Shown piece by piece: positions 1-64,000 of a stretch of DNA of 64,000 nucleotides. The stretch is taken from the NCBI RefSeq assembly GCF_032884065.1, contig NC_088867.1, forward strand, positions 55,386,968 through 55,450,967, read 5' to 3'. Below the pieces are notes generated by a model. That model searched no databases, was not told the DNA's origin, and saw only the letters and a list, made by a program, of their open reading frames with translations. The number at the start of each line of letters is the position of its first letter. Position 1 is the first letter of the stretch. A program made the position numbers and the translations under genes. This DNA comes from Artemia franciscana (Eukaryota; Arthropoda; Branchiopoda; Anostraca; Artemiidae).

Positions 1-2215
1 GATTTCTTTGAAATTGTACACATGTCTTTTTACCTCAGTTTAATTGTAAAATTTTAAAAAGCTGGAACAGAAAAAAACTTATAGCAAAATTAAAGACTTA
101 AAAATTAAATTAAAGTTAAAATTAAATTAATTAAAGTCAAAATTAAAATTAAAGACAAAATTAATAGCAAAAGTAATTAAATTGGGTGAGCAAACTTTCC
201 GAAATGGGCCCAGCACCTTAATCGTGATCTAGAAAGGTGTTCTCAAAGCCTTATTTCTTTTTCTTCCAATTATTTAAGGCTCAGAAGATTATAAAGAAAA
301 GCAGTCTTAACTTAAAAAAAAACTCTATTTTGAAAAAAAACTAGTCCCTATTTTTGAATTGAGTTGGCTCTTCCTTGACTTTGGGTTATAAAGCTCAGGG
401 ATCAATTCAACATTTAAACAGAATTTTAAGCCATATTAAATTTTTTTGAATCGAAGATATTTTTTGAAAAACTATTTGAAACCTAATAAAATCAAGATTT
501 AGCACAAGTAAAAGGCCCAAAACGCTCTTAGGTCTTCTTTTTGCTATACATCTATTTCTTAAAGTTTTATTTTGTAAAACAAAAATTGGCAAAGGTCAGT
601 ACCATTTGAAGAGGGTGGGAGTACAGAGGTAGACAATTCAAGTGATCATAGAGAGGGAATAATCAAGTCATTGGATCAATCCTAGAATTTCCAAATTAGG
701 AAATTTTTGCTATTTGAAAAATTAGAAGTTAGGAAAGTGAAACTTTCAGGAATGAATCTAGAGTCTGAGTTACACCCTAGTGAGATCTTGTTTACTGGTA
801 TGCCTTAAAGACTGACATTGGTAATTATTTTAGAATTTTTAAATTAGTCTCCAGAATCTTATAGCATGCTCTTCTAAATACCAAACATCCTCAATACATA
901 GAGTAGCACCTCGCCTGAAGGAGACTCACTAAAACAAAAAGAGAGGCACTTTTAGGTGACTAATTTTACACTCTTTGTTATGGTTAAAGCCACGTTTGTC
1001 CACCAATCATCTCACTCCTCCCCCCTGATGGCTCTATATATACCCCTAGGTTATATACAAAACTAGCATAAAATAAAAATGGGGTCATTAAATTCTTAAT
1101 TGTATACTGTTTTTCTACATAATACTTGCTACCAGGGGCATAGTGCTACCAGCATTTTTATTGGGGGGGGGGAGTGAGAATTGCATTTTAGCACTACTGA
1201 AGAAAAGTTACCATTTACTGAAGATGCTACTAGATTAAATCCAAAATATTACACAATACATAATAAACAAACATTAAGTAAACATAAAATCAAGTAATGG
1301 TGGTCAACCTTTTACTAAGATTATCAGCAATAAGTGACTACAGATGACAGTAGTATAGTTCAAAAAAATCGTTTGGGTGGGCTAAGGTGTAATTCATATA
1401 TATTCTGCTTTTTTTCAGCAGGCTTCATCACTAATATTGCAGAACCTATTCCCCCTCCCCAACCTCCCATCCTAACACAAATGTTCATTTTATAGTTGAA
1501 TCAAGCACCCTTCTAACAGTCCCATCTATTGAGCTATTCAGTTGCCTATGATTTTAAACAGATTTTGACTCTGTAAGATTAAATTTGTAGTGCTAAACTT
1601 TTGCTATGCATGATTCATTGAAATATTACTTATGATTTTTTATTAAATTGATTTGGTAGTCGATTTGCTGATTTATATTAATAGACAGCATTGAAATAAG
1701 TGGGTCACATAAAGCAAAAGCAAAAATAATCTCATCCAAGTCTAATCTCATATTGTAACATGAACCTTATAATACTTCAAAATTAGATGAATGCACATAT
1801 AAAATAAACACACAGACTTGTTACACAAATTGTAGTTGTCCATGTTTTTCTATATTAAATTCATTTTATCACTTTATCAAGGTCAATTTATACTTTCCTT
1901 TCAATTGCCAACAGAGCAAGTGAAGATGATCTTTCTTACTTTGTGGTGTTGTAGCAGAATATCTTCAACCATCAAAGTCAAGAAGAAGATCTTACACACA
2001 ATGCAAAACTCATAGGCATAATGAAGTACAGTTTCAATAGATCACATATCAGAGGAAACACACATTTTGAGCATTTTTCAGCAAAAACAGATGCTCTTTC
2101 TAGAACGTTTTTGTTTTTTATATCTACAATTGTGTAAAAACACTGTAACTCAGAAATGCAGCATTCAAAATTGAGCATATAGTATTTACACACAAAGGTT
2201 ACACTGTTTTTTGTT
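1..2215. other. AT-rich sequence without recognisable genes
   Basis: No coding region with a recognisable domain is seen on either strand. Bases about 88-190 are a degenerate minisatellite of AATTAAAGT-like units. About 730-775 resembles part of the repeat found twice near 3.3-3.77 kb (shared words GTTAGGAAA, TGAAACTTTCAGG). A run of nine G lies near 1,164. The rest could be intron or intergenic DNA; I see nothing else assignable. Confidence 0.6.
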
Positions 2216-2218
2216 CAT

Positions 2219-2242
2219 TTCATTTCATTTGAAATGAAATTT
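2219..2242. repeat. Small hairpin in a TTTCA-repeat tract
   Basis: Ten-base arms ATTTCATTTC and GAAATGAAAT pair around a 4-base ATTT loop. The hairpin lies between two direct copies of TTTTGTTCATTTCATTTCA-like sequence (about 2,211-2,258). This is a simple-repeat structure with no sign of function. Confidence 0.55.
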
Positions 2243-2382
2243 TGTTCATTTCATTTCAGCATTACACTAATTGACAAAATGGACAAAATGTCCAAACTGT
2301 TTTCTCCTAGCCTAGTTTCAATCTCTATAGTTAGAACATCAATAACAGGATACAACACTGTATTTTTGAAAAACCCTTGTGC

Positions 2383-2430
2383 TGTCCCCCCACCTAGTGT
2401 GCATCCCCCACCCATTGTACCCCCACCTAG
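2383..2430 (-). repeat. G-rich tract on the minus strand, weak G-quadruplex candidate
   Basis: The plus strand has repeated CCCCCACC-like blocks. The minus strand therefore has four runs of three or more G. One loop is about 13 nt, longer than in classical quadruplex motifs, so folding is uncertain. The short overlapping reading frames here are low-complexity Pro/Gly translations and not genes. Confidence 0.4.
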
Positions 2431-3290
2431 TTTCACTGGAACTTTATGCTTCCGGCCAATTCAGGACCTCTAAAACCATATCTATTATCTAATTCTAAGT
2501 TTTGATGGCAATTGTAAAGAGCTATAAGACACCCACAATGTGTACTTGTGTTTAAAAATAAACTTGCTTTTTATTTAAAATTTATCTTTAATATCTTTTT
2601 TATTTAAATTTGCAGGTTGAAAATAGAGTGATGCATTGCAAAATACATGGGAAATATATATTTTAGGTTATATATTTACATTCTAGGGGAGGGTAAACTA
2701 TAGTGTAGCTGTAGTCAAAATGTGTTGACTACAATTATTTTACATATTATAAAGTAAGTCTAATAATTGTTTTTAACTTATTTCCTTCTCAACTGCCTCA
2801 ATTCAATACTTATAAAAGTTTAAAGAAGGGGCTATTTTTTCTCCTTTTTCCATGAAAACACCACATAAAAATTTATTTTTGAAATCAATGGATGAGGGCA
2901 AATCCAGGAGGCAGCAAATACCCCCTCCTCATGATTCACACCCCTGGAACTAGTTTCAATAGCAACAAAATTGTAATATCATTCAATACTTGGGATTTTA
3001 GGCTCTCAGACCTCTGTAATTCTGGATCCCTTTGGCAGTGCCCTATGGGATAGCCTAGACCAAGTATCAAATAATTGGCTAATCTAGCTAAAAAATGGAA
3101 AATTATCATGCCATTGTCTAATTTAGATATTGAAAACAGCTGCACTTGTTTCTCACTATACCCTAATGTATTTCAAGCACTAGACCTGCCATCAAGAGTA
3201 AAATTCTCCCTGGTTGATGTTATGCTGATCTTGTATAAGAAGTAGATGACCTACTTCCTTGATGATAAGACTTCAAAGGCAGTATTGGAT

Positions 3291-3769
3291 AAAATTCTAG
3301 TTAATTGACTTCTTGTTATCTCAGAAAAGGTTTAGGTTAGGAAAATGAAACTTTTAGAGATGGGTCTACAGGCTAAAGTATGTCCCAGGAAGGCATTTTA
3401 AAGTACCCACCTCCACTCCTTCTCCCTTTAGAGGGCCCTGAAATTTGCCTACATGACAGGTCTATACCTATTGAAACTTTGACAAAACAACATTTAACCT
3501 CAATTTCCAGTTACTAGTTGCCTTTTCTCTGCCTTTAGTTCTGAAAATGCAATTCCTGTTATTTGAGTAGAATTTTGAGCCATATCAAGTTTTTTTTCAA
3601 AATTTAGGAAATGGGTAAAATTCTAGTTAATTGACTTCTTGCTATAACAGAAAGGGCTTAGGTTAGGAAAAATGAAACTTTCAGGGATGAGTCTACAGAC
3701 TAAAGTATGTCCTGGGAAGGTATTTTGAAGCAACTACCTCCACTCCTTCTCCCTCTAGAGGGCCCTGAC
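3291..3769 (+). repeat. Two direct repeats, ~150 bp each, period ~326 bp
   Basis: The segment at 3,291-3,440 recurs at 3,617-3,769. Both run from AAATTCTAGTTAATTGACTT through AGTATGTCC and CCACTCCTTCTCCCT to AGAGGGCCCTGA. Identity is high but imperfect, so this is either an old local duplication or two copies of a dispersed element. A weaker third match lies near 730. Confidence 0.75.
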
Positions 3770-5340
3770 CTTTAATGACCTCTAAAAATATGTATGTTAT
3801 AAAGGTGAAACCTTGTAAAATAGATCTACTGCTTAACTGAAGTACAACAAAATTGTTTTCAGCTTTTTAACTTTGCTCAATTCCATTTTATAAGGTTTTA
3901 AAGATATGCAAATACATAAAGTAATAATTTTAGTGGTTTCTTAGTTTGATGGCTTGCTTGCCTTAGGCCTATAAATGGGAACAAATATACCCCTGGATTT
4001 GGGGTTAATTGTCATAAACACAAATTTAGTCATAAGAGTTTTTCATTTAGCCTATAATCTACAAATGTCTTTTTTATTTTAGCTGGAGAGCTACTGTCTT
4101 TATGTAGGCTATTTATCACCCTAAGCTGCTGCCTATCAAATAACCAAAAATTTTGCAGCCTATGCTCTTATTTGCAAGTTAAGGATCTTTTCCAGAATAC
4201 TTACCTTCACCAATCTTTTCTAATTTTTCATACTTTTGCATCTTAAAAACTACACTAAAGTGTACTGCTTAAATATTCAGCCTATAAGAATATTGCTAGG
4301 CCAATAAAGAAAGTGCTCCCGAATACAGGCTATAGTTGGGAATCAAGTCTTATAAAATTAAAGTATATGTAAATGTTTTAAATTTTTATAAACTTTAGTG
4401 CCATCTATAATCTAGTAAATTTATCAATATAGGTCCCTCTGTTCACTGATATTTGAAATTAACAGAAGGGGTCAATAGGAGCCGAGTACCAATGATGTTC
4501 AAGTATTTAATACATGTATTAGAAGTATGTATTTAACTACTTTCATTTATTTCGAAATGTGTATTCAATTATATCTTTTAATGCGCATTTCAAATATGTA
4601 TTTAAATACTTTTCCCAGTATTTGAAACAAAAAATACAATCAAAATAGATATAATTTTGATAAATACGATGTTCGAGCTTCTTCATTGTCTCTGATAGAT
4701 ATCACTCACTGATAAGGGTTTGGTCCAAGGAAATCGAAGTTTGACGAATTTGAAAATGACCGAATTCAAACAAAATGAAGTGTGGTTTTCACGACGATTT
4801 CTTTCTGTGTGTGGTTTCATTTACTTGATGGGAAGTCGAAAGTACTACGCCACAAAAGAATACACACCTTTTTCATTCAGTACTGTTCTGAATGTCTGAC
4901 CGGAAAATCTGACAAACATTTACATGAAGAAATGATTACCATTGACTGAAAAACTTTCAGACATCTTGCAGCATGTCTGGCACTATATTCAGAAGCAGTG
5001 GTTTTGTTGAAGGGGGAGGTTCAACAAAGACCTTACAATATATTCCTTAACTAAAGCATGCCACGGATCGATTCGGACTCATGATTACACTGAAAACGTA
5101 TTTCAGCTGAATAGTATTAGCAAGGAGTGCGATCTCCCGAATACAAAGATAAAGAAAATACATGAGGGAATTCAATGCACAACGTTATGGAGTGAGTCAT
5201 TGCCAACCAGGAGACAAATAAACTGATGAATGTATGAGATGAACTAAAGTTGTCAAGACTCAAAAATGTCAAAATTGAGCTGTTCTTAAAATATGTGAAA
5301 GTCAAGGGGGGGTAAATAAATAATTGAGTACCTTGTTGTA
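3770..5340. other. Unassigned AT-rich region with degenerate TATTTAAATAC repeats
   Basis: No recognisable gene. Bases about 4,495-4,640 contain many variants of AAGTATTTAAATAC and CATTTCAAATATG, a pattern seen in degenerate non-autonomous DNA transposons; no terminal repeats or target-site duplications could be defined. The remainder has no assignable content. Confidence 0.5.
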
Positions 5341-5344
5341 GCTT

Positions 5345-5568
5345 CTCGGAGTATGATTCTAATTGTATTGTTGAATTTGTTTGTTGTAAGATTCGTGGTG
5401 CCTATTAGGGCGTATTATTAGTTTTATAATTTTTTTCTTTTTTAAGCCCTGTATTATTTTTTAAGGTGTTTTTGCCACCCCCTCGGACAAGTTTCTTTTC
5501 TTCTCAAGGTGGCTGTTATTACTGTTGTGGTTTTTTGGTTTAATAAATATATATCTCTCTCTAAAAAG
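5345..5568 (+). mobile_element. Probable retroelement 3' end
   Basis: The segment is T-rich and ends in TTTAATAAATATATATCTCTCTCT, i.e. a polyadenylation-like AATAAA followed by a short simple-repeat tail. That arrangement is typical of the 3' terminus of non-LTR retrotransposons or of a retroposed transcript. No coding part is joined to it and no target-site duplication was found, so the call rests on the tail only. Confidence 0.3.
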
Positions 5569-5573
5569 AGTAT

Positions 5574-6126
5574 TTGTCAAAATCTCTGGACATCTTGCAA
5601 AGGGAGAGAAAGTGTTTCTTGGGCACGGAATCGCCTATCCTGATAGTATATCCCAACCCTAAAAAAGAATCTAGGAAAAACAAAACGTTTCGGTACTCTG
5701 AAACATACAAATACTCTTGTGGACCCTATTCTAGCTGGCTTCAAGAAACGTTTTCCAAACCTTTTCTTGCTAGACTTCATACCTCCTGAGAGTTCACCAT
5801 TAACAGAGGTACTCATTTTAGCTTTCAAAGCAAGATGAGTACTTGATGATGAGAAAATTGTGCTGATGGAGACAATACTGGTGGGGATGAGAACACTTGT
5901 TATCGGCCAAGAAAGAACTACCGAAAGAAACCTACCGAAAGAAAACCAAATAGCTGTAGAAAGCATACCACAAGCAAATAATTCTGATCTTTTCTCATTC
6001 ACGGGAATCGAGAGCCAGATTTTGGAACTATACAAGTTTTTGAAAGTTTCCTTAATTGAAGTTGTCATGAATTTTACCAATCAATTACCATTTTTCATTG
6101 TATTTTGCCATTCTATTTCGCAGTAA
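5574..6126. CDS. Unrecognised coding-like segment (strand uncertain)
   Basis: Open frames occur on both strands. On minus, one 167-codon frame spans 5,577-6,080. On plus, two shorter frames at 5,574-5,789 and 5,860-6,126 are separated by stops. I recognise no domain in any of them. The minus frame is the longest in the window outside repeats and is Ser/Phe/Arg rich. It has no visible catalytic motif and no clear splice context. The plus frames have a more ordinary composition. The segment may be an exon, a decayed transposon ORF, or chance. A 3'-end-like sequence lies directly upstream, so a retroelement origin is possible. Confidence 0.2.
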
Positions 6127-6180
6127 GATATTTTTTCTTTATGATGATCACTGTTGAAAATATATATATAAATTGTAAAT

Positions 6181-6448
6181 ACCAAAAACAAGAACAACAA
6201 TAGGGAATTTCTCAAGACGGTTAGAAACAAATTAGAATGAATATTTCGACCCTATGTCCAAGGGCCACCCCCAGGAATACAAAGATATATAAAAAAAAGT
6301 ACAACAGGTTAAAATCAATAAAACTAAAACGAAAATTTTTTTCGGCCCTTGGACATAGGGCCCTATGTCCAAGGGCCGAAAAATTTATTCTAATTTGTTT
6401 CCCATCGTCTTGAGAAATTCCTTATTGTTCTTCTTGTTCTTGGTGTTT
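6181..6448. repeat. R3 repeat as an inverted pair
   Basis: The left arm (6,181-6,266) is the reverse complement of the right arm (6,361-6,448), both carrying the R3 motif GGCCCTTGGACATAGGG followed by ATTCATTCTAATTTGTTTC. The same R3 unit occurs singly at about 43,488-43,705 and 51,226-51,437. The spacer holds the reverse complement of R3's upstream part (AAAATCAATAAAACTAAAAC), so two R3 copies lie tail to tail here. Confidence 0.8.
6343..6378. repeat. Perfect 36-bp palindrome
   Basis: CGGCCCTTGGACATAGGG is followed at once by its exact reverse complement, with no spacer. It forms the axis of the R3 inverted pair. Such spacer-free palindromes are unstable in replication, so an intact one suggests recent origin. 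Confidence 0.9.
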
Positions 6449-6837
6449 ATGATGGAAAGATAGCGTGGTCTTCATCGCTATTTATATATAAATTGTATAA
6501 ATTTCTTTACAGTGATGATATATAATTGGCAAGGCGAATCAAGGGACGGACAAAAAAAAACATTCATACTACGTTACAATAATCTATTCAACGAAGAATA
6601 GTAATTTGTTGGTAACTTCGAGGAAAACTTCAAAAACTAAAAGCTTCGACAAGTTGAGTAAGCCGTCTTTGAATGTAGATTTGTTGCGATTCATTGGTGA
6701 TAGACGCTAAGACACAATGTCTATACTACAGTATCTAACGGTCTTAAAGATTCTTAGAAGCTCCCAATATAACTGCAAAACTACAGGAACTTCATAATAA
6801 GTTATCGGCACAAGCATATCGGCGGCCTACCCCATAT

Positions 6838-7017
6838 CACGGGCTCATCCGTTTGCTCTGTTGACCTGTTTGCTTGTTGATTTTGTTGCACTTATGTGTT
6901 GTTTTCTTTTCTTGTGTTGTTTTCTTATCTGATGTTTAATTTGTTTTCTCTCTCTTTGCTCCACTATCCTAAAATTGTTTTGTGCAATGGGTTATAAATA
7001 AATTATTATTATTAATG
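6838..7017 (+). mobile_element. Probable LINE 3' UTR with ATT tail
   Basis: A T/G-rich segment ends in GCAATGGGTTATAAATAAATTATTATTATTA. A polyadenylation-like AATAAA plus a short (ATT)n tail is characteristic of 3' ends of several non-LTR retrotransposon clades. No reverse-transcriptase sequence is attached upstream, so this would be a 5'-truncated copy. Confidence 0.45.
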
Positions 7018-7684
7018 TGAGTTATGTATGGGGTCATATGCACCAGTTGAGCATCTTTTCTCGGTCGGCGATTCGATCCTCACTTATATAACAAAGAAAC
7101 TGGAAAACAAAAGGTTCGAAAGGCTGCTTCCGCTATAAAAAATTATAATAAAATAAAAATATAATAAAAATTATTTTATTGGCTTTCCGCCAATAAAAGT
7201 GCTTACTAATATCCTTTGGAATCTTTTTTCTACCTTGTGGATACTCCTCTGCTTCTACTATGATGTTAAGAGCATAATCTGTCTAATTTTCATGAACAAA
7301 CGCTAAAGCTGTCTAAGTTACGTTTGATCTCTTACTTTTGGATTTCATAAGTCATGTTTTTGAGCATTTGAAATACGGGTTTGAGTATTGAAAAACAAAC
7401 TAAAAGGCCAAGTATTAAACGTATTTAGAGCTTTTGAAACTGGGTATTTTGTGTTTGGGGTACTTTTAAAGAAAAATTTGATAATTAATGTCGAGTATAT
7501 GTTCAAAATATTAACCTTGTCATAAACTGTCGAATACTTTTGCAGCTTACGCAAATTTTAAGAAAATTCAAAATTAAAAGAGCACTCAATTTTGAAAATG
7601 CAATGGACTACCAGCAGATATTGAAATTCAATAATTTGACTGCCATTTTTGATTGAATAAAAAAAAAATATACTGTTATTGACA
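7018..7684. other. Unassigned region
   Basis: AT-rich, with a short self-complementary segment near 7,160-7,205 (AATAAAATTATTTTATT types, and GGCTTTCCGCCAATAAAA). Reading frames here are short and match nothing I know. Confidence 0.5.
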
Positions 7685-7885
7685 AGCAGCATTAAAACTT
7701 GAAACGAACAGAAAACATTTTGTATATTACGTAGGCTGCCCTTTCCTCGTCCCTTTTTCTTAACGCTAATGTTTTAAAATTCTTTAAAAATACTTCTCAT
7801 TCAGGATTAACAGCCTTTGTGCCACAGAAGTTGTTCTTAAACAACTTGAAAGGAAAGTAAAACTTCAGTGTAAAGAGAGAGGGAT
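7685..7885 (+). mobile_element. Old, diverged fragment of the TCAAACAG family
   Basis: The words GCAGCATTAAAACTTGAAAC and GAACAGAAA, then GCCTTTGTG and TTCAGTGTAAAGAGAGAGG, occur in the same order and spacing as the central module of the family (compare 13,480-13,680). Divergence is much higher than in other copies, so this is an older insertion. It abuts the LINE that follows. Confidence 0.6.
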
Positions 7886-9620
7886 GAAGGAAAGAGCTAA
7901 AGAGAGGTGGGTAGAACATTTTGAAAAGGTTCTAAATCGTACTAAATCTACAAGAAAAGATAAAGGAGAAAATGAAAACTTTGTGACACTTTGAAAGCGA
8001 AGGAACACATATTTAGCAAGGAAAAATTAGTAACAGAACTCAAAAGATTAAAAAATAATAAGGCCCAAGGTGCTGATAGTGTGGTAAATGAGTTTTTCAA
8101 TTATGGTGGTTTGAAGGTTGGGGTTAAATTGTCGAAGATAGTGGACAAGATTTTTGAAAAAAGGGGATGCACCTGGTGATTTTAGGAAAACTTTAATCAA
8201 ACCCCTTTAGAAGAAAGGTGATAAGAATCAGTGTGACAATCACGGAGGCATTAGATTAGTTTCTATTGGAAGCAAATTACTAAGTATGATGAAAATTTAT
8301 AGACTTAAATAGGCTGCAGATAAATTTTTAAGAAAACAACAGTGTGGTCTTAGGAAAGAGAGAGGATACGTTGACCAAATTTTTTATTCTTAGATTAATA
8401 ACTGACTAGTGTCTAAGTCAACAGACACCTTTAAATCTCGTGTTTTAGATTATGAAGAATCATTTGACGCAGCAGATAGAAGAGCTTTATCGAAGGTCCT
8501 ATCCTTTTATGGTATACAAAGTAAATACATGAAAGTGATTAGTGCTATTTTTGAAGATTATGTCTGGTGTCCGTCAGGGATGCTGACTTTCCCCCTTTCC
8601 TTTTTTAGTTATAATGGGCTATATATTAAGACAAAGTTCTGGATATGGCGTAAAAGAAGCAGTAAGCAACTCTTTGACTTAGAATTTGTGAATGACTCAG
8701 TCTTGCTATTAGACTCTTAATAGAGATTACAGAAGCTACTTTGCACAATTGTAGAATGTGTTGAAAATGTTGGGGTAACCGTTAATGTTGAAAAAACAAA
8801 ATACGTTCATCGCGAGCTCACTGCTTGTTCCGAATTCCAGGAATAACAATCTAGCAACAGCAAAGGAATTCAAATATCTAGATCGATTTGGGTTGTGAAA
8901 TAATACCCAAGATTAAATGTAGAATTGGTCGGTCGACCGGATCTTTTAATAGACTAAAGCCTGTTTAGAAAAGCAGCAAATATTCTCCACGACTAAAAAT
9001 ATGTCTATTTAGTAGCAATGTAATCTTTATACTCCTCTATGCTTTTGAGTGCTGGAAAGTAAGCGGATAACTTAAAAAAATAATCCTCCTGAATATTTTT
9101 AATTTTCAGGAAAATAATTTTCCTCGGGATAGTTTTAGTTATAGGCTGGCAAAATAGTCATTAATTCTGAAAACCGCAGTAGAACGGGAAAGCCTCTCAC
9201 AACGGTTTCTCTAAAGAAGAAGGCATGGATATTTTTTAAAATGCTCTCCATATGTAAGAAGGCTGCCTTCAGAGGACAGCCTACAACGGGAAACCAGACG
9301 GCAGAAGAAGACGAGGTTGTCCAAACAACAACTTGCGGCAAACTTTTGACTAAGATTTGAGGACAGCTGCCACCTTATTAGTATCCGAATAGGAAGATTT
9401 TATCACTACAGTACTGCTTCAGGAAGACTCGGGAGGCTTCTTCGACGACCTGTGTGCCTCCAGTGGCTCAAGAGAAACTGAGAGTAGTATGGGATCTAGT
9501 CGTTTAAGAGCCATGTACCCCCGGTACCCCTCAATGAGTTGAAGCGCCGTTTACCCCATCATTTCTATGACAAACATGGTGTTATCTCAACTTCTGGTTC
9601 ATAAAGAAATTCCTGGAAAC
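7886..9620 (+). pseudogene. Decayed LINE (non-LTR retrotransposon) reverse transcriptase
   Basis: A non-LTR retrotransposon ORF2 remnant; an intact one would encode the enzyme that copies element RNA into the chromosome. Reading across frames, 7,905-7,960 gives RERWVEHFEKVLNRT. At 7,991-8,178 come the KLVTELKRLKNNKAQGADSV and FFNYGG blocks that open the palm domain. At 8,180-8,300 comes GDFRKTLIKPL, then QCDNHGGIRLVSIGSKLL. At 8,450-8,560 is motif A (DYEESFDAADRRALSKVL). The catalytic YADD box is FVND at about 8,685-8,696, so the enzyme is inactive. Downstream, 9,130-9,480 has a C-terminal part ending in DDLCASSGSRE. Many stops and several frameshifts are present. The 3' end near 9,500-9,575 recurs in reverse at 12,205-12,290. 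Confidence 0.85.
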
Positions 9621-9773
9621 ATTAATATCTGGGTTTTGTTGGCCAAGTATTTTGCCAAACACTTGAAGTGAGCTGGAAATGAAATGACGTCTAATAAACG
9701 AACTTTTGATATAGATCCTAATATGCAATCGGAAAAGATCTTTTTTGTACCTTAATGGTATCGAGTCGATTAT

Positions 9774-9920
9774 TGATTAAAGTTATTGGTTATTGACTAT
9801 TGACTATCTATTATTGACAATTTGTTATTAATAATTGATTAATGATTAATGATTGTCCATTATTGATTATAGATATTGGCTATTGATTATTGATTATCGA
9901 TCATCGATTATTGATTTTAT
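9774..9920 (+). repeat. Degenerate (ATTGATT)n / (ATTGACT)n tract
   Basis: About twenty imperfect units of ATTGATT, ATTGACT, TTATTGA and ATCGATT are packed without spacing. This is a decayed simple-sequence repeat. Confidence 0.75.
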
Positions 9921-10473
9921 GTCTTATATATGAATCGAACGTGAGACCCATTGCTTCCTATGGTTAAAGAACAACATGTTACTCGCCTGAGCCAACATGT
10001 AATTGATGCTATTAGTTCTTAGAAATACATTCTAGGCAATCAATGTATTGTTTTTGGGATGCTAGCCAAGTGCTGTTAAACGTCACAATATAGTAAAAAA
10101 TTAATTGCAGAATTGATTTCTCAAATGGAGTCAGATAAATGGTAAAGCTATCAATGATTTGTTTCGGGGCACCTTTTTTGGCACTACTCCATGATTTTGC
10201 ATACCCCAGTGATTTGAGATGATTGCTGGACAAACATATTCTTTTGGTAGTTAATGAAACTTATTTTGATATCCAAAAATTGTAATGACTACAATCAGCC
10301 AAGTATCCTTTTTGTACAGTTTTTCACTACCGGGCTTGCACATAAGTTTGGGTCCCCGAGTTTCCCTCCAGGGCCCCATATTTCTCTCCACACCCCACGC
10401 CCCCTCTAAGGCTCAAAATATCCTCCTCCCCTAATTTTTTAGGGGGACAATCGCATTAAATAGACTGTCATGT
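9921..10473. other. Unassigned left flank of the 9-kb duplication
   Basis: No gene recognised. Bases 10,350-10,445 are C-rich, with CCCTCC and CCCC runs. The duplicated unit begins at 10,474: the shared sequence starts GTGATTTTTAG here and again at 19,570, and the preceding base differs. Confidence 0.6.
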
Positions 10474-10573
10474 GTGATTTTTAGAATTTTTGGGACGTAG
10501 AATTTTCTCGGAACTTAACCACTTTAGTAGTTTCGTAGGAAAATAAAAACAGCACTTTCTAAGAGTGTATGCT

Positions 10574-10590
10574 AATAGATGACGGCCAGT
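10574..10590. other. 17-bp indel between the two 9-kb units
   Basis: AATAGATGACGGCCAGT is present here and absent from the second unit, where GTGTATGCT joins GTACCG directly at 19,670. Part of it (GACGGCCAGTG, 11 bp including the next base) equals the core of a common cloning-vector primer site. The surrounding bases do not continue the vector sequence. Confidence 0.85.
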
Positions 10591-11335
10591 GTACCGAAAA
10601 ATTGCAATTTCAAAACAAAAATTAAAGTCCCCCCAAAATACGTAAATTTCATAAAATCAGTGGAAAACTTCTTAAAAGCTAAAAATGTTGTTGACTCAGT
10701 TGTTATCTCAAAAATCAGATGTGAGGGCTGCCACAGGGTGTACTGCTCTGTTTCACTGACAATATGAATGATTACATAATACCAGATAACGCATCATTCT
10801 TAAAATTCTTGTGAACATGCCACGAAATTCTCAGGGTCTCAGATATATTGTAGGTCCCCAAAACATTCTAAGTAAGAAAAACAAAAAACTAAAAATAATT
10901 AAAAAAACTAATAAGAAAACTAAAACAAAAAAAACTAAAACGAAGTAAAAAAAACTAAAAAAGTACAAAAAATATAAATTTCATAAAATTAATGGAAAAT
11001 TGTTTGGAAGCTAAAATTGTTGTTGACTTAGTTGTCATCTCAAAAGAGCAAATACGAGGGCTGTCAAGCGATATATTGTATTGTTTTACTGACAACATGA
11101 ATGATTACGCAGCACCAGATAAAGCATCAATCAGGAAATTCTCGGAGACATGCTAATAAATTCTCAGAAGCCAGGAAGCATATTTTTGGAATGATATTAA
11201 AATAAGGCAAAGTGAATCCAATATTATATTGGAGTATGGGCTGCCACAGTATCTGTGTCTCAAAAGACCAGATGTGAGGGTTGTCACAAGATGTATTGTA
11301 TTGTTTCACTAACAGCATGAATAATTATGTAGTTT
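10591..11335 (+). repeat. Diverged internal tandem repeat, ~2.5 copies
   Basis: Blocks with the order AAATTTCATAAAAT, GTTGTTGACT, ATCTCAAAA, GAGGGCTG, TTTCACTGACA, ATGAATGATTAC recur around 10,640-10,790, 10,975-11,125 and, in shortened form, 11,255-11,335. Spacing is irregular (about 330 then 220 bp) and divergence is appreciable, so the array is older than the 9-kb duplication. Reading frames inside it are not conserved between the blocks. Confidence 0.7.
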
Positions 11336-12204
11336 TCCATTGTTCTAAGCAGACTTCCGTTGATTTTGTGAAATTTATGTTGGTTCTTAGGGGGACTTAA
11401 GGACGACGGCCGTCATCCGTTAACTTACACCCATAGATGGCGCCATTTTTATTTCCTTGCCGATGTGCTACCATCTTTTTCTCTAAGGTTACAGATGGCA
11501 CTTAACTGATTTTTCTGTTAGGTTACATTATTTTAACTGATTTTAGAGTTATGTTCGTTATGTTTCGCGCACACTTATTCTCGGCGTCTCAAAATAATTC
11601 TAATTGTCACAAGATAATTCCAAAAGATAATCCCAAGATAAGTCCAAAAGAATTATAAGTCCAAAAAAATCACTATAAACATTATTTTTCTAATAGAAAA
11701 ATCATGACTGACCGTATATTTAATGTGAATTTAAGACAAGGAAAAAAAGTGGAAACAAATCTCAAAGTCTCCTCCCCGAAAAAAGCAGGGCGTTGGAGCG
11801 ATGGAGGTGACATGGGGGCGTGGAGGAGACCATGGGATCCTGAAGGGGATCTCGGGACATAAATTCACGCGCATGCCAGGTAATGAGAAACTGGTGGGCT
11901 CAGGACATTCACATTATAAAAAAGATACCTGGCCGGTTATAGTCATTACGACTTTTAGAGATCGAAACAAGTTTAATCAGCCTTCAAAAGAATAATTCTG
12001 TCCAGCAATTATCTCAAATCACTCTGGTATCCAACGTCATGGATATATGCTAAAAAGGTGCCAGGAAACAAATCACAGATAGTATCTACCGATATCCAGT
12101 GGCTCACTTCAAGTAATAAAATACTTGGCAAACGAAACTCAGATAATAATGTTCTCAGGAATTTTCTTATCAATCGGAAGTTGAAATAACACTGTGTGTG
12201 TCAC
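11336..12204. other. Unassigned part of unit 1
   Basis: Contains a CpG-rich spot with a 10-bp palindrome GACGGCCGTC near 11,405 and repeated AAGATAATTCCAAAAGATAA-like sequence near 11,615-11,670. A 64-codon frame at 11,801-11,995 matches nothing I know. No gene is supported. Confidence 0.5.
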
Positions 12205-12290
12205 AGGAATGATGGGGTATATGGCGCTCAAACTCATTGAGGGACCCCGGGGGTATATGGTGCTTAAGCGAATAGACCCCCTACTACTAC
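12205..12290 (-). mobile_element. LINE 3'-tail fragment, reversed
   Basis: Read on minus, this gives TTAAGCACCATATACCCCC then CCTCAATGAGTTTGAGCGCC and ATACCCCATCATT. It matches the 3' end of the LINE at 9,500-9,575 with modest divergence. It sits immediately upstream of plus-strand LINE coding sequence, so LINE pieces meet in opposite orientation. Confidence 0.65.
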
Positions 12291-12317
12291 TGGGGTAAGG
12301 GTAAGGATTAGTACTAT

Positions 12318-12666
12318 GTAAGGGAATAACTTTGCTGCGGTTAAGGTAGCTAATGATGTTAGTAACTGGTTTATTGTTGAATCAGGTGTTTAGCCTGGTT
12401 GCATTCCATCACCATTTATATAGATAATTTTAATGGACTGTGTCCAAGGGAGCACAGCAAACACTAAGGGAAAGCATGGGCGAAAGTAAAGCTTTGCTAG
12501 GCTTAGATTTTTTTGATAATTTGAGCGTCCCAGCTGAAAAAGTTAGCAAAATGAATAAATGTTTGGAGATTTTAAGTCGATAAACCAGGAATAAGTCATG
12601 TTTAACAGGTAATGCTGGCCAACAAAAAAATCAATCAAGTTGGCAGGTTCAGTTATCTAGGTAGTA
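12318..12666 (+). pseudogene. Dead LINE reverse transcriptase, part 1 of 2
   Basis: Translation gives NNFAAVKVANDVSNWF, then a stop inside ESGV-PGC, then SPFI-stop-IILMDCVQ. These are the conserved central reverse-transcriptase blocks of a non-LTR element, with a stop where Trp is expected. The catalytic YADD region reads FFDN at 12,509-12,520, so the enzyme is dead. The frame goes on to KINQVGRFSYLGSI and stops abruptly at 12,666, where a TCAAACAG element begins. The same protein resumes at 14,602 with ISKDDRC. Consensus relatives read continuously through this point (YLGSIISKD), which fixes the insertion site. Confidence 0.85.
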
Positions 12667-13971
12667 TCAAACAGTTCGTGGTAACGAACTGTAGTAAGGA
12701 GCGACCCGGCTCAGTAGTAACCGAAACTCTAAAAAATGGAATTTTGATACCAGTCGTTAAATCAAAAGAATCGAATTTTAATGCTGATTTTAAATATATA
12801 AGTTTCATCAAGATCAGTTATACCCCTAAAAGTCATACAATCTTAACGAAAATGACACCATCAGATTCAGCGTATCAGAGAACTGTATTGTAGCAGTTTC
12901 AACCTCCTATCTACAAAAATGAGGAATTTCGCATTTTTTGCCAGAGGACAGATCACTGATGCGTGTTTATTTCTTTTTTTGTTTTTTTTTTCCAAGGGTG
13001 ATCGTATCGACTCAGTGGTCCTAGAATGTCGTGAGAGGGCTCATTATAACGGAAATTAAAAGTTCAATGCCCTTTTAAGTGACTAAAAAATCGGAGGGCC
13101 CCTAGGCCCCCTCCCACGCTCAAATTTTCCCCAAAGTCACAGGAGCAAAATTCTGAGATAAACATTTTATTCACCAAAGTTGACAAACCTAATAACTATG
13201 TCTTTAGGGATTACTTACTCCCCCGCAGTCCCCGTGGGAGGGGCTGCAAGTTACAAGCTTTGACCTGTGTTTACATATAGTAATGTTACTGGGAAATGTA
13301 CAGACGTTTTCAGGGGAATTTTTTTAGTTTAGAGGGAGTGTTGAGGGGAGGGGTTTACGTGGGAGGATATTTACATGGAGATTCTTCTCATGGGGGAAGG
13401 GAATTTGCGCAGGATTTTCTAGTATTATTTGAAAAAAATACGAAAAAATAAATATGAAAAGTTTTTTCTACTGAAAGTAAGGACCAGCATTAAAACTTAA
13501 AACGAACACAAATTATTACTCATATGAGGGGTTTACCTCCTTGTTATACCTCACTCTTTACGCTAAAGTATTTTTAGTAATTTCAACTAATTGTTCTACG
13601 GCCTTTGTGATTCAGAGGTCATTCTTAAGGAATTGGGACAAAATTTAAGCTTTAGTGTAAAGAGCGAGGTATCGACGGGGGGTTGAACCCCTCATATACG
13701 CAATAAAAACATACGAATATAGAAGTTCGTTACGTAAGTTAATTCGTAAGTTACGTATATTTTTTACCAATGAAAATTTGGAAAATAATTAAAAGTTCTA
13801 GTTGCTTTTTTAAGTAATCAAAAAATTGGAGGGCAACTAGGCCTCCTCCCTCGCTCATTTTTTTTCAAAACCTTCCGATTAATTGCAATTTAATTAATAT
13901 GCAAATTTCGTTTTAATTATTTATGTGCGGAGAGCCCAGATCAAAACATGCATTAATTCAAAAACGTTCAG

Positions 13972-14207
13972 AAATTAAATAAAAAAGCAAGTTTTTTTAA
14001 ATGAAAGTAAGGAGCAACATTAAAACTTAAAACGAACAGAAATTACTCCGTATATGAAAGGAAATTTTCCTCCTCAAGGTCTCGCTCTTTACGCTCAAGT
14101 TTCTTATTGTTTTAAAAATAGAGTTAAGAGAAAGAGTCAAACTTTAGCGCAAAGAGCGGGGCATTGAGGAGGAAAAGCCCCTTTCATATACGGAGTAATT
14201 TTTATTC
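13972..14207. repeat. Palindromic module with truncated right arm
   Basis: The left arm runs from AAATTAAATAAAAAAGC through GGAGCAACATTAAAACTT and CTCCGTATATGAAAGG to CTCGCTCTTTACGC. The right arm mirrors it from GCGCAAAGAGCGGGGC to CATATACGGAGTAATTT, then breaks off near 14,207 instead of continuing to AACGAACAG. Confidence 0.75.
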
Positions 14208-14323
14208 AAGGCTTCCTCCCTTGCTCATTTTTTCTCAAAACCTTCCGATTAATTACAATTAATTAATATGCAAATTTTGTTTTAATTATCTATGTGCGGA
14301 GAGTCAATTTATGTGCAGAGAGT

Positions 14324-14601
14324 TATTAAATAAAAAAAACAAGTTTTTTCAACTGAAAGTAAGGAGCGACATTAAAACTTAAAACGAGCAGAAATTACTC
14401 GGCATATGAAAGGGCCCCGCTCTTTACGCTAAAGTTTCTTACTGTTTTAAAAATTGAGTTAAAAGAAAGAGTCAAACTTTAGCGTAAAGAGCGGGGCGTT
14501 GAGGAGGAAAAGCCCCATTCATATACGTAGTAATTTTTGTTCGTTTTAAGTTTTAATGTTGCTCCTTATTTTCATTTAAAAAATCTTGTTTTTTTATTTA
14601 A
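14324..14601. repeat. Terminal palindromic module of copy A
   Basis: Arms run from TTAAATAAAAAAAACAAG inward to CCGCTCTTTACGCTAAAG. On the right they run from CTTTAGCGTAAAGAGCGG outward to CTTGTTTTTTTATTTAA. The inner part of the left arm is shortened, with the GAGGAGGAAAAG stretch missing. The right arm ends exactly at the element terminus. Confidence 0.8.
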
Positions 14602-15262
14602 TTATAAGTAAAGACGATAGGTGCAGTAAAGATGTTAAAAGTGAAATAGCCAAGGTCTAGGGTGTTTTTTCACAGTGGAAAAAGATTTGGATGAAAAGGA
14701 AGATAATTTTTGAATCAAGATTAAAATATTGGAAGCTGCAGTGATGCCAGTGGTCAAGTTTGGTTCTAAAGAGTGGGCACTTCAAAAGAAGGAGGAGGAT
14801 CTGTTAGATTTTTTCCAAGGAATTTGTCTACGGGTAGTTTTGGGTATCCAACTGACTAACCTTATTTCAAAAAGTAACTCGCACAAAAAATCTGGTTCTG
14901 TCCTGCTCTCTAGGGCCATAACGAGAGAAAGCTACAGACGGATAGGACATGTACTGCGAATGATGATTGACAGATTGCAGTGGACAATGACCGATTTATA
15001 AATACAAAAGCCTTTTTATTGCAGTACATTATTATTATAATAATTGCTAGCGATCGTCCTTGCTGGTCAACCGTCTGAGGCCAAACGAAAAAATAGCTCG
15101 TCCCCAAATATGGCCGAAAGAGGTCGCAAAGAAGGATTTAAGAGAAATTAAAATGATCGGGAGGGTGTAAAGAAGGGGGTTTTGAATAGATTGGGATGAA
15201 GGAGGAGTGTGCTTAGCTGTTTCGCCTCAGGCGGCTTAGTACTGCAATGATTTATTAGTAGT
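14602..15262 (+). pseudogene. Dead LINE reverse transcriptase, part 2 of 2
   Basis: This continues the LINE ORF interrupted at 12,666. In order: ISKDDRCSKDVKSEIAKV, FSQWKKIWMKRKIIFESRLK, then at 14,729-15,001 EAAVMPVVKFGSKEWALQKK, EEDLLDFFQGICLRVVLG and the RRIGHVLRM block. After frameshifts come GQPSEAKRK and VAKKDLREIK near 15,075-15,160, and a Leu/Ala-rich end near 15,240. This is the thumb/connection and C-terminal region of a non-LTR retrotransposon ORF2. The 90-codon open stretch is a fossil of that ORF, not a separate gene. Confidence 0.85.
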
Positions 15263-17220
15263 AGTATAGCCAATATTGTCACTTCGGAATTTAAGTTGGA
15301 TCGAAAGGGGAATTATTGTTTATACAGATGAAAATTCTGCTATCATTGAAAAATTTTACCTTGTTTATTGAATCGTTCTTTCATTTTACCATTTATCAAA
15401 CAGTTCGTGGTAACGAACTGCAGTAAGGAGCGACCCGGCTCAATAGTAACCAAAACTCTAAAAAAATGAATTTTGATATCAATAGCTGCATCAAAAGAAT
15501 AGCATTTTAATGCTGATTTTAAATATATAAGTTTCATCAAGTTTAGTCTTACCCATCAAAAGTTACGAGCCTGAGAAAATTTGCCTTATTTTGGAAAATA
15601 GGCGATGTGATATTTTGCAAATCACACCATCAGATTCAGCGTATCAGAGAACCCTACTGTAGAAGTTTCAAGCTCCTATCTACAAAAATGTGGAATTTTG
15701 TATTTTTTGCCAGAAGACAAATCACGGGTGCGTGTTTATTTGTTTGTTTGTTTTTTTTTCTTTTCCCCAGGGGTCATCGTATCGACCAAGTGGTCCTAGA
15801 ATGTCGCAAGGGAGCTCATTCTAATGGAGATGAAAAGTTCTAGTGCCTTTTTTAAGTGACCAAAAAAATTGGAGGGCATCTAGGCCCCCTCCCACGCTCA
15901 TTTTTTTCCCAAAGTCAACAGATCAAAATTTTGAGATAGCCATTTTGTTCAACATAGTCGAAAACCATAATAACTATGTATTTGGGGATGATTTACTCCC
16001 CCACAATCCCTGGGGGAGGGTCTGCGAGTTACAAACTTTGACCAGTGTTTACATATAGTAATGGTTATTGGGAAGTGTACAGACGTTTTCAGGGGGATTT
16101 TATTTTGTTTGGGGGTTGGGTTTGAGGGAAGGGAGCTATTTTGGAGGATCTTTCCTTGGAGGAATCTGTCATGGGGGAAGACAAATTCAAGGAAAAGGGC
16201 GCATGATTTTCTACCATTACTATAAGAAAACAATGAAAAATAAACATGAAAACGTTTCAAACAGTTCGTGGTAACGAACTGTAGTAAGGAGCGATCCGGC
16301 TCAAAAGTAACCAAAACTCTAAAAAATTGAATTTTGATATCAATAGCTACATCAAAAGAATCGCATTTTAATGCTGATTTTAAATATATAAGTTTCATCA
16401 AGTTTAGTCTTACCCATCAAAAGTTAAGAGCCTGAAAAAATTTGCCTTATTTAGGAAAATAGGGGGAAACACCCCCTAAAAGTCGTAAAATCTTAACGAA
16501 AATGACACCATCAGATTCAGCGTATCAGAGAACCCTACTGTAGAAGTTTCAAGCTCCTATCTACAAAAATGTGGAATTTTGAATTTTTTGCCAGAAGACA
16601 AATCACGGGTGCGTGTTTATTTGTTTGTTTGTTTTTTTTTTTTTTTTTTCTTTTCCCCAGGGGTCATCGTATCGACCAAGTGGTCCTAGAATGTCGCAAG
16701 AGGGCTCATTCTAACGGAAATGAAAAGTTCTACTGCCCTTTTTAAGTGACCAAAAAAATTGGAGGGCACCTAGGCCCCCTCCCACGCTCATTTTTTCTCC
16801 AAAGTCAATAGATCAAAATTTTGAGATAGCCATTTTGTTCCGCATAGTCAAAAACCATAATAACTATGTCTTTGGGAATGACTTACTCCCCCAAAGTCCC
16901 TGGGGGTGGGGCTGCAACTTACAAACTTCGACCAGTGTTTACATATAATAATGGTTATTGGGAAGTGTACAGTCGGTTTCAGGGGATTTTTTTTTTGGTT
17001 TTGGGGGTGGGGTTGAGGGGAGAGGGCTATGTGGGAGGATCTTTCCATGGAGAAATGTGTCACGGGGGAACAGAAATTCAATGAAAAGGGCGCAGGATTT
17101 TCTAAAATTACTATAAAAAAACAATGAAAAAATAAACATGGAAATTTTTTTTTTCAATTGAAAGTAAAGTGTAGCATTGAAACTTAAAACGAACAGAGAT
17201 TATTACGCATGTGAGGGGTT

Positions 17221-17298
17221 CTAAAAATACTTTAGCATAAAGAGCGAGGTATATAGGAGGAGATAAATACCTCGCTCTTTATGCTATAGTATTTTTAG
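17221..17298. repeat. Hairpin with ~30-bp stem in copy B
   Basis: CTAAAAATACTTTAGCATAA ... GAGCGAGGTAT pairs with ATACCTCGCTCTTTATGCTA ... TAGTATTTTTAG around a ~14-nt GGAGGAGAT loop. A second version, less perfect, is at about 18,088-18,165. Confidence 0.8.
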
Positions 17299-17715
17299 TA
17301 ATTTCAACTATTCATTCTACGGCCTTTCTGATTCAGGGGTCATTCTTAAAGAGTTGGGACAAAACTTGCGATTTAGTGTAAAGAACGAGGTATTAACGAG
17401 GGTACAAACCCTCTCATATACATAATAAAAATTAAAGAATATAAAAGTTTGTTACGTAAGATAATTCTTAAGTTACGTATATTTTTTACTAATAGAAAAA
17501 TTCGTTAAAAATAAAAATTTATAGTTGCCTTTTTATGTAACCGAAAAATTGCATGGCAGCTAGGCCTCCTTTCCCATCCCTTATTTCTCAAAATCGTCTG
17601 ATCAAAACTAAGAGAAAGCCATTTAGCCAAAAAAGGAATTAATATGCAAATTTCATTTTAATAATTTATGTGTGGAGAGCCAAAATCAAACATGCATTAA
17701 TTCAAAAACGTTCAG

Positions 17716-18020
17716 AAATTACATAAAAAAAAACTAGTTTTTTTAACTGAAAGTAAGGAGCGACATTAAAACTTAAAACGAACAGAAATTACTCCGTATA
17801 TGAAATGGGTTGTCCCCTCCGCAATCCCTCGCTCTTTACGCTAAAGTTTGACTCTTTGCCACAATTCTGCTTTTTAATACAATTAAAAGCTTTAGCGTAA
17901 AGAGCGAGGGATTGCGGAGGGGACAACCCATTTCATATACGGAGTAATTTCTGTTCGTTTTAAGTTTTAATGTCGCTCCTTACTTTCAGTTAAAAAAACT
18001 AGTTTTTTTTTATGTAATTT
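17716..18020. repeat. Perfect palindrome: two identical 131-bp arms
   Basis: The left arm 17,716-17,846 and right arm 17,890-18,020 are exact reverse complements, around a 43-nt loop. The arms start AAATTACATAAAAAAAAAC and end CTCTTTACGCTAAAG at the loop. This is the cleanest example of the family's palindromic module. Perfect identity of arms inside otherwise diverged repeats points to recent formation or to copying of one arm onto the other. Confidence 0.95.
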
Positions 18021-18587
18021 TAAATGAAAGGAAGGAGTAGCATTGAAACTTAAAACAAACAGAGATTATTACGCATATGAGGGGTTCTAAAAATACTTAA
18101 GCATAAAGAGTGAGGTATTTAGGAGGAGATAAATACCTCGCTCTTTATGCTAAAGTATGTTTAGTAATTTCAACTATTTATTCTACGGCCTTTCTGATTC
18201 AGGGGTCATTCTTAAAGAATTGGGACAAAACTTAAGATTTATTGTAAAGAGCGAGGTATTAACGAGGATACAAACCCCCTTGTATACATAATAAAATTAT
18301 AAGATTATGAAAGTTTGTTATGTAAGTTGCTAACTTATAAGTTACGTTTATTTTTTACTAATAAAATCGTTCGTTAAAAATTAAAAGTTCTAGTTGCCTT
18401 TTAAGCAACCGAAAAATTGGAGGGCAACTAGGCCTCCTTCTCCACCCCTTATTTCTCAAAATCGTCTGATCAAAACTAAGAGAAAGCCATTTAGCCAAAA
18501 AAAGAATTAATATACAAATTTCATTTTAATAATTTATGTGCGGAGAGCCAAAACCAAACATGCATTAATTCAAAAAAGTTCAGAAAT

Positions 18588-18884
18588 TAAATTAAAAAAA
18601 ACTAATTTTTTTAGCTGAAAGTAAGGAGCGACATTAAAGCTTAAAACGAACAGAAATTACTCTGTATATAAAATGGGTTGTCCCCTCCGCAATCCCTCGC
18701 TCTTTACGCTAAAGTTTGACTCTTAGCCACAATTCTAATTTTTAAAACAATTAAAAGCTTTAGCGTAAAGAGCGAGGGATTGCGGTGGGGACAACCCACT
18801 TTATATACGGAGTAATTTCTGTTCGTTTTAAGTTTTAATGTCGCTCCTTACTTCCAGCTAAAAATTTTTTTTTTTTTTATTTAA
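18588..18884. repeat. Near-perfect terminal palindrome of copy B
   Basis: Same design as 17,716-18,020. Arms begin TTAAATTAAAAAAAAC and end at the element terminus TTTATTTAA. A handful of mismatches separate the arms, e.g. TCCCCTCCGC left against GCGGTGGGGA right. Confidence 0.85.
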
Positions 18885-19099
18885 TCTTGTATGAAGGGCT
18901 TGACTTTTCAGGGAAAATATACCACAGTGCCGCACTTCTTCCTTTGGAATTGAGATGCTCAGTGTGTATAAATTGATATTTCTGAATCAATTGCCTATAT
19001 TGAAATTTTCAAAGGATAGTAACTTGACCCTCTATGGGACAAAACTGTAGTTTGACGCCACAAATGGCAGAAAACATTCTTCTTCCATGGCACAATATT

Positions 19100-19470
19100 T
19101 TTAGTCACTCAGAACGGGCACCGCAACATGTGTTTTCTGTTCGAATGAGCTATCTCCTGATGTTTTAGATTCGTTACTTCTATACGAATCACCCCAGGGG
19201 AAAAAATCAAACAAACAAAAGACAAACAAACAAATAAACATACATCCGTGATCTTTCTTCTGGCAAAAAAACAGAAAAGAAAAAATACACGCATACAAAG
19301 TTCGACATTTTTGTAAATAAGAGCTTAAGACCTCTACAGTAGGGTTCTGAACCTGTGGGTGTGATTTTCATTAAAATCATTCGATCTTTTGGAGGTGTTT
19401 CACCTATGTTTGGAAAATCAAGCAGATTTTCTCAGGCATTTAGCTTTTTATCTGGGGCGCAATTTTCGAT
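19100..19470 (-). mobile_element. Reversed fragment of the TCAAACAG family
   Basis: Read on minus, the order of words (AGATTTTC/ACACC, AGGTCTTAAGCTCTTATTTAC, CAGAAGAAAGATCAC, GTTTATTTGTTTG, CCTGGGGTGATTCGTAT) follows the left module of the family, diverged. Both ends are missing. Two overlapping minus frames of 61-65 codons are translations of the T-rich tract and are not genes. Confidence 0.7.
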
Positions 19471-19499
19471 GGGGCAGGGGAGGCAACTGCCCCTCTCAG

Positions 19500-19569
19500 G
19501 TTTTTAGATTTTTCAGGTGAAAAATCTAAAAACCTGAATCAATTCACCTTTCAAAAAATCACCTTTCAG
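19500..19569. other. 70-bp junction insert between the two 9-kb units
   Basis: It consists mainly of two perfect hairpins. The first has arms AGGTTTTTAGATTTTTCA and TGAAAAATCTAAAAACCT around GG. The second has arms AAAAATCACCT and AGGTGATTTTT around TTC, and its right arm runs into the start of unit 2. The word CACCTTTCA is also repeated directly. The pattern looks like snap-back, locally templated synthesis at a rearrangement breakpoint. Confidence 0.9.
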
Positions 19570-19670
19570 GTGATTTTTAGAATTTTTGGGACGTAGAATT
19601 TTCTCGGAACTTAACCACTTTAGTAGTTTCGTAGGAAAATAAAAACAGCACTTTCTAAGAGTGTATGCTG

Positions 19671-20415
19671 TACCGAAAAATTGCAATTTCAAAACAAAAA
19701 TTAAAGTCCCCCCAAAATACGTAAATTTCATAAAATCAGTGGAAAACTTCTTAAAAGCTAAAAATGTTGTTGACTCAGTTGTTATCTCAAAAATCAGATG
19801 TGAGGGCTGCCACAGGGTGTACTGCACTGTTTCGCTGACAATATGAATGATTACATAATACCAGATAACGCATCATTCTTAAAATTCTTGTGAACATGCC
19901 ACGAAATTCTCAAGGTCTCAGATATATTGTAGGTCCCCAAAACATTCTAAGTAAGAAAAACAAAAAACTAAAAATAATTAAAAAAACTAATAAAAAAACT
20001 AAAACAAAAAAAACTAAAACGAAGTAAAAAAAACTAAAAAAGTACAAAAAATATAAATTTCATCAAATTAATGGAAAATTGTTTGGAAGCTAAAATTGTT
20101 GTTGACTTAGTTGTCATCTCAAAAGAGCAAATACGAGGGCTGTCAAGCGATATATTGTATTGTTTTACTGACAACATGAATGATTACGCAGCACCAGATA
20201 AAGCATCAATCAGGAAATTCTCGGAGACATGCTAATAAATTCTCAGAAGCCAGGAAGCATATTTTTGGAATGATATTAAAATAAGGCAAAGTGAATCCAA
20301 TATTATATTGGAGTATGGGCTGCCACAGTATCTGTGTCTCAAAAGACCAGATGTGAGGGTTGTCACAAGATGTATTGTATTGTTTCACTAACAGCATGAA
20401 TAATTATATAGTTTT
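19671..20415 (+). repeat. Diverged internal tandem repeat (copy in unit 2)
   Basis: Counterpart of 10,591-11,335, with a few substitutions (e.g. TGCACTG for TGCTCTG, CATCAAATTA for CATAAAATTA). Confidence 0.7.
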
Positions 20416-21283
20416 CCATTGTTCTAAGCAGACTTCCGTTGATTTTGTGAAATTTATGTTGGTTCTTAGGGGGACTTAAGGACGACGGCCGTCATCCGTT
20501 AACTTACACCCATAGATGGCGCCATTTTTATTTCCTTGCCGATGTGCTACCATCTTTTTCTCTAAGGTTACAGATGGCACTTAACTGATTTTTCCGTTAG
20601 GTTACATCATTTTAACTGATTTTAGAGTTATGTTCGTTATGTTTCGCGCACACTTATTCTCGGCGTCTCAAAATAATTCTAATTGTCACAAGATAATTCC
20701 AAAAGATAATCCCAAGATAAGTCCAAAAGAATTATAAGTCCAAAAAAATCACTATAAACATTATTTTTCTAATAGAAAAATCATGACTGACCGTATATTT
20801 AATGTGAATTTAAGACAAGGAAAAAAAGTGGAAACAAATCTCAAAGTCTCCTCCCCGAAAAAAGCAGGGCGTTGGAGCGATGGAGGTGACATGGGGGCGT
20901 GGAGGAGACCATGGGATCCTGAAGGGGATCTCGGGACATAAATTCACGCGCATGCCAGGTAATGAGAAACTGGTGGGCTCAGGACATTCACATTATAAAA
21001 AAGATACCTGGCCGGTTATAGTCATTACGACTTTTAGAGATCGAAACAAGTTTAATCAGCCTTCAAAAGAATAATTCTGTCCAGCAATTATCTCAAATCA
21101 CTCTGGTATCCAACGTCATGGATATATGCTAAAAAGGTGCCAGGAAACAAATCACAGATAGTATCTACCGATATCCAGTGGCTCACTTCAAGTAATAAAA
21201 TACTTGGCAAACGAAACTCAGATAATAATGTTCTCAGGAATTTTCTTATCAATCGGAAGTTGAAATAACACTGTGTGTGTCAC

Positions 21284-21369
21284 AGGAATGATGGGGTATA
21301 TGGCGCTCAAACTCATTGAGGGACCCCGGGGGTATATGGTGCTTAAGCGAATAGACCCCCTACTACTAC
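21284..21369 (-). mobile_element. Reversed LINE 3'-tail fragment (unit 2)
   Basis: Counterpart of 12,205-12,290; sequence essentially identical. Confidence 0.65.
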
Positions 21370-21396
21370 TGGGGTAAGGGTAAGGATTAGTACTAT

Positions 21397-21745
21397 GTAA
21401 GGGAATAACTTTGCTGCGGTTAAGGTAGCTAATGATGTTAGTAACTGGTTTATTGTTGAATCAGGTGTTTAGCCTGGTTGCATTCCATCACCATTTATAT
21501 AGATAATTTTAATGGACTGTGTCCAAGGGAGCACAGCAAACACTAAGGGAAAGCATGGGCGAAAGTAAAGCTTTGCTAGGCTTAGATTTTTTCGATAATT
21601 TGAGCGTCCCAGCTGAAAAAGTTAGCAAAATGAATAAATGTTTGGAGATTTTAAGTCGATAAACCAGGAATAAGTCATGTTTAACAGGTAATGCTGGCCA
21701 ACAAAAAAATCAATCAAGTTGGCAGGTTCAGTTATCTAGGTAGTA
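21397..21745 (+). pseudogene. Dead LINE reverse transcriptase, part 1 (unit 2)
   Basis: Counterpart of 12,318-12,666 with the same two internal stops and the same loss of the catalytic YADD box; a T-to-C change there is silent (still FFDN). The identical inactivating lesions show that the LINE was already dead before the 9-kb duplication. Confidence 0.85.
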
Positions 21746-23679
21746 TCAAACAGTTCGTGGTAACGAACTGTAGTAAGGAGCGACCCGGCTCAGTAGTAAC
21801 CGAAACTCTAAAAAATGGAATTTTGATACCAGTCGTTAAATCAAAAGAATCGAATTTTAATGCTGATTTTAAATATATAAGTTTCATCAAGATCAGTTAT
21901 ACCCCTAAAAGTCATACAATCTTAACGAAAATGACACCATCAGATTCAGCGTATCAGAGAACTGTATTGTAGCAGTTTCAACCTCCTATCTACAAAAATG
22001 AGGAATTTCGCATTTTTTGCCAGAGGACAGATCACTGATGCGTGTTTATTTCTTTTTTTGTTTTTTTTTTCCAAGGGTGATCGTATCGACTCAGTGGTCC
22101 TAGAATGTCGTGAGAGGGCTCATTATAACGGAAATTAAAAGTTCAATGCCCTTTTAAGTGACTAAAAAATCGGAGGGCCCCTAGGCCCCCTCCCACGCTC
22201 AAATTTTCCCCAAAGTCACAGGAGCAAAATTCTGAGATAAACATTTTATTCACCAAAGTTGACAAACCTAATAACTATGTCTTTAGGGATTACTTACTCC
22301 CCCGCAGTCCCCGTGGGAGGGGCTGCAAGTTACAAGCTTTGACCTGTGTTTACATATAGTAATGTTACTGGGAAATGTACAGACGTTTTCAGGGGAATTT
22401 TTTTAGTTTAGAGGGAGTGTTGAGGGGAGGGGTTTACGTGGGAGGATATTTACATGGAGATTCTTCTCATGGGGGAAGGGAATTTGCGCAGGATTTTCTA
22501 GTATTATTTGAAAAAAATACGAAAAAATAAATATGAAAAGTTTTTTCTACTGAAAGTAAGGACCAGCATTAAAACTTAAAACGAACACAAATTATTACTC
22601 ATATGAGGGGTTTACCTCCTTGTTATACCTCACTCTTTACGCTAAAGTATTTTTAGTAATTTCAACTAATTGTTCTACGGCCTTTGTGATTCAGAGGTCA
22701 TTCTTAAGGAATTGGGACAAAATTTAAGCTTTAGTGTAAAGAGCGAGGTATCGACGAGGGTTGAACCCCTCATATACGCAATAAAAACATACGAATATAG
22801 AAGTTCGTTACGTAAGTTAATTCGTAAGTTACGTATATTTTTTACCAATGAAAATTTGGAAAATAATTAAAAGTTCTAGTTGCTTTTTTAAGTAATCAAA
22901 AAATTGGAGGGCAACTAGGCCTCCTCCCTCGCTCATTTTTTTTCAAAACCTTCCGATTAATTGCAATTTAATTAATATGCAAATTTCGTTTTAATTATTT
23001 ATGTGCGGAGAGCCCAGATCAAAACATGCATTAATTCAAAAACGTTCAGAAATTAAATAAAAAAACAAGTTTTTTTAAATGAAAGTAAGGAGCAACATTA
23101 AAACTTAAAACGAACAGAAATTACTCCGTATATGAAAGGAAATTTTCCTCCTCAAGGTCTCGCTCTTTACGCTCAAGTTTCTTATTGTTTTAAAAATAGA
23201 GTTAAGAGAAAGAGTCAAACTTTAGCGCAAAGAGCGGGGCATTGAGGAGGAAAAGCCCCTTTCATATACGGAGTAATTTTTATTCAAGGCTTCCTCCCTT
23301 GCTCATTTTTTCTCAAAACCTTCCGATTAATTACAATTAATTAATATGCAAATTTTGTTTTAATTATCTATGTGCGGAGAGTCAATTTATGTGCAGAGAG
23401 TTATTAAATAAAAAAAACAAGTTTTTTCAACTGAAAGTAAGGAGCGACATTAAAACTTAAAACGAGCAGAAATTACTCGGCATATGAAAGGGCCCCGCTC
23501 TTTACGCTAAAGTTTCTTACTGTTTTAAAAATTGAGTTAAAAGAAAGAGTCAAACTTTAGCGTAAAGAGCGGGGCGTTGAGGAGGAAAAGCCCCATTCAT
23601 ATACGTAGTAATTTTTGTTCGTTTTAAGTTTTAATGTTGCTCCTTATTTTCATTTAAAAAATCTTGTTTTTTTATTTAA
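21746..23679 (+). mobile_element. TCAAACAG-family element, copy A' (unit 2)
   Basis: Counterpart of copy A with identical ends and insertion point in the LINE, including its palindromic modules at about 23,050-23,285 and 23,402-23,679. It arose by the segmental duplication and is not an independent insertion. Confidence 0.85.
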
Positions 23680-24340
23680 TTATAAGTAAAGACGATAGGT
23701 GCAGTAAAGATGTTAAAAGTGAAATAGCCAAGGTCTAGGGTGTTTTTTCACAGTGGAAAAAGATTTGGATGAAAAGGAAGATAATTTTTGAATCAAGATT
23801 AAAATATTGGAAGCTGCAGTGATGCCAGTGGTCAAGTTTGGTTCTAAAGAGTGGGCACTTCAAAAGAAGGAGGAGGATCTGTTAGATTTTTTCCAAGGAA
23901 TTTGTCTACGGGTAGTTTTGGGTATCCAACTGACTAACCTTATTTCAAAAAGTAACTCGCACAAAAAATCTGGTTCTGTCCTGCTCTCTAGGGCCATAAC
24001 GAGAGAAAGCTACAGACGGATAGGACATGTACTGCGAATGATGATTGACAGATTGCAGTGGACAATGACCGATTTATAAATACAAAAGCCTTTTTATTGC
24101 AGTACATTATTATTATAATAATTGCTAGCGATCGTCCTTGCTGGTCAACCGTCTGAGGCCAAACGAAAAAATAGCTCGTCCCCAAATATGGCCGAAAGAG
24201 GTCGCAAAGAAGGATTTAAGAGAAATTAAAATGATCGGGAGGGTGTAAAGAAGGGGGTTTTGAATAGATTGGGATGAAGGAGGAGTGTGCTTAGCTGTTT
24301 CGCCTCAGGCGGCTTAGTACTGCAATGATTTATTAGTAGT
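23680..24340 (+). pseudogene. Dead LINE reverse transcriptase, part 2 (unit 2)
   Basis: Counterpart of 14,602-15,262, with the same 90-codon open stretch (23,807-24,079) and the same downstream frameshifts. Confidence 0.85.
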
Positions 24341-26791
24341 AGTATAGCCAATATTGTCACTTCGGAATTTAAGTTGGATCGAAAGGGGAATTATTGTTTA
24401 TACAGATGAAAATTCTGCTATCATTGAAAAATTTTACCTTGTTTATTGAATCGTTCTTTCATTTTACCATTTATCAAACAGTTCGTGGTAACGAACTGCA
24501 GTAAGGAGCGACCCGGCTCAATAGTAACCAAAACTCTAAAAAAATGAATTTTGATATCAATAGCTGCATCAAAAGAATAGCATTTTAATGCTGATTTTAA
24601 ATATATAAGTTTCATCAAGTTTAGTCTTACCCATCAAAAGTTACGAGCCTGAGAAAATTTGCCTTATTTTGGAAAATAGGCGATGTGATATTTTGCAAAT
24701 CACACCATCAGATTCAGCGTATCAGAGAACCCTACTGTAGAAGTTTCAAGCTCCTATCTACAAAAATGTGGAATTTTGTATTTTTTGCCAGAAGACAAAT
24801 CACGGGTGCGTGTTTATTTGTTTGTTTGTTTTTTTTTCTTTTCCCCAGGGGTCATCGTATCGACCAAGTGGTCCTAGAATGTCGCAAGGGAGCTCATTCT
24901 AATGGAGATGAAAAGTTCTAGTGCCTTTTTTAAGTGACCAAAAAAATTGGAGGGCATCTAGGCCCCCTCCCACGCTCATTTTTTTCCCAAAGTCAACAGA
25001 TCAAAATTTTGAGATAGCCATTTTGTTCAACATAGTCGAAAACCATAATAACTATGTATTTGGGGATGATTTACTCCCCCACAATCCCTGGGGGAGGGTC
25101 TGCGAGTTACAAACTTTGACCAGTGTTTACATATAGTAATGGTTATTGGGAAGTGTACAGACGTTTTCAGGGGGATTTTATTTTGTTTGGGGGTTGGGTT
25201 TGAGGGAAGGGAGCTATTTTGGAGGATCTTTCCTTGGAGGAATCTGTCATGGGGGAAGACAAATTCAAGGAAAAGGGCGCATGATTTTCTACCATTACTA
25301 TAAGAAAACAATGAAAAATAAACATGAAAACGTTTCAAACAGTTCGTGGTAACGAACTGTAGTAAGGAGCGATCCGGCTCAATAGTAACCAAAACTCTAA
25401 AAAATTGAATTTTGATATCAATAGCTACATCAAAAGAATCGCATTTTAATGCTGATTTTAAATATATAAGTTTCATCAAGTTTAGTCTTACCCATCAAAA
25501 GTTAAGAGCCTGAAAAAATTTGCCTTATTTAGGAAAATAGGGGGAAACACCCCCTAAAAGTCGTAAAATCTTAACGAAAATGACACCATCAGATTCAGCG
25601 TATCAGAGAACCCTACTGTAGAAGTTTCAAGCTCCTATCTACAAAAATGTGGAATTTTGAATTTTTTGCCAGAAGACAAATCACGGGTGCGTGTTTATTT
25701 GTTTGTTTGTTTTTTTTTTTTTTTTCTTTTCCCCAGGGGTCATCGTATCGACCAAGTGGTCCTAGAATGTCGCAAGAGGGCTCATTCTAACGGAAATGAA
25801 AAGTTCTACTGCCCTTTTTAAGTGACCAAAAAAATTGGAGGGCACCTAGGCCCCCTCCCACGCTCATTTTTTCTCCAAAGTCAATAGATCAAAATTTTGA
25901 GATAGCCATTTTGTTCCGCATAGTCAAAAACCATAATAACTATGTCTTTGGGAATGACTTACTCCCCCAAAGTCCCTGGGGGTGGGGCTGCAACTTACAA
26001 ACTTCGACCAGTGTTTACATATAATAATGGTTATTGGGAAGTGTACAGTCGGTTTCAGGGGATTTTTTTTTTGGTTTTGGGGGTGGGGTTGAGGGGAGAG
26101 GGCTATGTGGGAGGATCTTTCCATGGAGAAATGTGTCACGGGGGAACAGAAATTCAATGAAAAGGGCGCAGGATTTTCTAAAATTACTATAAAAAAACAA
26201 TGAAAAAATAAACATGGAAATTTTTTTTTTCAATTGAAAGTAAAGTGTAGCATTGAAACTTAAAACGAACAGAGATTATTACGCATGTGAGGGGTTCTAA
26301 AAATACTTTAGCATAAAGAGCGAGGTATATAGGAGGAGATAAATACCTCGCTCTTTATGCTATAGTATTTTTAGTAATTTCAACTATTCATTCTACGGCC
26401 TTTCTGATTCAGGGGTCATTCTTAAAGAGTTGGGACAAAACTTGCGATTTAGTGTAAAGAACGAGGTATTAACGAGGGTACAAACCCTCTCATATACATA
26501 ATAAAAATTAAAGAATATAAAAGTTTGTTACGTAAGATAATTCTTAAGTTACGTATATTTTTTACTAATAGAAAAATTCGTTAAAAATAAAAATTTATAG
26601 TTGCCTTTTTATGTAACCGAAAAATTGCATGGCAGCTAGGCCTCCTTTCCCATCCCTTATTTCTCAAAATCGTCTGATCAAAACTAAGAGAAAGCCATTT
26701 AGCCAAAAAAGGAATTAATATGCAAATTTCATTTTAATAATTTATGTGTGGAGAGCCAAAATCAAACATGCATTAATTCAAAAACGTTCAG

Positions 26792-27096
26792 AAATTACAT
26801 AAAAAAAAACTAGTTTTTTTAACTGAAAGTAAGGAGCGACATTAAAACTTAAAACGAACAGAAATTACTCCGTATATGAAATGGGTTGTCCCCTCCGCAA
26901 TCCCTCGCTCTTTACGCTAAAGTTTGACTCTTTGCCACAATTCTGCTTTTTAATACAATTAAAAGCTTTAGCGTAAAGAGCGAGGGATTGCGGAGGGGAC
27001 AACCCATTTCATATACGGAGTAATTTCTGTTCGTTTTAAGTTTTAATGTCGCTCCTTACTTTCAGTTAAAAAAACTAGTTTTTTTTTATGTAATTT
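26792..27096. repeat. Perfect 131-bp-arm palindrome (unit 2)
   Basis: Counterpart of 17,716-18,020. The arms appear to have stayed perfect here too, so neither copy has accumulated arm mismatches since the duplication. Confidence 0.9.
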
Positions 27097-27663
27097 TAAA
27101 TGAAAGGAAGGAGTAGCATTGAAACTTAAAACAAACAGAGATTATTACGCATATGAGGGGTTCTAAAAATACTTAAGCATAAAGAGTGAGGTATTTAGGA
27201 GGAGATAAATACCTCGCTCTTTATGCTAAAGTATGTTTAGTAATTTCAACTATTTATTCTACGGCCTTTCTGATTCAGGGGTCATTCTTAAAGAATTGGG
27301 ACAAAACTTAAGATTTATTGTAAAGAGCGAGGTATTAACGAGGATACAAACCCCCTTGTATACATAATAAAATTATAAGATTATGAAAGTTTGTTATGTA
27401 AGTTGCTAACTTATAAGTTACGTTTATTTTTTACTAATAAAATCGTTAGTTAAAAATTAAAAGTTCTAGTTGCCTTTTAAGCAACCGAAAAATTGGAGGG
27501 CAACTAGGCCTCCTTCTCCACCCCTTATTTCTCAAAATCGTCTGATCAAAACTAAGAGAAAGCCATTTAGCCAAAAAAAGAATTAATATACAAATTTCAT
27601 TTTAATAATTTATGTGCGGAGAGCCAAAACCAAACATGCATTAATTCAAAAAAGTTCAGAAAT

Positions 27664-27960
27664 TAAATTAAAAAAAACTAATTTTTTTAGCTGAAAGTAA
27701 GGAGCGACATTAAAGCTTAAAACGAACAGAAATTACTCTGTATATAAAATGGGTTGTCCCCTCCGCAATCCCTCGCTCTTTACGCTAAAGTTTGACTCTT
27801 AGCCACAATTCTAATTTTTAAAACAATTAAAAGCTTTAGCGTAAAGAGCGAGGGATTGCGGTGGGGACAACCCACTTTATATACGGAGTAATTTCTGTTC
27901 GTTTTAAGTTTTAATGTCGCTCCTTACTTCCAGCTAAAAAATTTTTTTTTTTTTATTTAA
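27664..27960. repeat. Near-perfect terminal palindrome (unit 2)
   Basis: Counterpart of 18,588-18,884, with the same few arm mismatches. Confidence 0.85.
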
Positions 27961-28175
27961 TCTTGTATGAAGGGCTTGACTTTTCAGGGAAAATATACCA
28001 CAGTGCCGCACTTCTTCCTTTGGAATTGAGATGCTCAGTGTGTATAAATTGATATTTCTGAATCAATTGCCTATATTGAAATTTTCAAAGGATAGTAACT
28101 TGACCCTCTATGGGACAAAACTGTAGTTTGACGCCACAAATGGCAGAAAACATTCTTCTTCCATGGCACAATATT

Positions 28176-28546
28176 TTTAGTCACTCAGAACGGGCACCGC
28201 AACATGTGTTTTCTGTTCGAATGAGCTATCTCCTGATGTTTTAGATTCGTTACTTCTATACGAATCACCCCAGGGGAAAAAATCAAACAAACAAAAGACA
28301 AACAAACAAATAAACATACATCCGTGATCTTTCTTCTGGCAAAAAAACAGAAAAGAAAAAATACACGCATACAAAGTTCGACATTTTTGTAAATAAGAGC
28401 TTAAGACCTCTACAGTAGGGTTCTGAACCTGTGGGTGTGATTTTCATTAAAATCATTCGATCTTTTGGAGGTGTTTCACCTATGTTTGGAAAATCAAGCA
28501 GATTTTCTCAGGCATTTAGCTTTTTATCTGGGGCGCAATTTTCGAT
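28176..28546 (-). mobile_element. Reversed TCAAACAG-family fragment (unit 2)
   Basis: Counterpart of 19,100-19,470. Confidence 0.7.
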
Positions 28547-28575
28547 GGGGCAGGGGAGGCAACTGCCCCTCTCAG

Positions 28576-29015
28576 ACTTCAGTTGATCCCCAGTTTTAAT
28601 TTAGTTTGCCCCCAAGCTGAAATTTAGTTTCTTCTAAAATCTTATCAAAACTAAGGTAAAACTGCATAATTCAAGTATCAACAGAAACAGATCACTTTTT
28701 TGTTCATTCGTACCTTTATAGTAATATAAGTTACCTTTATGTAGTACTATAAAGGGCTTTATAGTAATTTTAAAGTACTAAATAGTACCTTTATGATACT
28801 AAACGGCTTATCTTTTTAGTTTTTAGTGCAATTTAAACTAGGTTTGGGAAAATTAGCTCCAACTCGCCCCCTTTCTCCCCAAGGAATTAGACGAAATTAA
28901 ACCCCTGTTTTTCATGGGTAACATTAGACCTAATGTATTTTTAATATTTGGAATAAGCACAAAAAACTAATTTTTTCATGTGTTAATTGTTATAAAAATT
29001 ATTTTTCTAGAGTTT
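28576..29015. other. Unassigned right flank of the duplication
   Basis: No gene recognised. Bases 28,725-28,805 contain short repeated units of TAGTACCTTTATAGTA type. Confidence 0.5.
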
Positions 29016-29061
29016 CGGTTACTATTGGGTCGAATCGTGGTTGAAACCACAAACTGTTTGA
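29016..29061 (-). mobile_element. Left-end fragment of the TCAAACAG family, degraded
   Basis: On minus: TCAAACAGTTTGTGGTTTCA, then a diverged GACCCAATAGTAACCGAAACTC, followed by unrelated DNA. Only the first ~45 bp of the left end remains. The conserved TC start is followed outward by T-rich flank. Confidence 0.65.
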
Positions 29062-29920
29062 AAAGGAAGACAATTGCAACTGAATATGGGTTGTGCTGGG
29101 ATAAGAAGCTTTCCATGGGAGATGTTTAATTTATGAATTCAGGTGGGGATCCTTGTTTGGCTTGCAAATACCTTTAAATGGAAAATTCGTAATGTCTTAT
29201 TATATGGGTGAGGTAAAAGAAAAAACAATCAATTGATGACGAAGAAACTTTGTTTAAAACTCGTTAAAAATTGGCCAGAAATGTCATTTATCTCCATTCC
29301 AATATTACTTCTTTACTCCAAGAATCTCTAAAGGTTTTATTTGATGCTATATACCCAACAAATAATATTGGTATATTGACGTACATAAGCACAAAGAGGA
29401 GACATGAGCACAAAATTACTTTCCCATAGGATTAATGTGAAGGGTCCCCATCCTCAATAAAATTGGAAATGACATTAATTACTGAAATCGCTTAAATGAC
29501 GTTATTTGCGTAAAATGGCACTTTTCTTCTTTAACCCCACCCCCTTTGTCAGTAATTCCTAAAATCCACTACCAAGGCCTCTCTGGGACCTGTTTGCGCC
29601 TTTTGTTGATTTTAATTGATGTGAGTGCTGAATCAAATCTCATGTAAGTTTTTTTTAATGACATTTTGGCTCTTAGGTTTCTTCGTTTTAATGAAAATTT
29701 ATCTATATGATACTCAACTACCTACAATATAAGCAAGGATTTTATGCCTTCCAAGATTTGCGCTTAGGTTTCTGTTCGAAACGAAAAGAAATCGTTAAAA
29801 AACGATTTTAAACCTCATTGACAAAAAAAATAATTTATGCTGAATAAGTTGGTAGAAAAAAGTCGAAATTTGGGATCCTCAAGGTGAGACCTTTTCAGCT
29901 CAAAATTGGACAAGGGAAAG
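29062..29920. other. Unassigned region
   Basis: AT-rich, without domain-bearing reading frames. Nothing assignable seen. Confidence 0.5.
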
Positions 29921-30560
29921 AGCGTAGCTTCGTCACTTTTATTGGGGGGGGTCATATCTGGATTTTCAAGGGACATGGGCTAAGTAATACTTTTCTCTCC
30001 AGATTATTGAGGGGCAAATACACCCCATGCCCTCCCAACAAAGACACCCCTGGACATTGGCCTAACTATATTATATAAATAATCATTTAACTAAAAAGAT
30101 CGAGAAAATACCGGAGATATATTTTGATATGTTACGATAAAATTCGCTATGCATGATTGACTAAATAATAAAAAACAAGTTTTTTTTCAACTGAAAGTAA
30201 ATCGTAACTTTTGATGGGTAAGATTAAACTTGATGAAACTTACATATTTAAAATCAGCATTAAAATGCAATTCTTTTGATGTAACTATTGGTATGGTAGC
30301 GTAGCTTTGTCACTTTTATTGGGGGGGGGGTTCATATCTGGATTTTCAAGGGTCATGAGCTAAGTAATATTTTCTCTCCAGATTATTGAGGGGCAAATAC
30401 ACCCCATGCCCTCCCAACAAAGACACCCCTGGACATTGGCCTAAGTATATTATATAAATAATCATCTAACTAAAAAGATCGAAAAAATACCGGAGATTTG
30501 TTTTGATATGTTACGATAAAATTCGCTATGCATGATTGACTAAATAATAAAAAACAAGTT
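29921..30560 (+). repeat. Direct repeat, ~270 bp, offset 377 bp
   Basis: AGCGTAGCTT at 29,921 recurs at 30,298. The two copies match through the G-run, GAGGGGCAAATACACCCC and GCATGATTGACTAAATAATA into CAAGTTTTTTTTCAACTGAAAG. The first copy then jumps to inner TCAAACAG-family sequence (ATCGTAACTTTTGATGGG). The second continues into a longer family derivative. The duplicated piece therefore includes host flank plus the end of a mobile element. Confidence 0.85.
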
Positions 30561-30943
30561 TTTTTCAACTGAAAGTAAAGAGGGACATTAAAACTTAAAA
30601 CGAACAGAAATTATTCCATATATGAAAGGGGCTTTTCTCCTCAACGCCACACTCTTTACGCTAAAGTTTGACTCTGTCTCTTAACTCTATTTTTTAAAAC
30701 AATAAAAAACTTTTATGGGGTGTTGCCTCCTTTTTTCTAAAATAAGGCAAATTTTCTCAGGCTCGTAACTTTTGATGGGTAAGATTAAACTTGATGAAAC
30801 TTATATATTTAAAATCAGCATTAAAATGCGATTCTTTTGATGTAACTATTGGTATCAAAGTTCCATTTTTTAGAGTTTCGATTACTATTTTTTAGTGGAG
30901 CCGGGCTGCTCGTTACTACAGTTTGTTACCACGAACGGTTTGA
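30541..30943 (-). mobile_element. Internally deleted TCAAACAG-family copy D
   Basis: On minus it starts TCAAACCGTTCGTGG (degenerate hairpin) and runs through the first ~200 bp of the left module. It then jumps to the CGTAAAGAG palindrome half and ends at CTTGTTTTTTATTATTTA. At about 400 bp it keeps both termini but almost no interior. Confidence 0.7.
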
Positions 30944-32505
30944 AAATATTAATATTATTTTTAAACCATTTGGGATGATGTCTCTCACCGTAGCAGTGAC
31001 AGTATATAGTTATCTTTTACAGCATTTCTAAACCAAAGTAGAATCAGAAAACAATTTGACAAAAATACTAACCGAAAATATCTGACAAAATTTTGTAGAT
31101 TAACGAAGCAGTTTTTTTTAAGTGACAAGACTTAGTTTTCCAATAAATATATAGGCTATGCTGTATTTGTGCTTAATCACAAGACTATATCCGTGATTTT
31201 TCTTCGAAAAGAGTTATTTTTATTCGTGGAATGGCTACAAAATTGTTTTTACAAACCGTAATAAAATTGGTTTTTATGTAATTTTGTTACTTGTTTACGA
31301 GGCGGGTGGACAAATCTTTGAAGGAGCGAACTGGATAACCCGCCCCTGTATACGGTTATTTTTACTCTCTTCGTAACATAAACGATTAATACTTGTTTCT
31401 TTTACCTTTCACTACTAGATTCGTTTTACAGCTATATTATCATAGAACCGGGCTTCGCTTTGTGAAAAAAAAAAAAAAACAAAAAACAAAAACAAAAACA
31501 AACAAACAGTTTTAAGCATCTTTCGCTAAACAACTTTAATTTCATTTTGTTTTATCGAAAATTTTTCTTTGCATATTTATACCGACAAATCCTTAGTATC
31601 AACAATCAAATTAAATAGTATCAACAATCAAATTAAATTGAAATTCTTGTTTTAAAATATTTAGCACAGACACTCATCGTCAGAAAAAGTTATTATAACT
31701 ATTCTTAATATTTATGACATCATTTTGGAAAAAAAAATCCTAATTTAATGGACAAAAAGAATTTTCCCAGTCATGGCCTGTCGAAATAATTCTTTCACAG
31801 TGGTAATTGATAGTTTGGCCGTTTTCAGAATAGATTATTGTGGTGTTTTCGACAAAAAATTCAAATAAATAAATTATGTACACAATCACTTAATAATATA
31901 AAGTATTTGTATTTATTTAAATATTATGCTTCTTACAATTGCTTGAAGCTCAGTCTTAATAGGTTTAGGGGCTCGTTTTAAATTTCTGAATAGTGGGAGT
32001 AAGGTTCCTTCAGCCAGGGTCCATAACATGATAAAGGCAAAAGCGGTAATAGAGGTGAAATAGAATATGATTCCGTTTTTCTTGTTCATCTTAGCACCTT
32101 ATTACAGGCCCAGAATTGCAATTGGCTCAGAAAGAGATTGAGTTGGAGTATCATATAATATGCCACTAAAGAGACCAAATAAAGTAAGGTGTCCAAGGAC
32201 GCATCCGTGGAGGGGGGACGGGGTTCGAACCCCCTCACGAAATCTTTTCTGACTCGTAAGCGTAACAAAAATGCATATAAACAAGTTTTTTGATACGTGT
32301 TTCAAATTCTTTAACCCCCCTCCTCAAAAGAATAACTCCCCCCAAACAAAATCGTGGATACACCCTTGATGTTGTTTCATAATCGCTTTTATCATGAATC
32401 TAAACAGAGCAAAATCTGGTCTCCGCAATTTGTATATAACTCTCTTAAGACGTAGAATGTAAATGTCTCTTCGTTACATTAATTAAGACTGACTTATAAC
32501 AGGCC
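30944..32505. other. Unassigned AT-rich region
   Basis: Contains an A-rich CAAAAA-type simple repeat at about 31,464-31,508 and a 20-bp direct repeat of TAGTATCAACAATCAAATTAA near 31,595-31,635. At 32,205-32,240 a GGGGTTCGAACCCC-like T-arm is seen without the rest of a tRNA. Short minus frames at 32,086-32,305 have no known domain. Confidence 0.5.
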
Positions 32506-32996
32506 ATGTGATAGTCCTAGCAGGCAGGATGTGGCTCCTAGGCCTTACATTTTGGAGGCCTACTTCTGATTGTTTGGCAACATGAATCTCATAAATGGTT
32601 ATTATTTTGTAAAGTATTTGGAGTATATATTCAACATGCCTCTCCGGGTTGTCTCGGTTCTAACAGGGCTTGGCCATGTATATGTCAACGAGAACTTCCA
32701 GTGGAGCTTACCGGACGACCACAGCTTATCGTGAGAACGTTCTCATTCTCAGTCAAGTGAATAGCCAATAGCAGGAGCTTCCGTACCAGAGGAATTCAGG
32801 CTTAGCGTATACTTTTCAAGTTAGTCATCTTTTGCCTTCGTCTAAGTTGTACGTTTATCTGTTACCTTCTTCTTAACTGTACACTCATTTGCTACATTCA
32901 CTGTAGGGCTACGTGTATTTTTTAGTTATTGAATAAAGACCATGTATCGAAGCTAATGCTATTGACTATCATTGAGAGCTTAAGTAAACCGTCACA
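32506..32996 (+). mobile_element. Possible solo LTR
   Basis: The segment could start TGTGATAG and end GTCACA, a short TGTGA/TCACA inverted end. It is less AT-rich than its surroundings and has TTGAATAAAGACC (polyadenylation-like) about 60 bp before the 3' end. I found no matching target-site duplication, no second LTR and no gag or pol, so the boundaries are provisional. It could equally be part of a promoter or another repeat. Confidence 0.22.
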
Positions 32997-34136
32997 TCAG
33001 TCGCTATAAAAGGTATATAAACAAGAGGTTTTTAATTTTGCGTACAAAATTGATTCTTAGATTTGGTGAAGTGTGTTCACTTCTAACGGTTCCTTTACTA
33101 AGAATTGTTTCAGATTAATTATATAGAGAACCGAGCAATCCGGGTTCGTCATAATGTCTTAATATCGAATATCAGATATATGCTTTCAACTCTGGACTGT
33201 ATGGGGCCGAAATAAGTTCCCACACATTTTTTTCAGTTTAATTTCTCGGCTATAATCCTACAATCAATTTAAATTTGGTCTTTATTTCTAATGTGCTTCC
33301 ATTACTCCTTACAAATTTCTAAGGAGAGAAAAAAGAGGGTAGAACGGATCGAATTACTAGGGCATTCATTAAAAGTTGAACAAAACCGTATAGCGTTAAC
33401 TAGAATCACATAAAATGAATTGAAAAGTTCTGGTGAAACCCCTTTGAAGAAATTTGAGCTTGATGAACAATTAACCTATTGAATAACCTCAACTCCATTC
33501 TTCCCGGTAGGGAAAGTAGAACAATAAATTTACGTCCAGTGAGTCGTTTGAAAATAATTTTATGGTTATGAAGATTAATAGACTCACTTTTCAATTTGCG
33601 TTCATTTTATATCAAAACCTTGGCACCAAGATAAAGGTGCCACGTACACTACCACGTACACTAGTTGGTACGTGCCCAACACGGTGGAAATAAACCACAC
33701 GCCGCAGGAAGTGTGTCATGAGCGGTACAAAGGGTATCATAAGGGGATCAAAATATGTAGCACGGTGGATAGTGACATTGCGGTCCAAGATGTACACCAT
33801 ATTTTGCAGAGTTGGCAGCCCCCTAGGTCAATATCTAGACTAGATAGTTGCATTTTCTAAGGAAAAGATGTAGTGAACTTCCAAATATAAAAGGTATTCT
33901 GTGCTTAATCCAGTTAAATAACCAGCCAATACGTATTTGACAAATATACCTTGAACTCTAAGACTTAGAGTGTCATTTGCGTTTTACTGAAAACCATAAA
34001 GGTTGCTTAAATTGAAGTTCTTTTTTCCAATTAATTTTTTTTACGTTTGAAAAAATAGATTGAAGACTTTTATCTCAATGGAAATTACTTCTATGTTAGA
34101 TTAGTGAGACTGAATTATTAGTACAAACACAATGAA

Positions 34137-34140
<4 letters not shown>
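32997..34140. other. Unassigned region
   Basis: TATAAAAG and TATATAAA lie at 33,006-33,020. Bases 33,640-33,680 contain imperfectly palindromic CACGTAC words. A 62-codon plus frame at 33,672-33,860 (more GC-balanced than its surroundings) and its minus shadow have no recognisable domain. No gene is supported. Confidence 0.45.

Positions 34141-34197
<57 letters not shown>
34141..34197 (+). repeat. Poly(A), 57 bp
   Basis: Uninterrupted run of 57 A. No gene or SINE body is recognisable upstream, so whether it is a retroposon tail is unknown. Its length makes the true copy number doubtful. Confidence 0.9.
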
Positions 34198-34200
<3 letters not shown>

Positions 34201-35966
34201 ATAAGTTCAAACAGTAGTTTGATTATTTTTCTGAATATTATAGCAAAAAATTTTAAACAAATTATCGTTTCCAATAAAACGCTAATTTGGGAAATTTAAT
34301 ACCATTACCACGAAGGGATGACGAAGTCGCCCAGAAACTCAAAGAAATTCATATGAATGGTTTGACGTGTTCTTATCCATTTTGATTAGACCCTTGAAAC
34401 TGGGGGGCTGGTGAAAAGGATATAAAATATGTACTTCTTGACAAAGTTCGTCACCGCAACGTATGCAGCAGGTTTCGAAAAGGTGTGCGGACATGCAGAT
34501 CTTAAATTCATTTCCAAAAGAAAATACTGATTAATTAGGGCATATATACCTAAATTTCCTGATAAAAAGCAGTATCGAATAAAGAATTCCAAATATGATC
34601 TAGTAAAACCTGATTACTGTATTTGAAATCCTTCTGAAAAAGTTTATTAACAAATTTGGGGCTTTTTTATTGGCCCTGTGTACTTGTTTACTTTGAGCCA
34701 ATATGAGATAAGGGATGTCGGAAAAAAAAATTAATAAAAGTTACATCATTCCCAAATTGCACCTGGTCATTAACTAGAAATTTTCTGGAAGAGGGATTAT
34801 CGCTTTCAAAATCAGGACTCTTATAATCGGATCCTAGCTTACTTTTCTATCAATGCTTAAGATTTTAATAAAAGTGTTTTAAGACAAAAACGTTTTTTAA
34901 GTTCAAAGACTTCATAAAATAAGGGGAATCTTTAGCAGGAAATAGCAAAAACAAAATTTTCTGCTCTGCGCAGCATCCATGGGTGTACGAAATCTTTTGC
35001 TCTTACAAAAATTTTTAGGGGTTGAAATGCCTAATTATATTCATGGACGTATTTGCATAGATGAAGAACTATGTGAGCCCTCCTGAATGTTTTTCGGATC
35101 CCCTTTCACTAAAATTGTAACGTGTTTTGGGCAGCTAATTTTATCAAGAAGGCCGGCTTCTTGCTAACCCGTAATTTTTTTTTTTTTTTTACAATTCTTC
35201 TGTAAGTAAGTAGCCTATGTGTCCATACAATTTTTCAGTTAAGTAGTTTTATTGAAGTTTTGCCAGTCTCACGAAGTACCAAGACCCCCACACCCCGTGA
35301 AAAACTTTTGTGCACGTATCCAAAATGTTCCTATGCCCATACAATTTTAAACAGGAGTTTAAAATCCATGAGTTTTTTTTATGTCGGGCAGGTTAATTAA
35401 GGTCTTTTATTAAATAGCTATTTATTTGGTGTTGAAACAGTTAACTGTTAAATATTATTAATATTGATATAATTTCTAGAGGAAGAGTGTGCTTTACACC
35501 GGAATTTGAATTCCGATTTCTATGATTTTTATCTTTAAAACGCCTTGGAAGAAGCAAGCCACTATTTTGGGAAGCCAATGGCTGTCTATGTCTTTGAAGT
35601 AACTAAATGACACCTATAGGAGATGCACTCTTCGTCTATGAAACTTGCAACCATGTTTTTTCGTAAATTCAGTCTTAATAAAAGCTCTACTTGACGTCTG
35701 TATTTAACGAAAAAGTTATAGAGGTGGTTATATACTAGATTAAATCCTCAGACATAAAAATAAAAACAAAACAGACCATTAACTTCGTGGGATCTTTATG
35801 GTCTAACGGTTGTCAACGTTTTAAAGCTAAAACCGGCAATATTTATTCAACAAATCTGTATTTTCAGCCTACATTCCTCCGAGAAATTTTTTTCCGTGTT
35901 CACCAGTCATTTTTAGCGCTTTTTTTTACGGTGGGTGCTTTAATTGGCCAAATGGCTTTTCCAAAC
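34198..35966. other. Unassigned region
   Basis: No recognisable gene, RNA or repeat boundary. A poly(T) of about 18 bases lies near 35,177. A 149-codon plus frame starting at 35,787 runs into the SINE at 35,980 and is partly made of it, so I do not call it a gene. Confidence 0.5.
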
Positions 35967-36141
35967 AAATTTTCTTCTTTCATATATGTATGTATATATA
36001 GGGCTAACAACGCTTCTTGCCTACTAAGGTCCTTGCATCGATCCTGCAATGATTTGCAACAGCTGAGTTCGAAATCTTGGTCCTTTAATATCAAGCTGAG
36101 ATCAAACCCATTGGGACCACCACAGGACAAGTTTTCTTCTT
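35967..36141 (-). mobile_element. tRNA-derived SINE, copy 1, with target-site duplication
   Basis: The body is 35,980-36,128, read on minus: GTCCTGTGGTGG, a box-A-like TGGTCCCAATGG (one extra base), a box-B-like TTTCGAACTC, then AAGGACCTTAGTAGGCAAGA and AAGCGTTGTTAG, and a TATATATACATACATATATG tail. It is flanked by AAATTTTCTTCTT (35,967-35,979) and AAGTTTTCTTCTT (36,129-36,141), a 13-bp duplication with one mismatch. A sister copy is at 55,749-55,902. SINEs of this type are transcribed by RNA polymerase III and moved by LINE enzymes. Confidence 0.85.
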
Positions 36142-36716
36142 CCAGCGTCCTATTTTTTGCTAATTGTAATGTTGGCCAAAAACGATTCCATTTCTGTGAA
36201 CAAAGTCACCCATCGTTTACAGACGTACGCTTTTAAATAAAACTTCAACCTCTGTCCAGCCGTTAAGTTAGGAAGTCTGAGACAATTAAAACTGACTATG
36301 TTTAATGCAAGATTTCTGGAGATGCCAATGCGACAAGGCCGCCAATGAGTAAAATCTTGTGGGGGGGGCAATGTGACAAGAGCACCAATAAGTGACCAAA
36401 TTGACAAATTTATATAAAAATAGTGAAAACAGAAAAAAAACAAGGAATGGGGTTGCTAAAAAACTTGGAGGGAGGTTCCTGGGGTCCATCCGGCCCCCTG
36501 GATCCGCCAGTGATTTCACATAGCATACTTGCCGGCGTTTAGTCTGGTTATTTTTTTCCTTTGAGTCTCTATGTTACACACACACACACAAAAAATAATA
36601 ATCCCCAGAAAACTTTGTCGTAACTGTGATAAAGCCAGCTTATTATTTAAACATGTGCGCTCTTCCAAGCACTGCGTCGGATAAACATTCAACGGCTGTC
36701 TCGTCCTTGAATCAGA
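36142..36716. other. Unassigned region with (CA)n and a G-rich repeat end
   Basis: A (CA)n tract of about 8 units is at 36,572-36,588. On minus, 36,465-36,512 reads CACTGGCGGATCCAGGGGG, which looks like the end of a dispersed repeat; its partner end was not found. No gene. Confidence 0.5.
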
Positions 36717-37983
36717 TTAAATAAAAAAACAAGTTTTTTCAACTGAAAGTGAGGAGTGACATTATAACTTAAAACGAACAGAAATTATTCTGTATGTGTA
36801 AGGGGCTCTCCCCTCATTAACGCCCCACTCTTTGCGCTAAAGTTTGACTATTTGTCATAGTTCTACTTTTTAAACAATAAAAAACTTTAGTGTAAAGGGG
36901 CGTAAACAGTCCCTTTCATATACGGAATAAATTCTATTCGTTTTAAGCTTTAATGTCGCTCCTTACTTTTAGTTGAAAAAACTTATTTTCTTAGTTGACT
37001 TAGTTGTATTAATGTATGTTTTGATTTTGGCACACCGCACATGAATAATTAAAACAAAATTTGCATATTAATTTGTTTTGGCTGGAAGGCTTTCTCATAA
37101 TTTTGATTGGACGATTTTCACAAAAAAAGGGACGGGGGAGGAGGCCTAGTTGCCCTAAAATTTTTGGTTACTTAAAAAATACAACTAGAAATTTTCATTT
37201 TTTACGAGCCCTTTTATTAGTAACAAATATACGTAACTCACGAGTTAACTTACGTAACGAACTTCTATATTTGTATGTCTTTATTACGTATGTGAGGGGG
37301 TTCCCCCCCTCGTCAATACCTGGCTCTTTAAACTGAATCTTTAATTTTGTCCCAATTCTTTAAGAGTGACCCCTGAATCACAAAGGCCGTAGAATAAGTA
37401 CTTGAAATCATTAAAAACACTTTAGCGTAAAGAGCGAGGTATTGAGGAGGAGACGAACGTCCTTATATATGTAATAGTATTTGTTCGTCTTAAGTTTTAA
37501 TGCTGCTCCTTACTTCCAGTTGAAAAAAAAACTTTGTTTGTTTATTTTCTCATTGTTTTTTTTTTTTTTAATAATGCTAGAAAATCCTGCACCCCCTTCA
37601 TGAAAATTCTCTTCCCTCATGACAAATTCCTCCATGGAAAGATACCCTCAAGTAACCTTCTCTACCGATTCCAAATTCCACATTTTTGCAGATGGGAACT
37701 TGAAACTTCAACAGTAGAGTTCTCTGATATGTTGAATCTGATGGTGTGATTCTATGACTTGTAGGGTGTATTTCACCCTATTTTCTAAAATAAGGCAAGT
37801 TTTCTCAGGCTTGTAACTTTTGATTGGTAAGTCTAAACTTGACGAAACTTGTATATTTAAAATCAGCATAAAAATACAATTCTTTTGGTGTAGCTATTGG
37901 TATCAAAATCCCGTATTTTAGAGTTTTGGTCATTATTGAGCTGGGTCACTCCTTACTACAGTTCGTTACCATGAACTGTTTGA
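36717..37983 (-). mobile_element. TCAAACAG-family element, full copy E
   Basis: On minus it starts TCAAACAGTTCATGGTAACG (hairpin with one mismatch) after GA and ends at TTTATTTAA. The plus-strand flanks are A on the left and T on the right, the same A^T site as copies A, B and I. At 1,267 bp it lacks much of the left module. Its terminal palindrome (36,717-36,995) has several arm mismatches. Confidence 0.8.
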
Positions 37984-38011
37984 TTCTTTTGAAGAGAACC
38001 GTCCTCAGTCG

Positions 38012-40128
38012 ATCAACAAACGGTTCGTGGTAACCAACGGTAAGCAAGGAGCGACCCGAATCAATAGTAACCAAAACTCTAAAAAACGGAGTTTTGATAC
38101 CAATAGATATATCAAAAGAATTGGATTTTTATGCTAATTTTAAGTATATGAGTTTCATCAAGTTTAAACCTACCCATCAGAAGCCTGAGGATATACCTTA
38201 TTTTCAAAAAAAGGGGGAAACGCCACCTGAAAGTCATAGAATCTTAATGAAAGTCATTTCGTCAGATTCAGCATATCAGAGAACCCTGCTGTAAAGGTTT
38301 CAAGCTCCTATCTGCAAAAATGAGGGAATTTTGTTTTTGTTTTTTCCAGAAGAAAGATCATGGATGCGTGTTTATTTGTTGTTGTTTTTTCAAGGTGTGA
38401 TCGTATCGACCCAGCGGTCCTGTAATTTCTCTAGAGGGCTCATTCGACCAGAAAATGAAAGTTCTAGTGCCCTTTATAAGTGACCAAAAAATTGGAGGGA
38501 AACTAGGCCCCCCGCTCATTTTTTCCCAAAGTCACCGGGTCAAAATTTTGAAATAGCCATTTTGTTCTGCATAGTTGAAATATCTCATTACTATGTCTTT
38601 GAGGATAACATAATCCCCCAGAGTCACCGGGGGAAAGGCTGCAAGCTATGAACTTTGCCCATTGTTTACATGTAGTATTGGTTATTGGTAAGTAAACAGA
38701 CGTTTTCTGGGAGAAATTCTTCTGATGGGGGGATCGAGGATTTAGTTACGTGGGAGGATCTTCTCATGGAGGAATTTGTCATGTGGGGAAGAGAAATTCC
38801 ATGAAGGGGCTCTGGATTTTCCAGCATTTTCAAAAAAATAATCAGAAATTAAATAAAAAAAGAAACTTTTCAACTGAAAGTAAGGAGTAAGATTAAAATT
38901 TAGAACGAACAGAAACTATTACGCATAAGAGGGGGTTTGTCCCCTCGTCAATACCTCGCTTTTACGCCGAAATATTTTTAGTAATTTCAAAAGAGCTATT
39001 TATTCTAATTAAACGGCTTTGTGATTCAGGGGTCATTCTTAAAGAATTGGAACAAAATTCAAACTTTAGTGTAAAGAGCGAGGTACTGACGAGGGGGCAA
39101 GTCCCCTCATATTACGTATTTGAGGAAGTTCACTCCCTCGTCAATACCTCGCTCTTTACGTTGAAGTTGGAATTTTGTTAAATAATGACCGATATAAACA
39201 ATTTTTTGTTTGTGTTATTTTTCTGGCCAATCTTAGCATTTCATTTTATGTCAAACAGCTTCATGACTATGATTTTTACGTCATAATAAACCAAAAATAT
39301 TGTAGATCTTTGGCTTGTGTTTGTTATAAATAACAAAAAAAGCACGTTTTTTCCAACTGAAAGTAAAGAATAACATTAAAATTGAAAACGAACATAATTT
39401 ATTACTCATATCTTTCAAAGATCTTTTATTTCCTTCATTTTAGTCATTTGAGAATTGCTCAACTTGTGACTTTCATTTTCATAAAAAAGTTTCAACCACT
39501 TTGGTTGTTCTGTTAATATGCCTTACAAAATTATTTCCGCAAATATCGCTAATTTAAGCTATGTGGGAGAATCTTTCCATGGAGAAATTTCTCGTGGGGA
39601 AGGGAATTTTCCATGAAGGGGGAGCTGGATTTCCCGAAATTATTTAAAAAACGATCAGCAATTAAATAAAAAACACGTTTTTTCTACTGAAAGTAAGAAG
39701 CAACGTTAAACACTAAACGAACAAAAAATATTTATATGAGGGAGGTTGTCTCCCCTCAATAGCTCGCTCTTGCGCAAAAAGTTCTTTTTTAACTTTTAAA
39801 AGAGGTAATTATTCTAATTGAACAGCCTTTGTGATTTAAGAGTCATCCTTAAACAACTAGAACAAAAATCAAACTTAAGTTAGCTGAAAGTAAAGGAGCG
39901 ATATTAAAACTTAAATCGAACAGAAATCATTCCGTATATGAAAAGCGCTGTCCGTTCCTCAACGCCCCGCTCTTTACGCTTAAGTTTTTTATTACGTTAA
40001 AAAGTAAAGTTTTAAGAAAGAGAAACTTAAGCGGTAAAGAGCAGGGCGTTGAGGAGCGGACAGCCCTTTTCATATATGGAATAATTTTTATGTTTTAATG
40101 TCTCTCCTTACTTTCTGTGGGTCGAGCA
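38012..40128 (+). mobile_element. TCAAACAG-family element, copy F
   Basis: A degenerate left terminus (ATCAACAAACGGTTCGTGG) is 28 bp from copy E's left end, so E and F lie head to head. It contains the left module to ~38,840, a central module to ~39,180, diverged repeats of the right module, and a final palindrome at about 39,885-40,125. The canonical ATTTAA end is not visible. Confidence 0.75.
39885..40125. repeat. Palindromic module of copy F
   Basis: The left arm contains GCGCTGTCCGTTCCTCAACG and the right arm CGTTGAGGAGCGGACAGCCC. These inner bases differ from other copies' palindromes but match each other, i.e. arm covariation. Confidence 0.8.
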
Positions 40129-41100
40129 AAAACGTCAGTAACAATTTTGCTAACAATTGTGTTCTTCTAAGCTAGATGAAAATTGCTGTTAACAGTCATT
40201 ATTAAAATTTCTCTAACAAGCTGAAACGTTTTTGAAGAAAATCGTTTATGATTTTGATGAATAAAATGAAAAATAAAAATAAACTTGCAAAATCTTATAT
40301 TATATACATTATTTGTGTTTTGAGGTTTGCTCCACATTCTTAGGCTTGTTTAGAAGTTTTGAAAAATGGTGAAAATTGAGGGGGGCAGGCAGGAGGTGGG
40401 ATTAATTGCCCCCCTATGTTTATAAAAATGTTTGTTTTTGTGTTATTTATTAAAGAAATTTAATAGACCAATATTCCCTCCCCAAGTCCATTCTGTGGAT
40501 TAACGACGAATTGTGAATTTTCGTGAATTCGCGAAACTAAATGTGAAGCGATTTCTTTATAAATTTGCTTATATTTGAAGGTCCAATTTTTTGACTACCC
40601 GCCGGTCAATGTTGTTGTGAATTGTTGGTAGCAAAATGTTTTCAGTTAACTATTCTGTATCCATGAGGCAACGGCAAATTGGAAGTAAAAAGAAAGATGG
40701 CAGGAACAGGCCTTAAAAGGGATTGTTCTCAAGGCTTTTTGACTGTTTTAGCATGACATAAAACAGATCTAACCCAGGTTCCGACTACAAGACCTATGTA
40801 TGGGAATATAAGCCTAATGGATTTTAATATGCCAGTTTAAGCCAGAAACTATCATTGATACCAACCTGGATTACTGTCAACATTGACGAGACGTCAAATG
40901 CCAATGTCTTTATACTGACTTCTCCCAGGGGGGTTAGACTTCAGGGACAGAATGGATAAATGTTGATATTCTATGAATTCAAAGCCTTTAACAAAGAATG
41001 TATAATCATTAAGAATTTATCAATAAGGTTCATGGGATTCAATCCCCTTCCCAACATGGACGGAAGCACGCCAAAACTGAGATTATGTAAAGTCTACTAA
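40129..41100. other. Unassigned region
   Basis: AT-rich. A G-rich GAGGGGGGCAGGCAGGAGG spot is near 40,379. No gene recognised. Confidence 0.5.
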
Positions 41101-41104
41101 CACT

Positions 41105-41252
41105 AACAAAGGACAAATAAAAATATAATAATATAAATAAAAATAAGAAAATGAAAAATAATAATAAAATAATATAAACATAATAACAATAATAAAATAA
41201 TAATAAATAACAATTATAATAAAAATAGTAATAAATAATAATAAAATAAAAA
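41105..41252 (+). repeat. AT-rich (AAT)n-type microsatellite
   Basis: AATAATAAAATAATAT-like imperfect repeat. The two minus-strand reading frames over it (Tyr/Phe/Ile-rich) are artefacts of base composition. Confidence 0.85.
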
Positions 41253-41994
41253 TGTTTATTCCAAAGATTATTCGACAATCACATTTGACCCAATTGTGCA
41301 AAAAGAATCAAACCCTCACGAAGTTTGAAAAAGGGTGGCATACAAATTCCTAGGCAAATACACAGGGGTGCCTCGAGATGGGTGCTCTTCCAAGAATCTT
41401 TAAATTTTTAATATTTTACTTTTAATTATCTATTATGTTCTATATTATTCATTTTTTTTGTATTTCTTGGAGGCCCCCCTCGTAACATCATTTCCTTTCA
41501 CAAAACCGAAGCTACCTAAGTGATACCCAATTAAAACTGAATTTTTTTTTCCATTTTTGTTTAAAGTCAATTCCCGCTAGCCCGCATTTCACGAGACCAA
41601 GATTTTTCTTCGAGTTAAGTATAGTTCGACTTATGCATAGTTCGAGTTATAGAGGTCATTCCACATAAAATTCAAATTATAAAGTTAACGAGTTATAGAG
41701 GTAAGCCAAATGAAAATTCGAGTTACAGAGGCACAAAATTGCTAAATTTACTCCCTACAGCCTCTACAAAGTTAGAATAACTTTATTAGTGTGTTATGGA
41801 CTTGAAATATCAAGACTTGACTTTCAAATGTCAATAATAAATTTAGTTTGCTAAGAAAAAGACACCTGAACAGAACCTGATACAAAAATATGTTAAACAA
41901 AATTAATACTTATCAAATTTTACACGTTGCAAACTGCATACCGGGGTTTCGGCTAACACAGTTCCGTTGAAAAAAACTTCGAATAACAGGGGCA
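41253..41994. other. Unassigned region with TTCGAGTTATAGAGG repeats
   Basis: Around 41,570-41,730 the sequence AGTCAATTCCCGCTAGCC is followed by several GTTCGAGTTATAGAGG-like units. This wording resembles the ends of pogo/Tigger-type DNA transposons. No matching opposite end or TA duplication could be fixed, so no element is called. Confidence 0.35.
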
Positions 41995-42708
41995 GGCACG
42001 TACGCAGGAATTTTTTTTCGGGGGGGGGGGCAAAACCTTCGAAACAGCAGATATAAAGTAGCACTTCTTTTTATTTAGTAATGCAAAAAGCATGTATATC
42101 GGAAAACACAGATTAACTTTAATCTGTAGTATTGTAGCGGATGGGGGGAAGAAGACTGAAGCCTCAAAAGTACGTTTTAGGCGCAGGTTATGTTCATAGC
42201 GATTTAGAACCAGTGATTAATCTATTATATCCCACTGAAAGGGAAATTTTAGGGTTAACAGTGCAATATGGGTGCTGCGGGGGGTAGTTCTTCAATTGCA
42301 AAAACGTAGATTTTAATGAAAAATGATAGTTTCCAAAATTCATCCATTAAAAGCTGTACTTTATCCTGAAAAGGGGGGATAAACGCCCTAATATCAAGGA
42401 TAATTCTATTTTGCTGTGGAAAGCAAACTCTCTTTACAAAAAATTAAAATAAAAAATAACAGTACAATTGCTAATTACTTCAAAGAGGGTAAAAAGCTAG
42501 ACAGAAAATGGATTAATACTTGGGCAGTGACTTGACCGGATAATTACTTGCTGTAAAATCCACCAAAAAAGGCTTCACACATGCATCTAGATTCTTAGTA
42601 AATGTCCTATTTTTTCCAGAAATCCCAAGAAACCATGGGGGAATTAAACATTTCACAAAATTTGGGGGAGGGGAGGCGGGCCCGAAGGCCCCCCTCTGCT
42701 TACGTGCC
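41995..42708. mobile_element. MITE-like element with short inverted ends
   Basis: Left GGCACGTACGCAG (41,995) and right CTGCTTACGTGCC (ending 42,708) are 13-bp inverted repeats with one mismatch. Each is followed inward by a G-run (or C-run on the right). The ~710-bp interior has no transposase. A target-site duplication is not clear. The 122-codon minus frame over the right half has no recognisable domain. Confidence 0.45.
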
Positions 42709-42864
42709 AGTACAGAAGTAAACTTTGACTTGCGAAAGAAAAGAGAAAATTGAATGATGGCTCGTCTATTGGATTTCGAGTTATACAGCTTTTTTGGGGT
42801 CACTTCGACATAAAATATAGCCGCAAAATTAAAAATTATTTCGAGATATGTATGGTTTTTATGG

Positions 42865-42884
42865 CACTTGGTATTAACCAAGTG
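42865..42884. repeat. Hairpin at the head of a tandem-repeat element
   Basis: CACTTGGTATTAACCAAGTG: perfect 8-bp stem, 4-nt loop, the same geometry as the TCAAACAG-family hairpin. It is followed by a short GACATATAGCAATCG stretch and then a GTCT microsatellite. Confidence 0.85.
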
Positions 42885-42904
42885 ACATATAGCAATCGCG
42901 AATT

Positions 42905-42950
42905 CTGTCGGTCTGTCTGTCAGTCTGTCGGTCTGTCTGTCTGTCTGTCA
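42905..42950 (+). repeat. (GTCT)n microsatellite with GTCG and CAGT variants
   Basis: About eleven tetranucleotide units between the hairpin and the ~300-bp tandem repeats. It is directly followed by ACGGTTTTGCTACTT, which begins the repeat array. Confidence 0.9.
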
Positions 42951-44198
42951 CGGTTTTGCTACTTTAGGCACTTCCGGGTAAGCTAGGACGATGAAATTTG
43001 GTAGGCGTATCAGGAACCAGACAAGATTAAATTAGAAATTGTCCCCGATTCGACCATCTGGGGGGGGGAGGAGTGGAAAGACGGTTAAATCAGAAAAATT
43101 AGAAAAAAGGAAGGATTTTTAACTTACGGACGGGCGATCGGATGTTAATGAAATTTGATGTTGGGAAGGATATCGGGCCTCAGAGCTTTTATTTTAAATC
43201 CCGACCGGATCAGGTGACATTGGGGGAGTAGGGATGGGGAAACCTAAAAACTCGGAAAACGCTTAGAGCCGAGGGATTGAGATGAAACTTGGTGGGAAAA
43301 AATAATAACAAGTCCTAGACAAGTGATTGACATATTCGGAATGGATCCGATCTCTTTGGGGGAGTTGGGGGGAGGGTTTATTCTGAAAAATTAGAAAAAT
43401 GAGGTATTTTGACTTACGAAGGAGTAATCTGATCTTAATAAAAAAAATTGTTTGGAAGGAAATCGTGCCTCAGAGCTTTTATTTTGAAGTCCTGGTTGAA
43501 CTTCGCTGAGGTAAGGACGCTAGGACTGTTTTGAAAAACCGTTCATTTTAGTTTTATTGACTTTATACTCTTGTAAGTTGTTTTTTCTTATTTGTATTGT
43601 TGAGGACGGCCCTTGGACCTAGGGTCGAAATATTCATTCTAATTTGTTTCCCACTGTCTTAAAAAATTCCCTATTGTTCTCCTTGTTTTTGGTGTTTGTG
43701 ATTTGTTGAGATTGGGGGAGCTGGAGGGGGAAACCGGAAACCTTGGAAAACGTTTATAAATGTCGTAGATTTGTGATTGACGTAACTTGACTGGATCCAC
43801 TCTCTTTGGGGGAGTTAGGGGTGGGATCCAGTGCTTTCGCGAGTTTGGTGCTTCTGGACTTGCTAGGACGATGAAAATTGGTAGGTATTTCAGGGAGCTG
43901 CACAAATTGACTTGATAAGTCATTTTTCCTGATTGGACCATCTTGGCGGGACTGAAGGGAGAGGAAAAATTAGAAAAATTGAGGTATTTTTAACTTACGA
44001 GTGGGTGATCAGATCTTAATGGATTTCAACATTTAGAAGAACCTCGTGACTCAAAGCTCTTATTTTTAACCCCGAACGGCATTAAGCCTCTTATTTTCCT
44101 TTTAAAGCAATCTTTAGATTCTTAAAATTTTGCTAGAGCTCATGCCATATGAGCTTTTGGCTCTGCCGACCTCGTTACAAGTGTCATATGAGCTCTTA
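42951..44198 (+). repeat. ~300-bp tandem-repeat array, forward arm
   Basis: Recurring words are GCTAGGACGATGAAA, TTAACTTACG, CAGAGCTTTTATTTT, GGGGGAGT and GATTGACAT. They recur in order with a period of roughly 300 bp and appreciable divergence. An R3 repeat is inserted at 43,488-43,705. The arm ends with CCATATGAGCTTTTGGCTCT and GACCTCGTTACAAGTGTCAT, which reappear inverted at 45,209-45,240. No reading frame is maintained across the units. Confidence 0.75.
43488..43705 (+). repeat. R3 dispersed repeat, copy 2
   Basis: Shares about 210 bp with 51,226-51,437, from TCCTGGTTGAACTTCGCTGA through GAGGACGGCCCTTGGAC to TTCCCTATTGTTCTCCTTG. It interrupts the ~300-bp array here. Confidence 0.85.
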
Positions 44199-44227
44199 GC
44201 CCTTGTTTCTTAGACTAAGCATCCGCG

Positions 44228-44288
44228 CTGTTTCTGTTTTATTTATGTTTCTGGTTTTCGAAAAATAATGATCATAAAACAGAAACAG
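44228..44288. repeat. Hairpin with 14-bp stem
   Basis: TGTTTCTGTTTTAT (44,230-44,243) pairs with ATAAAACAGAAACA (44,274-44,287) around a ~30-nt loop. GTTTCTGTTTCTG repeats continue to the poly(T). It lies in the central region between the two opposed arrays. Confidence 0.75.
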
Positions 44289-44342
44289 GACATTTGTTTT
44301 TGTCAGACCTGTTTCTGTTTCTGCTCCGTTTTTTGTTAACCT

Positions 44343-44343
<1 letters not shown>

Positions 44344-44422
<79 letters not shown>
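44344..44422 (+). repeat. Poly(T), 79 bp
   Basis: Uninterrupted 79-base T run (poly(A) on minus). The poly-Lys minus frame at 44,272-44,478 is its translation and not a gene. No element body carrying a minus-strand poly(A) tail could be identified. Confidence 0.9.
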
Positions 44423-44427
<5 letters not shown>

Positions 44428-44581
44428 AGTTCTTGCGTTTACGCTATAATGAAAGCTTGCTACCTTGAGGGGATTCAAAGGTCTTCATGCTTTGGTCACC
44501 TCCTTCACCTTTGTGTGACCAATGCTCTCAAGTTCTGGGGAGAAATTGATATAGAGCAAGTTATTGAATGTAAATCTGATA

Positions 44582-44731
44582 ATGATCAACTGGAAGAAGG
44601 CTATGGATGACCATGATAAGTTCGATGAAGAATGTGCATGTGATGAGTGGGCTGAAACTATATCTGACTCTGGAGGCAGCACTAGAGATATAGTTTTTAT
44701 TTTGTTTTATATAGCTAGCTCTTTTAACTAA
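44582..44731 (+). CDS. Small unrecognised ORF, 49 codons
   Basis: ATG to TAA reading MINWKKAMDDHDKFDEECAC, then DEWAETISDSGGSTRD and a hydrophobic end (IVFILFYIASSFN). The composition (acidic middle, hydrophobic C-terminal ~13 residues, Cys-x-Cys) looks more protein-like than other frames in the window. It is short, however, has no known family, and sits in the central region of a repeat complex. It could be an exon tail, a decayed gene or chance. Confidence 0.15.
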   Translation: MINWKKAMDDHDKFDEECACDEWAETISDSGGSTRDIVFILFYIASSFN

Positions 44732-45208
44732 TGTTTTTTCAGCTAAGAATAAGTTCTAGTCTAACCACAATACATCCTCAAGAGACTGGAGCCTGTAGCT
44801 CAATATTAACTTTAAAGCTGGTCCAATAGTACAAGTAACTAGAAAAGGTGGCCCTAGTGATTCATCAGTGTTTATATTCAACGAATTTTAGAAACTATGA
44901 ATCCATCAGTAGCTGCAACCTAGTAAAGAGCAAATTTCGGCCTATAGTAACCAAAAATAAAGAAAAAATATTTTTATAAAAACCATTCTATCCAAAAAAT
45001 TATTTGATACTGATTCACCAATTTTAATTATTACCTCAATCAAACTTTAATGTTAATCTTAGCAAAAAATAAATTTCCCTTATTTTCGAAAAACTGCCCG
45101 AAATCTCTAAAAAATGGCATTGGATCGAAACAAAAAGTACACGATTGAAATCGCCATGGTCAAAAACTCCTGACCGGAGGTATACAGTTCCCAACCCAAC
45201 CAGAGCCA

Positions 45209-47165
45209 AAAGATCATATGGCACTTGTGACGAGGTCAGAACTGAAAATTAGAGTCGAAGAGTTATCGATTTCATCGTCCTAAGACATCAAGAAGCACCG
45301 AACTCGCCGAAGCACTAGAAATCCATCCAACTCCCCCAAAGAGATCGAATCCAGTCCGCTTATGTCAATCACATATCTATAACCTGTGCTTATTCTCGAA
45401 CTCATCAAAGCACTAGAGATCCCCCTCTAACTCCCCCAAAGATAGTGGATCCAGTCCAGTTATGTCGACCACGTATCTAGAACTTGTGCTTATTCTTACC
45501 ATCAAGTTTCACCCCGATCTCTCCACTCTAAGTGTTTCCAAAATTTCTGGGTTCCAAGATTTTTCGTTCCCCCTCCACCTTCCTGGGTTCCCGGATCCTA
45601 TCTCAATTGAAAATGGATCATCTGAGACATGAGATCTTCCTGTATATTAAGTTTCATTAAGATCTGATGGCCCATTCGTACGATGAACATACCTCAGTTT
45701 TCACAATTTACCCTCTCTCCCGCCCCTTCAGATGTTTGCATCGGGAAAACGACTGTTATCAAGTCAATTTGTGCAGGTCCCTAACACGCCTACCAATTTT
45801 CATCGTCCTAGCATGTCCAGAAGCACCGAACTGAATATCTCCTCCTCCCAACTGCCCCAGAGAGGTGGATGCAGTCTGGTTATTTCAATTACGTATTTTA
45901 GACTTGTGCATATTCTTCCCACCAATTTTCGTTCCGATCTCTCCACTCTAAGCGTTTTCCAAGATTTCCGGTTTAACCCTCCAACTCCCCCCAATGTCAT
46001 TGGATCCAGTAGGGATTTAAAATAAGAACTCTGAGACACGAGTTGCTTCTAAATATCCAATTTGATTAATATCCGATCGCCTGTTCGTAAGTTAAAAATA
46101 CCACATTTTTTTCATTTTTCCGAACTACCGAATTATGCCAACGCCCCATCCCCCCACCTCAACTCCCCCGAAGAGAGAGGATACAGTCTGTTTTTTTCAA
46201 TAACGTATCTAGGACCTGTGCTTATTCTGCCAGCCAAGTTTCATCTCGATCTCTCCGCTCTAAGCGTTGTCCAAGATTTCCGGTTTCCTCCTCCAACTCC
46301 CTCCAATTTCATTGGATCTCGTCAGGATTCAAAATAAGACCTCTGAGACACGAGGTTCTTCTAAATATAGACTTTCATTAAGATCTGATCACCCGTTCGT
46401 AAGTTTAAAATACCTCATTTTTTCCGATTTTTACGAATTGCCCCCTTCCCCAACTTCCCAAAGAAAACGGATTCAGTCTGGTAATATCAGTCAAGTATCT
46501 AGGACTTGTGCTAATTCTTCCCACCAAGTTTCATCCCGATCTCTCCACTCTATGCGTTTTCCAAGATTTCCGATTTCCTCCTCCAATTCCCCCAATTTTA
46601 TCAGAGCCGCTTGGGATTTAAAATGAGAATTCTAGAACACAAGGTTCTTCAAAACATAAATTTTCATTAAGATCCGATCGCCCGTTCGCAAGTTAAAAAT
46701 ACCTTAGTTTTTTTTTATTTTTTCGAATTACCCCCACCCCCCCCCCCCCACCAACTCCCCCAAAGATAGCGAATCTAGTCTGGTAATGACAGTCACTTGT
46801 CTAGGACTTGTGCTTATTCTTCCCATCAAGTTTCATCCCGATATGTCCACTCTAAGTGTTTTCAAAGATTTCTTATTTCCCCCTCCAAGTCCCCCAGTGT
46901 CTCTTGGTCCAGTCGAGATTTAAAATAAAAGCTCTGAGACACGAGGTTCTTCTAAATATCAAACTTCATTAAGATCCGATCATCCGTTCGTAAGTTAGAC
47001 TTATCTCATTTTTTTCTAAATTTTCCGAATTAACCGTCCTTTTACTGCCCCCCCCCCCAGATGGTTAAATTGGGGAAGTGACTATTTCTGGTTTAATTTG
47101 GTCTGCTCCCTGATACGCCCACCAGCTTTCAGCGTCCTAGCTTATCTTGAAGTGCCCGAACTAGC
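45209..47165 (-). repeat. ~300-bp tandem-repeat array, reverse arm
   Basis: GGACTTGTGCTTATTCTTCC, then AAGTTTCATCCCGATCTCTC and CACTCTAAGCGTTTTCCAAG, recur near 45,480, 45,901, 46,211, 46,503 and 46,806, i.e. spacings of about 421, 310, 292 and 303 bp. Read on minus, the units match the forward array at 42,951-44,198. Several Pro/Ser-rich plus frames of 80-120 codons overlap the units but are not conserved between them. Confidence 0.8.
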
Positions 47166-48397
47166 AAAAGAAAAAAACAAAGAAATTCGTATTTAGCATG
47201 GATATTGCAAGCAATCCAATAAGATGTGCAAAAACAATTAATGGAACACTTGAAACAAGAATGTTTGCAAGTTACAAGTTCAAAGTTTGAACTTCAGCTT
47301 GTTTTCCATTTTGTTCAAAGTTTTTTTTTATTTAAAAGAAATGTTTGTTCCTTTTATTTTATGCTCTGTTGCTCAACACCTTGAGGTGGCAAGAAGGAAA
47401 TCATACCACTAATCCTCTAATAGGTTTTAGAATCGTCTGTGCAGTCGAGGTCGTATTATATGCGCATGTAGTTGATTAAAAATAAGATGGATTAGTGGAT
47501 TTGGGATGGTTTCAAGATGGCTTCTTTAGGCAAACACGGAAATTATAATATATAACTCACCCAGTACAGCTGACAGGTGCAAAGTCTGGATAAAGAAGAA
47601 AATAAACGAAAAAACTGCTATTAAAACTGCTGTTTCTATTTTGGTTCTCTTTTCATCTTTTTTTCTGTTTCTGTTTTTCTGAATAGTGAAAGCAGTGCGG
47701 ATGCTTAACTTAGACTGGCTTTCCCGAGGGGATTGGAAATTATTCAAGATATCGAAGATTTCGACTTATCGAGGTTCGATTCATTACAATGTCATTTAGC
47801 TCCTCATTGGTGAGTTCCAATTAGGACTGCTTCGGCGTCTATAGCGATCAAGTCCTTGATTTATATATTGATTCATTTGCTACAGTTCTTATAATACTCC
47901 CTCCTCTGCAAAAAAGTTACTGCATATATCTCTGATGCAATTTTTACCAAGCTTGTTGCCGGTGAAAGGAATTAATATTGTTTGATATCACAAAACCAAC
48001 TTTTATTCGTCATAGCAATCGGAAGACGAATTGACCTACATTATGCACGCAGTTAATTTTGTTGTTAACGGTCGTTCAGGCTGTCCTTCCATAATTACTC
48101 AATAAAACACCTAGTATGTCTTCTTCAACCTTTCAAAGCAAACATATTTCACAGTCATACTTGACCATTGTCATCATCATGATTTCTAGTATCCTAATTT
48201 TAGTTTTTTAGTTTTATCTATTTCTTCCGAACTTTTAAAACTAATAAACCCCCTGCGCCTGGACTGAAAAAGTACTCAAGTTTTACCCCTTAGATATTTG
48301 TGCTTGTTTAGTCTGAGATCACATAAAATAGTTCAGTCCACTTACAGATACTACCAATCACTTGGAAGATACTTAGTATAAAATAATACTAAAAGAT
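47166..48397. other. Unassigned region
   Basis: No gene recognised. TTCGACTTATCGAGGTTCGATT near 47,759 echoes the pogo-like wording at 41.6 kb. The 73-codon Lys/Arg-rich minus frame at 47,526-47,747 has no known domain. Confidence 0.45.
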
Positions 48398-48470
48398 CAT
48401 CCACGGTGGGATTCGAACCCACGACCTTCGGATTAGAAGTCCGACGCGCTATCCACTGCGCTACGCAGAC
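48398..48470 (-). tRNA. tRNA-Arg (anticodon TCT)
   Basis: The minus strand folds as a 73-nt cloverleaf. Acceptor GTCTGCG/CGTGGAT has discriminator G. The D stem is GCGC/GCGC with loop AGTGGATA. The anticodon stem is TCGGA/TCCGA with loop CTTCTAA (anticodon TCT, reading AGA). The variable loop is AGGTC and the T arm GTGGG-TTCGAAT-CCCAC. Box A TAGCGCAGTGG and box B GGTTCGAATCC match the polymerase III consensus exactly. ATCTTTTAG follows the 3' end, supplying a TTTT terminator. No intron and no encoded CCA, as in eukaryotes. Three of seven acceptor pairs are G-U or U-G, so it may be slightly degraded but still foldable. Confidence 0.9.
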
Positions 48471-48714
48471 CTTGTATGTAAAATCTAAATATATAGTATG
48501 ATATATATATAATATTTTTGTAAATAAACCTCGAATGAAAACATCTAATACTCATAGTCCTATCGATTTTCTGCCTTTTTACCATAGGCAGAGCCAATCG
48601 GAGGGGTGAGGAACTACCCCCGTGGCTAGAGGGTTGCCCACTTTGATCAAATTTTAACTCTGATTCTGCTTTTCCCGCTTATATTTAAGTCGGAGGAGGT
48701 GGGGGGCTGTATTT

Positions 48715-49286
48715 GGTAAAATTGGTGCAAACAGTATTACTGGCTTTCATATAAAGTGAATATACCACTCGATGCCTTTTTCAATGCTGTTTACAAATAT
48801 AATAATCGCTTCTACCGCAAATTCAGATTTAAGCACTTTTTGACCTCTTAAAAATGACCTAAATATGGGGTATAAAAAACTGTAATAGTTTAGAAACAAA
48901 ATTGGGCTATATATTTGCACATCAGGGGGGTGGGGTAAAGAATAGCAAATATAAATACGTAAACTAACCATTGCTGATTTTTTTTTTCTTTTTTCTTTTT
49001 TTTTACATGTCTGTGCACATCGAATTTTAATGAGAAGAGGAATCACCAGTACAACAGCACAACAACATTAAAAAAAAACAGCAATGGTTAGTTTACGTAT
49101 TTAATATATGCTATGCTTTACCCCCCATCCCCCTGATGTGCAAATATATAGCCCAAATTTGTTTCTAAACTATTACAGATTTGTAATGACCCTATATATA
49201 GGTCATTTTTAAGAGGTCAAAAAAGGTATCGAGTGGTATATTCACTTTATATGAAAGCCAGTAATACTGTTTGCACCAATTTTACC
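48715..49286. mobile_element. 572-bp inverted-repeat element
   Basis: The left end GGTAAAATTGGTGCAAACAG and the right end CTGTTTGCACCAATTTTACC are exact complements. Arms of about 220-270 bp pair with small gaps around a ~90-bp centre that has T-rich and A-rich runs. Both arms include GCTATATATTTGCACATCAG followed by a G-run. No transposase is present. No flanking duplication is evident. The 99-codon minus frame across the left arm is unrecognised. A related core occurs near 55,155-55,330 and 2,665-2,700. Confidence 0.85.
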
Positions 49287-49290
49287 ATAC

Positions 49291-49537
49291 TTACATCAAA
49301 AGAATCGCATTTTAATGCTGATTTTAATTATTGAAGTTTCATCAAGTTCAAACTTGTTTCATCAAGTTTTTTATTGTTTTAAAAAGTAGAGCTGTGAGAA
49401 AGAGTCTAACTTTAGCGTAAAGAGCGAGGCGTTGCAGAGGGGACAACCCCTCTCATAAACTGAATAATTTCTGTTCGTTTTAAGTTTTAATGTCGTTACT
49501 TACTTGCAGTTAAAAAAAAACTTTTTTTTTTATTTAA
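49291..49537 (+). mobile_element. Deleted TCAAACAG-family fragment
   Basis: Begins inside the left module (ACATCAAAAGAATCGCATTT), jumps at 49,365 to the right half of a palindrome (AACTTTAGCGTAAAGAGCG) and ends TTTATTTAA before T. It abuts the 572-bp inverted repeat. Confidence 0.75.
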
Positions 49538-49667
49538 TGCAGAAAAAGACATTTGAAAGAACAATAAAACAAGGAATCTAACTTAAAAAAGGAAAAGAGG
49601 CGTTGCATAGGGCGTTGAAAAAAAATTTCTTGGAAAAAAGGCCTTAAAAACCCCAAAACCTGAAATT

Positions 49668-50575
49668 CTCTTAATGAGAATCATACTATCAAATTCAGCG
49701 TATCAGAGAACCTTACAGTAGAGGTTTCAAGCTCCTATATACAAAAATGTGGAATTTTGTGTTTATCGCTAGAAGCAAGTTCACGGATGCGTGTTTATTT
49801 GTTTTTTGTTGTTTATTTTTTGTCTTCTCCAGGGGTGATCGTATCGAGCCAGTTATCCTAGAAGATCGGGAGGGGATCATTTGATAGCAGATCAAAAGTT
49901 CTAGTGCCCTTTTTAAGTGACTAAAAATATTGGAGGGCATCTAGCCCTCCTCCCACGCCAATTTTTCCCAAAGTCTCCTGATTGAACTTTTGAGATAGCC
50001 ATTTTGTTCGACATAGTCAAAAGATCTAATAGCTATTTCTTTGAGGATAACTTGACCCCCACAGTCCCGGGGGAAGATGTAGAAGCTATGAACTCTGTCC
50101 ATTGTTTACATTATAGTATTGGGTATTGGGAAGTATATAGATACTTTTCGGGGGGGATACGTGGGAGGATCTTTCCACGGAAGAATTGTTCTTGAGGGAA
50201 GGGATTTTCCATGGAGGGGGAGCTGAATTCCCTGTAGTATGTAACAAAAAGACCGGAAATTAAATAAAAAGACAAGTTTTTTTTCAACTGAAAGTAAGGA
50301 GCAACATAAAATATTAAAACGAACAGAAATTATTACGTATATGAGGGGGTTTCCTCCTACTCAATCCTTCGCTTTTTACTGTAAGGTATGAATTTTTGAT
50401 CCACTTATTTAACAATGACTCTTGAAACACAAGGGACCTTTGATTAGTTTAATAAGCTCTTTTAAAAGTTCTAAAACAAATTTTAGCATAAAGAGCGAGG
50501 TATTGAGGCAGGGGCACCCCCTTATATACGTAATAATTTCTGTTTATTTCAACTTTTAATGTTGCTGGTTACTAT
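49668..50575 (+). mobile_element. TCAAACAG-family copy G, 5'-truncated
   Basis: Starts in the left module near ACCTGAAATTCTC/ATCAAATTCAGCGTATCAG, then goes through the central region to a GCAACATAAAATATTAAAAC module and a diverged palindrome (CCTCGCTTTTTAC ... CATAAAGAGCGAGG). Both termini are missing. Confidence 0.75.
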
Positions 50576-50813
50576 CAGATGGAAAAAATTACTTTTTTAA
50601 AATCCCAAAATAAGCATTAGGCGAAAATTTTATTTTATCAGCCCGTTTCTTTTAAGTGTGTTCATGCAATAGTTATTTATCACTTCATTAATTGTACGAC
50701 TCTGTTTATTAATCTTGTCGCGGACGAACTTCGTTTCTCACACCGAAGTTCAAGTCATTCAAAGAAAAAATGTCTTCATGAGGGTGAGAATGTTCTATTC
50801 ATTTTTGCTTTAA

Positions 50814-50886
50814 ATCAAACAATTCGTGGTAACAAACTGTAATAAGGAGCGACCCGGCTCGATATTAACCAAAATTCTTAAAAACG
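50814..50886 (+). mobile_element. TCAAACAG-family left-end fragment H
   Basis: TCAAACAATTCGTGGTAACA (one arm mismatch), then the first ~70 bp of the family. It breaks at ATTCTTAAAAACGGA into a reversed R3 piece (AAAATCAATAAAATTAATTA). Confidence 0.75.
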
Positions 50887-51225
50887 GATAAAATCAATAA
50901 AATTAATTAACAGTTTTCAAAAACAGTCCCAGCATCCCCCCAGCAGTCCTAGCAATTGAAATCTCAGACTTAAGATTAATAATAATATTCCCTTAAATAG
51001 GGATTTAGGAGAGTATTCACTGAATGCTTTATACGCAAATTTAATTAAAAATGACCTTGCGAAATATTAAAAAAATAAATAAATAGATATTAACACAGAA
51101 CCTGTCACAAATAGACCTATAAGATCAGCAGCGAAAAAAGCTAGGCTGGCATTAAAAACCAGTTTTTAAATCATTTTCTTTCATTTCAATGAATTGCCTC
51201 GTTTCATAACAATTTGTTTATCAGT

Positions 51226-51437
51226 CCTGGTTGAACGTCGCTGAGGTAAGGATGCTGGGACTGTGTTGAAAAACTGATCATTTTAGTTTTATTGATTTTA
51301 TCCCTCTTGTAAGTTTTTTTTTTCTTATTTGTATTGCTGAGGACGGCCCTTGGACATAGGGCCGAGATATTCATTCTAATTTGTTTCCCACTTTCTTAAA
51401 AAATTCCCTATTGTTCTTCTTGTTTTGGGTGGTTCCC
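51226..51437 (+). repeat. R3 dispersed repeat, copy 3
   Basis: Matches 43,488-43,705 with modest divergence, from AGTCCTGGTTGAACGTCG to CTATTGTTCTTCTTGTTTTG. A reversed R3 upstream part lies nearby at about 50,887-50,940. Confidence 0.85.
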
Positions 51438-51599
51438 ATAGTAACCAAAGTAAAATAGCCTAAAACCTCTGAAAACAGTATCGGAACGACACAAAATAAC
51501 TTATAAGATCCCTTTACCTTTTCACATGTGAATAAACTGAAAATATTGAAATATACAAGAATCGAATAAGTAAAACAATAAAGCCCAAACGTTTTTATA

Positions 51600-53572
51600 T
51601 CAAACAGTTCGTGGTAACGACTTGTAAGTAATGAGCGACTCGGCTCAACAGAATCCGAAACCCTGAATAACGGAATTTTGATACCGATAGATATATCAAA
51701 CGAATCGAATTTTTATACTGATTTCAAATATACACGTCTCATTATGTGTAGTATTACGTATTAAAGTTTACGAGCCTGAGAAAATTTACGTTATTTTCAA
51801 AAAAGGGGAAACACACCCTAAAAGTCATAGAATCTTAATGAAAATAACAACATCAGATTCAGCGTATCAGAGAACTCTACTGCTAAGGTTTCAGCTCTTA
51901 TCTGCAAAAATGTGGAATTTTGCATTTGTTGCCAGAAGAAAGATCGCGGATGCGTGTTTATTTGTTGTTGTTTTTTTCCAGGGGTAATCGTATCGACCCA
52001 GTAGTCCTATAATATCTTGAGAGGGCTCATTTGAAGGGGAGTTAAAAGTTCTAGTGCTCTTTTTAAGTGACCAAAAACATTCAAGAGCTACTAGGTCCCC
52101 TCCCCACCCTTTCCTCCCAAAATTGTCCAATCAAAATTTGGGATATCCACTTTGCTCATCATAGTTGAAAGGCCCAGTAACTATGCCTTTGAATATGGAA
52201 AAGTCTTTAAGTTATAAAATTTGCCCATTGTTTACGCATAGTATTTGTTATCGGGAAGCATGTATACATTTTAGGGTGGGGGAACGAATTTTTTTTAAAT
52301 AAAAAAACAAGTATTTTCAACTGTAGATAAGGAGCAATATTGAAACTTAAAGCGAACAGAAATTATTACGTATATGAGGAGGTTCGCCTAGACCTAAATA
52401 CCTCGCTCTTTATGCTAAAGTATTTTTACTTAATAAAATATGCGAATATAGAAGTTCGCCACGTAAGTTAATTTGCAAGTTACGTATATTTATTACTAAT
52501 AAAAACGTTCGTAAACAGAATTAAAAGTCCTAGTGGCCTTTTTAAGTAACTAAAGAAATTCGAGGGAAACTAGGCCCCCTCCCCTGCCCCTTTTTCTCAA
52601 AATTATCCAGTCACAACTTTGAGAAAGCCATTTAGCCAAAAAATTAAATTAATATGCAAGTTTTGTTTTAATTATTCATGTACGGTGAGCCAAAATCAAA
52701 ATGTGCATTAATTCGAAAACATTCAGAAATAAAAAAAATAAGTTTTTTCACTGAAAGTAAGGATCAACATTAAAAGATACAGGGGACAGAAATTATTACG
52801 TTTACGAGGGGGTTTGTCCCCTCCTCAATACCTCACTCTTTACGCTAACGTATGAGCTATTTATTCTAATTAAACAGCCTTTATTATTCAGGGGTCATTC
52901 TTAAAGAATTGGAACTAAATTTGAACTTTAGTGTAAAGAACGAGGTATTGACGAGGAGGCGAACCCCTTATATGCGTAATAAAAATATAAAAATTTAGAA
53001 GTTCGTTACGTAAGTATATTTGTAAGTTACGTTTAATTATTATTAATAAAACATTCGTAAATAAAATTAAAAGTTTTAGTGCCCTTTTTAAGTAACCAAA
53101 AATTGCACGGTAACTAGGCCCCCTCCCCCAGCCTTTTTTTTCAAATCGTACGATCAAAACTTTGAGAAAGCCCTTTATCCAAAGAGAAGTAAAATTAATA
53201 TACAAATTTCGTTTTAATTATTCATGTACGGTGAGCCAAAATCAAAACCTTCATTAATTCAAAAACGTTCAGAAATTCAATAAAAAAAAGGTTTTTTTAA
53301 CTGAAAGTAAGGAGTGGCATTAAAACCTAAAACGAACAGAAATTATTCCGTATATGAAAGGGGATGTCCCCTCCTCAACGCCCCGCTCTTTACGCTAAAG
53401 TTTGACTCTTTCTCACAACTCTGCTTTTTAAAACAATAAAAAGCTTTAGCGTAAAGAGCAGGGTGTTGAAGAGTGGGCAGCCCCTTTCATATACGGAATA
53501 ATTTCTGTTCGTTTTAAGTTTTAACATCGCTCCTTACTTGCAGTTAGAAAAAAACTTGTTTTTTTTATTTAA
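51600..53572 (+). mobile_element. TCAAACAG-family element, full copy I
   Basis: Flanked by A and T, starts TCAAACAGTTCGTGG and ends TTTATTTAA: the same four termini features as copies A and B. About 1,973 bp. The left module is shortened, followed by two central/right modules and a terminal palindrome (53,280-53,572). Reading frames of 79-96 codons within it are unrecognised repeat translations. Confidence 0.85.
53280..53572. repeat. Terminal palindrome of copy I
   Basis: Left arm TAACTGAAAGTAAGGAGTGG ... CCTCAACGCCCCGCTCTTTA; right arm TAAAGAGCAGGGTGTTGAAG ... TCGCTCCTTACTTGCAGTTA. Several mismatches, so it is older than the one in copy B. Confidence 0.8.
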
Positions 53573-53739
53573 TTCTAGCAAAGAACCGCTGCAAATTTAG
53601 AATTTCCCTAAACGGTAAACGAAAACTTTTTTCCTCTAGGAAAAGATTCGAACTACCAATGGAAAGTTTCAAGCGACAGCCCTGTTATGCAAGGTCACCA
53701 TGAAAGATATTAGATATGTTTTAACTTAACGTTAAAAAT

Positions 53740-54075
53740 ATGCTAATTCCTCTTATCTCCTTCGTGGGACTGAATCTTGTTCTTGTGATTGGCAGTGGCT
53801 TTTCAAAAGCTTTAGTATTTTTGGTTTTTATGGCTGAATATGGATACCTTTATGTGGTTCAGGCAACAACGAGAAGTGGAGAAACGTTAACCTGCTCAAT
53901 TGGCGATGTTAAAGAGTTCTGTACAGAACTCAGTCAGGAAATGAGAAGCAACAGAAAAGCTACTATGAAACTGTTATTCGATAAAGCTACTGACGTTGCT
54001 CGTAAGGTGAGAATTACCTCAAAGAGAAGAATTACACAATCCCATCTTGAAGAAGAAAGGAAATCCTTTATTTAA
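53740..54075 (+). pseudogene. Possible hAT-like transposase C-terminal fragment
   Basis: A 111-codon frame outside the known repeats. Its first ~45 residues are hydrophobic and atypical. The rest is charged and helical: FCTELSQEMRSNRK, then LLFDKATDVARKVRITSKRR and ITQSHLEEERKS. The order 'acidic helix, FD.A..VA.K..I..KRRIT' weakly recalls the linker before the dimerisation domain in ZMYM/THAP-type hAT transposase relatives, which is memory-based and unproven. A 3'-splice-like TTGTGATTGGCAG lies at about 53,785-53,797, so the real coding part may begin inside. It is either a single exon, a transposase fossil, or unrelated. Confidence 0.3.
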
Positions 54076-55150
54076 TGGGAAGCACTGACGAATCTTCTTT
54101 ATTTTCTCTTTTTCCGTAGGGATGATCACACTGAACCAGTCGTCGTAAAATCATGAAGATAAAACCCTGAAAATAAAAAATTAGTTGTATTAATACATCA
54201 GAAAACTCTTCCCTTATAGTAGGCCTACTTGTCCCGGGTGCAGATATTTTAGGGGCACAAAATTTTGAATGAATGTTCGAACTGTTATAATCTTTTTGTA
54301 ACTTTTTTATTTTTATTAAAATAAAGTAGAAGGCACAGTTGGCAGTAAATATAAGCAAATTAAATTCGAAATTTTCACTTAGAATTTCGGTTATTATGGG
54401 CCGTGGTTCGTCCTTTACTAGATTGTTGCTGCTGCTATTAACATGACTACATTCACTACCCTCACTTTGACAAGATATGTCTACTTGTACCGCCATTTGC
54501 TAGGCCACTAAACATACGTAAACATGGTAAAGTCGGATCATTGTTGTAACATTAGCTGTTGCCTAGTAAATAGCAAACCATACTCTATAGCCACCGAAAA
54601 TGTGAAAACACGGTTTGCTAAAACTGTCCAGTGGGGAAAAATTTTCATTTAAAGGAGGTTCTAGGATGATAAATATTAATTGGGGTTATCTCAAATGGTA
54701 AAAGTTTATCACAAAAACAATTTTTTGAAAATTTTCTAAAAGAGCTCAAAATTTTATGAGAATGGCGGTGTATTGATATGAAATGTGTATCACTGTAATT
54801 GTTACTATCAGAATATTTAAACTGGTGTTTTGAGCCTCCTCTTTTCAAAAACATGGAAAATCCCATTTTTGCATGGGTAGCAAAGTCGTGTCTCGATTGT
54901 CTTTGTTTTTTCCCCTCTCTCATATGCGAAAAGACACTTCGAACTCGGTGCAAGGAAAGGATGTTATCCCTGAAAACCAATTTACTAATTCCTTTAAAAA
55001 AATTAAAACTGTATGGGGAAACTTAATCAGATAGCTGGGTGTTAATTGTGTATTATAGGCCACTCAAGTGCTTCCTTTAGTTAGAACCTGTTTCTTTGAC
55101 GCTGAATCCTAATGAAATATTACAAAATATGATGAAAATATAATACTTTA
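54076..55150. other. Unassigned region
   Basis: Two minus frames (142 codons at 54,068-54,496; 111 at 54,645-54,980) carry no motif I recognise and have no splice or repeat support. Bases 55,100-55,165 resemble 58,945-59,005 (CCTAATGAAATAT, ATATAATACTTTA). Confidence 0.45.
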
Positions 55151-55151
55151 A

Positions 55152-55337
55152 AATCAAATTTGGGCAATATATTTGCGCATTAGGGGGGATGGGGGCAAAG
55201 TATAGTGGGTCTTCGTGCATGTGTTAAGTTCAATTATTCAGCATATTCTGAAGTAACAATTGTTTTCTAGCTTCATAATGTCCAAATACTTTACACCCCC
55301 CTAGTAATGTGTAAATATATAGCCCAAATTACATATT
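55152..55337. repeat. Short inverted repeat related to the 572-bp element
   Basis: AAATTTGGGCAATATATTTG plus CGCATTAGGGGGG on the left pair imperfectly with CCCCCCTAGTAATG plus TGTAAATATATAGCCCAAAT on the right. The core words are those of the arms of 48,715-49,286. Confidence 0.65.
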
Positions 55338-55738
55338 TCTCATCTATTCTGTGACTTGTTTTTGTCTTGTCTCACGCTAACCTCAAAGAAGCTAACGAAG
55401 AAACCGGTTTGTTCTCGAGTTTTATACAGCGTAAACTTGAGTGAGTGGCGTATCAAACAGTTCGTGGTAACGAACTGTAGTAAGGAGCGACTCAGCTCAA
55501 TAGTAACCAAACTCTAAAAAATGGAATTCTTATACCAATAGCTACATCCAAAGAATCGCATTTTAATGCTGATTTTAAATATATAAGTTTCATCAAGTTT
55601 AGTCTTACCCATCAAAAGTTACGAGCCTGATAAAATTTGCCTTATTTTAGAAAATAGGGGAAACACCACCTAAAAGTCATAGGATCTTAACGAAAATCAC
55701 ACCATCAGATCCAGCGTATCAGAGAACCCTATTTTAGA

Positions 55739-55912
55739 AGTTTCAAGCAGTTATTATTTTTTATTATTTAAGAATTAACGACGCTTCTTGACTACTAAGG
55801 TCCTTGCGTCGGCCCTGCAGTGCATTCGGCCCTGCAGCGTGATTCGATCTCTGGGTCCCGTATTACAAAGCTAAGGTCAAATCCACTGCGCCACCACAGG
55901 ACAGTTTCAAGC
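55739..55912 (-). mobile_element. tRNA-derived SINE, copy 2, nested in copy J
   Basis: The body is 55,749-55,902. On minus: GTCCTGTGGTGGCGCAGTGG, with a consensus box A (TGGCGCAGTGG, 55,883-55,893), box-B-like AGATCGAATCA (55,840-55,850), then AAGGACCTTAGTAGTCAAGA and AAGCGTCGTTA, and an AATAATAAAAAATAATAA-type tail. It is flanked by perfect 10-bp duplications AGTTTCAAGC at 55,739-55,748 and 55,903-55,912. The tRNA-like head no longer folds as a functional tRNA. Confidence 0.9.
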
Positions 55913-56974
55913 TATTATCTACAAAAATGTGGAATTTTTTAGTTTTTGCCAGAAGGCAGATCACCGATGCGTGTTTATTTGTTTGTTTTTTTTTTTTGTT
56001 TTTTTTTTCCCCAGGGGTGATCGTATCGACCCCCTTGTCCTAGAATGTTGTAAGAGGACTCATTCTAACGGAGATGAAAAGTTCTAGTGCCCTTTTTAAG
56101 TGACCAAAAAAATTGGTGGGCACCTAGGCCCCCTCCCACGCTAATTATTTTTCCAAAGTCAACGGATAAAAATTCTGAGATAGCCATTTTATTCAGCGTA
56201 GTCGAAAAACCTTATAACTATGTCTTTGGGGACGACATACTCCCCCACAGTCCCCGTGGGAGGGGCTGCAAGTTACAAACTTAGACCAGTGCTTACATAT
56301 AGTAATGGTCATTGGGAAGTGTACAGACGTTTTCAGGGAGATTTTTCGGTTGGGGAGGGGTTGAGAACAGGGGGACATGTTGGGGGAACTTTCCATGGAG
56401 GAATTTTTCATGGGGGAAGAAAATTCCCATGAAGGGAGTGCAGGATTTTCTAGCATTATTTAAAAAAACACACAATGAAAAAATAAATATGAAAAAGTTT
56501 TTTCAACTGGAAGTAAGGAGCAGCATTAAAACTTAAAACGAACAGAAATTATTACGCATATGAGGGGCTCACCTCCTCCTAATACCTCGCTCTTTATGCT
56601 AAAGTATTTTTAGTAATTTCAACTATTTATTCTACGGCTTTTGTGATTCAGAGGTACTGACGTGGGGGTGAACCCCTCATATATGTAATAAAAACATGAG
56701 AATACAAAAGTTCGTTACGTAAGCTAATTTATAAGTTACGTATATCTTTTACTAATAAAAAGTCGTAACAAATTAGAAGTTCTAGTTGCCTTTTTAAGTA
56801 ACCAAAAAATCGGAGGGCAACTAGGCTTCCTCCCCGCTTTTTTCTCAAAATCATTCGATCAAAACTATGAGAAAGCCATTTAGCCAAAAAAAATAAATAT
56901 GCAAATTTCGTTTTAATTATTCCTCTGCGGAGAGCCAAAATCAAAACACGCATTGATTCAAGAACGTTCAAAAA

Positions 56975-57258
56975 TTAAATAAATTTAACTGAAAGTAAGG
57001 AGTGATGTTAAAACTTAAAACGAACAGAAATTACTTCGTATTTGAAAGGGGCTGCTTCCTCATCAACGCCCCGCTCTTTACGCTAAAGTTTTTACTGTCT
57101 TATAAAGAAGAGTTTAGAGAAAGAGTCAAACTTTTGTGTAAAGAGCGGGGCGTTGATGAGGAAGTAGCCCCTTTCATATACGAAGTAATTTCTGTTCGTT
57201 TTAAGTTTTAATTTCGCTCCTTACTTTCAGTTAAAAAAAAATGTTTTTTTTTTATTTT
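56975..57258. repeat. Terminal palindrome of copy J
   Basis: The inner left arm GGGGCTGCTTCCTCATCAAC and right arm GTTGATGAGGAAGTAGCCCC are nearly exact complements. They differ from the corresponding bases in copies A, B, F and I. Confidence 0.85.
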
Positions 57259-57261
57259 AGT

Positions 57262-57640
57262 AGCACACAGGCACCGTCGTCTTATAGTGACGCATCATGC
57301 ACCAAGTATTTAGCCAGCCGGGACCACAAATGTTTTATAAAAGAAATCCATATTAATACATTTATATCTTATAATCCGGCCAACCCTGAAGACAATCCCA
57401 GTCAAATTATTTTCGTGACTTTACAATGTAAAGGAAAATGGCTATCTGACAGAGAAAAAAATGAAAAAGCAACATTTCAGGCTTGAGAATTGACAGATAT
57501 CGTGACACTTGGGTAATCACAAGAAAGTATGACGTGCCGAGTTCGAGGCTAAGCCCGAGTGTTGCAGAAGAATCCGTCATTACAACACGCGTCCATCGGT
57601 TAGAGGCGGGTCTTGGGATAATGTTCCGCCTTTGAATTAA
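57262..57640 (+). pseudogene. Coding-like segment with a frameshift, unrecognised
   Basis: Just right of copy J an open frame runs to 57,486: CTKYLASRDHKCFIKEIHIN, then YNPANPEDNPSQIIFVTLQC and KGKWLSDREKNEKATFQA. A second open frame, shifted, follows at about 57,484-57,636: RIDRYRDTWVITRKYDVPSS, then SVAEESVITTRVHRLEAGLG. Composition is protein-like and unlike the repeats. The first frame ends TTTCAG|GCTTGAG. I recognise no family. It may be an exon, a frameshifted pseudogene, or a retroelement fragment into which copy J inserted. Confidence 0.25.
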
Positions 57641-57895
57641 TGGAACACTTTTGAGGAACTACGAAATCAGTTACTGGCGTGAATCAGCCGATAAGCTTTA
57701 GAGCAATGGATAATATTCTCTGGGTGACATCATTCGTATTTAGTGTCTTAACTGGTATATTTTTTCCTTATTTATTATATTAAGTTTTCATAATCAAAAT
57801 TTTCTCAACAGATACTTGGCCATGCAAAATTCGAAAATTTCGTTGCTTTTAGAGGATGTCCTATTTTTAGAAAGATTTTTTTCTAATAATTCTAT

Positions 57896-58215
57896 GTTGG
57901 TGTTTTCAAAGTACCAAAGACAATGATAAGAGTGCCAATTCATGAAAATATAGGGCGGGGGTGTGAAAATTGTTTATTATGATTTGGTGGTAATTCTGTG
58001 TTTTTCCTAGTAATTCTGTGTTGGTACTTCAAAGTACCAAAGACAATGACAAAAGTGCCAATTCATGAAAATATAGGGCGGGGGCGTGAAAATTATTTAT
58101 TATAATTTGGGGACAATTTGTTTTTTTTTCCTGTAACCAAAATAAAGAAAAAGGTATTATTCTATGAAAATGCCAAAAAGTGCTCTTCAAAATCATTGCG
58201 GGAGAGGGCAAAAAA
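57896..58215 (+). repeat. Tandem repeat, period ~123 bp, 2-3 copies
   Basis: AAAGTACCAAAGACAATGA, then GTGCCAATTCATGAAAATAT and AGGGCGGGGG, occur at 57,908 and 58,031. A third, diverged copy (ATTGCGGGAGAGGGCAAAAA) lies at about 58,150-58,215. Confidence 0.8.
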
Positions 58216-58263
58216 TTGTTAAATTTATAATGATTAGCCACTTCTGAACGGTATATGCCAAAA

Positions 58264-59215
58264 AAATAAAAGTAGCACCATTACATTCCTTATTTATTCC
58301 CGATTCCCAAATATGTCCATTTTTTTTGACAATATCCCCTCCCTCTACGGGTCCCATACACAGCCCTAATAATATATTTTCCGTTAATTGAATCTCGTGA
58401 TACGTCAGGTTCTTTATTCAAGCGGATTTCTGCAGTCTCAACTTGCAGAAACTAATCATTTCCGATGCAAATACATGTTAAATTTGGATTTAAAATGCAA
58501 TCCCGACTGTAGAGGTAAGTTTGTTTCCTAGCTATCTGAACAATCTGCTAATATTAACTTTTAACAAAATTAGTTTTTATAATAGTAATTAAAATTTACC
58601 ATTATTTGCCAAAAAAATGTACATTTACATATAGTTCAATGGTTTTTGGTATTAGCGGCTCCGAAAAAAAAAAAAAAAACGTGGATTGAAAACAGCAAAA
58701 TGTACTATATGAAACTTAATACATATACGTATATATCTTTAACATCGCAACAATGACGAAAATGTTAAGCTGCCCTAAAAACTTCATAATTTTGAAACAA
58801 CTAGACGAACAATGAAAGTCGAAGTTGGTAATAAAATAAATTAGGGCCTACTCAGAAGGAAACATGCTAAATAAATAAAAATAGGGTATATGTTAATTAT
58901 ATTGTTAATTATGTTATGGAATACACCTAAGAAGTGAAGTTAGGTTAATCCTAATGAAATATGCCAAGATACAATAATAATATAATACTTTAGAAGCAAG
59001 GTTATGGAGATAATTTTCACACTTCAACGTTGCAACAATGACGATAATTTGGTATTGCCCTAAAAACTTCATAATTTTGAAACAAACAAACGAATAATGA
59101 AAGTCGAGTTGGTAACAAACAGATTAGTGTATCCACAGAAGGAAACATGTTAAATAAATAAAAGTAGTACCATTAGATTCCTTATTTATTGCTCTTTTCA
59201 AATATCATATTCGCA
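58264..59215 (+). repeat. Direct repeats, ~150 bp (offset ~283) plus a ~55-bp block
   Basis: GCAACAATGACGA ... GCCCTAAAAACTTCATAATT ... GAAAGTCGA ... AGAAGGAAACATG occurs at 58,746-58,885 and 59,029-59,160. The block AATAAAAGTAGCACCATTAC/ATTCCTTATTTATT at 58,264 recurs after the second copy at 59,158. These look like pieces of one older, rearranged repeat. Confidence 0.7.
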
Positions 59216-60682
59216 CTTGTAACATAGTAAAAACACAGCCCCCTCCCCGCATGATTGTTACATGTTTGGCCTCAATATATGTACAAAAATAAAAAAACAA
59301 CAACACTAGAACAATGAAAATTTCATTTATAATCTCGATATACCTATTAATCAGATTATCATGTTTCCTTCCATTGTTACTCTCATTTTTGAATCATTTC
59401 AGATACAATTTTGCGCACAGTTACTTTGTAATAGTTCAGGCGAATTCATCGAGTCCCTCCTACCCTCCCCTCGAACTTAATGCTTTTGACGCAAATGAAT
59501 ATTTTTAGGGAGACCTCCCTTCCAACAGACTTCTTCCAATAAATTTTTGGTTGATAGGTAGGCCGTTAGAACTTTTTTTAGACTAGAAAAATTCAGCATG
59601 CTGGATCAGGGCACAAAGTGGGTCTGTTACTCATTAAATTCCAAACACTAGCACCCTCCCATCAACATGTTTATAGTATACAGGTTACATACTGTACCCT
59701 ATTTGGAGCAGGACCATGCAAGGATTTTCAGTGTATACCATAGTAGGCCTAGGGTACCTCCGGTAACCTAGCTTAAGCTACATCCTAAAAGTCCCTCCCT
59801 CTGATTCGTGGGCCAGGAGCTCTAGCCAAAATCTACCTGAAACTGTAAGACAAAGTAGACAGGAATATATTCCTTTTGTTACCCTCTCCTTCAACAAAAA
59901 GTAGGCCTATATTAGCAAAAAAATGAGTGTAGTTACGCAATGTTGAAGATTATTTACCGTTCATTAGTTTATTCATTAATGCCCATAATATCTGCAAGTT
60001 TAAGTTTCTAATAATTTTAGCAACAAACATAACATAAAGGCATATTTCAAACAAACAGGTATATTTTTATAAAATTAGCTTACAATTACACAATGTACTC
60101 ATTTTGAGTAGTCTTCATTTGCCGTTTTTTTAAAACATCATAAATATTATTTTTGTCTTACATTATCTTTTACACCACAACAACACTAACAAGATAATTC
60201 CCACACTAATTAGTCGCATCTATATTAAGTCTGAATGGTCCATTTCACATAAAAGAACTATGAGAAATTCTAATCCACATATGTAATGTTCAAACATGTT
60301 TTACAGCTATTAACGTTCAACCGCTAAAAGCATGGGACAATCTGTACAAATTCAGATATGTTAAATGCGTTCCGTCATCTTAATGCCCCTTCTCAATCTC
60401 TCAGTGGCCCCCTATAAAAGAAGATAAGCCAAAGCTTTTAGACTGATGAATTATGTCGCGGCAATTCTAATCGCTTGTTTATGGTTTGGCTTTTCACTTT
60501 AAGGATAACTTCGTTGTTTTTGTCTAGTTTTCTTTTAACTGGCCTATGGTAGGCTAATATAGAGGTAAAAGCTTTTTTAGCTTTAGGCTGATTAAACATG
60601 TTTAAGGCTGCCGTCGGTTATTTCTTCTTTAAGTGCCGTTCATAGTGTAATTAGCTATCGCCTAGATCTTGGCTAAAAATCT
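59216..60682. other. Unassigned region
   Basis: No gene, RNA or repeat boundary recognised. A 64-codon frame at 59,314-59,508 starts with a hydrophobic, signal-like stretch but has no other support. Confidence 0.5.
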
Positions 60683-61560
60683 GTACCCAGTGCTTCCAAT
60701 GTCCACGAGTTTTTTTTAGGTTTCCCCGGAATCTCTCGGAAATTATTAGGTACTCCAACATCTACAGAAAATTAACATTAATTAGTATTTTGGTTATTAT
60801 AGGTGGACTTACACAACTAAATTAGGACTCAGGCCACAAAGGCCAATTGCCTCCATATCCAGAAAAAATTATAGCACCCAAAGCCGCTGGGGTATAGGCG
60901 CCCCTTCTGGTGTGGTATTTTGAAAGAAGGCATTTCCGCCTCTTTTATTCTTCCTTTGTAGAAAAGCCTTCCTCTTACCGTCGCGGTGTCCATTATTGTT
61001 TTCTCTTCATCCAGAGAACTACGCCCGCTAGCTTCAAACCGGCTTGAACATGCAAGACGTCCGTCAAAAGAGATTGCCAGTCATCGGCGTTAAGCAGAGC
61101 TTGATCCTTGGATCTGGTGCTAGCAAGAGAACTTCTTTCTTCCACCTTGGATTGACCCTCAGGGGATCTTTTTCTGCACCACGGTTTGCGCGTCATTCAT
61201 GTAGGGGGATTGACTCCCCAGCTATGATTTCAACAGCCATCACTGGCTTTATTCCATCCAATTTTGGCAGTGTTCTCCACAAAAGACCCTGCCTCAAGGT
61301 CACAAACTCGATAGGAGGGTCAGTTGCGGGATTGAGACTAAAAGTTGCATTAATATGTCCCTATTTGTGCCTACTATTGTCAGAGACACCACGATAACGT
61401 CGCCTCCACCCAAAAAAAAAAAAAAAAAACAAACAAAAAACAGTCCACTAGTCAATACCAGTAACCAGTACTTCGAACGTCATAGGATTTTTCAGGGTTT
61501 CACCCAATTCCCGTGACAAAAAATTAGGTTATCTAGGATCTCTACGAAAATTAACGTTGA
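60683..61560. other. GC-richer block with poly(A), flanked by ~100-bp direct repeats
   Basis: Two diverged direct repeats (about 60,683-60,790 and 61,462-61,560) share ACCAGTGCTTC, TTAGGTTT and CTACAGAAAATTAAC-like words. They bracket a block of distinctly higher GC that ends in an A-rich tail (18 A from 61,412). Frames of 117 codons on plus (61,044-61,397) and about 67-70 codons on minus overlap. I recognise none, though the minus strand reads VTLRQGLLWRTLPKLDG and VMAVEIIAGESIPLHE before a stop. The block could be a retroposed transcript, an exon, or an uncharacterised element. Confidence 0.3.
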
Positions 61561-62110
61561 GGAAAATATTTATTTACATTTTGTGCTAACGCTCGTGTAT
61601 TTACAAAGGCTAATGTTTAACCTGATTGTTTTTTAGAGAAATTTGAGGAAAGATAAAGCAATGAGAGAAATTAGAGGAAGCAGTGTCATTACTGCTTATA
61701 GGTTATTTAGAATTATTTCCTTTCAAAGTTTTTTAGTTAGTCTCTACTTTCATTTGCACAGACGCGTTTTCTTTATTCAATTTCTGTTTATTTGTATATA
61801 TCTCGTTTCTGGCTGTCTGTTAGTTGCTAGGGGAGAGGGAGAGTGCCGTCTCAACATAGTCAGCTTATTAATCCATTTGTAAATTGTGTCAAAAACTAAT
61901 TTAGTTTAGCTAATTAATGAAGTGGAGGTGAGAAGTCTGTTAGAATTTAATTTCTTGTGGTTAAAAGTTTTGGGACTGTCCCCTACTATATCAATGGAGT
62001 CTATTTGTCCATTGATATAAAAAAAAAAAAAAAAATATTCCAAACTACTGAAATGCGTCAAACTCTAGCTGAGTGGAGGACATGTCTATTCCACTCGTCT
62101 TGAATATTTA
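61561..62110. other. Unassigned region with a small hairpin
   Basis: Contains a perfect 12-bp stem TATATCAATGGA/TCCATTGATATA (61,987-62,019) around a 9-nt loop, followed at once by a ~17-base poly(A). No gene recognised; the 79-codon frame at 61,643-61,882 is unsupported. Confidence 0.5.
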
Positions 62111-62113
62111 ATG

Positions 62114-62428
62114 ACAAAACAACAAGTCTTTTCAACTGAAAGTAAGGAGCAACATTAAAACTTCAAATGAACAGAAATCATTACGTGTACTAAGGGGATT
62201 GCTCCTCCTCACCGCCTCGCTCTTTACGCTAAAGTCTTTTAGTACTTTTAAAAAAGCTTCTTATTGTTCTAATTAAAAGAACATTGTGTTTCAGGAGTCA
62301 TTCTTAAAGAATTGGAACAAAGTTCAAACTTCAGCGTAAAGAACAAGGTGTTGAGGAGGAGCAATTCCCCTTGTATATGTAATAATTTCTGTTTGTTTTA
62401 GGTTCTAATGTTGCTCCTTACTTTAAAT
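62114..62428. mobile_element. Foldback copy of the TCAAACAG right module
   Basis: Left arm TTTTCAACTGAAAGTAAGGA ... TCCTCCTCACCGCCTCGCTC; right arm CAGCGTAAAGAACAAGGTGT ... TTGCTCCTTACTTTAAA. It is the long-loop form containing TCAGGAGTCATTCTTAAAG. Neither canonical terminus is present, so this is a solitary palindrome. Confidence 0.7.
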
Positions 62429-62486
62429 AATGCCATAAAATCTGGCTAAGTCTCCACGGAAAATCCCTCCTCCTAACTGATTTATT

Positions 62487-62735
62487 CTTTAGACCAGTGG
62501 TTCTCAAATTGTGGTACGAGTACCCCTTAAGGGTACTCGAAAAATTTTAGATGGTACACGGCCAGCCAACAAAAAAAAACAAACAAAAACAACCCTTTAA
62601 CTCTAGGACTGCTAATTTTATTCATATTTTAGCTTTAGTTTACTTAGTACCGGCAGGTGAGAAGGGGTACCTAAAATGTTTTGGGATAAAAAGGAGTACA
62701 ATGTCTAAATAAGTTCGAGAACCACTGCTCTAGAC
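62487..62735. mobile_element. hAT-type MITE, 233 bp
   Basis: The element is 62,495-62,727. Its inverted ends are CAGTGGTTCTCAAAT and GTTCGAGAACCACTG, the typical hAT terminal motif. It is flanked by 8-bp duplications CTTTAGAC and CTCTAGAC with one mismatch. An internal palindrome GAGTACCCCTTAAGGGTACTC-like core lies near 62,518-62,539. No transposase is present, so it depends on one encoded elsewhere. Confidence 0.9.
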
Positions 62736-62864
62736 AATTCACTCCTAGTGGAAATTTACCCCGTACGCTTATCCTTAACATATCCAAGCGTAAAATGGAA
62801 TCAACAAAGAGAAAGCAAGACATAAGAACAATCTCGTATAGGAATTCTGTCAGTTTTCAGCAGC

Positions 62865-63572
62865 GTAAAATTTCCCCTGAAAAATGCATCCCTTGGAAAC
62901 TTCCCTCCCGACAACCAATTGTCCACGTGGAAAATCCCACCTATAGAAAATTCCCCCCCCCCTCCTAACCTGAAAAATGTATGATTACTTTCCAAAAGAA
63001 AATACTGGACGTAAACAACGGGCAAATTTTGTAACTTAAAGACCTTTCTCTAGCGACTGTAGGTGGTCAAGAAATCTCCTGAGGTGTCTCCTAAGAAATC
63101 GGCCTTTCAACTATGTTGAACAAAATGGCTATCACAAAATTTTGATCAGACGATTTTGAGAAAAAAGGCCATGGGAGGGGTCCTAGTTCCCCTGTAATTT
63201 TATTGGTCACTTAAAAAGGATACTAGAACTTTTAATTTCCATTCGAATAAGCCCTCTCTTGATATTTTAGGACGACTGGGTCGATACGTCTCTCCTGGAA
63301 ACAAAAAACAAACAAGCAAATAAAAACGCATCCGTGATCTTTCTTATGGCAAAAAATACAAAATTTCACATTTTTGAAGATAGGAGCTTGAAACCTCTAC
63401 AACAGAGTTGTCTGATACGTTGAATCTGATGGTGTGACTTTCATTAAGACTCTTTGACTTTTAGGGGATGTTTCTCCTCTTTTTTCGAAAATCAGGCAAA
63501 TTTTTCAGGCTCCTAACCTTTGATGGGCAAGAATAAACTTAACTGAACTTACATATTAGGAATCAGCATAAA
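62865..63572 (-). mobile_element. Reversed TCAAACAG left-module fragment
   Basis: On minus, the order of words (AGGCTCCTAACCTTTG reversed, TTTCAAGCTCCTATCTTC, AAGAAAGATCACGGATGCG, GTTTATTTGCTTG, GTATCGACCCAGTCGTCCTA, GGGCAAATTTGCCCG region) follows the family's left module. The hairpin end is missing. It directly abuts a plus-oriented palindrome at 63,573. Confidence 0.65.
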
Positions 63573-63786
63573 AATACGGGGCTTTTCCTCCTCAACGCCC
63601 CGCTCTTTACGCTAAAGTTTCTTACTGTTTTAAAAATAGAGTTAAGAGAAAGAGTCAAACTTTAGCGTAAAGAGCGGGGGGGTTGAGGAGGAAAAGCCCC
63701 TTTCATATACGGAGTAATTTCTGTTCGTTTTAAGTTTTAATTTTGCTCGGTACTTTCATTTAAAAAAACTTGTTTTTTTATTTAAT
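63573..63786 (+). mobile_element. Palindromic terminal module of the TCAAACAG family
   Basis: GGGGCTTTTCCTCCTCAACG, CCCCGCTCTTTACGCTAAAG on the left pairs with CTTTAGCGTAAAGAGCGGGG, GTTGAGGAGGAAAAGCCCC on the right. The right side continues to the canonical end CTTGTTTTTTTATTTAA before T. The outer half of the left arm is lost. Confidence 0.8.
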
Positions 63787-64000
63787 TACTATACAAAGCG
63801 TTACTAAGTCACCTAGTGAAGAGGGATACGGTTCAAACTATTTTGTTCTTTGTCCACATCGAGTAGAATGAATATTTTGAGATGGTCAGGGGAGGGCTTA
63901 ATCAATCGCAAATCAGAAGATCTAGCCCCTCTCTCCTTTATTGGCCAAAATCGATGGAAGGCCAGCCAATTTTCCTGTCAATGCCCTTTGTAACCCTGCA
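63787..64000. other. Unassigned right edge
   Basis: No feature recognised in the last ~210 bases. Confidence 0.5.

What the first reader, a model, noticed from the sequence alone, without database searches (positions are those of the whole stretch)
12667..14601. A mobile element whose ends can be read exactly: A^T insertion, no target duplication
The LINE frame stops at GGTAGTA|TCAAACAG and resumes at TTTATTTAA|TTATAAGT, so removal of 12,667-14,601 restores the continuous LINE protein. The same start (TCAAACAG), end (TTTATTTAA) and flanks (A left, T right) recur at 15,396-18,884, 36,717-37,983 (minus) and 51,600-53,572. Insertion between A and T without duplication is the Helitron signature, yet the CTRR end is absent and large palindromes are present. 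This could be a divergent non-autonomous Helitron/Helentron-like lineage or another rolling-circle or foldback class.
Basis: partly seen in the sequence, partly recalled or inferred. Interest (0 to 1): 0.85.

Follow-up and report, generated by a model that had tools for sequence, protein, structure and literature searches.

The report
Helitron2-like elements with giant hairpin
A family of non-coding jumping DNA copies in an unidentified, probably animal, genome has the end structures of rolling-circle transposons of the Helitron2 kind plus an unusually large DNA hairpin at its tail; it looks like a variant of a known class, not a new class.

Summary
In detail: the four intervals have the stated ends, and removing 12,667-14,601 (1,935 bp) rejoins one frame across the site. 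Corrections: 15,396-18,884 is two nested copies, and 10,474-19,499 is duplicated at 19,570-28,575 (99.6% identical), so copies there are not independent. Over nine 5' and nine 3' ends the termini are TC...TAR; the right flank is T in 9 of 9, the left flank A in 7 and T in 2 of 9: W^T, not strictly A^T. No 3-15 bp target duplication occurs in 7 of 7 complete copies; a duplicated single T cannot be excluded. The 5' hairpin, the subterminal inverted repeat, the absence of CTRR and of a clear duplication match published Helitron2/HINE elements better than canonical Helitrons; but the 5' repeat starts about 20 bp in (not 0-2), and the small 3' hairpin is not better than shuffles. Unusual: several copies end in a giant palindrome (arms 89-134 nt) whose arms are more alike within than between copies. 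No coding sequence, helper or host was identified. Most likely a non-autonomous Helitron2-like family; the arm homogenisation deserves follow-up.

The parts
12667..14601 (+). E1, complete copy (1,935 bp) inside a decayed ORF taken for a LINE
12671..12692 (+). E1 5'-terminal hairpin
   Evidence: -11.7 kcal/mol, 0 of 200 shuffles as stable
12687..12705 (+). E1 5' copy of the subterminal inverted repeat (+21 to +39; in E1 only the last 11 bases align)
   Evidence: 32 of 500 shuffles as good in E1; 0 of 500 in E3in and E9
14557..14577 (+). E1 3' copy of the subterminal inverted repeat (inverted), just upstream of the small A/T hairpin
   Evidence: hairpin not better than shuffles
13973..14102 (+). 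E1 left arm of the terminal palindrome
   Evidence: pairs with 14474-14603, 130 nt, 90%, 371 nt between
14474..14603 (+). E1 right arm of the terminal palindrome (runs 2 bp past the 3' end)
15396..16256 (+). E2out, outer copy, 5' part
16257..18017 (+). E3in, inner nested copy, complete
17716..17849 (+). E3in left arm of the giant palindrome
   Evidence: 134 nt, 99%, 37 nt between the arms; -160.8 kcal/mol, 0 of 100 shuffles as stable
17887..18020 (+). E3in right arm of the giant palindrome
18018..18884 (+). E2out, outer copy, 3' part
21746..23679 (+). E1 again, in the 9-kb duplicate; not independent
24474..27960 (+). E2out with E3in again, in the 9-kb duplicate; not independent
30540..30943 (-). 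E4, short complete copy (404 bp) without the giant palindrome; T on its left, ends TAG
36717..37983 (-). E5, complete copy
38016..39180 (+). E6, copy with a mutated 5' end (ACAAACGG); 3' end not found, right border approximate
49292..49537 (+). C49, 5'-truncated copy with an intact 3' end; left border approximate
50815..50884 (+). E7, 5'-end fragment
51600..53572 (+). E8, complete copy
55453..57260 (+). E9, complete copy with a short insert; ends TAG
63701..63785 (+). C63, 3' end of a further copy; left border not determined

Best explanation
A family of non-autonomous rolling-circle transposons of the Helitron2/HINE kind. SHOWN: termini TC...TAR; A or T on the left and T on the right; no 3-15 bp target duplication; a strong 5'-terminal hairpin; a subterminal inverted repeat of about 19 bp whose 3' copy lies just upstream of an A/T stem-loop; a giant palindrome over the last ~300 bp in several copies. 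INFERRED: a Rep/helicase supplied in trans by an autonomous relative elsewhere nicks 5' of TC, displaces one strand by rolling-circle synthesis, is stopped at the tail by the hairpin structures (with the two subterminal repeats pairing, as proposed for Helitron2; the giant palindrome perhaps a strong extra pause), cuts after TAR and joins the strand before a T. The giant palindrome folds in the single-stranded intermediate, where one arm can correct or template the other.
For: Sharp, repeated ends and flanks in nine 5' and nine 3' ends; frame restored over the E1 site and equal T-run length at the nested site; 0 of 7 copies with a perfect 3-15 bp flanking repeat; 5' hairpin with 0 of 200 shuffles as stable; inverted repeat with 0-6 of 500 shuffles as good in 5 of 7 copies; giant palindrome. 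The published Helitron2 description (hairpins at both ends, 5' T, 3' repeat 20-30 bp from the end upstream of a hairpin, usually no duplication) fits (PMC3627910, passages), as do the Fusarium elements that start TCAG and carry a 5' hairpin and an inverted repeat (PMC5148889, section 6).
Against: No Rep/helicase is tied to the family: no genome held, 20 ORFs of the window without such a Pfam hit. The 5' repeat starts ~20 bp in, whereas Helitron2 has it 0-2 bp from the end. The inverted repeat is not better than shuffles in E1 (32 of 500) and E4 (104 of 500). The small 3' hairpin is not better than shuffles in the three copies folded (23, 47 and 99 of 200). The giant palindrome is not among the features of Helitron2 that I saw. 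A 1-bp T duplication is not excluded.
Confidence: 0.7

Rival explanations
1. A canonical Helitron (Helitron1) whose 3' CTRR has drifted to TTAR; it moves by rolling circle into A^T.
For: 5' TC in 8 of 9 ends, A on the left in 7 of 9, T on the right in 9 of 9, 3' end TAR in 9 of 9.
Against: CTRR is absent in 9 of 9 3' ends; T on the left in 2 of 9; 5' hairpin and inverted repeats are present, which Helitron1 lacks (PMC3627910). Some Lepidopteran elements with CTAG ends are, however, described with a 5' inverted repeat (PMC4344730, passages).
Confidence: 0.15
2. A non-autonomous cut-and-paste transposon or MITE that duplicates a 2-bp AT target (element CAAACAG...TTTATTTA).
For: The AT reading fits 4 of 7 complete copies (E1, E2out, E5, E8), and it removes the same 1,935 bp from E1. 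Inverted repeats lie near both ends.
Against: It fails in 3 of 7 (E3in TT/AT, E9 AT/GT, E4 TT/GT), and the inverted repeats are not at the very ends.
Confidence: 0.08
3. A foldback element, or an element moved by a Y1 enzyme as IS200/IS605 is, with hairpins as recognition sites.
For: Hairpin structures at both ends and no evident duplication.
Against: The giant palindrome is at one end only and is missing from E4, which still has both ends; no conserved 4-5 base left target is seen in 9 copies; IS200/IS605 transposases are prokaryotic as far as I recall.
Confidence: 0.05

Closest known systems
Helitron2 group (Bao and Jurka 2013, PMC3627910; passages seen)
   Same: 5' T, 5'-terminal hairpin, inverted repeat with its 3' copy some 20-30 bp from the end upstream of a stem-loop, usually no target duplication, insertion before T
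   Different: 5' repeat starts ~20 bp in (there 0-2 bp); no TTTT on the left required; small 3' hairpin statistically weak; giant terminal palindrome
FoHeli1/FoHeli2 of Fusarium oxysporum (PMC5148889; passages and section 6 seen)
   Same: Start TC(A), 5' hairpin right at the start, inverted repeat, A/T-rich 3' end, same uncertainty about one T at the border
   Different: End ATTTT, not TTAR; insertion after TNAT; autonomous, 5-6 kb
HINE/DINE-1 elements of arthropods, non-autonomous Helentrons (PMC4067079, PMC2374699; passages seen)
   Same: Non-coding, subterminal inverted repeats, palindromes near both ends, insertion into T-rich sites without duplication
   Different: There T^T, 12-15 bp repeats close to the 5' end; here A^T more often than T^T and a longer repeat further in
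Canonical Helitron1 such as Helraiser (PMC4778049; passages seen)
   Same: 5' TC, insertion before T, 3' end structure that may act as terminator
   Different: No CTRR end; 5' hairpin and inverted repeats here

Membership tests
Helitron2 (incl. HINE) | 5'-terminal hairpin | tested here: met
   -11.7 kcal/mol, 0 of 200 shuffles as stable in E1
Helitron2 (incl. HINE) | Asymmetric inverted repeats: 5' copy 0-2 bp from the end, 3' copy 20-30 bp from the end | tested here: inconclusive
   repeat present, 3' copy 25-47 bp from the end as expected, but 5' copy at +21 to +39; not better than shuffles in 2 of 7 copies
Helitron2 (incl. HINE) | 3' hairpin downstream of the 3' repeat | tested here: inconclusive
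   A/T stem-loop present at the expected place, but 23, 47 and 99 of 200 shuffles fold as well in the three copies tested
Helitron2 (incl. HINE) | Insertion without target duplication, before T | tested here: met
   0 of 7 with a perfect 3-15 bp flanking repeat, T on the right in 9 of 9; a 1-bp T duplication is not excluded
Helitron2 (incl. HINE) | Rep/helicase of the Helitron2 clade in the autonomous partner | not testable with these tools
   no genome held; 20 ORFs of the window without a hit
Helitron1 (canonical) | 3' CTRR | tested here: not met
   0 of 9 3' ends; all read TTAR, TGTAA in E3in being GTAA
Helitron1 (canonical) | 5' TC | tested here: met
   8 of 9
Helitron1 (canonical) | Insertion strictly between A and T | tested here: not met
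   A on the left in 7 of 9, T in 2 of 9
DNA transposon duplicating AT | AT at both borders of the complete copies | tested here: not met
   4 of 7 fit, 3 of 7 do not

The most novel reading that the evidence does not exclude
The giant 3' palindrome is renewed in the single-stranded transposition intermediate (snap-back synthesis, or repair of the folded hairpin), so that its two arms are nearly identical when a copy inserts and decay afterwards. Arm divergence would then date single rolling-circle copies, as LTR divergence dates LTR elements, and would be a footprint of the folded single strand.
Probability: 0.25. Interest if true: 0.6.

Novelty: new variant of a known kind. Interest (0 to 1): 0.4.

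Why it matters
Most Helitron-finding software is built on the TC...CTRR ends and overlooks Helitron2-type elements (stated in PMC5148889, passage), so families like this one are easily missed or misfiled. If the palindrome arms are renewed at each move, single copies could be dated without a consensus, and the structure of the transposition intermediate would leave a readable trace.

Tried and rejected
Relatives: exact patterns in viral contigs (4 scans) and genome contigs (2 scans) and blastn of E3in against plasmids found nothing. These collections are not expected to hold animal DNA, so the absence means little. Three core stretches searched as letters in full-text papers gave 0 papers.

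In the titles and abstract starts listed I saw no Helitron2-like family with a giant terminal palindrome or with TTAR ends. Listings are not full texts, one search listed 20 of 92, the library lacks most subscription papers, and Repbase was not searched; so I do not claim that the family is unpublished.

Empty site: the 9-kb duplicate carries the same insertion in the decayed ORF, so it gives no empty paralogue. The internal (first) palindrome was tried for the arm test and was not analysable (aligned arms are short and lie at different places in different copies, and in E5 the search picked the terminal palindrome). piggyBac-like TTAA insertion was considered because of the 3' TTAA and dropped: the left border has no TTAA.

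Rows dropped before counts: the three 5' ends in the 9-kb duplicate; a diverged 5' end near 29,061 (minus, T on its left); a second 3' end at 30,161 (minus) that shares its downstream flank with E4; diverged 3'-like matches at about 7,653 (minus; followed by T), 50,604 (plus; end decayed), 62,103, 39,323 and 39,851 (minus; decayed or inner arms), and the inner left arms of palindromes, which mimic 3' ends on the other strand. The arm test used 6 of 7 complete copies (E4 has no left arm). In one search the ends of E9 and E4 were set 2 and 1 bp too short.

Full report
Observation. The four intervals are as stated. Nine independent 5' ends and nine independent 3' ends show sharp borders: mean pairwise identity per 10-bp bin is 0.23-0.30 outside the 5' end and 0.91 just inside; it is 0.87 just inside the 3' end, 0.38 in the first bin outside and 0.25-0.29 beyond. 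The 5' end is TC (T in 8 of 9, C in 9 of 9); the 3' end is TAR in 9 of 9 (A 7, G 2), within a consensus TTTATTTAR. The base to the left is A in 7 and T in 2 of 9; the base to the right is T in 9 of 9. At the window's T frequency the nominal chance of T in 9 of 9 is 3.5e-5; A or T on the left in 10 of 10 (the nine plus the diverged end near 29,061) has 0.013, which is weak.

Copies. A self-comparison of 15,396-18,884 shows 5' part, 5' part, 3' part, 3' part (15,396-16,252 matches 16,257-17,144 at 89%; 17,152-18,031 matches 18,018-18,898 at 91%): an inner copy at 16,257-18,017 inside an outer one. The stretch 10,474-19,499 recurs at 19,570-28,575 with 99.6% identity, 14 mismatches and 20 gap bases; copies there do not count twice. 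The other copies are in the list of parts.

Empty sites. Joining the flanks of 12,667-14,601 opens one frame over the junction. At the nested site the outer copy has a run of six T once the inner copy is left out, the same length as in E1 and E9 (read by eye). Neither site separates 'no duplication' from 'one T duplicated'. An AT duplication fits 4 of 7 complete copies and fails in 3 of 7; perfect flanking repeats of 3-15 bp occur in 0 of 7. The supported statement is: insertion at W^T with no duplication, or with at most one duplicated T.

Anatomy. The 5' end of E1 forms a hairpin (-11.7 kcal/mol; 0 of 200 shuffles as stable). The small A/T stem-loop before the 3' end is no more stable than shuffles in the three copies folded (23, 47 and 99 of 200). 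A subterminal inverted repeat, AACTG-TAGTAAGGAGCGAC, lies at about +21 to +39 and, inverted, 25-47 bp from the 3' end; mononucleotide shuffles did as well 0, 0, 1, 4, 6, 32 and 104 times of 500 in E3in, E9, E2out, E8, E5, E1 and E4. The last ~300 bp form a palindrome with arms of 134 nt at 99% complementarity in E3in, 128 nt at 91% in E2out, 130 nt at 84% in E8, 108 nt at 94% in E9 and 89 nt at 84% in E5. In E1 the arms are 371 nt apart with shorter palindromes between. E3in's palindrome folds to -160.8 kcal/mol with 0 of 100 shuffles as stable. E4, with both ends, lacks it. Within E3in a stretch of 118 bp recurs at 73%, and inverted copies of the terminal sequence recur inside: the tail is modular.

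Palindrome arms. In six copies with both arms, left and right arms of one copy are 0.894 identical on average, against 0.835 between copies; 2 of 720 reassignments (the true one included) do as well, and 2 of 120 when either member of the nested pair is left out. The effect is clearer on the loop side (3 of 720) than in the outer half (19 of 720). In 24 columns different copies carry different bases that agree between their own two arms. Arm divergence ranks the copies almost as their distance from the 5'-part consensus does (rho 0.94; 6 of 720 permutations). The inner nested copy, which must be the younger insertion, has 99.2% identical arms, its host copy 91.6%. Against this: only six copies, two of them close relatives; in the arm tree E8's arms do not pair and E5's pair has support 0.08; local alignment trims diverged arm ends; arm divergence is 0.2 to 1.5 times the terminal branch of the copy and not the factor 2 expected of two arms that only decay after insertion, though branches also hold change from before insertion; older copies should be more diverged in everything; ordinary gene conversion, or inheritance from subfamily founders whose arms were once made alike, would look much the same.

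Interpretation. Helitron2 elements are described with hairpins at both ends, a 5' T, an inverted repeat whose 3' copy lies 20-30 bp from the end upstream of the hairpin, and mostly no duplication (PMC3627910, passages). Fusarium FoHeli1/2 start TCAG, carry a 5' hairpin, end ATTTT and have the same one-T uncertainty (PMC5148889, section 6). HINE/DINE-1 elements are non-coding relatives in arthropods (PMC4067079 and PMC2374699, passages). The family here fits that anatomy better than the canonical one, but its 5' repeat starts ~20 bp in, its small 3' hairpin is not statistically supported, and no Rep/helicase is tied to it. It works like, and probably belongs with, Helitron2 elements; membership is not proven.

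Mechanism. Shown: ends, flanks, structures. Inferred: Rep/helicase in trans, rolling-circle displacement, termination at the tail. For Helraiser a 3' hairpin acts as terminator, and bypassing it carries flanking DNA along (PMC4778049, passages); by analogy the modular tail may come from missed or repeated termination, which is a guess.

Host. Not identified. Window G+C is 35.2% (base counts). A brine-shrimp assembly (Artemia franciscana) has 34.7% G+C, 8.81% rolling-circle elements, and LINEs as the most abundant class (PMC11492255, passages). With my recollection of similar repeats this makes Artemia a guess and no more.

Noticed in passing
10474-19499 and 19570-28575: A 9-kb stretch occurs twice in direct orientation, 99.6% identical, with 70 bp between: a recent tandem duplication or an assembly duplicate.
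   Followed up: partly
55730-55902: A short insert in E9, flanked by a shared AGTTTCAAGC on both sides, looks like a SINE with a 10-bp target duplication (by eye).
   Followed up: no
36717-39180: E5 (minus) and E6 (plus) lie head to head with only 32 bp between their 5' ends.
   Followed up: no
30161-30540: The 3' end of E4 and its downstream flank are repeated about 380 bp further on, as if the end and its flank had been duplicated in tandem.
   Followed up: no
48398-48470: A tRNA gene-like match on the minus strand (Rfam RF00005, 70.9 bits).
   Followed up: no
42954-47169: Another repeated block: 45849-46733 matches 46160-47035 at 77%, and 42954-43458 matches 47169-46647 inverted at 75%; no link with this family was examined.
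   Followed up: no
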